NCBI GenBank assembly: GCA_947627205.1
Contig: CANQVE010000021.1
Coordinates: 1-38,835, forward strand
Length of the DNA: 38,835 nt
Direction of reading: 5' to 3'
Source of the DNA: an uncultured Clostridia bacterium
GTDB taxonomy: Bacteria > Bacillota > Clostridia > Oscillospirales > Ruminococcaceae
The notes beneath the pieces were generated by a model. That model was not told the origin of the DNA. It did no database searches and saw only the letters and a list, made by a program, of their open reading frames with translations. Shown here in pieces: positions 1 through 38,835 of this stretch. Both the position numbers and the translations under genes were made by a program. Position 1 is the stretch's first letter. Each line of letters starts with the position of its first letter.

Positions 1-20
1 GTTTCGCGGCTTCGCCGCGA

Positions 21-62
21 CCAGAGGGGAAAAATTTTTTGAAAAAAATTTTTCCCCTCTGG
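21..62. repeat. 20-bp perfect palindrome (hairpin)
   Basis: Positions 21-40 and 43-62 are exact inverted complements with a 2-base centre. The arm runs from CCAGAGGGG into A5 and T6. A smaller GCGGC/GCCGC hairpin lies just before it at 6-18. The same design (G run, A run, T run and their complement) recurs at 304-335, so the two palindromes bound the repeat block between them. It could act as a bidirectional terminator for a gene left of the window, but it is more symmetrical than a usual terminator. Confidence 0.7.
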
Positions 63-63
63 A

Positions 64-300
64 CTCCCCTTTCAAAAAACTTTCGTGCGCACGCTCGTCA
101 GGTCGTTTGAAATTTTAACGTGCTTCGCCGCTCGAAGCAGCTTCTAGCCTCTAGCTTCTAACCTCTAGCTTCTAGCTGCGCTCCCCTTTCAAAAAACTTT
201 CGTGCGCCCGCCCGTTTGGTGGTTTGAGCGGAAAAGCGCTTTCCCGCTCGAAACAAATTCTAGCTTCTAGCCTCTAAAACTTTAGCTTCTAGATGGGGTT
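64..300. repeat. Duplicated intergenic unit with CTAGCTTCT-like tracts
   Basis: A 27-base stretch at 64-90 is repeated exactly at 181-207. In both copies it is followed by a related GTTTGA-containing stretch, a CGCTCGAA motif and then degenerate runs of CTAGCTTCT, CTAGCCTCT and CTAACCTCT (about 140-180 and 260-295). The unit is therefore about 115 bases, present twice. Similar CTCTAGCCTCT/CTTACCTCT tracts recur at 3340-3440 and near 5010, so this is a dispersed noncoding repeat family. No open reading frame of interest was seen. Confidence 0.65.
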
Positions 301-303
301 CAA

Positions 304-335
304 GGGGGAAAACCTTTTTTAAAAGGTTTTCCCCC
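304..335. repeat. 15-bp palindrome downstream of ybaK
   Basis: GGGGGAAAACCTTTT at 304-318 pairs perfectly with 321-335 across a TT loop, followed by a run of eleven C up to 341. It starts a few bases after the ybaK stop (minus strand) and may serve as its transcript end, although the T run lies inside the stem rather than after it. It is related in design to the palindrome at 21-62. Confidence 0.55.
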
Positions 336-345
336 CCCCCCTTGC

Positions 346-822
346 TTAAAACGTAATATCCGCGAAGTTCCCTTTGCACGCTCCTGCGAGCGCGTCGGGC
401 GAAAGCTCTATCTGAAGCCCTAATCTTCCTCCGCTTACAAATATGCTCTCCTGCCCTTTCGCCGTTTCGTCTATAAACGTCAAGAACGGCTTTTTCATTC
501 CTATCGGAGAAACACCTCCGCGTATATATCCCGTAAGCGCGTTTATGTCTTTTACATGCACAGGCTCAAGCGCCTTTTCTCCCGCGCACCTCGCGCATTT
601 TTTAAGATCAAGCTCGCGGTCAACGGGCAAAACAAAAACGTAATTCTTCCCGTTTTTCGCCGCCGTGACAATGGTCTTAAACGTCCTCGAATACTCCTGC
701 CCGAGCATATCTGCCACCTGTATTCCGTCCGAAAAATCCTCGCATTCATAGGTATGAGCAGTGTAGCTTATCTTCAACTTATCAAGCATTCTAAGGGCGT
801 TTGTCTTTGCTTCCTTTGACAT
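346..822 (-). CDS. ybaK: YbaK/EbsC-type aminoacyl-tRNA deacylase
   Basis: A 158-residue protein of the YbaK/ProX editing-domain family, whose members hydrolyse mischarged Cys-tRNA(Pro) (and Cys-tRNA(Cys)) in trans in the cytosol. The whole length matches a single-domain YbaK. Visible family signs are the SRTFKTIV segment with the conserved Lys at residue 49, a VLPVDRELDLKK segment, the GYIRGGVSPIG loop and a C-terminal SGGRLGLQIEL segment. The start ATG overlaps the stop of the upstream 45-residue gene in a TGATG arrangement, so translation is probably coupled. Family assignment is firm; exact tRNA specificity is inferred from the family. Confidence 0.93.
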   Translation of the reverse strand: MSKEAKTNALRMLDKLKISYTAHTYECEDFSDGIQVADMLGQEYSRTFKTIVTAAKNGKNYVFVLPVDRELDLKKCARCAGEKALEPVHVKDINALTGYIRGGVSPIGMKKPFLTFIDETAKGQESIFVSGGRLGLQIELSPDALAGACKGNFADITF

Positions 823-959
823 CAGACTCCCTCTTCTATGTCAAAATAATCGTCCTCGCACATATCCGTTTTTCTCAGAAGCAAGAACGCGGCAACAGAC
901 GCTGCGGCTGCAATAAATACTAATATTCCCGAAACAATGCATAAAATTTTAGCGTTCAT
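822..959 (-). CDS. 45-residue single-TM peptide, coupled to ybaK
   Basis: Translating 959 to 822 on the minus strand gives MNAKILCIVSGILVFIAAAA followed by a basic LLLRK and a short acidic tail (EDDYFDIEEGV). A perfect GGAGGT ribosome binding site lies five bases upstream of the ATG, and the stop shares one base with the ybaK start. The predicted layout is one transmembrane helix (about residues 5-27) with a cytosolic acidic tail, or an uncleaved signal anchor. I know no family for it. Strong Shine-Dalgarno, coupling and sensible composition argue that it is a real gene. Confidence 0.75.
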   Translation of the reverse strand: MNAKILCIVSGILVFIAAAASVAAFLLLRKTDMCEDDYFDIEEGV

Positions 960-979
960 TTTTACCTCCAGCGGTTTTA

Positions 980-1567
980 TCAGCGGAATCTTTCTACCAT
1001 TTCGCCTATGCCGTTATCGTTTGTAGGCTCGCCTATTGCTCCGAATTTCCACTCGCCGTTGTGACGGTATACCTCGCCGAAGACCATAGCCGTTCTTCCG
1101 TCATAATTCTCGGAAAGGTTGAACTTGCAGAGTTCCTTTCCATTGTCTGCGTCTACAACGCGGATAAACGCATTTCTTATCATGCCGAACTGCTGTTTAC
1201 GCTCGCGTGCCTGATAGATAGTGACAGTAAACACTATTTTAGTATAATTTGCGGGAACTCTGTTGAGCTCTACTATTATCTGCTCATCGTCGCCGTCGCC
1301 TGCGCCTGTGAGATTATCTCCGCAATGGCGCACCGAACCGCTCATGTGTGTGAGATTGCCGTAATACACTACGTCATTCGGCGTTTCAAGTCTTCCCGAT
1401 GCGCCGATAAGCAGAGCCGAAGCGTCGCAGTCTATGTCCTCCTGTCTTGAAAACAGCGAGAACTTTTTCGGAGCTTCGTCCCAGCCAAGTCCGACAACGA
1501 TTGTTTTAAGACCTGCGTTTGATTTTGTAAGGTCTACCTTTTGCCCTTTTTGAAGATTTACAGACAT
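980..1567 (-). CDS. terD: TerD-family stress protein
   Basis: A 195-residue protein of the TerD/TerE/CABP family, small Ca2+-binding beta-sandwich proteins named for tellurite resistance and general stress. The start is the typical MSVNLQKGQKVDLTK. Other family signs are GLGWD near residue 30, DIDCDASALL, NDVVYYGNL, the GDGDDEQIIVEL loop with acidic metal-binding residues, and the FIRVVDADNGKELCKFNL segment. The ribosome binding site is AAGGAGG eight bases before ATG. It is alone: no terB/C/E/Z or tellurium operon partners surround it, so a general stress or Ca2+-linked role is more likely than tellurite resistance. Family sure, role uncertain. Confidence 0.93.
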   Translation of the reverse strand: MSVNLQKGQKVDLTKSNAGLKTIVVGLGWDEAPKKFSLFSRQEDIDCDASALLIGASGRLETPNDVVYYGNLTHMSGSVRHCGDNLTGAGDGDDEQIIVELNRVPANYTKIVFTVTIYQARERKQQFGMIRNAFIRVVDADNGKELCKFNLSENYDGRTAMVFGEVYRHNGEWKFGAIGEPTNDNGIGEMVERFR

Positions 1568-1637
1568 AATTTTTCCTCCTTGAAAAAATTTAGTTCCATG
1601 TTTTATTATACAGCATAAGTGCTGAATTTAAACGGTT

Positions 1638-3158
1638 TTAATCGAGCTTTGTCTCCTTTGCCTTTGCAAAAAGCTCGTCTACCTTTTTCCCATCGACCTT
1701 TGTCATAAGTGAAACAACAACTACTGCTACAAGCGCGATAAAGAACGCAGGCAGGAGCGAATAAACGCCTGTTCCCGAAAGCACGGGTATGCTCTCCCAC
1801 AAAATTACCGAAGCGCCGCCCGCTATAATGCCTGCAACTGCGCCCGGCATTGTCATCTTCTTCCAGAACAACGACAGGAGCATTGCGGGACCGAACGCCG
1901 CGCCGAAGCCTGCCCATGCATAAGATACAAGTCCCATAACGGAGCTGTTCGGGTCGAACGCGATAAAATAAGCTATAACTGCAACTAAAATTACCGCGGC
2001 TCTCGATATCCACATAAGCGTTTTTTCCGAAGCGTTTTTCTTAAAGAGCTTGAACATATCGTTCGTTACCGCCGAAGAGGTTACAAGAAGCTGACTGTCG
2101 GCGGTGCTCATAATTGCCGCAAGAATTGCGGAAAGGATTATGCCTGCAATAAGCGCGGGCAAGAGCGAGCTTGAAAGGAACATAAAGATTTTTTCATTGT
2201 CGCCTATAGCGTTGAATTTAGCAAGAAGCTCTGCGTTTTCGGGAGCATTCAGGAATAGCATTCCGAAAATTCCGACAAGCGCTGCGCATACAAGTGTTAC
2301 AAACACCCAAACCGTTGCGATTATGCGGGACTTTTTGATAAGATCACTGCTCTTAATTGCCATAAAGCGAACAAGAATATGGGGCATACCGAAATAACCG
2401 AGTCCCCACGCAAGTCCCGAAACAATGGTAGTAATAGCCAAAGAACCGTCGGGATTATGTATAAAGCTGAGATAATACTTAGAAATGGTTTCGTTTGCAA
2501 CTGCCGCGTCAAATACAGCGCCCATGTCCTTTGTCCGGAATAATATAACTACAGGCACTACTATCAATGCCGCGAACATCAGCATACCCTGTATAACGTC
2601 GGTATAGCAGACCGCAAGAAATCCTCCGAGGAACGTATACGAGATGATAATAAGCGCGCCTATAGTGAGCGCAAGAGTATAATCTATCCCAAAAACGTAA
2701 TTAAACAGCTTTGCGCCGCTGCTGAATGCAGACGCGGTATAGATAAGGAAGAAGAAGAAAATAATCGCCGCGCAGACAAATCTTAAAACGGGAGAAGAAC
2801 TGAAAAAGCGCTTCTGGAAATACTCGGGGATCGTTATGGCATCGCCCGCCGCATAAGACATTTTGCGAAGTCTTGAAGCACAGATAAGCCAATTGAGGTA
2901 TGTACCGACAAACAGACCTATCGCTATCCAACTTTGCGTAAGACCGCCGACAAGAATTGAACCCGGAAGTCCCATAAGCAGCCAGCCGCTCATATCCGAA
3001 GCCTGCGCGGAAATTGCTGTTGTCCAGCTTCCGAGGTTTCTTCCACCGAGGAAATAGTCGCTCATATTTTTCGAGCGCTTAAAGGAAATTATTCCTATTA
3101 CGATTATTACCACGGCGTAAAGCACAAACGCCGCGACCGTATAAACATTAAACTCCAT
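1638..3158 (-). CDS. putP: Sodium/proline symporter (PutP type)
   Basis: A 506-residue SSS-family (solute:sodium symporter) integral membrane protein with the length and hydrophobic pattern of a 13-TM PutP. Recognisable segments are the N-terminal YFLGGRNLGSW followed by AISAQASDMSGWLLMGLPG, which carries the conserved Na+-site region of TM2, then SYTFLGGFLAVCYTDVIQG and STADSQLLVTSSAV. It would import L-proline with Na+ for nutrition or osmoprotection. It is monocistronic with its own promoter (3195-3223) and an AAAGGAG site seven bases before ATG. Substrate is inferred; SSS paralogues for other amino acids or pantothenate look similar, but the PutP-like N terminus favours proline. Confidence 0.9.
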   Translation of the reverse strand: MEFNVYTVAAFVLYAVVIIVIGIISFKRSKNMSDYFLGGRNLGSWTTAISAQASDMSGWLLMGLPGSILVGGLTQSWIAIGLFVGTYLNWLICASRLRKMSYAAGDAITIPEYFQKRFFSSSPVLRFVCAAIIFFFFLIYTASAFSSGAKLFNYVFGIDYTLALTIGALIIISYTFLGGFLAVCYTDVIQGMLMFAALIVVPVVILFRTKDMGAVFDAAVANETISKYYLSFIHNPDGSLAITTIVSGLAWGLGYFGMPHILVRFMAIKSSDLIKKSRIIATVWVFVTLVCAALVGIFGMLFLNAPENAELLAKFNAIGDNEKIFMFLSSSLLPALIAGIILSAILAAIMSTADSQLLVTSSAVTNDMFKLFKKNASEKTLMWISRAAVILVAVIAYFIAFDPNSSVMGLVSYAWAGFGAAFGPAMLLSLFWKKMTMPGAVAGIIAGGASVILWESIPVLSGTGVYSLLPAFFIALVAVVVVSLMTKVDGKKVDELFAKAKETKLD

Positions 3159-3194
3159 TTATTTACTCCTTTGTTTTTTTACTTATACGTTTTT

Positions 3195-3223
3195 ATTCTA
3201 ACATATTTTTACAAATAAATCAA
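3195..3223 (-). promoter_or_regulatory. Sigma-A promoter of putP
   Basis: On the minus strand TTGATT (3223-3218) and TAGAAT (3200-3195) are separated by 17 bases. The -10 element ends about 36 bases before the putP start codon. Confidence 0.65.
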
Positions 3224-3249
3224 TAGAAAAATGAAAAAAATGTGAAGTG

Positions 3250-3428
3250 GGATTGGCAGTTGTCAGTTGACAGGGTACAGTATGCAGTAACAGCCGAAAG
3301 TCTGTCCGCTGAATAAAAGCAATAAAGAGGCTAAAGTTCAAACTCTAGCCTCTAGCTTCTTTCTCTGAAAACCAAAAAACTTTTTCTCCCAAAAGCTCCC
3401 CGGCTTTCTTACCTCTTACTTCTTATCT
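3250..3428. repeat. Dispersed intergenic repeats upstream of putP
   Basis: Between putP and the CDF gene, 3255-3292 carries a run of TGTCAGTTGACAGGGTACAG type, the same family as 12901-12935 and 13076-13132. 3340-3440 carries CTCTAGCCTCTAGCTTCT and CTTACCTCTTACTTC tracts like those at 140-300. No coding potential was seen in the gap. Confidence 0.5.
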
Positions 3429-4325
3429 CTAACCTCTAAAAGGGTTAACGTGCACCATACAATGCTTCACGTTTTCAAATGAACCCTCTATTGCGTCATG
3501 TACTGCCTCCGCTATCTTATGCGCTTCTATCAGCGTCTTTTCCCCGTTTACCGCTATCTCCACATCAACATATATCTTCGAGCCGAACAACCTCGTTTTT
3601 ATATCGTCTATCCCCTCTACCCCGCTCTGTTCAAGAATAATCTCTTTCATCTTATTTACAATTTCCATCGGGCAAGCCTTATCGACCATTTTATCCACAG
3701 CGTCCTTAAATATATCGAACGCCGCTTTTAAAATAAACACGCATATTATAACGCTCGCAACCGAATCCGCTATCGGGAAACCCAGCCTTGCGCCCAAAAT
3801 TCCCGCAAATGCGCCTATTGATGACAGCGAATCCGAACGGTGGTGCCATGCGTCAGCCATCAAAGCTCCCGAATTTATCCTCTTTGCCGCGGCTCTTGTA
3901 TACCAATACATCCACTCTTTTACAACTACCGAAACAACTGCCGCTATAAGCGCCATTACTCCGGGAATTGCAATTTCCTTATAATTGCCCTCAAGAATTT
4001 TACCGATACCCTCTGCACCTATACCGAAGCCCGTTGCCGCCAATATCACCGCAAGCACGATAGACGCCACGCACTCCATTCTTTCATGACCGTATGGATG
4101 GTCGTCGTCGGATTTTTTCTCGGACAATTTTATGCCGATGATAACAATAAAAGTACTGAAAACATCCGAAGCGGAATGAACAGCATCGGAGACCATTGCT
4201 CCCGATTTTGCAAATATTCCCGCGATAAGTTTCAGAATTGAAAGAGATGTATTTACGATAATGCTCACGGCGGAAACGCGCATTGCCGTTTTGTTATCGT
4301 CGGGCTGAACATTATTATTTCCCAT
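3429..4325 (-). CDS. CDF-family divalent metal exporter, NiCo-riboswitch controlled
   Basis: A 298-residue cation diffusion facilitator (CzcD/FieF/YiiP-like) that exports divalent metals by proton antiport. Six TM helices fill residues 18-205, followed by a cytosolic ferredoxin-like domain ending near CMVHVN. The two metal-site HxxxD motifs are visible: H50/D54 in TM2 (DAVHSASD) and H161/D165 in TM5 (AWHHRSD). The TM2-TM3 region has DDDHPYGHERME. CDF members vary among Zn, Fe, Mn, Co and Ni. The upstream RNA (4356-4455) looks like a NiCo riboswitch, so Ni2+/Co2+ efflux is the best guess. It is monocistronic. Confidence 0.9.
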   Translation of the reverse strand: MGNNNVQPDDNKTAMRVSAVSIIVNTSLSILKLIAGIFAKSGAMVSDAVHSASDVFSTFIVIIGIKLSEKKSDDDHPYGHERMECVASIVLAVILAATGFGIGAEGIGKILEGNYKEIAIPGVMALIAAVVSVVVKEWMYWYTRAAAKRINSGALMADAWHHRSDSLSSIGAFAGILGARLGFPIADSVASVIICVFILKAAFDIFKDAVDKMVDKACPMEIVNKMKEIILEQSGVEGIDDIKTRLFGSKIYVDVEIAVNGEKTLIEAHKIAEAVHDAIEGSFENVKHCMVHVNPFRG

Positions 4326-4355
4326 TATTACCTCCCGAAAAATAAGGCATTATAC

Positions 4356-4389
4356 AAAAAGCCCGCAGGACATTTTCTGTCCCGCGGGC
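4356..4389 (-). terminator. Riboswitch expression-platform terminator
   Basis: On the minus strand GCCCGC-GGACA pairs with TGTCC-GCGGGC around a GAAAA loop (4389-4361) and is followed by TTTTT (4360-4356). It sits directly after the NiCo aptamer and about 30 bases before the CDF start, so it is the switchable terminator. Confidence 0.8.
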
Positions 4390-4398
4390 GATTTTCCC

Positions 4399-4455
4399 AC
4401 TGCCGACTTTTGCGGCCCGACTGCGCGAAAACTAACTTTCGCCGCCTGCTCAGTT
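4399..4455 (-). promoter_or_regulatory. NiCo (czcD) riboswitch aptamer
   Basis: Read on the minus strand the RNA has the P1 pair ACUG (4454-4451) with CAGU (4402-4399), the conserved GAGCAGGC just inside it, a GCGAAA/UUUCGC stem, then GCAGUCGGGCCGCAAAAGUC, in which GCCG pairs with CGGC downstream. The AGCAGGC and CGGGCYGCAAAAGYGGC-like segments match the NiCo riboswitch as I remember it. Members bind Ni2+ or Co2+ and turn on efflux genes. The CDF gene downstream and the adjoining terminator fit this. Assignment is by eye. A -10-like TATAAT at 4476-4471 would start the RNA just before P1. Confidence 0.82.
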
Positions 4456-4598
4456 GTACTATAGCAATTTATTATATGCATTACAAGAAGTTTTGGTGAA
4501 GTGTATTTTATCATAACCGCAAAGTTGTGATATAATTATAACCTATCCATTCCAAGGCGCTTTATATAAAGCCACATACGAACAATAATATTTCAATC

Positions 4599-4627
4599 AT
4601 TATATCATGACCGTTCATTTTTGTCAA
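4599..4627 (-). promoter_or_regulatory. Perfect sigma-A promoter, minus strand
   Basis: TTGACA (4627-4622) and TATAAT (4604-4599) are spaced 17 bases on the minus strand, back to back with the tRNA promoter. It would transcribe toward the riboswitch and CDF gene with a leader of about 130 bases before the aptamer, containing a GGCTTTATATAAAGC stem. It may be the main CDF promoter, or it may start a separate short transcript. Confidence 0.6.
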
Positions 4628-4685
4628 CGGGATATCAAATTTTCGTCGGATTGCACAAATCAACTGCGCGTCTGCCCTATTCCCC

Positions 4686-4714
4686 TTGACAAAACAAAGT
4701 TTTTGTTGTATAAT
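4686..4714 (+). promoter_or_regulatory. Perfect sigma-A promoter of tRNA-Pro(UGG)
   Basis: TTGACA at 4686-4691 and TATAAT at 4709-4714, 17-base spacer, 23 bases before the tRNA. Confidence 0.85.
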
Positions 4715-4737
4715 TATTGAGTATTGTTGAATATCAT

Positions 4738-4813
4738 CGGGGTGTGGCGCAGGTGATAGCGCGCGAAGTTTGGGACTTTGAGGCCGCAGGTTTGAGTCCT
4801 GTCACCCCGACCA
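4738..4813 (+). tRNA. tRNA-Pro (anticodon UGG)
   Basis: All four stems fold. The acceptor CGGGGTG pairs with CACCCCG, followed by A73 and encoded CCA. The D stem is GCGC/GCGC, the anticodon stem CGAAG/CTTTG (one G-U), and the T stem GCAGG/CCTGT. The anticodon loop TTTGGGA gives UGG, which reads CCA and, with wobble, other Pro codons. Oddity: the D loop AGGTGATA puts A at position 19 and the T loop TTTGAGT puts U at position 56, where nearly all tRNAs have G19 and C56. The changes compensate each other (A19-U56). It is a monocistronic transcript with its own promoter and terminator. Confidence 0.93.
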
Positions 4814-4822
4814 ATTTTACTT

Positions 4823-4865
4823 CCCGTAAATGGCTTAACAAAGCCGTTTGCGGGATTTCTTTTTT
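4823..4865 (+). terminator. Terminator of tRNA-Pro(UGG)
   Basis: CCCG..AAA.GGCTT pairs with AAGCC.TTT.GCGGG (4823-4854) around an AACA loop, followed by a T-rich tract. Confidence 0.8.
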
Positions 4866-5391
4866 GCTCATTTTAGGGTTTGTTCTTTATTTGTTCTTTA
4901 TTTTGAAAATATAGCGTTCGGCTGTGTGTTTTATGGTTGCGGGCTTAAAAATTGGTTGCAGGTCTTGACTTATAAGAGGTTAGAATTTGTACCGAACGTT
5001 TGTTCGCCGAGTTCTTACCTCTTACTGTCAATACAATATTTTCAAAATATGTGTCGGAACTCAAAATTTGGGAGTTATTAAACGGAATGGGAAATAAATA
5101 CTGATTTTTTCTCCTAGCGCGCTAATTCCTTAAAATTTTCTTAAATTATTCTGAAGTATCTCTAACAATTTTCTAAAGGTATTCTTACATTTAAAAATTC
5201 CTATTGAATGTTTTTTACGGTTAGGGTATAATCATTAATATCAAAAGCCGAATGCCGTTCCGATACGGATAACAAGAAAGGACGAATGGTTTCGCTTTGG
5301 GGACATATTTTTTCAATTTCATTTTTATACTATAGTCATAAATTCTGATAACGTATTGTCAATGATAAAATTACCTGCTACACTATGAATT
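4866..5391. other. Noncoding AT-rich gap with VanZ-gene promoter
   Basis: No convincing long gene. A promoter TTGAAT (5204-5209), 17-base spacer, TATAAT (5227-5232) reads rightward toward the VanZ gene. A 20-codon open frame (5286-5348, starting MVSLWGHIF) follows a close AAAGGA; it could be a leader peptide or chance. An ATATTTT/AAAATAT hairpin lies near 5035-5049. Confidence 0.5.
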
Positions 5392-5421
5392 TTGATTGAA
5401 TTAACAAAGGAAGATACATTT

Positions 5422-6099
5422 ATGGATGACACTAAAAATAAACTGCTCGATCTGATCGATTGGATATATATGAATTGTGGCAGTTTTGACGCTTTAATTT
5501 ACTTGTTGCCGATATTTGTATTGTTTTGCGCAATTTATTGTATTGCGCGCGCTGTTTGGCACAAGCACAGGTTCGGTGCTGATTTTGCAATCGTGCGAAA
5601 AAAATCCCGACTTAACGAATTTATCAGATTTCTTTTAGTTTTTTGGGGTGTATTTATAATTTGCGGGTTGCTGACGCCTACAGAATTCTGGAAATATTTT
5701 TGGCAATGTATGGTTCACAGATTTGAATACAATCCGTTTGAGGATTTTTTCCGTGCTCCCCGTATGCCAAACCCCTTTCCAAATTTATTGTCTTGTATTT
5801 TGAACGGTCATCCCGAATGGTTTTTCCATTCGGCACACATAACTGATATTCTGTTAAACATTTCATTATTTGTTCCATTGGGTTTAGCTCTGCCGTTTAT
5901 CTGTAAAAAGGCGAAATTACTTAAGATAACGCTCATTGGTTTTTCTTTAAGTTTTGTTATAGAGATAGTACAAATTTTTCTTAATGGCAGATCGAGCAAT
6001 ATTGATGATTTGCTGTGCAATACAGCCGGTGCAGCTTTAGGTTATGCGTTGTATGTCCTTATGAAAAAGGTATTTCCCAAGTTTACTGCAAAGTGCTAA
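5422..6099 (+). CDS. VanZ-like membrane protein
   Basis: A 225-residue VanZ-family protein (named for teicoplanin resistance; most family members have unknown roles at the envelope). About five TM helices are visible: near residues 17-38, one around FLLVFWGVFIICGLL, then NISLFVPLGLALPF, then the ITLIGFSLSFVIEIVQIF segment with the family's conserved E, and a last helix after NIDDLLCNTAGAALGY, where the NIDD(L) and G residues are hallmark. I chose ATG 5422 over an in-frame TTG at 5392 because AAAGGAAG lies 8 bases upstream of it. It stands alone, with no van genes nearby, so glycopeptide resistance is not implied. Confidence 0.88.
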   Translation: MDDTKNKLLDLIDWIYMNCGSFDALIYLLPIFVLFCAIYCIARAVWHKHRFGADFAIVRKKSRLNEFIRFLLVFWGVFIICGLLTPTEFWKYFWQCMVHRFEYNPFEDFFRAPRMPNPFPNLLSCILNGHPEWFFHSAHITDILLNISLFVPLGLALPFICKKAKLLKITLIGFSLSFVIEIVQIFLNGRSSNIDDLLCNTAGAALGYALYVLMKKVFPKFTAKC

Positions 6100-6332
6100 T
6101 TGTCAGCAAACGAAGTATTCCAAAATTTATCAAATTCTGACGTTCAATCAGACCAACCCTGACAATATTCAAAACCTCGCCAAATCCCAACTGATAAGGT
6201 GAGCTTTTTCATATTGCGATACTCCGTATTTTTCGACCGAATACTGCTGTTCAAATGATTGATTTTCAAGTAATGACCGTAAGAGTTTGAAAGGTGTTTT
6301 CAAAAAATTCGTGACCATTTTCATTAAATCCC
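6100..6332. other. Gap downstream of VanZ gene, possible gene remnant
   Basis: The minus strand has a short open frame (6169-6375) whose part ENQSFEQQYSVEKYGVSQYE looks protein-like, and another frame gives GEVLNIVRVGLIERQN. Neither has a ribosome binding site or recognisable family, and the first runs into the ncRNA promoter. At most a decayed fragment. Confidence 0.3.
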
Positions 6333-6361
6333 TTGACAACATTAAAACTTTGGTATATAAT
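6333..6361 (+). promoter_or_regulatory. Perfect sigma-A promoter of small RNA
   Basis: TTGACA at 6333-6338 and TATAAT at 6356-6361 with exactly 17 bases between; as strong as the two tRNA promoters in this window. Confidence 0.75.
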
Positions 6362-6367
6362 ATCATT

Positions 6368-6436
6368 AGAGCCAAGTGCGTCTGTTAATTCGGGCAATGG
6401 TAGCCCCCATCTTTCAGACTGCGCTTGGCTTTTTCT
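6368..6436 (+). ncRNA. Short structured RNA, unknown family
   Basis: About 7 bases after the perfect promoter a single long stem begins. AGCCAAG, GC and GTCTG on the left (6370-6384) pair with CAGAC, GC and CTTGGCT on the right (about 6415-6430). An inner GGGC/GCCC hairpin lies inside, and TTTTTCTTT follows directly. The whole transcript would be about 65-70 nt and would end at its own hairpin. It lies between convergent VanZ and DUF3021 genes, so it is neither a leader nor antisense to a complete gene. I cannot name a family. It could be a stand-alone small RNA or an aptamer-like element. Confidence 0.6.
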
Positions 6437-6450
6437 TTGTCGTAAAAGTG

Positions 6451-6882
6451 TCATCTGCGCTTATTATTTTCCTTTATTTTTTCATTGACCTTGTCGGCGG
6501 TTCTCTTGCCCGTGTAATAAAGAGAAAAGAAAGTGACTGCATAAACAAAAGCAATTGACACAAGCATCATAATAACTCCCAAAACGCTCGGAGTATACCA
6601 ATCGAGAATATATCCGCCCGTCAATACAACCACCGTTAAGAATATTATATGGATAATATAGCGCAGTATTGTTCCTTTACGGCTTTTTGTTTCATCAGAG
6701 CCATTTATCAATACCGTGCCGACAGCGCAGATAAACGAAATAATGAGTATCGCGGGAAGATCGGTCACAGGCATTTGCTTTTTCGTTATATCATTCCCGT
6801 ATGAAATCCAGCTGTACAAAAAATAAACCAGCATTACTGACGCAGAAATAACCGCCGTGACATTAACAATTTTTTTCAGCAT
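6451..6882 (-). CDS. DUF3021 family membrane protein
   Basis: A 143-residue protein with four predicted TM helices (about residues 4-23, 43-60, 73-95 and 100-122) and a basic tail ending KIKENNKRR. This is the DUF3021 pattern. The family almost always sits beside a LytTR-domain regulator and is thought to modulate it from the membrane. It starts 3 bases after the LytTR gene and is the last gene of the four-gene ABC operon. Confidence 0.85.
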   Translation of the reverse strand: MLKKIVNVTAVISASVMLVYFLYSWISYGNDITKKQMPVTDLPAILIISFICAVGTVLINGSDETKSRKGTILRYIIHIIFLTVVVLTGGYILDWYTPSVLGVIMMLVSIAFVYAVTFFSLYYTGKRTADKVNEKIKENNKRR

Positions 6883-6885
6883 AAT

Positions 6886-7320
6886 TTACACCCCGAAATA
6901 TTTCTTCAAGTCAGGCACATACTGCCTTGATATAATGACTTTCTCGCCGTTTTTTAAGTGCGCTTCAAGTCTGCCGTTGAACATAGGGCTTAAATAATCT
7001 ATCATGTTCGTATTGACGACCTGCGCTTTTGAAATGCGAAGATACAGGTCGGATAATTCTTCTATTTCATACAGACGCTTTTTTATTTCCATAACGCTGT
7101 TTTCAAGATAGACAAAAACCCTGTTGTCCACGGCGTCAAAATAATACACGTCATCAGCCCTTACAGGCACAATATTTTCATGCTCATCTATACAGGTGAG
7201 CATATTTTTCCCGAGTTTTATTCTAGCGATGAGCTTTAATACGTCATCATCAAGACCGTGTGTGCGAATGAGGATCTCTTCTTCCTCGTTGTCCGCAATA
7301 TCTTCTATTATTATCTTCAT
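6886..7320 (-). CDS. LytTR-domain transcriptional regulator
   Basis: A 144-residue DNA-binding protein without a receiver domain. The LytTR domain spans about residues 40-143: VRADDVYYFDAVDNRVFVYL, then the LYEIEELSDLYLRISKAQVVN segment (the conserved F/L-x-R-x-x-K core) and IISRQYVPDLKKYFG. It follows the ABC permease by 3 bases and precedes a DUF3021 gene, a known pairing. It likely regulates its own operon through the direct repeats at 9160-9190. Confidence 0.9.
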   Translation of the reverse strand: MKIIIEDIADNEEEEILIRTHGLDDDVLKLIARIKLGKNMLTCIDEHENIVPVRADDVYYFDAVDNRVFVYLENSVMEIKKRLYEIEELSDLYLRISKAQVVNTNMIDYLSPMFNGRLEAHLKNGEKVIISRQYVPDLKKYFGV

Positions 7321-7324
7321 TTTT

Positions 7325-8221
7325 TCACCTATCGGTTTTTCGTTTTAATACGACCGCGCCAACCACTAAGAATATTATACCACATATAAGCAAAATTGCA
7401 AGCTCTGTCTGTGAATTTAAAACAAGATCTCCGAACGCTATTTTCACGCCCATTTCGTTTTCAAGCGCCTCGAAATATTCTTCGGACTTTCCCGAAAGCA
7501 ATGTATTTTGCGCTTCGTTTGTGAGAGACTGCCTTATAAGCGCCGTTCCGTGAAGCACGGGCAGGCATTTAAGGACCGATAATACTCCCTCGGGCAGACT
7601 TCCCGCAGGGAGATATATTCCGCCCAAAAATCCGCAAAGAGTTCCTATTGTCGTTCCAAAGCCCGAATATGCGTTTGTGTTTTTTATGAATACTGCGACA
7701 AGATAAAGCATTCCCGCATACATAAATGCGTTTGCCGATGCATATAAAACCGAAACGGCTATGTCTTTAAACGTTATGTCAAATCCCGTTATCGATGCAA
7801 TTATGACCGCTCCGAGCATTGTTACAACTGCAAAAGCCGAAGAACATATCCATGCCGCCGAAACATATCCCGCGGAGATTTTCCACCTTGCAACGGGCGA
7901 AGTATAAAAACTCTGAATTATGCCGTTTTCGGTATCGGCGATCATGGGTGAAAGTACGGTCAATACTACCATCAAGGAATTTACCGAAAGCACTCCTGCC
8001 ACAGTCCACCAGAATACATAAGCCTCGGCGTTTTTTGTTATTTCATCTGTTACGTTTTCGCCGAAAAAGGCTTCTGTAATTCCGCTTACGTTCATATCTC
8101 CCAGAAAGACAAGCATGACAGCAATTACAATTATCATTGTGAGCATTGACGAGAATACGGCGCTCCTGTTTCGCAGATATAATTTACAGTTTCTTTTTGT
8201 AAGCTCTATAACCTGTTTCAT
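7325..8221 (-). CDS. ABC-2 type transporter permease
   Basis: A 298-residue permease with six TM segments, the first at residues 20-42 after a basic NCKLYLRNRSAVF, the typical ABC-2 start, and an extracytoplasmic part after it containing FFGENVTDEITKNAE. The central DTENGIIQSFYTSPVARWKI loop is the ABC-2 coupling region. Its start overlaps the ATPase stop by 4 bases (ATGA). With the ATPase it would export a drug, peptide or lipid; the substrate cannot be told. Confidence 0.88.
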   Translation of the reverse strand: MKQVIELTKRNCKLYLRNRSAVFSSMLTMIIVIAVMLVFLGDMNVSGITEAFFGENVTDEITKNAEAYVFWWTVAGVLSVNSLMVVLTVLSPMIADTENGIIQSFYTSPVARWKISAGYVSAAWICSSAFAVVTMLGAVIIASITGFDITFKDIAVSVLYASANAFMYAGMLYLVAVFIKNTNAYSGFGTTIGTLCGFLGGIYLPAGSLPEGVLSVLKCLPVLHGTALIRQSLTNEAQNTLLSGKSEEYFEALENEMGVKIAFGDLVLNSQTELAILLICGIIFLVVGAVVLKRKTDR

Positions 8222-9099
8222 TTGTTTTCCTCCACCACACTTAAAAATACATCGTCAAGCGTTGCGCCTATAACCTCAAAACCCGTGATATGTTCCTTAT
8301 ATTTCTCAACTATAGGTAATGCCGAAAGCGTTCCTTTGACGTGTATTCTGACGCAGTTTAAATCTTTCTCTGCGTTTTCGTCACTGCCTATATCACAGCC
8401 GTTTTTCGGATAGAGAACAAGCGTATCCCGTGCATATTTTTCTTTAAGCTCAAACGGTGTGCCCTCTGCGATTTTTCTGCCTTTGTCAATGATTACGATC
8501 TTGTCGGCTCTTGACGCTTCCTCCATATAATGCGTGGTGAGGAATACGGTCATATCGGTGTTTTTGCGGAGCGTGTCAATAGTTTCCCACACATCTGCGC
8601 GGGTTGCGGGATCAAGTCCCGTTGTCGGCTCGTCAAGAAAAAGGAGCTTCGGCGAATGCATAAGCGCCGCCGCTATTTCACAGCGCCTTTTCATACCGCC
8701 CGAAAGTTTTTTATACTGTTTGTCAGTATAATCTTCCATGTTCAGAAGTCCGGCTATCTCGGACAATTTCTGCTTTATAGCCTTTTGGTATGTTGTATAA
8801 AGGTATGCCCGACTTATGAGATTTTCTTTTACCGTAAGCATATTATCAAGGCAATTCCCCTGATATACAACGCCTATCCTCTGTCTTATCTCCCGAACAT
8901 TATCGGCGGGATATCCGCACACAACGGCTTCTCCCGATGTGATAGCAAGCGACGTTGTGAGCATATTTATCGTCGTTGATTTGCCAGCGCCGTTTACTCC
9001 GAGGAATGCGAAAAACTCGCCTTTTCCTACATCTAAGTCCAGCCCGTAAACCGCTGTATTTTCGCCGTATTTCTTGCATAATTTTTTCGTGTGTATCAT
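8218..9099 (-). CDS. ABC transporter ATP-binding protein
   Basis: A 293-residue ATPase of the drug-export (DrrA/CcmA-like) type. Walker A GVNGAGKST at residues 34-42, signature LSGGMKRRCEIAAALM, Walker B LLFLDEPTTGLDP, and switch His in LTTHYMEEA are all intact. The C-terminal ~80 residues match the DrrA-type accessory part. I start it at MIHTKKL (ATG at 9099, preceded by AAAGGGGCGG) instead of the longer open frame to 9258, because the promoter lies at 9122-9150. It is the first gene of the ATPase-permease-LytTR-DUF3021 operon. Confidence 0.92.
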   Translation of the reverse strand: MIHTKKLCKKYGENTAVYGLDLDVGKGEFFAFLGVNGAGKSTTINMLTTSLAITSGEAVVCGYPADNVREIRQRIGVVYQGNCLDNMLTVKENLISRAYLYTTYQKAIKQKLSEIAGLLNMEDYTDKQYKKLSGGMKRRCEIAAALMHSPKLLFLDEPTTGLDPATRADVWETIDTLRKNTDMTVFLTTHYMEEASRADKIVIIDKGRKIAEGTPFELKEKYARDTLVLYPKNGCDIGSDENAEKDLNCVRIHVKGTLSALPIVEKYKEHITGFEVIGATLDDVFLSVVEENK

Positions 9100-9121
9100 A
9101 AATACCGCCCCTTTCGATATC

Positions 9122-9150
9122 ATGATAGCAGTATTTCTCCATCGGTGCAA
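9122..9150 (-). promoter_or_regulatory. Promoter of the LytTR-ABC operon
   Basis: Minus strand TTGCAC (9150-9145), 17-base spacer, TATCAT (9127-9122), about 22 bases before the ATPase start. The off-consensus -35 suits activation from the adjacent direct repeats. Confidence 0.65.
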
Positions 9151-9159
9151 GCAAAAAAC

Positions 9160-9190
9160 GGTAACCTGCGTTTTTTCGGGGGTAAGATGC
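9160..9190 (-). promoter_or_regulatory. Putative LytTR operator (direct repeat, 21-bp period)
   Basis: On the minus strand GCATCTTACC (9190-9181) is repeated as GCAGGTTACC (9169-9160), with starts 21 bases apart, i.e. two helical turns. The nearer copy ends 10 bases before the -35 element. LytTR regulators bind paired direct repeats of about 9-10 bases spaced this way, so this is the likely binding site for the operon's own regulator. Confidence 0.55.
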
Positions 9191-9366
9191 AAAAATAAAC
9201 CTGTTATGTTTAAAAACGGATAAAAACCGCGCAGGTCTGCTCGGCGATATACTTGCAAACCGAATAAAAATGTTAAAAGTTAAACCGCAGAAAATTCCGA
9301 CCTCACAGGGTTTTAAATAACTTTCTGCCGTTAAGTCATATAATGCTCAAAAAGTGAAAAATACTG

Positions 9367-9395
9367 TTGACAAGTCAGCCGGGCAATGTTATAAT
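9367..9395 (+). promoter_or_regulatory. Sigma-A promoter of the FtsX-type permease gene
   Basis: TTGACA at 9367-9372, 17-base spacer, TATAAT at 9390-9395. The 9191-9366 stretch before it holds no gene; it contains AT-rich sequence with two GTTAAA motifs ten bases apart. Confidence 0.8.
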
Positions 9396-9436
9396 TTAAT
9401 TGCAATCTTACTATTAAAAGGAGCAAACGTTATACT

Positions 9437-12115
9437 ATGATACCGTACATACTATTAAAATATTGGAGAAAGCACATCAAAAGCGCTCTTGCAATGCTCT
9501 TTGCAGGGGTGCTGCTTGCAGCTGTCGTTTTCATAGGACTTACAATTATAAGAGAAGATCGCCTGGAGGTTGCTCACTCGACTTTTGACAGAGACGGTCA
9601 TTCCGAGGTTTTTATAGTCGACTCAAATGATGAAGTGCTTCAAAAAGTCACCGAAGGAAAGACGGGATATAATTACGGCTTTATGCAGGTTTACGGTGAA
9701 TTTGACGGGTTTGCTTACGGCACTATTGAAGATGAACACGACATTTTGCATATCCCGCTTACGGAAGGAAGAATGCCCGAAACAGCAGACGAGATAGCCG
9801 CCGACAAAGGCGTGCTTGACAAACTTTACTGGGCAGGAAAATGCGGAGATACTATTGAACTTGACGGTAAGACATATACCGTTGTCGGAATAATTGACGA
9901 GATATACGGAAAAGATAGAGATTTGTCTTCAATTCAATATCCGGAAGGACTGATTTATAAGATACCGCTTATATTTGTCGGAAAATACGAAGGCGAACCG
10001 CTTTACCGCATAGATATGCTCAACAATTTTCTTGACCTGAACGTAAGTGAAGACGCTTACTACGAACAAAAAGACAAGTATGAGGAACTTCTCAGAGAGT
10101 ATGAGAATAATAATACGATAGGCTGGTACAGAGTATACAGCGAGCGAGAATCATTATTCTTCTATGGTATTATATTTGTCAACTTCTTTATGAATATTGC
10201 GATTATAGGAGCAATAATCGCGGCACTGTCGGTATTTTCAATACTTCGCAGTATTTTTTCCGAGCGAAAAAGCAGGATTGAGATATTAAAACGAATAGGC
10301 ATGAGCAGGCGCAGAATTGCAATTATGTATGCGGTTGAATGTGCGATGTTTGCAGTGATACAGACAATTTTAGGAATTGCGTTCGGATTTTTGGCGTATG
10401 AGGGCGTATTTAAATTCAGAACAGAAGTTCTTGAACAAAAAATTTACAGCGGTATTACAGACCTGTGGTTTGTCATCAGCACAACGCTTGATCCGTTTTT
10501 GTGTTCCGCAGTTATTTCGGTAACAGTAGTTGTTTTAGCGTACTTACTCTGTATCATAACGGATAAAATTCATTACAGCGCTCCGGATAAAAACACCGAA
10601 CCCCGCCCGCTTTCAAAATGCTTCAAGCAGATTTTCAGCCATAAAACAGTTACGGCAACTCAAATCGCGGCGCTTACTCTAATCTGTTTTTCCGTTATCG
10701 AGGGATATCTTTATTATACCGACAACGGAAAATCATTACCGGACAACGGACTCGTTATTTATATCCCACCGAGTTGGAGTTTTAAGGCTAACGGTCTTGA
10801 TATGGAAGATAATAATATCGCCGAGTATTATTCAAGCGACGAGCCGACCGTAAACTATATCGGAGAAGCCGAACCGCTTTTCCCTTTTATTGTTGATAAT
10901 TTCAGCGCGGGAATTGACGATAACACTGCGAATACCTTGCCCGAATACACATTTTCTTTCGGAAATCTCCCGCAGACTTTAATGTCCAGTGAAAAACGAA
11001 ATTTCCGTTATATAAACGAAATCGACACCGCATCCGAATCTTTTAGGCAAGGACTGCTTGCATTAAGCAGTGAACAACATCAGAACTTTTTTGACGAAGG
11101 ACAGCTTGGCTCAAAATATTTGTACAAAACGGAAACAAGGCTGACAACTTCAAGGGTTATCAAAAGCCTTTCGGGAAATGTGACAGAGGGTGAACTTAAC
11201 ATTGAAAAGCTGAACAGCGGAGAAGAAATTGTTGTCGCATATCAGGGCATAAGACCGCCGTTTGAAATAGGCGAGACCATTTCTCTCAATTCAATTTCCG
11301 CAGGTGCAACAGGTTACGGAGTGGGAGAAATCTCCTCGGCTGAAGTGAAAATAGGTGCGCTTGTGAAGATACCTCGCGACTATAATAAAATAATAAATTC
11401 CATTGTTCGCAGCGAAAAAGAGGACTACAATTTTCTGACGACAGCAACAGGCGCTGAAAGTATGGGTTTCCCCTGCGCAAAATATACGAAAATCTACACA
11501 ACAGAGCCTATGGATGGCGGTCTGATACCAAGTTCGGCAAAGATGACAATGAAGTCGCTGGCGATAATGCAGCATGATTATCTTATTAATCAGTTGGTAA
11601 AATACAGCGGTTCAATTGCAATTTTACTTGTTATGTCATTGCTCGGATTTGCGGCTTATTTCAACGGCATAGGAATGAAGATAAGGCAGAAGAAATACGA
11701 GATTTCGGTATTAAGGGCAGTCGGAACAAATCTTAAAGAGCTTAAGAAAAAACTGCTTTTGGAGAGTATGAAAATCCCGCTTATTTCCATTGCTGCGGCG
11801 TATGTCTTAATAAAAATTCTCCAGCTTTCCGGCTGGATTTCATACAATATATTTGGCTGGTATGAACAAAACTTTATGATGAATCATCCCGAGCCGCCTC
11901 CCGAATTGATAAGCAACGTATTCCACACATTTTCAGATTTTGCACATGAACAATTATTTGTCAGCGGGCTTATGTGGGAGCCGAATGCAGAGATACCTAT
12001 GCTGATCTTATTCGCGGTGTTATGCGCGGTGACATTCCTGCTTACGGTGGTTGCGCTGAGGAAATTCAAGAGCAATATCGCGGGCGATTTGAGCGAGGGG
12101 AGGACAAGGCAATAA
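9437..12115 (+). CDS. Large FtsX-type ABC permease
   Basis: An 892-residue permease of the MacB/FtsX superfamily. There is an N-terminal TM (about residues 14-36), a large extracytoplasmic domain (40-235), three TMs (about 240-385) and a fourth near 405-425. A second extracytoplasmic domain (430-710) is followed by TMs near 715-735, 770-790 and 850-870. The two FtsX-type cytosolic motifs KSRIEILKRIGMSRRRI and KYEISVLRAVGTNLKEL are clear. Such proteins work with an ATPase in lipoprotein handling, peptide export or mechanotransduction. No ATPase is encoded next to it in the same direction. The Shine-Dalgarno (AAAAGGAG) is unusually far, 13 bases from ATG, with no nearer start. Confidence 0.87.
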   Translation: MIPYILLKYWRKHIKSALAMLFAGVLLAAVVFIGLTIIREDRLEVAHSTFDRDGHSEVFIVDSNDEVLQKVTEGKTGYNYGFMQVYGEFDGFAYGTIEDEHDILHIPLTEGRMPETADEIAADKGVLDKLYWAGKCGDTIELDGKTYTVVGIIDEIYGKDRDLSSIQYPEGLIYKIPLIFVGKYEGEPLYRIDMLNNFLDLNVSEDAYYEQKDKYEELLREYENNNTIGWYRVYSERESLFFYGIIFVNFFMNIAIIGAIIAALSVFSILRSIFSERKSRIEILKRIGMSRRRIAIMYAVECAMFAVIQTILGIAFGFLAYEGVFKFRTEVLEQKIYSGITDLWFVISTTLDPFLCSAVISVTVVVLAYLLCIITDKIHYSAPDKNTEPRPLSKCFKQIFSHKTVTATQIAALTLICFSVIEGYLYYTDNGKSLPDNGLVIYIPPSWSFKANGLDMEDNNIAEYYSSDEPTVNYIGEAEPLFPFIVDNFSAGIDDNTANTLPEYTFSFGNLPQTLMSSEKRNFRYINEIDTASESFRQGLLALSSEQHQNFFDEGQLGSKYLYKTETRLTTSRVIKSLSGNVTEGELNIEKLNSGEEIVVAYQGIRPPFEIGETISLNSISAGATGYGVGEISSAEVKIGALVKIPRDYNKIINSIVRSEKEDYNFLTTATGAESMGFPCAKYTKIYTTEPMDGGLIPSSAKMTMKSLAIMQHDYLINQLVKYSGSIAILLVMSLLGFAAYFNGIGMKIRQKKYEISVLRAVGTNLKELKKKLLLESMKIPLISIAAAYVLIKILQLSGWISYNIFGWYEQNFMMNHPEPPPELISNVFHTFSDFAHEQLFVSGLMWEPNAEIPMLILFAVLCAVTFLLTVVALRKFKSNIAGDLSEGRTRQ

Positions 12116-12166
12116 TAAACTGAGGACGATCGATATTCATAAATAACTATATACTGACAAAATAAG

Positions 12167-12200
12167 GCCCCGCATTGTTAAACGCGGGGCTTTTAAATTT
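12167..12200 (+). terminator. Terminator of the FtsX-type permease gene
   Basis: GCCCCGC (12167-12173) pairs with GCGGGGC (12184-12190), followed by TTTTAAATTT. Confidence 0.8.
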
Positions 12201-12229
12201 GTTGGCTGTTTTATTTATTTGTTCAAGAC

Positions 12230-12655
12230 TCAAGCATTTGGTTCAACTTTTATTTCAACCAGACACGGTTCGGAGAATACACTGCTTATTGTAAGATCTT
12301 CGGTTATCTCTATCCATTCATCTTCCTTTTTGTAATACCACTTTCCCTGCTTGCCATATCTGTGATTTTTAACATTTTCTAAAAAGTTGTCGCTTACATC
12401 AGTGAGTGTATCGCTCGCTTTCTTATAAATCACGACAAACAGATCATCTGTTTGCCAAACGCCGTTTGCATAGCCGTATGATGAAACCATATAACTGCTG
12501 TAAATATTCTTATCAGTTTCAGCATAGATTTCTGTCTGCTCGTAAAACTCGTAATATTCACCATTATCGGTCAAGTATACTCATGCGGATTGCCTGTTAT
12601 GGTGAATTTTAATCTTCTACACAGGGACATTATTGGCACTTATTGATATTGCATC
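12230..12655 (-). pseudogene. Frameshifted remnant of an unknown protein
   Basis: An open frame at 12574-12230 encodes 114 residues (from TDNGEYYEFYEQTEIYAE to LVEIKVEPNA). It has no ATG and no ribosome binding site at its beginning. Just upstream, other frames give KFTITGNPHEYT and, before that, NTDAISISANNVPV, which join naturally to it if two single-base shifts and a stop are allowed. The gene therefore looks like a decayed ORF with the 5' part missing. I recognise no family; the composition (many Tyr and Glu) suggests a small secreted or lipoprotein domain. Confidence 0.55.
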
Positions 12656-12667
12656 TGTATTTTGAGT

Positions 12668-12874
12668 TTACCAATCGATAACTTTTTCAACAAATTTTGG
12701 CGTGATCATATCTGGAATATCAAACGGCAACAAATATCTGTTCCAGATTCCACTTGTCCGTTTTGTTTGAAATATTCTGCCCTTGCTAATCACATAGGGA
12801 ATCTTTCTTGTCTGAAGCGGACAAGATAAAACCCAATATTTATCATCTGATACTATTTTCCAAGTGTTTTTTAT
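12668..12874 (-). pseudogene. C-terminal fragment of an unknown protein
   Basis: The minus strand is open from 12874 to the TAA at 12668 and reads IKNTWKIVSDDKYWVLSCPL, then RKIPYVISKGRIFQ and a tail DMITPKFVEKVIDW. The stretch is protein-like but has an in-frame stop right before it and no initiation codon near the beginning, so it is a 5'-truncated gene. It ends 13 bases before the next remnant. No family recognised. Confidence 0.45.
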
Positions 12875-12900
12875 TTATAGGTACTGTAAAACGGCAGGGC

Positions 12901-12933
12901 GATGACAGTATACAGGGTATAGTGTACAGTGTA
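12901..12933. repeat. TACAGTGTACAG-type dispersed repeat
   Basis: A run of short motifs (GACAGTATACAGGGTATAGTG and onward GTACAG units) related to 3255-3292 and 13076-13132; noncoding. Confidence 0.45.
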
Positions 12934-13075
12934 CAGCTTTGGTGTCCGCTTCGCGGACAATATTAGATTGTTATCGGGCTGAAACGTTTTGGAGCGTTAC
13001 CGTAAAAGTTATGCTCGTGTGCTGTTTGGCTAAAAACAATCTAAATCATATCCGCGTAAGCGGATACCATAACTG
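12934..13075. repeat. MITE-like element with 40-bp imperfect inverted ends
   Basis: The left arm 12934-12972 and the reverse complement of the right arm 13035-13075 align along nearly their whole length. Each reads CAGYTWTGGTRTCCGCTT, then CGCGGA, a short variable stretch, and TTAGATTGTT. Each arm itself contains a small hairpin (TCCGC/GCGGA). The core of about 62 bases is noncoding. The element totals about 142 bp and no clear target duplication was found; its flanks are TACAG-type repeats. It may be a nonautonomous element or a large RNA hairpin. Confidence 0.55.
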
Positions 13076-13128
13076 ACTACTGTACCCAGCGTTGTACGCG
13101 AAGCGTTCAATGCGTACACTGTCAACTG
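13076..13128. repeat. TGTACAC/TTGACAGTTGACAG-type repeat
   Basis: CTGTACCCAGCGTTGTACGC and CGTACACTGTCAACTGTCAA resemble 3255-3292 and 12901-12933. It includes a GTACGCgaAGCGTTC hairpin-like stretch and abuts the 3' end of the MORN-protein gene. Confidence 0.45.
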
Positions 13129-15624
13129 TCAACGCGCTTGTCCGTTTACATACTGTCTGTTAGTGCGGACGGAGCCGTCGCTGTTATAGTAAACATACGT
13201 TCCGTTATAGAGCTTATCGCCCTTAAAGGTGCCCTCTTCTACTATTCGGGTATGGTCGGTATTCTCGGTTGTCTTAATGCCCTCGCCGTTCATTGCGCCG
13301 TTTGAATATTCTCCCTCGTAAACAAAGGTCGAGCCTCTCGAATAATTATATGTCAGCTTTACGACTCCGTTTGCGTCGCCGTTTACAAACGGTCCCTCTA
13401 TAACGCTCTTATGACCGCTCTTGTAGTTTATCGTTCTCTTTCCTGTGCAGGTGAACTGTCCGTCTACAAAATCGCCCTCGTAAATATAAACGTTTCCGCT
13501 GTAGTAGGTTACTGTCCTTTTGCCCGTTCCTACAAGATTTCCTTTCACAAAAACACCGCTGTCTTCGGTTATATTGCCGTCGGAATAAAAGGTAGTTTTA
13601 GTGCCGTTTCCGTTCATATTGCCGTCTTTGTATCCGCCCTCGTATTCAAACGACGTTCCGTCAGCAAACGTATAGCTCATTTTTATATTGCCGTCGGGTT
13701 TGCTGTCTGCAAATTCGCCCTCTATAACGCTTATATCGCCGTTTCCGTAGCGAGTTGTCATTTTTCCGGTGCCCGTCATTTTTCCGTCAGCAAATTCGCC
13801 GTCATAGCTCATTCCGTCTATTCCCGTAAATTTGCCTTTTCCGTTCTTAATGTCATTTGTCCATTCGCCCTTGTAGACATTTCCGTTTGAATAGGTCATT
13901 GTACCGAAACCGTTTCTAAGTCCGTCCGTAAGATCGCCGACATAAACGCCGTCATCATAATTTTTCATGATGTTTCTGCCTGTCTCTACACCTGTGATTG
14001 ACGCAAGACTTCCGTCAGGACTGTATCTGAATGTCACAGGATCCGAATATATCTCAACATTTCCCGATTTGCTCACCGAGATAAGTCTGAAATAACTGTC
14101 CTCTGTCGGCTCAAAGCCTTTTAAACATATTCCGTTTTTGCCGTCGGCATAATAATATTCGGAAGCCTCTGTAAGAGTTCCGTTCATTTTCATAAACAGA
14201 ACATCATCTGCACTACCATTCCATGTTATCAGAATGCCGTCTTTTTTCTCTGCTTTTACTTCTGCGGGCGAAGCAGGTTTTCCTGCGGGTGTGTCCGCAA
14301 GAACTGTCATTTTTTTCCATTCGGAATTTTCCGTAATACCGTTTTTCTCGGATAAAGTGCGCAGTTTCAGATCCGCAGACTTTGCTCCCGCGGGAATTGT
14401 AACATACATCTGCGTTTCGTCGGAAATGCCTATTGAAACTATATTGTTCTGACTGCTGACTATATATTCATAGCCCTTTGCGTTTTCGACAGCCGTCCAT
14501 TCAAGCCTTACCGTGCCGCTTCCGGTGCCTGTAATTTTAATTTCGGGAGCGGATATGCTGTCAGAAAAACATCCGTAGTCGTCTTTTGACGCTTCGGGAA
14601 GCAGGTCGCCGAATTCGTCCGAATAAACATGAGCGTCTGTATTATCGTCAATGAACGAAAAATAATCCGTACCCGCGCCTATATAACTTTCGCTTATGCT
14701 GTCGCCAAAGTCGTTAAGGCACACGTCAACATAATAATAATTTCCGTCGTCAAATTTTACGACATTCCAGACATAGCCGTCGCTCTGAGCGGTATAGGCG
14801 TTTATTTCCAGAGCGTTTGACATCGCGCAGAAAGCAAGAGCATAGCCCATGCAGACAGAATTTCCCGAATTTAAAACGGAATAAGCCGAGCGATATTCTT
14901 CGTTTTCTTCATCAGCTGCATACGCGGTATTTTCACAGATCTTACGATTTATTGCGCGTATCTTTCCGAGCGTAGTCGTTTCATTTCCGCATTCGGCTGT
15001 CCAGCTCTCGAGCTTTGCAAAAAGCTCGTTTGCGGTTTTCGCGGGATCGGAAATGCCGTCCATAAATCCGCTCAAATGGAAATAAATGTTCTCAGGCGAA
15101 TATAAAAGTGAATTGTTTAAAAAGAAGTATTGGGGATTGTTCAGTCTGAACCAAAAGGCTACGTTTGCCGCGTCCTCGGCTTTTAGACCGAGGTCGGAAT
15201 ATTTCGCGCCTTTAAGCACTTTTTTATCTGAAAACTCCGCGGCTTCATACATAGAGTTTTTTAAATAATCCGAGCAGACCTTGTCGAGCCTGTCATAAAA
15301 AGAAGCCTCGGCAGATGTGAGCTTGTCCTTTGTCTCGGCGCAGGAATAAACGCTCCACTCGCGTTCTTCAATTTTAGTTTCACCTTTGAAAGAAAGCCCT
15401 TTGAGAGTTTTATCAAGCTCCGACGCTTCTTCATTGGTTATTGAAGACACAACTCCGCCCACGGTATCTTCGGAAAGTTCGGGCGTTTCTTTTTTGTTGT
15501 CAGCCGTATTTTCGAGAACAACTTCTTTTACCTCATCGGGGCTGATTTGTTCTTCGGTATTTGTACAGCCACTGAGCAGTGCGGCGCATAATGTCACGGC
15601 AATTGCCGTTTTTTTCATTTTCAT
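13129..15624 (-). CDS. Lipoprotein: transglutaminase-like, Fn3-like and MORN repeats
   Basis: An 831-residue secreted lipoprotein. The signal MKMKKTAIAVTLCAALLSGC has a lipobox at Cys20. A transglutaminase-like domain (about 215-330) has its Cys in NSVCMGYA (C258) and Asp in YYYVDVC (D300), but GYVWN replaces the usual GHAWN, so the catalytic His is Tyr284. An Fn3-like segment follows (about 370-470). From about residue 560 to the end come roughly ten MORN repeats (YxGxFxxGxxxGxG types such as YKGEWTNDIKNGKGKF). I start at 15624 because AAAGGG lies 8 bases upstream and the lipobox is then correctly placed. It is probably a surface protein with a non-catalytic, peptide-binding transglutaminase fold. 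Confidence 0.85.
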   Translation of the reverse strand: MKMKKTAIAVTLCAALLSGCTNTEEQISPDEVKEVVLENTADNKKETPELSEDTVGGVVSSITNEEASELDKTLKGLSFKGETKIEEREWSVYSCAETKDKLTSAEASFYDRLDKVCSDYLKNSMYEAAEFSDKKVLKGAKYSDLGLKAEDAANVAFWFRLNNPQYFFLNNSLLYSPENIYFHLSGFMDGISDPAKTANELFAKLESWTAECGNETTTLGKIRAINRKICENTAYAADEENEEYRSAYSVLNSGNSVCMGYALAFCAMSNALEINAYTAQSDGYVWNVVKFDDGNYYYVDVCLNDFGDSISESYIGAGTDYFSFIDDNTDAHVYSDEFGDLLPEASKDDYGCFSDSISAPEIKITGTGSGTVRLEWTAVENAKGYEYIVSSQNNIVSIGISDETQMYVTIPAGAKSADLKLRTLSEKNGITENSEWKKMTVLADTPAGKPASPAEVKAEKKDGILITWNGSADDVLFMKMNGTLTEASEYYYADGKNGICLKGFEPTEDSYFRLISVSKSGNVEIYSDPVTFRYSPDGSLASITGVETGRNIMKNYDDGVYVGDLTDGLRNGFGTMTYSNGNVYKGEWTNDIKNGKGKFTGIDGMSYDGEFADGKMTGTGKMTTRYGNGDISVIEGEFADSKPDGNIKMSYTFADGTSFEYEGGYKDGNMNGNGTKTTFYSDGNITEDSGVFVKGNLVGTGKRTVTYYSGNVYIYEGDFVDGQFTCTGKRTINYKSGHKSVIEGPFVNGDANGVVKLTYNYSRGSTFVYEGEYSNGAMNGEGIKTTENTDHTRIVEEGTFKGDKLYNGTYVYYNSDGSVRTNRQYVNGQAR

Positions 15625-15694
15625 TTTCTGATCCCTTTCTTTTCTGATTGTTGTGATAATGATAAAAAATAATATTGCTAAGAACATCTTATAC

Positions 15695-15723
15695 ATTGTA
15701 TCACAACCGGCGTTTTTTGTCAA
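15695..15723 (-). promoter_or_regulatory. Promoter of the MORN lipoprotein gene
   Basis: Minus strand TTGACA (15723-15718), 17-base spacer, TACAAT (15700-15695), about 70 bases before the start codon. Confidence 0.7.
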
Positions 15724-15762
15724 TATGCCGAATGCTGTGTACACAAAAATTTCATAAAACTA

Positions 15763-15791
15763 TTGACATTTATCCATTTCTGATATAATAT
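15763..15791 (+). promoter_or_regulatory. Promoter of the 160-residue unknown gene
   Basis: TTGACA at 15763-15768, then TATAAT at 15784-15789 (15-base spacer) overlapping TAATAT at 15786-15791 (17-base spacer). It is divergent from the MORN gene promoter. Confidence 0.5.
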
Positions 15792-15854
15792 TATTATAAG
15801 CAAATCGGAATTAACTTGGCGTACATCAAGTTTATTTTTAGGAGGAAATGCAGA

Positions 15855-16337
15855 ATGTATACGCTTAATGTACGGATAAATTACAGGCACAGTATTGTTG
15901 AAGAGCAGATAAGAAAGCTCGACACTTCCGCCGAAATGTCGAGGAGCGCGATATTCAGGCGTGCCTGTGCGGTGGCTGTAAAAGTGGAAAACTGGCAGGA
16001 AATAAGAGCGATGATAGCTGACTTAAAGCCCGGCGGAAATATGACCATGGCATATAACTATCAGGGCGAATATGACGAAAAGACAGCCAAAGAGCTTGAA
16101 AAGATATCGGAAAACATACTGCGCGACCTTTCGGATATGGAAAGCCTTAAAAAACAATATCTCCTGCTTCTGATACTTCTAAGCTACCGCAGGTATCTTG
16201 AAGCAGGACAAAAAGTCAAAAGCGCTTCTTCTGAAAAGCCCGATCTCCCCGAAATGATGTCAAGAATAACGGAGCTTATGATAAACGATCCCGAAAGCCC
16301 GAAATTAAAACAGATATGCGAAATACTGAAAGAATAA
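15855..16337 (+). CDS. Unknown 160-residue protein, possible RHH-type N terminus
   Basis: Not a recognised family. The start is ATG 15855, preceded by AGGAGG with 9 bases' spacing. Residues 1-42 (MYTLNVRINYRHSIVEEQIR to AIFRRACAVAVKV) could form a strand-helix-helix like ribbon-helix-helix DNA-binding proteins. The rest is mostly helical, with a hydrophobic-basic helix QYLLLLILLSYRRYLEAGQ (about 107-125) and a C-terminal helical pair. It is soluble or peripheral, monocistronic, with promoter and terminator of its own. A small transcription factor is one option, but this rests on appearance only. Confidence 0.7.
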   Translation: MYTLNVRINYRHSIVEEQIRKLDTSAEMSRSAIFRRACAVAVKVENWQEIRAMIADLKPGGNMTMAYNYQGEYDEKTAKELEKISENILRDLSDMESLKKQYLLLLILLSYRRYLEAGQKVKSASSEKPDLPEMMSRITELMINDPESPKLKQICEILKE

Positions 16338-16344
16338 AACAATG

Positions 16345-16371
16345 CCCGCACTGTTGTTTTTACAGTGCGGG
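16345..16371 (+). terminator. Terminator between convergent genes
   Basis: CCCGCACTGT (16345-16354) pairs with ACAGTGCGGG (16362-16371) around a TGTTTTT-type loop. The T tract after it is weak (TGTATTTATT) on the plus strand and weak on the minus strand, so it may serve both flanking genes. Confidence 0.7.
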
Positions 16372-16398
16372 TGTATTTATTCCAAGTAACAGACTTTA

Positions 16399-16590
16399 TC
16401 AACAGCCTGCGATCTTATCGGCTATAAAACTCATTATTTTTCCTATGGCGCAAATAATGCCGAAAAGTAGCACTGCGGGAACGGCAAAGACAGCAATGAC
16501 TGCCGTTCCGAGAAAGCAAACGAGCTTTACTCCGAATTTGCGCGCAGAGCTGTTTATTTTCCCGTCATATCTGTAACGGTTTTCGCTCAT
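16399..16590 (-). CDS. 63-residue two-TM-like protein at end of bce operon
   Basis: A small membrane protein, MSENRYRYDGKINSSARKFG followed by hydrophobic stretches (about residues 21-48 and the segment to 60) with small Ala/Gly/Val-rich character. Its start overlaps the stop of the BceB-like permease by 4 bases (ATGA), so it is translated from the same transcript. No known family. A small accessory or modulating subunit of the transporter is a reasonable guess. The overlap and hydrophobicity make it a real gene rather than a chance frame. Confidence 0.7.
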   Translation of the reverse strand: MSENRYRYDGKINSSARKFGVKLVCFLGTAVIAVFAVPAVLLFGIICAIGKIMSFIADKIAGC

Positions 16591-18656
16591 GACGTTTCCT
16601 CCCGTGCGCCGCTGACTATGTTATAATAAGCGTTTGAGGTGAGCTTGTAGACGATAGTATAGAACACTGCGTAGACAATTACGCTTATTATGGTAGTAAA
16701 CGCGAACAGCGGGATATTGTCCAGCCCGAACGCTAACAGGAGCTTTTGAATTATAGGGAATGCAAACGCTATATGCATTGCCGCAAAGACAAGCGGGAGG
16801 AAAAATACCGTCAGGAGCTGTGAGTTTATGGTCCTGCGGATATCGCGTTTTGTCATTCCGACCTTTCGCATAATGTCAAAACGCGATTGGTCCTCATAGC
16901 CCTCGGATATCTGCTTATAGTAAATGATAAGCACCGCCGCCGTTATAAACACAACACTTAAAATTATTCCGAGATAGAACAGTGTTCCGAAAAGCGAATA
17001 GAATGACTCGCGCTCCATGGCGCTAAAACCTATGGACAATGACGTAACTCCGATTTCCGAGAAGCCTATATCATCAAACTTTGAGGGCGCGAATTTTTGC
17101 TTTACAACGTCATAAAGCTCTCTTTGCCTTTGTGAGTTTTCGTTTGTGTCAAGATAATATTCAAACCTGTAGCTTATCATTCTGTTGCCGTTATAATCGG
17201 CAAGGCGGTCTATTCCCTCCGTTGCAGAAAAAATATCGGGCACAACAAGCACAATGTCGGGGACAACATAAGTTCTGCTGTCCATTGCCGCGATTATATC
17301 ATTGAGGCGCTTTTTTATTTTTATGGTCTTTCCGTGGTCAAAGGAAAAGCTGTCGCCCTTGAAATCGCCGTTTGCATCATACATAAGCGCTTCGCCGTCG
17401 GAAAGCGTTTCGTTCTTGCCGTTTTGTGAATTGTAGTCGGACAGTGGAATGAAATAAAAAGTGCGGAGGTTTGAATAATAGTCGATGCCGAAGTTTTCGT
17501 CAAGCTCTCTTACGTCAAGAATTACCCTGTTTCCCGCGACCATTCCCGAAATATATGCCTGTTTGTATTTTATGGTGTTTGCGGGGATAATGCCGTTTTC
17601 AAGAGCCGTTTCATCTATCTTTGTGCAAAGCTCGTTTAAAGTTTCGTCGCTGAAATTCTTTTCATCGGACAATCCGAAAGTTATGTCTATCTCTCTCGGA
17701 AAGCGCTTGCTTAAAACGCTTTCAAGCCCGAAATAAAGGCAAGCCGTAGATGATATCATGACTAAGACCATTGTCGCAAGGATACAGATAGACGCAAGTC
17801 CTGCGCCGTTTCGCTTCATTCTGTAGGACATTGACGAAACGGAAACGAAATGGTTCGGCTTATAGTAATAGCTCTTGTTTTTCTGCAAAAGACGGCAGAA
17901 CACGACAGAGCCCGAAATGAACACAAGATAAGTGCCTATTATGACCATAATTACCGCGACAAAAAATCCGAAGAGCGCGGTTACGGGATCTTTTATCCTT
18001 ACGGCGATAAAATACGCTCCTATAAGGAGCAGAACTCCGACTATGCCGAAAAAGATGTTTCCCTTTGGGGGCTTTTCTCCGACGTTTTCACTTCTGAGCA
18101 GTGAAACAGCGCTCGAAAATCTGACCTGTCGTATTGCATTTAAAAGCAGGAGCAGGAAAATTATGCCGAACAGTACAGCGGTCTGTATGACAGCCTGAAC
18201 CGAAACGGACAAGTCGTACTGTACTTTTCCGTGGAGCATATTTACCATTCCGAGCTCTGCGAGCTTTGAAACAGCTATTCCGCCGAAAAGCCCTGCAATG
18301 ACGGAAATTACGGCAATATAAAGCGTTTCCCAGAAAAGTATGAGCGCCAGATTTCTCTTGCCCATTCCGAGAATGTTATAAAGTCCAAACTCTTTTTTTC
18401 TGCGCTTTATAAGAAACGAATTTGTATAGAACAAAAAAATTGCCGAGAATATTGCAATTACCCACCCGCCGAGCGAAAGCACCTCGCGCATAATATCCGC
18501 GCCGTATACCATATCTATCGCGTTTCCTACAGACAGAAACTCCATGATATAGTACATCATGACCATGCCCGAAGAGGTGAAAATAAACGGCAGGTACATA
18601 CGCTTGTTTTTTCGTATGCTGTCAAAGGCAAGCTTTGGATATAATCCCGCTTTCAT
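16587..18656 (-). CDS. bceB: BceB-type antimicrobial-peptide ABC permease
   Basis: A 689-residue FtsX-superfamily permease with ten TM helices and one large extracytoplasmic domain (about residues 315-560) between TM7 and TM8, the BceB layout. The motif KRRKKEFGLYNILGMGKRNL follows TM2 and RFDIMRKVGMTKRDI follows TM8, the two FtsX cytosolic couplers. The extracellular domain binds peptide antibiotics such as bacitracin in known members, and the permease also signals to the kinase. Its start overlaps the ATPase stop by 4 bases. Drug specificity is not predictable. Confidence 0.92.
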   Translation of the reverse strand: MKAGLYPKLAFDSIRKNKRMYLPFIFTSSGMVMMYYIMEFLSVGNAIDMVYGADIMREVLSLGGWVIAIFSAIFLFYTNSFLIKRRKKEFGLYNILGMGKRNLALILFWETLYIAVISVIAGLFGGIAVSKLAELGMVNMLHGKVQYDLSVSVQAVIQTAVLFGIIFLLLLLNAIRQVRFSSAVSLLRSENVGEKPPKGNIFFGIVGVLLLIGAYFIAVRIKDPVTALFGFFVAVIMVIIGTYLVFISGSVVFCRLLQKNKSYYYKPNHFVSVSSMSYRMKRNGAGLASICILATMVLVMISSTACLYFGLESVLSKRFPREIDITFGLSDEKNFSDETLNELCTKIDETALENGIIPANTIKYKQAYISGMVAGNRVILDVRELDENFGIDYYSNLRTFYFIPLSDYNSQNGKNETLSDGEALMYDANGDFKGDSFSFDHGKTIKIKKRLNDIIAAMDSRTYVVPDIVLVVPDIFSATEGIDRLADYNGNRMISYRFEYYLDTNENSQRQRELYDVVKQKFAPSKFDDIGFSEIGVTSLSIGFSAMERESFYSLFGTLFYLGIILSVVFITAAVLIIYYKQISEGYEDQSRFDIMRKVGMTKRDIRRTINSQLLTVFFLPLVFAAMHIAFAFPIIQKLLLAFGLDNIPLFAFTTIISVIVYAVFYTIVYKLTSNAYYNIVSGAREETS

Positions 18657-19417
18657 TTGTTCATACCCCCTGTCGCAAGCAGGGTAAGCGTATCGCTTAT
18701 TTTCTGGTAGAACATATCGCCCGTGTCGCGTCCGCGATAGAGCTGGTGGAAAACTTCCCCGTCTTTTATAAACAGAACGCGGTTTGAAGAGCTAGCTGCC
18801 TTTACCGAGTGAGTTACCATAAGAATGGTCTGGCCCATGGCGTTTACCTCGGCAAACAGCTTTAAAAGCTCGTCTGTTGCTCTGGAATCGAGAGCGCCCG
18901 TCGGCTCGTCCGCCAGAATAAGTTTCGGAGAGGTTATCATTGCCCTTGCGACAGCGGCGCGCTGTTTTTGTCCGCCCGAAACTTCATACGGATATTTCTT
19001 TAACAGCACCGTTATTCCGAGCTTTTCGGCTATGGGCATCAGCCTCATATTCATTTCCTTGTGGCTCTTTCCCGAAAGCACAAGCGGAAGATATATATTG
19101 TCCTCGATAGTAAAAGTATCAAGAAGATTGAAATCCTGAAAGACAAAGCCCAGGTTGTCGCGTCTGAAAGCGGCGACGGCGGATTCTTTAAGATCCTTTA
19201 GGTCTTTTCCGTCTAGGATAACAGTGCCGCTCGTTGGCTTGTCGAGCGCCGCGAGAATGTTTAAGAGCGTAGTTTTTCCCGAGCCCGATTCGCCCATTAT
19301 CGCAACATATTCCCCGTTTTCAACGCTGAAATTTACATTTTTAAGCGCTTCGACCTTGTTCCCTCCGAAACGGGCGGAATATATTTTTCTCAGCCCGCTT
19401 ACTTCAAGTATGCTCAT
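18653..19417 (-). CDS. bceA: BceA-type ABC ATPase
   Basis: A 254-residue ATPase of the MacB/LolD/BceA class: Walker A GESGSGKT at residues 42-49, Q-loop NLGFVFQDFNLLD, signature VSGGQKQRAAVARAM, Walker B LILADEPTGALD, H-loop MVTHSVKAA. I start at MSILEVSGL (19417), which has GGAGG just upstream, instead of the longer frame to 19459. It has its own promoter and a BceR box, so bceAB can be induced separately from bceRS. Confidence 0.94.
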   Translation of the reverse strand: MSILEVSGLRKIYSARFGGNKVEALKNVNFSVENGEYVAIMGESGSGKTTLLNILAALDKPTSGTVILDGKDLKDLKESAVAAFRRDNLGFVFQDFNLLDTFTIEDNIYLPLVLSGKSHKEMNMRLMPIAEKLGITVLLKKYPYEVSGGQKQRAAVARAMITSPKLILADEPTGALDSRATDELLKLFAEVNAMGQTILMVTHSVKAASSSNRVLFIKDGEVFHQLYRGRDTGDMFYQKISDTLTLLATGGMNK

Positions 19418-19449
19418 AAATATTTCCTCCAAAAATTTTTTCTGTCTAT

Positions 19450-19479
19450 ATGATAACAAATATCGGAGGTTTTTCGCAA
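19450..19479 (-). promoter_or_regulatory. Promoter of bceAB
   Basis: Minus strand TTGCGA (19479-19474), 18-base spacer, TATCAT (19455-19450), with a weak -35 that suits activator dependence. Confidence 0.6.
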
Positions 19480-19510
19480 TAGATTTGACTTACAATTTGA
19501 GTGTTCAATC

Positions 19511-19524
19511 TTACATTTTTGTAA
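19511..19524 (-). promoter_or_regulatory. BceR operator box
   Basis: TTACA-TTTT-TGTAA, an exact match to the TNACA-N4-TGTAA operator known for BceR-like regulators. It lies about 32 bases upstream of the -35 of bceAB. A further TTACA half-site is at about 19490. Confidence 0.8.
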
Positions 19525-19571
19525 GGTCAGGCTTTCTCAACAGCCTGAAAATTGTTTTTACATTCTAAAGG

Positions 19572-20561
19572 TCATTCGGCTTTAAGCTCATATTGTTTTA
19601 AATCAAGAGAAACTGTTGTTCCCTTATCAAGCTCGGAGGTTATGCTTATGCCGATATTGAGCCTTTTGCAGATCCTCTTGCAAAGATAAAGCCCTATTCC
19701 GCTCGCGCGCTTATCGGTGCGCCCATTGTTTCCCGTATACCCTTTTTCAAAAACTCTCGGCAGATCGCGCGGATCAATGCCTATGCCCGTATCCTCTATA
19801 CAAAGCGTTTTCGGCTCTTTCACATATATCTTAATTACACCGTTTTTTGTATATTTGAGTGCATTTGAAAGAAGCTGTCCGACTATAAACGAGAGCCATT
19901 TTTCGTCAGTCACTGCGCTTTCTTCGGTCGGAATGTAATCGAGCTTTATCCTGCGGTCTATAAATTCGGAGGCAAATTTTGAAACGGTCTGCTTTATTAT
20001 ATCGTCGAGGGGATATTCTTTAAACAAATAGTCGCTCGTTTTTGAATCAAGTCTTAAAAAAGCCATTACCATTTCGACATACTGCTCTATCTGAAACAGA
20101 TCGGACGACAGCTTTCTTGAAAGCGCGGTGTCTTCGTTTTCAAGAGAGAGCCGCATTGAAGTTATAGGCGTTTTTATCTGATGCACCCAGACGGTATAAT
20201 ATTCCTCCATATTCCTGTACTCGGCGAGAGAACGCGCGGTTGTTTCGGAAAATTCACTTAAAATTCCGCGTATTATCGCCTGATAGTCTTCTTCCTCTAT
20301 AGTTTTCGGAGAGGGCAGATCGTCTATCATTTCCGCATTCAGTTTTTGTATTTCGCAAAGGGTTTTATGACGGCTTTTTGTCCGAAAAAAATCATAGGCG
20401 ACAAAAACGCCGCCAATGACTAAACACAAAAGCGCGGGATAGGCAACCGCTCCGAACGGAAGATGATAGAGCGCAAAGCTTGCGGAAAACACCGCCGCAA
20501 AAAGTACGAACGCCAAGAGCAGTTTTTTATGCTCGGCGATATATTTAAAAAACAATTTCAT
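19572..20561 (-). CDS. bceS: BceS-type intramembrane-sensing histidine kinase
   Basis: A 329-residue kinase with two N-terminal TM helices (about 13-33 and 38-57) joined by a very short outside loop, so it lacks a sensor domain; BceS-type kinases sense through the BceAB transporter. The phospho-acceptor His is H127 in YTVWVHQIKTPITSMRL. The ATPase domain shows LLSNALKYTK (N box), EDTGIGID (G1) and a GIGLYLCKRI (G2) segment. It lies 16 bases after bceR. All catalytic boxes are intact. Confidence 0.93.
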   Translation of the reverse strand: MKLFFKYIAEHKKLLLAFVLFAAVFSASFALYHLPFGAVAYPALLCLVIGGVFVAYDFFRTKSRHKTLCEIQKLNAEMIDDLPSPKTIEEEDYQAIIRGILSEFSETTARSLAEYRNMEEYYTVWVHQIKTPITSMRLSLENEDTALSRKLSSDLFQIEQYVEMVMAFLRLDSKTSDYLFKEYPLDDIIKQTVSKFASEFIDRRIKLDYIPTEESAVTDEKWLSFIVGQLLSNALKYTKNGVIKIYVKEPKTLCIEDTGIGIDPRDLPRVFEKGYTGNNGRTDKRASGIGLYLCKRICKRLNIGISITSELDKGTTVSLDLKQYELKAE

Positions 20562-20577
20562 TCTTACATCTCCCGTT

Positions 20578-21249
20578 TTATTCTACAAGATACCCCTGCC
20601 CTATTTTCGTTATGATAAAGTCGGAGAGTCCGACAGCGTCGAGCTTTTTACGCAGGCGGTTTATATTCACCGTCAAAGTATTTTCGTCAATAAACTGCTG
20701 GGTTTTCCAAAGGCGCTCCATAAGTTTTTCTCGGCTGACTATTTTCCCTTTGTTTTCCATAAGGCAAAGCAAAATGCGGTATTCGTTTTTCGACAGAGGG
20801 ATATTCTCGCCGTTATACATAAGCGTATCGTCGCCCGTATTCAGAAAAGCTCCGCGGTGATGCAACACGGGAACGCTCGCCGCGAGGTCGTAAACTCTCC
20901 TCAGAAGCGCCTGCATTTTCGCAATAAGCACAGAACCGTCAAACGGCTTTGCTATAAAGTCGTCCGCGCCCATATTCATAGCCATAACGATATTCATATT
21001 ATCGGACGCCGACGAAATAAAGATTATCGGAACATTTGAGAGCTTTCTTATCTCCTTGCACCAATGATAACCGCTGTAGACGGGAAGCCCTATATCTAAA
21101 AGAACTATATGCGGCTGAAAATCATTGAAGTCGCTTATGACATCTCTGAAATTTTCCGATATCCTGCATTCCATTTCCCATCTCTCGGCGTTTTCTTTTA
21201 TAAGCTCAGCAATTTTTGCGTCGTCTTCTACTATCAATACTTTGTACAT
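20578..21249 (-). CDS. bceR: BceR-type OmpR-family response regulator
   Basis: A 223-residue regulator. The receiver has acidic pocket EDD (8-10), phospho-acceptor D52 in VLLDIGLP, and K101 in FIAKPF. The C-terminal winged-helix domain (about 130-223) has LSKNEYRILLCLMENKGKIVSREKLMERLW and VNINRLRKKLD. ATG 21249 has AAAGGAG six bases upstream; the longer frame to 21285 has none. It would bind the TTACA-N4-TGTAA box at 19511. It follows the tubulin-like system's last gene by about 80 bases, with no strong terminator between. Confidence 0.93.
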   Translation of the reverse strand: MYKVLIVEDDAKIAELIKENAERWEMECRISENFRDVISDFNDFQPHIVLLDIGLPVYSGYHWCKEIRKLSNVPIIFISSASDNMNIVMAMNMGADDFIAKPFDGSVLIAKMQALLRRVYDLAASVPVLHHRGAFLNTGDDTLMYNGENIPLSKNEYRILLCLMENKGKIVSREKLMERLWKTQQFIDENTLTVNINRLRKKLDAVGLSDFIITKIGQGYLVE

Positions 21250-21328
21250 GGGAGCTCCTTTGGTGATTACGGAGATATTCTTCATTGTTTAAAAAGGTAT
21301 TGAACGAAAGATCGTTTTTTCCCTGATA

Positions 21329-23599
21329 TTATTGACTGCTTATATTTTGATCATTCTGCGGATCATAGTCCAAAAGACGTTTTAACTCACTATCGTTGAC
21401 TGCACGATCCCACTGCTTATATTCAGCGGATCTAAGTTTTTCACCGAAGTAATCCTTTTGGTTTTCGCCCATTTCGGCCTGATGAACCATAATAGCAACT
21501 AGATCAAGATGATCATATTTTTCTTTCTTAAATTCTTCGGATGATTCGGGCAATTGTACGATGTCTACAGAACTCTCAACTAAACAAGGATGCAATTTCA
21601 ATTCAATATTCTTGTGTTTTTTTGTTTCTTTAAAGTAAGCGTAAAATTCATCTTTGCTCGGGCTTCTGAAACCTTGTGTCCGCATAAAAGCAACCCATCT
21701 CCTGTGTTCGATCCATGCAGGCTTGTCTTGCCCAATTCCGCTCAAAAAGAGGTTTTTGCAGGCAATATCTTTGTTCTTCACCTCGAACATATCCTTTTGT
21801 TCGCTTGAAAAACCGCGATACTTCAATTTCAAAAAGCCGAAACCAAACAGTTTATACGGAGCATGTATTGTTCTGGCAATATTAGCCCAATAAGAATATT
21901 CATCTTTTTGCATATTTATCTGGTGGCTTCTGTTATAGATCTGCGCCGTTTGGTCTGCGCTTTCGAGATAATTTACCATAAATACATTTTTACAGCTGAA
22001 ACGGTCGTCAAGCATACAGAAAGGAATAATAAAAGTATCGAGATCAAGATTTAATTTATTTTCAACTCCTCTGACAGCGATAGCTTCCGCAATTTCACGA
22101 TTGAATACTGCAGGTATAATAATATTTCCGCGAGGACAGTTATTTGTCAGCTTCAGCCTTGAAATTTCCATGTTCAATATCTTTGTCATCTCGACAGACA
22201 ACTCATCCGAACCTAATGCTATAACATAATAATCTGTTTTATTCAGAAGATTTTCGGGTAATGATTTAAGATCTCTGACATCTCTTACATATTTGATTTT
22301 CAATTCATGGATATACGGGGGATTAAAGTCTTTGGTCGGATCTTCGGGAAATACCTGCAATAACGGTGAATCTTTTCTGCATGTTTCAAACAATTCAGGA
22401 CAAGACAAAGAAATTTCATCTTTAAATTCCTGATCATTATTTGTTAAAACCGTAACATGCAATTTTATATCGGGAATTTGTCCGCACCAATAAACAGCCT
22501 TAAAAACTTCGCTCGCTATATTGCCTCCGCCGAAAATAGTAATATACAGATCCTTTCTGCCGCTGTTTTCTAACAACAAAGGCATAAACAGCGGAACTTC
22601 AGACATGAGGTTAATTGCTTCGTTCTTATAATCCCTGATGACACGCAAAACGACCTGAGAGGCGTCCTTGTCGGATTTATAGATCTTATTTGCGATTTCA
22701 GCCTGATAATCGTCATGGACAAACAAATAAACATGCGCGGGAGGATCGGGAATGTCGGTATTATCATCTGCAGTATTATCTTTTTTAAACCGGGGGCGCA
22801 GATGAGTATTTTTCATAAGAACGGAGAATGATGATATACTATTTGATACATCGGTGTCCATAAGTAAATAATAAACGCTTTTTGAATGACTTAAAACAAG
22901 GTCTGTTAGATTTGCTTTAACACAAACTGCATTTATCGCTTTTGCTCTGCTCAATAATTCCGAACTTATTTCCGATTCATCATCAATATACGCGTCAGTG
23001 AAAATAATAAGCGGTACGCCGATATAATTTTTTGATCCGAGTATCTTTTTATAATTTTTTTCTTTTACAATATCCTCTGCAAGGCATATAGACATTTCAT
23101 TTAATTTTGAAAAAACAAACTTGTGTCTGAAAGGGTGAACCCATATTCTGAGGCGCGGAAAAACAGTTGTAAGCAAATCGAGGATAAGTGCTCCTCCCAA
23201 TATCGGAGCAAGCACATTTGACAGCGATGAAATAAAGCCATAAACCCCAACCCAATTATACAGCCCCATTTGCTCAAGTATGTTCTTTCCCTCCAGAAGA
23301 TACGCCGTATAATCTTCGTCCATGCTGAACGTCTGCAATGTATGAATAATACTGTCTATGACCTTTTCCCAGCCGGATAATCCCAAAGTCTGAAGCCCGT
23401 CATCGGTTTCTATCACACCGCAGAAATTAACGAAAAATCTTAAGCCGAAAACAAGTACAAATACATATACAGTCAGACCGACAGTTTTCTTCTTCACTTT
23501 TTTGCATATAAGTATACCGATGCCTGTAAGTATAGCAGCGATTATGACCGAAGCCGTTATTACAAAAGGAATACTGTTAAGCACTTCAAGTGTTTGCAT
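21329..23599 (-). CDS. Membrane protein with RCK/TrkA-like Rossmann and RyR-like domains
   Basis: A 756-residue protein, seventh of the cluster. Three TM segments are seen (about 10-33, 39-61, 115-147). Between the last two a re-entrant-like IIHTLQTFSMDEDY occupies the place of a pore loop but has no TVGYG-type filter. Two Rossmann-like domains follow. The first (about 160-330) is degenerate (VPLIIFTDAY, VCVKANLTD, VYYLLMDTDVSNS). The second (about 350-500) has LYITIFGGGNIASE with the nucleotide-loop glycines. The C-terminal part, EHRRWVAFMRTQGF (631-644) and LHPCLVES (669-676), resembles bacterial RyR domains of TrkA-RyR proteins. It starts 3 bases after the RyR gene's stop. It may be a channel or a ligand-gated membrane sensor; ion flux is unproven. 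Confidence 0.7.
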   Translation of the reverse strand: MQTLEVLNSIPFVITASVIIAAILTGIGILICKKVKKKTVGLTVYVFVLVFGLRFFVNFCGVIETDDGLQTLGLSGWEKVIDSIIHTLQTFSMDEDYTAYLLEGKNILEQMGLYNWVGVYGFISSLSNVLAPILGGALILDLLTTVFPRLRIWVHPFRHKFVFSKLNEMSICLAEDIVKEKNYKKILGSKNYIGVPLIIFTDAYIDDESEISSELLSRAKAINAVCVKANLTDLVLSHSKSVYYLLMDTDVSNSISSFSVLMKNTHLRPRFKKDNTADDNTDIPDPPAHVYLFVHDDYQAEIANKIYKSDKDASQVVLRVIRDYKNEAINLMSEVPLFMPLLLENSGRKDLYITIFGGGNIASEVFKAVYWCGQIPDIKLHVTVLTNNDQEFKDEISLSCPELFETCRKDSPLLQVFPEDPTKDFNPPYIHELKIKYVRDVRDLKSLPENLLNKTDYYVIALGSDELSVEMTKILNMEISRLKLTNNCPRGNIIIPAVFNREIAEAIAVRGVENKLNLDLDTFIIPFCMLDDRFSCKNVFMVNYLESADQTAQIYNRSHQINMQKDEYSYWANIARTIHAPYKLFGFGFLKLKYRGFSSEQKDMFEVKNKDIACKNLFLSGIGQDKPAWIEHRRWVAFMRTQGFRSPSKDEFYAYFKETKKHKNIELKLHPCLVESSVDIVQLPESSEEFKKEKYDHLDLVAIMVHQAEMGENQKDYFGEKLRSAEYKQWDRAVNDSELKRLLDYDPQNDQNISSQ

Positions 23600-23602
23600 A
23601 AG

Positions 23603-23887
23603 TTACTCCCCCTTAGAGATCTTATACCCCATTTTAACGATAAGCCTCAGTGTTTCCATAGCCGTGTTTCTGTCATAATCCTTTTCGGATTCGGGCAATT
23701 CGTCATACGGCACAAGAAAAGGAGTAGTTTTAAGCTCTGCGTCCTTTTTCTCTCCGTAAGTCCAACCCTCGGCAATTCTTCCGACCGCCCATACATCATG
23801 GACGTTTGACGCTATCTTTTCAGTCAAATTGAGCAGATCCTCCGACAGAACAACATCAGAAGTATCGATAGGTTTTGGCGTGTACAT
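23603..23887 (-). CDS. Stand-alone RyR (ryanodine receptor) domain protein
   Basis: A 94-residue single-domain protein matching the RyR repeat family (the domain named from ryanodine receptors, also found in bacteria). The family pattern is clear: YTPKPIDTSDVVLSEDL at the start, then NVHDVWAVGRIAEGWTYG, PFLVPYDELPESEKDYDRNT and a last helix LRLIVKMGY. AAGGAGG lies eight bases before ATG. Bacterial RyR domains are thought to bind a ligand or nucleotide, but I know of no proven one. The next gene carries a RyR-like C terminus, so the two may form a sensor pair. Confidence 0.9.
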   Translation of the reverse strand: MYTPKPIDTSDVVLSEDLLNLTEKIASNVHDVWAVGRIAEGWTYGEKKDAELKTTPFLVPYDELPESEKDYDRNTAMETLRLIVKMGYKISKGE

Positions 23888-23924
23888 AATTTTTCCTCCT
23901 TAAAAAATCAAGCATGCTTTTTAA

Positions 23925-25034
23925 TTATGCGGCATAGGGAACTTTTGAAGTTACGGGATAATCGCTTTCATTCCAAGTCCTGCTTTTTTTCATGTATTCA
24001 TCTGTCACTAACAGATAGTCGCTTCGGTCTTTTGACTGATCGTCCCAAGTTACATCGAGTTGATACCACTTGCCGTCTATCTTAACAAGATTCCATGCAT
24101 GGCCTCCGCCGTTCAGACAATTGCCGACCTCAATATCACACTCCACGCCGCAGCCGTTTAAGATCAGCTTTGCGGCGCAGGCATATCCCTCGCATACTGC
24201 ACAGCCGTTTTTCAAAGCTCCGTATGCCGTGTGAGTGATAGGCTCGTATGGTTCTTTTTCGGGATAATAAACATTATCACAAAGATAATCATTTACCGCG
24301 CAAACTATTTCATAATCGGAAAGGCCGTCTGCGCCTATTTGTTTTACGGCGTCATCAACCAACTGAACCGTTTCTGTTTTCATTGATTTCAGCTCGTCAA
24401 CGTTAAACGCATATTTGATAGAGATATAATACTCTCTGCCTTTATTCCATGTTGACCACGACGCCACTCCCGATACATCAATTGGATCTTCTCTCTGCAA
24501 AGCGGTGTAAATTGCCTGCAGGTCGGTATTCATATCAAAATTAAACCCTGAGACCGTAGTAAATTCAACATATTCCGATGTTTGGTCGTATGCGTCGTGA
24601 AAGATACGCATAAGCTCTGTCATATTCGACACTTCGGGAATTCCGTCAGAGTCGGGCGCAGTAGTTCCCGGATCCTCGGACGATTCGGAAGATGAACTGC
24701 CCGACGGCTCGGAAGACGGATCATCGGGCGGATCAACAGGCGGAACAACGGGAGCGGATGATGAACCGATATTGCCATGAGCTTTTTTCGCGTCGTCATG
24801 TTCGTCATCGGTCATGGGTATTCCCGCGGGCTGATAATAAGATCCCGAATACCTGTCGATAAGTTCGTCAAGCAATGCTCCCGAGCCTTGGAAAAAGTAT
24901 TCTTCCTCCGTTTTTCCGTTGCCGAACATGCTAATGCCGTCGTCAATTATTTTCTGAGGCGGTTTCGCACTGCATGCGGAAAGATTTATCGCTGCAATTC
25001 CGCAGCAAAGCAAACTCAATAGTCTTCGGGCCAC
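23925..25034 (-). CDS. Transglutaminase-like lipoprotein (intact triad)
   Basis: A 369-residue secreted lipoprotein with a lipobox at LSAC (Cys21), a Pro/Ser/Asp/Glu-rich linker (about 90-130) and a transglutaminase-like domain (about 235-350). The triad is intact: C281 in NGCAVCEGYA, H312 in GGGHAWNLV, D327 in YQLDVTWDD. In such bacterial proteins the fold acts as a cysteine protease, cross-linker or peptidase outside the cell. The start is GTG at 25034 (GGAGG 10 bases before), overlapping the end of the 1337-residue gene by 19 bases, so translation is probably coupled. Its substrate may be a partner in the same cluster. Confidence 0.87.
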   Translation of the reverse strand: MARRLLSLLCCGIAAINLSACSAKPPQKIIDDGISMFGNGKTEEEYFFQGSGALLDELIDRYSGSYYQPAGIPMTDDEHDDAKKAHGNIGSSSAPVVPPVDPPDDPSSEPSGSSSSESSEDPGTTAPDSDGIPEVSNMTELMRIFHDAYDQTSEYVEFTTVSGFNFDMNTDLQAIYTALQREDPIDVSGVASWSTWNKGREYYISIKYAFNVDELKSMKTETVQLVDDAVKQIGADGLSDYEIVCAVNDYLCDNVYYPEKEPYEPITHTAYGALKNGCAVCEGYACAAKLILNGCGVECDIEVGNCLNGGGHAWNLVKIDGKWYQLDVTWDDQSKDRSDYLLVTDEYMKKSRTWNESDYPVTSKVPYAA

Positions 25035-28000
25035 TGTATCATCGCCTCCTCGCTTATTATATCATTGACCATACTTTTCATTTTTTCAAAAGAGGTCGCC
25101 GTATTTCCGCGAGTCTGCATTTCGCTGAAATATGCGGATATGGTTTTATAACCCAGGCCGTATACATCATTACCGTCTTTATAATACCGATCGAGGCGTG
25201 CGGCATATTCAGTCTCGCCTTTTTCTCTCATAGCCTCAATTTCCACATAAACGGCATGTCCCTCAATGAGAAGCTGAAGCCTCTTTTTCCTTACTGCCTT
25301 TGGAAATGTTTTTGACAGTTCTTTGAGCGGGAGCGCGTCATGTTGCCAGGCGTGCGTCAGTTCATGAATAATGGTACTTTCCATTGCAACGCTCGGACCG
25401 CGGGCTTCTATCCAAAGACGGCGTTTATCATGATTATAGAAACCGACGATCCGACCGTTGTCTATACTGCCTGCCGCTTTTCTGATAGCGTCCGCCGACT
25501 GAAAACCGACATTTATATTTTTTCTGAACTCAATATGATAGTGTGTTTCAAGCATTTGCTTCGTTTCAATGAACAGGCGGTTTATCTCGTCTGTCTGCGT
25601 CTTTTGATGATCGTGGCAATGAGCGCACATGTATCTTCCGTCGCTTAAACGCCAAGCGAAAATGATCTCACGGTTGCAGAAAGAGCAGATCGCTTTAGAA
25701 TTATCTTTAGCAATTGCGGGTTCTGCGGGATCGGGTTCGACAACGGTTTCCGGCTCCGTTCTGCCTAAAAGATCCTTTAAAACGCTATGCAGAGCATCGG
25801 GAGCGAAGATGTCGGGGATATTGCTCATGCCGAAGTGTAAATATCTGCCTTGAATAATTTCCGGCGAGGCGTTGTTATTCCCCGCATTGCTTACCGCTCT
25901 GTTTGAAGCAAGATACCAGTCGAGGTATTCATAAGCCTTATTCAGAATATCGGTGATATTATCATAGAAAGATCTTACCATGCCGTATTCAACACAGCTG
26001 AACTCAATAATGAAGATCCTTACAAATCTGTCATCTTTTGATGTGTCCGAAGAATTTATCCGAGGTATTGCAGCCTTTATCATTTCTTCTGCAGGATAAT
26101 CAAAAGCATGATACATAACGTGTTCTATCAGATCTTTATCTATCGGAATATCGGGTACGGCGGCGATATTCTGATAGGTTTTTGGGAACAAAGTTTTAAA
26201 GAGACCGTTTAATATAACGCACAACAATAACGCCGCCTTTTCGGCTGTTTTCTTCTGTTCTTCGGGAGAGCCTCCGAATTCTTCGCGAAGCAAGTTTACT
26301 TCGAGGATCGGTATATGATAAAACGTGACCGTCTGATACTCCGAACCCGCATTGTTTATGCGGTTTACGCCGGGGCGGTTTTCTCTTGAAAAATTGTTGC
26401 CGCTGCATGTTGAAATATAACCGTAGATGACCTTGCTTACAGTTGCTTCGCAGATATTGCAGTCAAGCGTAGGATTATCAACGCAGTTGTCCAGAACTAC
26501 CCTGTCGGAAAGGACATAGTCGCAGATATCATAATAATCGAAGATCATAGTCGGGTTCGCGGGCTTTGTATACACTATGCCGTTTTCGGTATCGACAGAT
26601 GATACGGTATAATAAGAATTATTAAACCCGACGATCTGCTTTGGAAGATAATAATTCCAAAGATTGCCGCTCAAAACGGGCAGATCGGTATACTCATTAT
26701 TTTTATAAGACATTCTTGCAAGAGAGATCTGTTTTTTCTGCTGTTCTATCATATCGGCGTCTTTCAGCTTTATGTGAACACGATCTACAAAACGGGAAAG
26801 CGTTTGGTCAAACAGACTATCTTCTCTAAAACAAAAATGTTCATAAATATTATGAAACTCACGGGGAGCCCTTACAGTCAGAACAGCGTCCTGTAACAAA
26901 GCGGCAACATCCACATATCCCCACTTGTGTTTTTTAGAGATATTCATCAACTCGTCTTCCGTCAATTCGACATCTGCAAGCGAAGCCAATATCGCCGCCA
27001 GCAATGTCCGTTTGAGGACAGAATCATTCGGCAGTAAAGCCTCATATTCGTTATTGGAATACAAGAGCGAGCGTCTTTTGAAATTCGCGGCGAAATATTC
27101 TCTCATCATATAATAGGGAGAGATCGCATGAATTATAGTGCCTCTGTTTCCCGCATATTTGAACCAGCGCCATAACGCATTGAAGAAATTATAGTCCGTA
27201 TCGTAGACTATTATCATCTTCAGGTCATTCGGCTTTATTGCGTCTATCGGAGAGCTTTGAATAATGGACTTAAGATCGAGATTCTTTTCAAGATAGCGCA
27301 CTATATCGCGTTCATTTCCCTGGCGGGCGCTATCCATAAAATAAGAGTCTCCGCGGTTTTCGCAGGGGATAATATTTATCTCGGGGAGATCATACTTTGC
27401 CGCGACAAGTGCCAGAGGGAACGCCGTTCCCAGAAGCGGAGAACCGGGGTTTCCGATACCGAGGACCTGCTGCGGTCTGTATACGCTTTCCTCTTTCCAT
27501 ATCATTATATTTGTCTTGGCAGCTCTCATGTCGTTGCTGTATGAGGAAAGAGCCGAGCTTTCGGGCAGATATTGCTTTATTTTTGTACGGAGAGTTTTAT
27601 TGTCCTCTTCAGAAATGAAAATATATTGTTTCAGATAGGTGAACGCCTTTAATTTGCAAAATACCTTTTCAATACGGATATTGTCCTGAGACATAAGCAA
27701 ACTGCAATTCGGTATAACGGCGCAGATCATATCGGACGACAAATGTTTATACTGACTGTTAAAGTCAATTGCAATGAGTTCTTCATAAGTACAGATAAGC
27801 ATGCCTGTGTTGTTGCGCGGATCTAACTCACTTACTTCGCTTATCGTCCAAACGCTGTCAATTCCTTTCAGGCTGTTTTTGGTGTCAGAATACACTTTTT
27901 TCAGAGAAGCGACCTCAGCTTTATCCGAGCATACAATGATCGCCGAATAGCCCTGAGAAAGAAAATAGTTCAGATATGTGCAAAGATAAACCGCAAATTC

Positions 28001-29029
28001 ACCGTCTGCATTGTCTCTTATGTTTACAGAGTCTCCGTTCAAAAGACCGACTATTGCATTCTGATAATTATGGTTCTGACGAATGCCGGATTCTCGGAGC
28101 TGGTTAGTTATCACGGCAAGAATTCCCGATTCTTTGCAATTATTTAACTGACGGTTACCGAGATCATTGCTGTTAAGCCCCTGATGATCAATACCGCTGC
28201 CTGTTCCCCTTTCGGAATAAAGGAGCATGCCGCTTTCGGAGAAGATCTCGCGATAACGGTACATAAGAGAATCCATGTCGCCTATCATATTTTCTTTGAT
28301 ATTTGCCGATCCGAAAGTGCCGACGTCATTAGCTTCCGGAGCTTCGAGAAAAAGCTGTATCTGCTCGATAATCAAGAACGCAAGCATCGGCACAAGATAA
28401 ACGGATTTTGAAATTGAAAGGATCGCTTTGTTCCATTCTTCACTTCCCCAAAGAACAGAGTAATACAAAACCGCAAATTCAAGGATCCAGATAAATACCG
28501 ATACGCATTTAATTCCTTTTACCCAGATACCGATGCAAAAGCCCTTGTCGGTCAGAGTGATCTTTCCTGCTTTTTCGCTGTAAAATTTATTTACAATAAA
28601 CCAAGGGCAACGGGTTATTCTTTCTGCGCCTGTACAGTTCTTGTATTCGATAAACTTCTGCATACGGCTGAACACAAGTTTTGTAACTGCGAGGACAATA
28701 ATAAACGCGACCGTATAGATTAGATTGAGTCCGAAATTGCACAAAACGATATAGATAAGTTCATATGCCCTGTTCGGTAAAACATTATCCACAAAAGGAG
28801 CAATAAACTGGGAATTGATAATTCCGTCCGCAAACAAAATTGCATACGACGACACAGCCGAATTAGCTGTAACAAGAGCAAAGAGAGTTCCGATAATTAT
28901 ATTTCTGAAATGAAGATAACGCTTTTCGATATTATAGGAGAGTGCCTTTACTATCAGCTTGTTAAGACCGAAGAATATAAAAAACCAGACAAGGAGAAAT
29001 ACAAAAAAACCGAGAATTTTAATTATCAT
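25016..29029 (-). CDS. Large membrane protein with C-terminal zinc ribbon and HExxH peptidase
   Basis: A 1337-residue protein, fourth in the cluster. Five hydrophobic segments lie in residues 1-225. The middle (about 320-620) has the order of a degenerate superfamily-2 helicase fold: NAIVGLLNGDSVNI at the place of the nucleotide loop but no GKT, AIIVCSDKAEV, MLICTYEEL, then IFISEEDN. No Walker A Lys or DEAD box was found. The end carries a CxxC/CxxC zinc ribbon (C1115, C1118, C1135, C1138). The peptidase motif HELTHAWQH follows (H1222, E1223, H1226), with a likely third ligand in LLIEGHAVYVE (E1256); this resembles DA1-type peptidases. AAAGGAGG lies five bases before ATG 29029; the longer frame to 29056 is not needed. 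Confidence 0.8.
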   Translation of the reverse strand: MIIKILGFFVFLLVWFFIFFGLNKLIVKALSYNIEKRYLHFRNIIIGTLFALVTANSAVSSYAILFADGIINSQFIAPFVDNVLPNRAYELIYIVLCNFGLNLIYTVAFIIVLAVTKLVFSRMQKFIEYKNCTGAERITRCPWFIVNKFYSEKAGKITLTDKGFCIGIWVKGIKCVSVFIWILEFAVLYYSVLWGSEEWNKAILSISKSVYLVPMLAFLIIEQIQLFLEAPEANDVGTFGSANIKENMIGDMDSLMYRYREIFSESGMLLYSERGTGSGIDHQGLNSNDLGNRQLNNCKESGILAVITNQLRESGIRQNHNYQNAIVGLLNGDSVNIRDNADGEFAVYLCTYLNYFLSQGYSAIIVCSDKAEVASLKKVYSDTKNSLKGIDSVWTISEVSELDPRNNTGMLICTYEELIAIDFNSQYKHLSSDMICAVIPNCSLLMSQDNIRIEKVFCKLKAFTYLKQYIFISEEDNKTLRTKIKQYLPESSALSSYSNDMRAAKTNIMIWKEESVYRPQQVLGIGNPGSPLLGTAFPLALVAAKYDLPEINIIPCENRGDSYFMDSARQGNERDIVRYLEKNLDLKSIIQSSPIDAIKPNDLKMIIVYDTDYNFFNALWRWFKYAGNRGTIIHAISPYYMMREYFAANFKRRSLLYSNNEYEALLPNDSVLKRTLLAAILASLADVELTEDELMNISKKHKWGYVDVAALLQDAVLTVRAPREFHNIYEHFCFREDSLFDQTLSRFVDRVHIKLKDADMIEQQKKQISLARMSYKNNEYTDLPVLSGNLWNYYLPKQIVGFNNSYYTVSSVDTENGIVYTKPANPTMIFDYYDICDYVLSDRVVLDNCVDNPTLDCNICEATVSKVIYGYISTCSGNNFSRENRPGVNRINNAGSEYQTVTFYHIPILEVNLLREEFGGSPEEQKKTAEKAALLLCVILNGLFKTLFPKTYQNIAAVPDIPIDKDLIEHVMYHAFDYPAEEMIKAAIPRINSSDTSKDDRFVRIFIIEFSCVEYGMVRSFYDNITDILNKAYEYLDWYLASNRAVSNAGNNNASPEIIQGRYLHFGMSNIPDIFAPDALHSVLKDLLGRTEPETVVEPDPAEPAIAKDNSKAICSFCNREIIFAWRLSDGRYMCAHCHDHQKTQTDEINRLFIETKQMLETHYHIEFRKNINVGFQSADAIRKAAGSIDNGRIVGFYNHDKRRLWIEARGPSVAMESTIIHELTHAWQHDALPLKELSKTFPKAVRKKRLQLLIEGHAVYVEIEAMREKGETEYAARLDRYYKDGNDVYGLGYKTISAYFSEMQTRGNTATSFEKMKSMVNDIISEEAMIQWPEDY

Positions 29030-29040
29030 GCTCTCCTCCT

Positions 29041-31077
29041 TTATGCCTGAGGCCAATACAATCTGCTGTCTGTCACATCATCCACATGATCTCTTGAAAT
29101 GGCGGGTTCGGTTTCAAAAATATTGCCGTCCGAGCCGTCAACAGACTGCACGGGATCATATATATCGATAAGTCCCGAGAAAAATTCCAACTTATCGATA
29201 TGGATATTGGCTTGGTTTATATGCCAGCTTTTTGCCTTTATCACCCATTCGGTGTTTTTTACAGCACGTTTTTTAAGGTGGATATGTCTTTCGATATAAT
29301 CGAGTTTATTTACTAAGTTTATATATTCGTGCAATTGATTCGCTCTGTCAAAATAACCTGTTATATACCTGTCCATTTCGCTTTCGAGCATTGTAAGAGA
29401 ACGGCTTACTTCCCTGCGGTAATAGCTAAGCGGAAGTCTCCAGGTAAAAAGCATTAAAATGAAAGAAAAACCGATGTAGCCCGCAAAATACAATGCGGTC
29501 TCGGCCGATTCAAAATTGTATGGCTGAAGAACGCCGTATAACAATGCCACAAGCCCCAAAAGCAACACTATAAGCAAGAAAAAGTTTTTGGCAGATACCG
29601 ACTGCATACACTTGATATAATGACGAATATTATTATCCTCTTGTGCAAGTGCGGTTTCCATATTCAACTGATCCTGAAAACAAAGCGAGGGAGTCATCTG
29701 CGGTCGGTTCATTTTATCAAGCAGGCTTTTCTCCATATCGGACAGAGAGGCAATTTCCTGCTTGGTAGTATCGCTTTCGGTATAGGCTTTTCGGTGCCAG
29801 CCTCTTTCCTCGGCTTTTCTTCCTGCGAGCGTTTCGGAATACTTTTCTCCAAGACAGGCAGAGTATTCTTCTAAACTGCTTCCGAGCTGACTGAAAATTT
29901 TACTTATCTGATCATAAGTTTTTCCCCATCTGTCTGAAAGAGTTCTCACAGGCGACAGCTTGCCTTTAAACTCTGTTAAAATTCCTTTCGGATCAAAGTG
30001 CTTATTTCTTTTGGCGTTTTCGCTCTCAAAAATGCTGTCCGTTACGCTTATTTCGTCATCAGACGGAACGACAGACTCGGGTAAAGTTGATTCAGTGTCT
30101 GATGTTACATATCCCTCTACAGAATTATCGACATACCTCCTAAGACGCTCTCTGTAATTTGACAGCATCTTTGCATACTTTTCCTGTATTTTGACGTCAT
30201 CGGTTTTTACGATCTGTTTCCAATGTGCCGAGCACATTTCGTTTAAAGACATTGACCTGCCCATTCCCTCGGCAATATCAAAATCGGTGGTAGAAAAATC
30301 TACAATTCTGAGAAGCGCAGTAATATCTTTGCTTCGGTTCTGTTTGTCGGTCAGGAGTTCAAATATCTGGTATCCGTTTAGTACTTCTTTAAGAGCATGT
30401 AATGTTGAAACATTAGCCGAGGCATTTGACGCAGTTTTACGGTCTTTTTCATACTGCTTTATCAGATCGGTAAAAAAAGCGTAAAGAGAATTTGCAGGCG
30501 TACCGTCACTTAGTTTCGGACAGCTGTCATAAATCTTCTTATTCTTTTCTATATAGCTGTTCCATGCTTCTTTTAAAGAATCCAAGTCATTTTCTTTTTC
30601 CTCGGGAACGCCTATTTCCCGCAAAAGCAAACTGCAATCCTCTGCCAATCTTGCGGAACCCATATACTGTTCGTCCAATGCATGGATCTCTTTTACAACG
30701 CTTGCTTCATAGAGCATTATGAGATTAACAGCGACCTGTACCCCAAGACCGGAACGGATAAGAATGCCCGACTGTCTCAGATCGAAATCAATATCAAGCA
30801 GTCTGGAGAGAAGAGTATCTCTCCAGACTTTAACGCCTCGGTCGTAATCACTTCGCATGGCTATTATTATCTGATAACTGTCTATGTTAGATAAAAACCT
30901 GTCGAGATACATCCTTATATCGGACGCCGCTTTGCGAAAGGAAAGACCTGTGCCCTCTCCTATGCGAACGTCCTGTGTCAGGTATAACTCTTTTCTTGAA
31001 CGCTTTTGATAGAAGAAAAAGTCGAAGTTGTTCATATTCAGACACTTATCAACATTTATAAAAAAGCGGAATGCCAT
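29041..31077 (-). CDS. Two-TM helical protein of unknown family
   Basis: A 678-residue protein I do not recognise. Residues 1-490 are soluble and largely helical, with charged heptad-like stretches (about 155-185, 200-215, 290-315, 385-450) and an acidic Ser/Thr-rich linker (about 322-355). Two TM helices lie at about 498-518 and 526-547, joined by a short loop, so both large parts should face the cytosol. A helical tail (550-640) follows, then an acidic end. It starts 15 bases after the tubulin-like gene with GGAGAGGAG. It is suited to be a membrane anchor or linker for the tubulin-like polymer (inference from context). Confidence 0.75.
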   Translation of the reverse strand: MAFRFFINVDKCLNMNNFDFFFYQKRSRKELYLTQDVRIGEGTGLSFRKAASDIRMYLDRFLSNIDSYQIIIAMRSDYDRGVKVWRDTLLSRLLDIDFDLRQSGILIRSGLGVQVAVNLIMLYEASVVKEIHALDEQYMGSARLAEDCSLLLREIGVPEEKENDLDSLKEAWNSYIEKNKKIYDSCPKLSDGTPANSLYAFFTDLIKQYEKDRKTASNASANVSTLHALKEVLNGYQIFELLTDKQNRSKDITALLRIVDFSTTDFDIAEGMGRSMSLNEMCSAHWKQIVKTDDVKIQEKYAKMLSNYRERLRRYVDNSVEGYVTSDTESTLPESVVPSDDEISVTDSIFESENAKRNKHFDPKGILTEFKGKLSPVRTLSDRWGKTYDQISKIFSQLGSSLEEYSACLGEKYSETLAGRKAEERGWHRKAYTESDTTKQEIASLSDMEKSLLDKMNRPQMTPSLCFQDQLNMETALAQEDNNIRHYIKCMQSVSAKNFFLLIVLLLGLVALLYGVLQPYNFESAETALYFAGYIGFSFILMLFTWRLPLSYYRREVSRSLTMLESEMDRYITGYFDRANQLHEYINLVNKLDYIERHIHLKKRAVKNTEWVIKAKSWHINQANIHIDKLEFFSGLIDIYDPVQSVDGSDGNIFETEPAISRDHVDDVTDSRLYWPQA

Positions 31078-31092
31078 CGAAAACTCCTCTCC

Positions 31093-34000
31093 TTATTTGT
31101 TTTCGTAGCTTTGTTTAAGAAGTATATCATACTGATCTTTCAATAATCTCTTTGTACTGTTTGAAACCTTTCCGTCGGTATTCTTACCTGCTTTACAGTT
31201 ATTGAAGATTTTTTCAAGGATAGCTTTTACAGCCTTGTTGACATACACTTCGCTCTTATCAAACAGTATCTCGCAGAATTCACACAATGTAATATACAGT
31301 CCGTTAAACAGCTCGCTCCAATCTTCTACAGGGATATGCGAACGCATTTCCATGAAAATATCGAAGATGTTCATATCTTCTGTATCATCTGAGCTTTCCG
31401 ATTGGATAAGGTCTTCTATAAACCGGTTTTCGAGGATATTCTCAAACAGTTCTTCGCTTGTACTATAGCCTTTCATCTTCTCCGTAACGGCTTTAGCATC
31501 ATGGAGAATAGCATGTTTAAGTTTTCTGTTATAAAACAGTGCGTCAAACACATCGCTGTATCCGTTTCCGATAAGTTTTCCGCACTTTTTAACAGGTTTA
31601 GCCTGCGTGTAGCTGTTGGTATAAACATACCATGTCGGGCGGGGATTTCCGTTTTCATCGGGATGATCGTCGTCGTCGAACAGCCTGAAGCAATCAAATC
31701 CCATAGCATAAATAAATGCTTTCAGAACATCAAGATGGTCTTCATGTCTTTGTTCATGCTGAATTGATGGAATAAAGCCCTCTTCATGCCAATTGCAATT
31801 CAGATGAGGATTGATCTCAACGAGCATTTCGTCCGTGTTGTAGTTAAATTTATGTTCCGTACCGAGCTGTATGATACGATCGGTATATGCGACAGCATTT
31901 CTTGAGCCGTCTTTATACTTAGTCAGCATCTCGATAGTAAAATCATAGCTGAGACGCATACAAGATATCTCTGTATCGCTGAACTCCGAATTTATGATAA
32001 CAGTTGCGTTGGCACTTGTATTTGAAAGATAAAATTTAGCAGTTTCGGAGGTATCCGGTTCGAGTTCGGAATTTGTTTCGGCACAAACAGGTGCCATAGC
32101 CAAAAATGTAAGCTCGGTGTCCTCATGCATGCTTTCTGTCGTCAGCATGGGAGCCGCCACTTTAAGAGCAGTAGAAATTCTTTTCTGCGCATAAGCCCTC
32201 ATTGCTTCTTCATATCCCTCGTCATCAGGGATCATTTGCTCGGCGAGCTCAAATTCTTTTATCAGGGCTTCTCTTGCCGTGAGGTTTACAATGCCTATGC
32301 CGTGTTCAACGACGCTGTTTCTGATAGTTTTGATAACGGCATTATTAAACACGGATTCCAGCTTTTTCTTGTCTTCACGAATTCTGCGCTCTTTTGCAGC
32401 TTTTGTTTCCGTTGTGGTATTAAGCATATATGAACGCGACTGTACAAGATAGATCTGTTCAAATATCGCTGTCTTGGTCTCGTCGGACAGATCCAGTGTA
32501 TTCTGTACAGCAAAATCAAAAGACATCTGACGGAATGCTTCCTTTGAACAGTAGATGCCGTCCTGACCATAGGGGAAATGAATATTTTCGAGGCGGGCAA
32601 TATTCTCTTTGTTTCTATCGATCTTAGCGGAAACTGTACTGAAGAATACAGCGTAATTATCGGAAAGCTGAATAAGACGCTCAAGAACAAGCTGAGAAAC
32701 ATTGTATTTCAAACTGTTTTCAAGGAAATCGCGAGTTGTGGATATATGAGTATCACATACTTCATGAAGTCTTTTCTTGAGTTTTAAAAGCGCCTTATCC
32801 TCGCCGTTGATAGCCTTTCCGATCGGTCCGAGCAATTTCCATATAGGGTTGCGTTTATCGCGAATGGAGCCCAGGTATTCTGCGGGGCCCTGAACGCCCT
32901 CATGCGTATTGTCGAAATCTTCTTTTGTATATGCAGACAGATCCACGTCGGTGATATCTTTTTTCAGTTCTTTTATCTTTTCTTCAAGGCGGTTTATGAT
33001 ATCGTAGATAAGGAATCTTGCCGTTACGGGATGGACCTTGGCAAGGAACTGATAGATGCACTCGGGCTTATCCTTGTGAAATTCCATTACTTCCTTGCTT
33101 GCAGGGAACAGATTATCTGCAAAACCATTTGATTTGGTATCTATAAGATGCTTTGCATATTTGCTGTAGTTTCTCATTCCCTCCCATACATCATTTATCT
33201 GAGCCTCAGCGTCAGAGAAGTTCTTCATCTTCTGATCGTCTATTTTGCAGGCTTCTTCCATTGCTTTAGTCTCTTCGGAATTAACCAGATCTTCTACCAT
33301 CTGATCGAGCGCTGAAATAAATTCGGTAGCTCTTGAAATATATTCGTTGTCCCGCTCAATATAAGCCTCTTCGGCAAACTTTCCTAACTTTGCATGTTCG
33401 CCTGTTACCTCTTCTTCGAAAATCTCCACATAAGAATTTTTGAGTTCGGGCATTTTAACGTTATCGCCTGACGCCATCTTAGACAAAGCAGCTCTTACCT
33501 CAGAGTTGAACCTCTGATCAATGAGAAGCCACTCTTTTTGAACAAGATCTCTTACAACCGTGAGTGTAACATATTCCTGTGCCGTCCTGACAGGATAGAT
33601 AAGTCTGCACAGACCTGCGCCCGCAATGCGGTTCATACCGCCCTTTTTAATGAGTTTCAGGACAAAGTTATCCTCTATGGAGAGCGCATCTGATGTTACG
33701 GGGCTGAACATAAGGACAAATGCAACATGAGCTATGTAGTTTATAATCTCATCAATTCTGACATCGCCCATTGTTCCGAGATCACCGCTCTTTTCTATCA
33801 GATATAGATAATTGTACGGAACATTATTTACCGATTTATCGTCGCTTTTATAGAACTCAAGAGACAAGTCGGTTTTTATTTGTTTGCTGTAATCGGGATG
33901 AATATGCATGTAAAACGCATTCAGCTCTTTCATGCAGGTATAGCCGTTTACGCAAACAGCGTCCTTGTTATTACGCGAGGGCTGAACATCTTCAACGATA

Positions 34001-34557
34001 TCAGGTCCCACAAACATTCCGCGTATAATGCAGTTTTTTATTCCTGCCTGAGATTTTATAAGATCACGGATATAGAAAGGTATATTGAGAAATAGACCTG
34101 CTCCCGTACCGCCTGTGATAGAGCCGACGATTATTACGGTCAGATTCTTATTATGCGGATTACCGTCAACCTTACGAATTCTTGTGATCTCCTGGAGAAT
34201 GGGATCAAATTTTCCGCTTTCGACTGACGCAAGAAAAGCAAGACGCGAGAGCGTTCTTATCTGACCTGCGCCGTCCGTCATAGTGCGCTCTCTCAGAAAA
34301 TCATTGTCGGGGAACCATTCAAGGTATTCGGGATGAGCTTTGAGATAAGAGTTGACTACTATGTCGTCACTTGTCTGGATCATCCTCATCTGATGCTTGT
34401 CTGCAAGTTTGGCAAGATCGTTTACATTTGTATCTACGCCTATAACCGACACATATTTTCTGTCTTCGCTGCTTAGGGAATCGCTTATTGCGGCTGCGAT
34501 CTTACAGCCTATGCCGCCGATTCCTAAAACTAAGGTTGGAATTTGGTTCATGCTCAT
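31093..34557 (-). CDS. Tubulin/FtsZ-like GTPase-domain protein
   Basis: A 1154-residue protein with an N-terminal tubulin-superfamily domain. PTLVLGIGGIGCKI (residues 8-20) is the first nucleotide loop and VSVIGVDTN the second strand. GAGQIRTLSRLAF lies around residue 100. VIIVGSITGGTGAGLFLNIP contains the tubulin signature GGTGAG at 149-154. The remaining ~900 residues are long, mostly helical and without a recognised domain. FtsZ is about 380 residues, so this belongs to the large tubulin-like type seen next to VWA genes, not to division FtsZ. It would bind GTP and possibly polymerise at the membrane. AAAGGATC lies about nine bases before ATG; the gene is second in the cluster. Confidence 0.87.
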   Translation of the reverse strand: MSMNQIPTLVLGIGGIGCKIAAAISDSLSSEDRKYVSVIGVDTNVNDLAKLADKHQMRMIQTSDDIVVNSYLKAHPEYLEWFPDNDFLRERTMTDGAGQIRTLSRLAFLASVESGKFDPILQEITRIRKVDGNPHNKNLTVIIVGSITGGTGAGLFLNIPFYIRDLIKSQAGIKNCIIRGMFVGPDIVEDVQPSRNNKDAVCVNGYTCMKELNAFYMHIHPDYSKQIKTDLSLEFYKSDDKSVNNVPYNYLYLIEKSGDLGTMGDVRIDEIINYIAHVAFVLMFSPVTSDALSIEDNFVLKLIKKGGMNRIAGAGLCRLIYPVRTAQEYVTLTVVRDLVQKEWLLIDQRFNSEVRAALSKMASGDNVKMPELKNSYVEIFEEEVTGEHAKLGKFAEEAYIERDNEYISRATEFISALDQMVEDLVNSEETKAMEEACKIDDQKMKNFSDAEAQINDVWEGMRNYSKYAKHLIDTKSNGFADNLFPASKEVMEFHKDKPECIYQFLAKVHPVTARFLIYDIINRLEEKIKELKKDITDVDLSAYTKEDFDNTHEGVQGPAEYLGSIRDKRNPIWKLLGPIGKAINGEDKALLKLKKRLHEVCDTHISTTRDFLENSLKYNVSQLVLERLIQLSDNYAVFFSTVSAKIDRNKENIARLENIHFPYGQDGIYCSKEAFRQMSFDFAVQNTLDLSDETKTAIFEQIYLVQSRSYMLNTTTETKAAKERRIREDKKKLESVFNNAVIKTIRNSVVEHGIGIVNLTAREALIKEFELAEQMIPDDEGYEEAMRAYAQKRISTALKVAAPMLTTESMHEDTELTFLAMAPVCAETNSELEPDTSETAKFYLSNTSANATVIINSEFSDTEISCMRLSYDFTIEMLTKYKDGSRNAVAYTDRIIQLGTEHKFNYNTDEMLVEINPHLNCNWHEEGFIPSIQHEQRHEDHLDVLKAFIYAMGFDCFRLFDDDDHPDENGNPRPTWYVYTNSYTQAKPVKKCGKLIGNGYSDVFDALFYNRKLKHAILHDAKAVTEKMKGYSTSEELFENILENRFIEDLIQSESSDDTEDMNIFDIFMEMRSHIPVEDWSELFNGLYITLCEFCEILFDKSEVYVNKAVKAILEKIFNNCKAGKNTDGKVSNSTKRLLKDQYDILLKQSYENK

Positions 34558-34624
34558 AAAATATGATCCTTTCTGATATAATTTACTTTTCGTTTATAAA
34601 ACTACCCGCTAATAAAATACCTGC

Positions 34625-36814
34625 TTAATCAGTCATCCAGATACGCCATATATCTTTCGTACCGTCGGAAGTTTTAAAATATATATAGCGATTTGAAAGA
34701 TCCTGATCCGAGGCTTCGCGCTTTCCGTCTTTTTTCACGGTCTTGTGCATGTGAGCTTCAATACTGCGAAGATTCTTTTCGGGCTTAGTCGTTGATGTGC
34801 CGTATTTTACAACCGTTTTAGCTATAGAATCGCCTGTGACAGTGACTGTTTCGCCGGATTCGGCTATAAGTTTTAAACCGTGGAATGTAACGCAGCACGC
34901 TCTTGTCGGCAGCAGGAAATGACCTGAAAAGAAGCCCAACGTGATACTGTCGGCCATTCCTTTCATCATAATGCCTCTTCCGTCCTCCTGGATCCGCCAG
35001 CATTCATAGTGTACGGTCTGCCCGCTGAACTTCTTCTTGATGAAAAGAAGAAAAACAATGTAAATGATCAGAAGAATAATTCCTAAAATAATCGGAATTT
35101 CCTTTGCGTCCTCCGCGCTCGGAACAATGGTAAAGGAGGCTTTTTCCGTCACGCTTTCATCAAGCGACACGAAAACCTTTACTGCATAATCGCCTGCCTG
35201 CAAGCCTAATATCGGCAATAAAGCAGGACACTCGGGGATAAGCGTATAACTGCCGTCGTCATTTTGTTTCAGCTTGCAGTCAGCCTTTATGTTTCCTGCC
35301 TTGTAAATAAGGTTATTATCCGATATTGGTGTTACGCTGACGTCGAGTATCTCAAGTTTTACTCCTATATTTTCCTGCTCTTCTTTGCTGAGCGGTTTCC
35401 CGTCGTTTGTCAGCTCGAATTTTACAGTGTTTGTATCGTCAAAATTAAGCTGTTTCATTTCAGATCTTTGATATGACAAGCCCAAAGGCTGTGTCTTTTT
35501 TATCCCGAAATGATATACGACTTGAGCAATATTGAAGCTCACTTCATTGACGAACGGAGCGTAACCGGGGATGTTTATTATTCCTCGGACGACATTGTTT
35601 CCTTGTGTTAATGTAACTCCTGTCAGATCGGTTCCGCTGCCCTTATCAACGATATTTCCGTCAACTTCATACTCAATATTCCAGGAAATCTGATCAGGAA
35701 GATCTGAATCGGAGATAACTTCATCTGTTCCGGGGACGATAGGAATAATTCTGATATCAACTTTATCGCCCGTCAGAAGTTTTGACATATCGTCAATGAC
35801 AACGCCGTTTCTGCTTATTTCCGCTTTTAATGCAATAGCAGGCTCGACCTGGATAGTCATATTATTGATATCAATATCCGACGAAAAGGAAACCGTATAA
35901 GTTCCCGCAGGAATTACCTGAAGCTCGCCTTTGGCATTCTGTTTATTTATCACAGCGGCATTTCCGAAAAGCGTGTTTATCGGAGAGCCGTTCGTCAGGT
36001 TTGTTGCATCAAGCGAAAGATTTCGGCTTATATTCAAATTCTCTTTGTCTGTTTTTGCACCGACTACCTTGGCGTCTGATTTTTGAGAAAGAATTGAAAG
36101 GCTGTATAAAGGAAGTTTTGAAGTAACCGTTATTTTTTTGCTGTCAAGCTGTGATATATTGTCGGGAATAAGTCTGCCGGATACAAGGCCCGCAACGTCC
36201 TGCATAGCGCTGATTATTTCGGTATCGCTGTCCGCTTCAAATGTATGAAGATGATTTTTAGCGTCCTCGATTGCCGTAGCGGCGGCTCCCATGCCTAAAT
36301 AAACAACATTAAGCGGAGTGCCGTTATTCATGGTGTTGTTCTTATATGAATTCAGTTTATTCTGCAATTTTTCGGACATTGATATTTCGCCGTCGGTAAG
36401 TATAACAAGCCAATACTGTGCCGTTGTATCGCTTTCTTTGATACTGTTCAGCTTACTTCGGGCAGTGTCAAGCGCCGCTCCGGGAGTACCGCCCGAATTT
36501 TTCCAGTCGCGGATCTTGCGGATAGTGCCGGGCAGATCGGATGTATCCATTTTTACGGCGGTATAAGGATCGCTCATAAAGGTTATGTATAATTCGTCCT
36601 GCTCGTTCAGCAACGCAACCAGGGCCTGCATGGCATAATCCGTATATGACCATCTTTCTCCGAGCATACTGCCCGAATCGTCATAGACAACAGATATTAT
36701 TTTTTTTGAAGCACGGACTTCATCTCCGCCTGCCGCAAAAGAAGAACTGCTGAACATAAAACAAAGGACGCATATACAAAGGATAATTGAACATACATTT
36801 TTTAATTTATTCAT
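34625..36814 (-). CDS. Membrane-anchored VWA-domain protein
   Basis: A 729-residue protein, first gene of the cluster. A signal peptide (1-27, cut near SFA/AGG) precedes a von Willebrand A domain (about 38-210) with a full MIDAS: DxSxS as D45, S47, S49, then T110 in GGTPGAAL and D141 in LTDGE. Beta-rich segments (about 225-560, Ig-like by look) and one TM helix (about 571-592, IPIILGIILLIIYIVFLLFI) follow. The ~135-residue cytosolic tail is basic in its last part and also beta-rich. The domain outside should bind a metal-dependent ligand, and the tail could pass a signal to the tubulin-like protein. AAGGAG lies just before the ATG. Confidence 0.88.
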   Translation of the reverse strand: MNKLKNVCSIILCICVLCFMFSSSSFAAGGDEVRASKKIISVVYDDSGSMLGERWSYTDYAMQALVALLNEQDELYITFMSDPYTAVKMDTSDLPGTIRKIRDWKNSGGTPGAALDTARSKLNSIKESDTTAQYWLVILTDGEISMSEKLQNKLNSYKNNTMNNGTPLNVVYLGMGAAATAIEDAKNHLHTFEADSDTEIISAMQDVAGLVSGRLIPDNISQLDSKKITVTSKLPLYSLSILSQKSDAKVVGAKTDKENLNISRNLSLDATNLTNGSPINTLFGNAAVINKQNAKGELQVIPAGTYTVSFSSDIDINNMTIQVEPAIALKAEISRNGVVIDDMSKLLTGDKVDIRIIPIVPGTDEVISDSDLPDQISWNIEYEVDGNIVDKGSGTDLTGVTLTQGNNVVRGIINIPGYAPFVNEVSFNIAQVVYHFGIKKTQPLGLSYQRSEMKQLNFDDTNTVKFELTNDGKPLSKEEQENIGVKLEILDVSVTPISDNNLIYKAGNIKADCKLKQNDDGSYTLIPECPALLPILGLQAGDYAVKVFVSLDESVTEKASFTIVPSAEDAKEIPIILGIILLIIYIVFLLFIKKKFSGQTVHYECWRIQEDGRGIMMKGMADSITLGFFSGHFLLPTRACCVTFHGLKLIAESGETVTVTGDSIAKTVVKYGTSTTKPEKNLRSIEAHMHKTVKKDGKREASDQDLSNRYIYFKTSDGTKDIWRIWMTD

Positions 36815-36896
36815 TTAAGCGTCTCCTTTATCCTGAATTTTTTCGGTTTTTAAGAGCGCAAAAAATCTCTCTAAGGCTTATGTATACACACGTTTT

Positions 36897-36925
36897 ATTA
36901 TATCACATTTTGTCAGAAAAGTCAA
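36897..36925 (-). promoter_or_regulatory. Promoter of the seven-gene tubulin-like/VWA system
   Basis: Minus strand TTGACT (36925-36920), 17-base spacer, TATAAT (36902-36897), about 82 bases before the VWA start. No other good promoter was seen inside the cluster, where the largest gap is 67 bases. The 36926-37084 stretch upstream holds no gene that I can see. Confidence 0.78.
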
Positions 36926-37084
36926 GTAGAAATGTCTGTTGAGAGAGGTACGGAAAATTCAGATAAACGGCTCTCCTATGCGACATTGGCTTTCACTATC
37001 GAGTTTTTGAACAGCTATATTGCACAATATCATCGGCGACCTTATACGGTTTTTAAAAAAAGTCAAGAAAAATAAAAAAAGTGC

Positions 37085-37113
37085 TTGACAAATAATTTGC
37101 ATTGTGATATAAT
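37085..37113 (+). promoter_or_regulatory. Perfect sigma-A promoter of tRNA-Pro(GGG)
   Basis: TTGACA at 37085-37090, 17-base spacer, TATAAT at 37108-37113. Confidence 0.85.
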
Positions 37114-37128
37114 ATCAATGTTGAATTT

Positions 37129-37205
37129 CTGGGTGTGGCGCAGATTGGTAGCGCGCTACCTTGGGGTGGTAGAGGCCGCAGGTTCAAATCCTGTCACTCA
37201 GACCA
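37129..37205 (+). tRNA. tRNA-Pro (anticodon GGG)
   Basis: The acceptor CTGGGTG pairs with CACTCAG (one G-U), followed by A73 and encoded CCA. The D stem is GCGC/GCGC with normal G18G19 in its loop AGATTGGTA, the anticodon stem CTACC/GGTAG and the T stem GCAGG/CCTGT with canonical loop TTCAAAT. The loop TTGGGGT gives anticodon GGG, reading CCC and CCU. The 3' end faces an integrase gene 132 bases away and is the likely attachment site of an integrated element. Confidence 0.95.
37180..37205 (+). other. Likely attachment site (tRNA 3' end)
   Basis: Integrases of this class commonly recombine at the T-arm/3' end of a tRNA gene. The integrase lies directly downstream of this tRNA. The matching direct repeat would be at the other end of the element, outside the window, so the exact core cannot be given. 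Confidence 0.4.
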
Positions 37206-37211
37206 GAAAAA

Positions 37212-37240
37212 CCGCTTAACAGAGCGGAATTTGTTTTCTT
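37212..37240 (+). terminator. Terminator of tRNA-Pro(GGG)
   Basis: CCGCT (37212-37216) pairs with AGCGG (37223-37227), followed by a T-rich tract. Confidence 0.7.
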
Positions 37241-37254
37241 TCGCTTTTCCCGTA

Positions 37255-37273
37255 CATCTAAAGTCATCTAAAG
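37255..37273. repeat. Tandem CATCTAAAG pair, 10-bp period
   Basis: CATCTAAAG occurs at 37255-37263 and again at 37265-37273, one helical turn apart, between the tRNA and the integrase gene. It is flanked by CCCG and GCGGG. The spacing and place suit integrase arm-type binding sites. Confidence 0.4.
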
Positions 37274-37311
37274 GGTTTGTGCGGGATTTGGAGTAAACAA
37301 AGCATTGTAGT

Positions 37312-37346
37312 CGGACGCTTTTCACTCAGGCGTCCGCTATTTTTTG
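37312..37346 (+). terminator. Hairpin at the end of the integrase gene
   Basis: CGGACGC (37312-37318) pairs with GCGTCCG (37330-37336), followed by CTATTTTTTG. The T run is on the plus strand, so it would stop transcripts entering from the tRNA side; it lies against the integrase stop codon. Confidence 0.6.
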
Positions 37347-38623
37347 CCTTTATCGTTGTTGTCATCAAGGTACGGAGCAATAAATGTTCCGTGAATTTCT
37401 GCCGCTAAAAGGTGTTTGCGGTTCTTGGAAATATGCAGATAGATGTTGCTTGTGGTTTCTACATCGGCGTGTCTGAGCCAAGCCTTGACCGCCTCCAAGT
37501 CCCAACCTTTATCGAATAAAATGCTCGCGGTACTATGCCGCAAATCGTGGAAACGCATTTCGGGCAAGCCGTGACGTTTCAACGATCTTTGAAATGTGCG
37601 TGTTACGCTGTCGGGACGGTATAATCTTCCGTCGGGTTGTGTGAATATGTAATCCGACTGCGTGTATAATTCTTCGTACTCAATACGGTTTCTTTCCTGC
37701 CGTTCCCTTATTGCAAGGAGCAAGTCCTTGATTTCGGGCAGAAGTTCAAATGTTGCGTGACTGCTCTCGGTTTTAGTAGTGTCTTTGTAAACGATTGTCT
37801 TGTTCTTGACCACCGTAGACTTTATTTCAAGCGTGTTTTTCTCGAAATCCACAGCGTCCCATTTAAGTCCCAGAACCTCGCTCTTGCGAAGTCCGTAGAT
37901 AATCGTCACATAGACAAGCGGGTAAATTTCCTCGCCTTGTAATGCTCTAAGCATTTCGTTTGCCTCGTCCGCTGTCATATAGACGTTCTTAGCGGATTTA
38001 GCGTTGGTCCTCGCCCGCTTTGGAACAGGAACATTCTGTGCGGGATTGCCGTTGATGTACTCAAATATAACGGCATCGTTGAGAACAGTTCGGATAAGAG
38101 CCGCGTGACCGCGAACCGAGGTTATATCCAGACCGCCTGTCTTTCCGTCCAATCTGCCGCCTGTTGATTTGTATTGATAATAGTCGGCGAAGTGACGGGG
38201 TTTAAGGTCTGTAAGCCGAAGTCCCAGCTCTGAAAAGTAAGGGATAATGTGCCGATTTGTATAGATTTCGTACTTCTCCCAAGTTGATTGTTGTATCTGC
38301 CCGCGCTTTCGGTTGAGCCAATCTGAAAGAAAATCTGTAAACAGTACGTTTGCAGAACAGCAAAGAGCGGGTTCGTCAAGTTCCGTGTGCAAAGTCCCGC
38401 GTTCGTTCAGCGTTTTCTCCAAATGGTCATAGTCCGCAATCTTGCTGAACATAATCTTTGCCGCTATGTTCTTGTTGCGCGGCGTTGCCTCAAGATTGCT
38501 TGAAATCCACCGACATACCTTTTTATCGGGTTTGTCGGTTTTTTTGTCGGGGAAAAGCACCGCAGCAGAACCATAGAAAACCATCTGCCATTTGCCGTTC
38601 TTTTCGTGTAAACTGCCTGTCAC
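37337..38623 (-). CDS. int: Tyrosine-type site-specific integrase
   Basis: A 428-residue tyrosine recombinase of the integrated-element/phage kind. Residues 1-75 form an arm-type DNA-binding region (MTGSLHEKNGKWQMVFYG). A SAM-like core-binding domain spans about 90-190 and the catalytic domain about 212-400. Catalytic residues are all visible: R246 in YGLRKSEVLGL, K284 in TTKTESS, H359 and R362 in FHDLRHS, H385 in WLRHAD, and Tyr395 in SNIYLH. The start is GTG at 38623, with GGAGG 12 bases before. It lies beside tRNA-Pro, pointing toward it. The element it serves extends past the window end, so excisionase and cargo are not seen. Confidence 0.94.
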   Translation of the reverse strand: MTGSLHEKNGKWQMVFYGSAAVLFPDKKTDKPDKKVCRWISSNLEATPRNKNIAAKIMFSKIADYDHLEKTLNERGTLHTELDEPALCCSANVLFTDFLSDWLNRKRGQIQQSTWEKYEIYTNRHIIPYFSELGLRLTDLKPRHFADYYQYKSTGGRLDGKTGGLDITSVRGHAALIRTVLNDAVIFEYINGNPAQNVPVPKRARTNAKSAKNVYMTADEANEMLRALQGEEIYPLVYVTIIYGLRKSEVLGLKWDAVDFEKNTLEIKSTVVKNKTIVYKDTTKTESSHATFELLPEIKDLLLAIRERQERNRIEYEELYTQSDYIFTQPDGRLYRPDSVTRTFQRSLKRHGLPEMRFHDLRHSTASILFDKGWDLEAVKAWLRHADVETTSNIYLHISKNRKHLLAAEIHGTFIAPYLDDNNDKGKK

Positions 38624-38700
38624 TGTTGTATCACACCTCCAAACTTGTGTACTCTTTTACAAATGCACACTTGACAGGCTACATATTACGGTATACCTGT

Positions 38701-38729
38701 ATTTTAGCATATTAAAGTGTAAAAGTCAA
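38701..38729 (-). promoter_or_regulatory. Integrase promoter
   Basis: Minus strand TTGACT (38729-38724), 17-base spacer, TAAAAT (38706-38701), about 78 bases before the GTG start. Confidence 0.65.
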
Positions 38730-38777
38730 GAGCTTTTTTCGAGCATTTACAAGTTTTTCGTCAAATGCAAAAGTAAA

Positions 38778-38804
38778 TGCAACACAAAGCAAAAAAGTGT
38801 TGCA
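38778..38804. promoter_or_regulatory. Inverted repeat TGCAACAC/GTGTTGCA, putative operator
   Basis: Perfect 8-base inverted halves at 38778-38785 and 38797-38804, 11-base spacer, overlapping the -35 of the rightward promoter. Related ATGCA/TTTACAAATGCA motifs lie nearby (38657-38666, 38764-38780). It could bind an element-encoded repressor controlling the integrase/divergent gene pair. Confidence 0.45.
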
Positions 38805-38829
38805 ATAACCTCTGCACAAAGCATATAAT
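38800..38829 (+). promoter_or_regulatory. Divergent promoter reading out of the window
   Basis: TTGCAA (38800-38805), 18-base spacer, TATAAT (38824-38829) on the plus strand. The first gene of the element's right-going operon should start just after position 38835. Confidence 0.55.
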
Positions 38830-38835
38830 TATAGG

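Follow-up and report, generated by a model that had tools for sequence, protein, structure and literature searches.

Four neighboring genes of a seven-gene operon, encoding a VWA protein, a tubulin-like protein (TUB), a linker (COIL) and a metallopeptidase-like membrane protein (PEP), form a genuine unit that is conserved across relatives, present in some genomes and absent from others. The operon lies in a 38,835-nt stretch of DNA (here called the window) from a gut bacterium. The first-pass annotation had taken all seven genes for one system; this holds for the four-gene core, whereas the transglutaminase (TGL), RyR and RCK genes are variable additions. We tentatively read the operon, giving this somewhat less than an even chance, as a variant of the tubulin-vWA systems in which a membrane complex is combined with ADP-ribose sensing and the outcome is conflict or damage control. 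What we observed directly are the genes and their families, the fixed core order, the recurrent partners, the predicted RCK fold and an insertion polymorphism. The likeness of the RCK/RyR sensing domains to binders of ADP-ribose signals suggests a defence or stress machine that had gone unrecognised; its defence role we infer.

Layout of the operon and its proteins

All seven minus-strand open reading frames were present where they had been annotated: VWA (34625-36814, 729 aa), TUB (31093-34557, 1154 aa), COIL (29041-31077, 678 aa), PEP (25016-29056, 1346 aa from a TTG start or 1337 aa from the ATG at 29029), TGL (23925-25034, 369 aa), a stand-alone RyR gene (23603-23887, 94 aa) and RCK1 (21329-23599, 756 aa). 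They had been described as overlapping or separated by no more than about 67 bases, and the largest gap we measured was indeed 67 (VWA-TUB). The next genes are spaced by 15 bases (TUB-COIL) and 11 bases (COIL-PEP, or a 16-base overlap if PEP starts at TTG), followed by a 19-base overlap (PEP/TGL) and gaps of 37 (TGL-RyR) and 3 bases (RyR-RCK1). The promoter assigned to the operon is present as a minus-strand promoter-like site at 36897..36925 (TTGACT-17-TATAAT, an 11/12 match), but such sites are not above shuffle level in the region (37 matches versus 40.4 in shuffles; sd, 6.8). Domain calls on the window proteins used Pfam, NCBIfam and PADLOC profiles. PADLOC defence profiles matched none of the seven proteins at E values up to 1, and NCBIfam gave only matches below the cut-off, and none at all for TUB, the small RyR protein and RCK1.

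TUB matches Pfam Tubulin_2 (PF13809) far above the cut-off (6.4e-48; 164.3 bits versus 27), and the glycines and threonine of its GGTGAG nucleotide loop (G149, G150, T151, G152 and G154) are invariant in 17 aligned sequences, which upholds its annotation as a tubulin-like protein. The loop pattern GGTGxG occurs in 65/69 open reading frames. By its sequence TUB is a member of the FtsZl1-type Tubulin_2 family, with putative GTP-driven assembly. The VWA protein had been called a signal-peptide protein with a MIDAS. Its MIDAS residues are conserved (D45, S47, S49 and T110 nearly invariant and D141 invariant in 13 aligned sequences, one of which has no N terminus), but its Pfam VWA score falls below the cut-off (4.8e-4; 20.8 bits versus 23.8). 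Hydrophobic stretches lie at residues 10 and 573, and the predicted architecture is a signal peptide, an extracytoplasmic MIDAS domain, a C-terminal transmembrane (TM) helix and a short tail. COIL has a C-terminal hydrophobic hairpin and no credible Pfam match; the window copy lacks an N-terminal stretch of ~70 residues that its relatives have. Membrane segments are thus predicted in three of the four core proteins, PEP being the third.

PEP consists of N-terminal TM helices, a large middle domain, a zinc ribbon and a metallopeptidase-like end with the motif HELTHAWQ. It matches the Pfam putative metallopeptidase family DUF6782 (1.6e-6; 28 bits versus a cut-off of 27), and its best NCBIfam match, Hvo_1808 (1e-6), is below the cut-off. 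No DA1-like family was among its listed Pfam matches, so the DA1-like label was an analogy. At family level, five TM helices are predicted and loops 1 and 3 are positively charged, and by the positive-inside rule the large C-terminal part, and with it the bulk of PEP, is predicted to be cytosolic. The annotated HExxH peptidase with a zinc ribbon stands as to its motifs (the window protein keeps both zinc ribbon and HELTH, and DUF6782 is just above the cut-off), but an outer peptidase layer is not supported. Of the proposed defence, stress or envelope machine with a polymer-VWA link, the conserved unit is supported. Among 18 uncut relatives from the order, HExxH is present at the site in 12 and absent in 6. 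HELTHxWQ is found in 69/91 open reading frames over 79 loci, a count that is partly circular because the scan itself used this motif as one of its two patterns; the 12/18 figure is free of this circularity.

By eye, the middle domain of PEP looked like MrfA/YprA-type helicases with a lost Walker A. Against MZB-domain proteins, hhalign gave E values of 0.18 to 0.41 on a poor comparison panel (five proteins from the order, and the four under 1200 aa), and when the PEP alignment was searched as a profile against the PDB, the best E value was 0.73. On these results we dropped the SF2 helicase reading. Nor did hhalign relate PEP or COIL convincingly to GAP1 or DO-GTPases; the best match, between the zinc-ribbon/peptidase end of PEP and DO-GTPase, had an E value of 0.0072 at 5% probability.

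The annotation of TGL as a transglutaminase lipoprotein with an intact triad agrees with our results: it matches Pfam Transglut_core (2e-11), has a lipobox-like N terminus and has as its best NCBIfam match a transglutaminase-related lipoprotein family (4.6e-22, below the cut-off). The Cys-His-Asp triad is intact in TGL and in most of 27 aligned transglutaminase domains. In many loci the domain forms one protein with PEP, at the end predicted to be cytosolic, whereas separate transglutaminases have a lipoprotein, signal-peptide or membrane-anchor-like N terminus. These predicted placements conflict. Elsewhere in the window, an 871-aa MORN-repeat protein (13129-15744) carries a transglutaminase-like domain in which the triad His position is Tyr in the alignment.

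The two remaining proteins had been annotated as a RyR-domain protein and an RCK/RyR membrane protein, and both assignments were confirmed. The small protein matches Pfam RyR (PF02026; 1.3e-35). RCK1, which has no credible Pfam match, has a helical membrane N terminus with no classical K+ filter seen by eye, a tandem RCK gating-ring fold predicted by AlphaFold2 and VIA-align, and a C-terminal RyR motif whose profile (15 sequences including the window) matches 6uhi_A in the PDB (3.8e-15). Its top fold match is GsuK, of which structures bound to ADP and NAD have been solved, according to the entry titles. RyR-domain phage proteins bind 2'/3'cADPR (PMC13232231). With residue equivalence set by spacing from the RyDEP description in that source, the small RyR protein keeps the ligand residues H30, W33 and D72 and has T55 in place of the phosphate-contacting His (H100); it thus lacks the full H, W, H, D set, which is a functional feature of RyDEP and not the definition of the PF02026 family. 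A permissive H-W-H-D pattern occurs in 35/35 RCK1 proteins having a C terminus; the exact RyDEP spacing is found in just 9 of them, and the window RCK1 has longer loops. Ligand sensing by these proteins had been proposed in the first-pass annotation. The relation to RyDEP, together with linked TIR genes (see below), makes ADP-ribose-type nucleotides the candidate ligand class; the link can fairly be inferred for the family and is less secure for the window.

Conservation and distribution of the core

With a PEP alignment as the query, a scan of 84,980 species genomes yielded 197 relatives, of which 79 loci were taken in; all carry titles of Clostridia or of groups that we take to be Clostridia. 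A scan of genome contigs with the window tubulin as the sole query found no relative. PEP was found in 79 loci, COIL in 77, TUB in 69 and VWA in 63. Where enough upstream DNA was available, TUB was present in 65/66 loci and VWA in 57/58 (at least 6.6 kb before the linker); the exception, L154, has the linker and PEP without tubulin or VWA. In 63/63 loci with all four genes, order and strand are kept with gaps of <400 bases, so the layout in the window is not a product of chance, and the four genes are co-conserved as one unit. Distances of the four core proteins correlate at 0.62 to 0.88 over 62 loci including the window, and none of 999 permutations was as high. The window diverges from the rest, sharing 17 to 23% identity with its nearest relatives in this set. 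The core also occurs in records titled as isolates and not as MAGs, namely Pseudoflavonifractor An44, Faecalicatena contorta ET51, Lachnoclostridium An131 and Butyrivibrio FCS014.

Within the order, Tubulin_2 occurs in 32/394 genomes, including short or weak forms such as those in G031 and G103. Twenty of 30 fetched Tubulin_2 neighborhoods are window-type loci with a PEP homologue. Five others (L043, L046, L050, L051 and L055) have DO-GTPase and GAP1 homologues instead of PEP, with a Pfam check done for L043. Of the rest, L054 fits neither type, L061 and L062 hold a short Tubulin_2, and the sequence of L063 and L064 does not extend far enough for a call. The window's own genome has a second, shorter Tubulin_2 of 757 aa (G000:C4:44342-45289; L062:5905-8178) followed by an 884-aa multi-TM protein, and a similar pair occurs in its genus relative G031 (L061).

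Searching plasmids with the window tubulin returned one record, from Azospirillum. Besides TUB (283.6 bits) it encodes a VWA protein and a PEP-like protein; a further protein, of 710 aa, shows no detectable relation to COIL. The PEP-like protein has neither zinc ribbon nor HExxH, which would tentatively make the middle domain of PEP older than its peptidase end; the age is tentative because the PEP relation is weak (13.9 bits; an E value of 2.8e-6 that applies to seven proteins only). Phage and plasmid searches with the PEP of L079 gave no match.

The full-length tubulin-like gene was found by BLAST in 1/37 genomes of the genus, that of the window itself. In the close relative G005, the operon is absent at the same site: the flanks lie ~220 bases apart, compared with 15.7 kb in the window, and are 98% identical to it on the tRNA-integrase side and 92% on the response-regulator side. 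Presence/absence between close relatives is thus confirmed. Beside the operon are tRNA-Pro(GGG) (37129-37205), with a perfect promoter-like site, and a tyrosine integrase gene on the opposite strand (37337-38623). A tRNA-integrated element usually starts at the 3' end of the tRNA. We rejected the operon as cargo of this integrase, as such an element would run the other way from the tRNA and the operon is missing from G005 although both the tRNA and the integrase region are there. The tRNA-Pro and integrase likely mark where a separate element is attached, one that continues beyond the contig end.

This distribution bears on a reading from ordinary cell biology that we consider somewhat unlikely, an envelope-remodelling or stress machine. 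The VWA protein would sense the wall or surface, TUB would assemble at the membrane, the peptidase and transglutaminase would modify envelope proteins, and RyR/RCK would report the metabolic NAD or ADP-ribose state and not infection. Such a role would agree with the membrane remodelling that Makarova and Koonin proposed for FtsZl1 (PMC2875224), with the membrane segments of the core, with the ADP- and NAD-bound structures of GsuK and with the lack of PADLOC matches to known defence families. However, the rarity of the full-length gene in the genus, its presence/absence in close relatives and the TIR enrichment described below are more typical of conflict systems.

RyR, RCK and TIR partners

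RyR and RCK genes recur as partners of the tubulin core across relatives. With home-made profiles (E value of 1e-4) and flanks that were often cut, the 79 loci gave transglutaminase in 25, RCK1 in 20, RCK2 in 18 and TIR in 17; FtsK (7), the RyR profile (5) and macro (1) were rarer. Where at least 5 kb of downstream sequence was available, RCK1 or RCK2 was present in 26/52 loci and TIR in 17/52. The flanks contain 24 TIR genes in 643 kb (37 per Mb). The order as a whole has ~0.28 per Mb (226 matches in 345 genomes, each taken to be 2.3 Mb), rising to 1.06 per Mb when genomes that bear TIR are considered by themselves; Poisson values for this excess are indicative only, since the collections and search profiles differ and the loci are related. 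All 24 linked TIR genes match Pfam TIR_2, 9 also LRR_8 and 3 TPR repeats. F9, S11 and E78 are invariant, and all 24 proteins keep Glu at column E78, which we take to be the position of the expected NADase Glu. The window contig has no TIR gene; its genome has five TIR_2 matches, all on other contigs.

RCK2 occurs in 4/394 genomes (E value of 1e-30) and lies within 6 kb of the core in 4/4. RCK1 occurs in 33/394, and 19 genomes share it with Tubulin_2 versus ~2.7 expected (Fisher test, 1.6e-15, ignoring relatedness and including some pairs on different contigs); under stricter sets it is found in 16/29 Tubulin_2 genomes. Conversely, 14/33 RCK1 genomes have no Tubulin_2 and 13/32 Tubulin_2 genomes have no RCK1. 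Among 15 core-distant RCK1 places that we fetched (three of <5 kb), TIR is present in L195, L196, L197 and L201, and a stand-alone RyR in L197, L201, L202 and L204 (4/15). RyR, RCK and TIR may form a nucleotide-signalling defence module of their own, found at the same mobile spots as the tubulin system but not acting together with it. These six core-distant places would fit such a module, as would the half of the loci with enough flank that have no RCK gene. Against it stand the restriction of RCK2 to the vicinity of the core, the co-occurrence of RCK1 with Tubulin_2 and the spacing of the RyR and RCK genes in the window by 3 and 37 bases, and we hold it to be distinctly unlikely.

Several further genes were seen at these places. 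Downstream of the Tubulin_2 locus L054, where no COIL-PEP pair was found, L070 (2130-8003) encodes two RCK1-type proteins and then a TIR-like protein, so the RCK/TIR linkage is not limited to window-type loci. In L197, a double-AAA protein with a Peptidase_M41 end (9244-12618) lies between two RCK1 genes, and a large open reading frame resembling it adjoins RyR in L202. A family of 374- to 382-aa proteins follows the TIR gene (L093:18909-20033, L101:18345-19493 and L102:19389-20531; the same family is in L103 and L135); its N terminus is hydrophobic, and it is possibly a transporter.

An FtsK/SpoIIIE ATPase gene directly follows PEP in seven loci (L144, L146, L147, L149, L150, L152 and L155), and in L147, L149 and L152 small open reading frames that we named WXG100-like by eye come after it. 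The operon might on this account belong to secretion or contact machinery of a type VII-like kind, and L072 has YukD and an FHA-FtsK ATPase ~10 to 15 kb from the VWA gene (one genome). Yet FtsK was not found in 72/79 loci (flanks often cut) or in the window, and the three small open reading frames tested gave no Pfam WXG100 match. We regard this role as very improbable.

Proposed mechanism and relation to known systems

In the conflict or damage-control reading that we prefer, the core would comprise a TM-anchored extracytoplasmic VWA protein, a cytosolic tubulin-like putative GTPase, a linker with a TM hairpin and the multi-TM PEP. This membrane complex may be switched when the VWA protein meets a surface or envelope change, or when TUB assembles in a GTP-dependent manner. 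The peptidase and the outside transglutaminase, judging by their motifs, could act as effectors. Fold, conserved residues and gene linkage suggest that RCK1 and the small RyR protein would sense a nucleotide of the ADP-ribose type, of which the linked TIR proteins are the probable source in relatives, and signal to the machine or gate ion flux. The patchy, present/absent distribution and the TIR linkage are consistent with damage control or cell shutdown as the result, in phage attack or a similar insult. In favor of this reading are the fixed order and correlated distances of the core, the excess of TIR genes and the RCK genes beside it, the predicted RCK fold, the RyR profile match and H-W-H-D pattern of RCK1, the cADPR-binding phage RyR proteins and the operon-free site in G005. 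Weighing against it are the lack of a TIR gene in the window, the Thr in the small RyR protein, the scarcity of the exact RyDEP spacing, the lack of a visible K+ filter and of PADLOC matches, the PEP relatives without HExxH, the genomes with only one of RCK1 and Tubulin_2, the core-distant RCK1-RyR-TIR modules and the locus L154.

A bacterial immune pathway that senses TIR-made (cyclic) ADP-ribose through RyR domains on a CASTOR/GsuK-like RCK membrane protein, and couples this to GTP-driven assembly of a tubulin-like protein linking a surface VWA sensor and a membrane peptidase, seems to us unlikely. If true, it would give ADP-ribose immune signalling a cytoskeletal arm, and prokaryotes a counterpart to the control of RyR by cADPR. 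The preferred reading, if it holds, would join FtsZl1-type tubulins, bacterial RyR domains and RCK channels, which we have not found joined in print; in titles and abstract openings, we found no description of Tubulin_2 with RyR, RCK or linked TIR genes. It opens concrete tests of the ligands of bacterial RyR domains and of the function of the FtsZl1 machine: FtsZl1-type tubulins were described in 2010 without a tested role in the text consulted (PMC2875224), and a 2026 preprint describes phage RyR domains that bind TIR-made signals (PMC13232231).

Known systems share parts of this arrangement. Thoeris uses TIR-made cyclic ADP-ribose signals (PMC13232231), and the relatives of the window resemble it in their linked TIR genes with an invariant Glu and in a sensor fold that binds cADPR in phages. 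They differ in that the window has no TIR and the receptor would be an RCK/RyR membrane protein. The phage RyDEP proteins of the same source share with the window RyR the PF02026 fold and the H, W and D ligand residues, whereas the window RyR is host encoded, stands beside or is fused to RCK and, in the small protein, has T for the phosphate His. RCK1 shares its predicted tandem RCK gating-ring fold with CASTOR/DMI1, GsuK and Slo-type channels and differs from them in its C-terminal RyR domain and a membrane part without a recognised filter.

Among tubulin systems, GAP1-N2 DO-GTPase systems of Firmicutes, with a proposed conflict role (Kaur et al. 2020, PMC7159879), have, like the window, a tubulin and an extracellular VWA near the membrane. 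As described in the text of that source, TIR effectors and tubulins belong to one large conflict-system network, TIR being placed with MoxR-vWA systems and tubulins with DO-GTPase/GAP1. DO-GTPase and GAP1 profiles (five members; E value of 1e-3) matched neither the 79 loci nor the window and matched five other loci of the order. The window system is an FtsZl1 family member but has none of the partners that define the GTPase conflict systems in print. The first-pass annotation was right that Makarova and Koonin 2010 (PMC2875224) placed tubulin/FtsZ-like genes next to VWA genes and proposed membrane remodelling. Their FtsZl1 operons and the window share the tubulin-like family, an adjacent VWA gene, membrane neighbors and a large protein with a central coiled or helical region. 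The partners named in the main text are kinases, a GTPase and OmpA; in their place, compared with that text, the window encodes a linker, a peptidase, a transglutaminase and RyR/RCK proteins. The supplementary partner families A1-A2 and B1-B9 may include that of the linker or of PEP.
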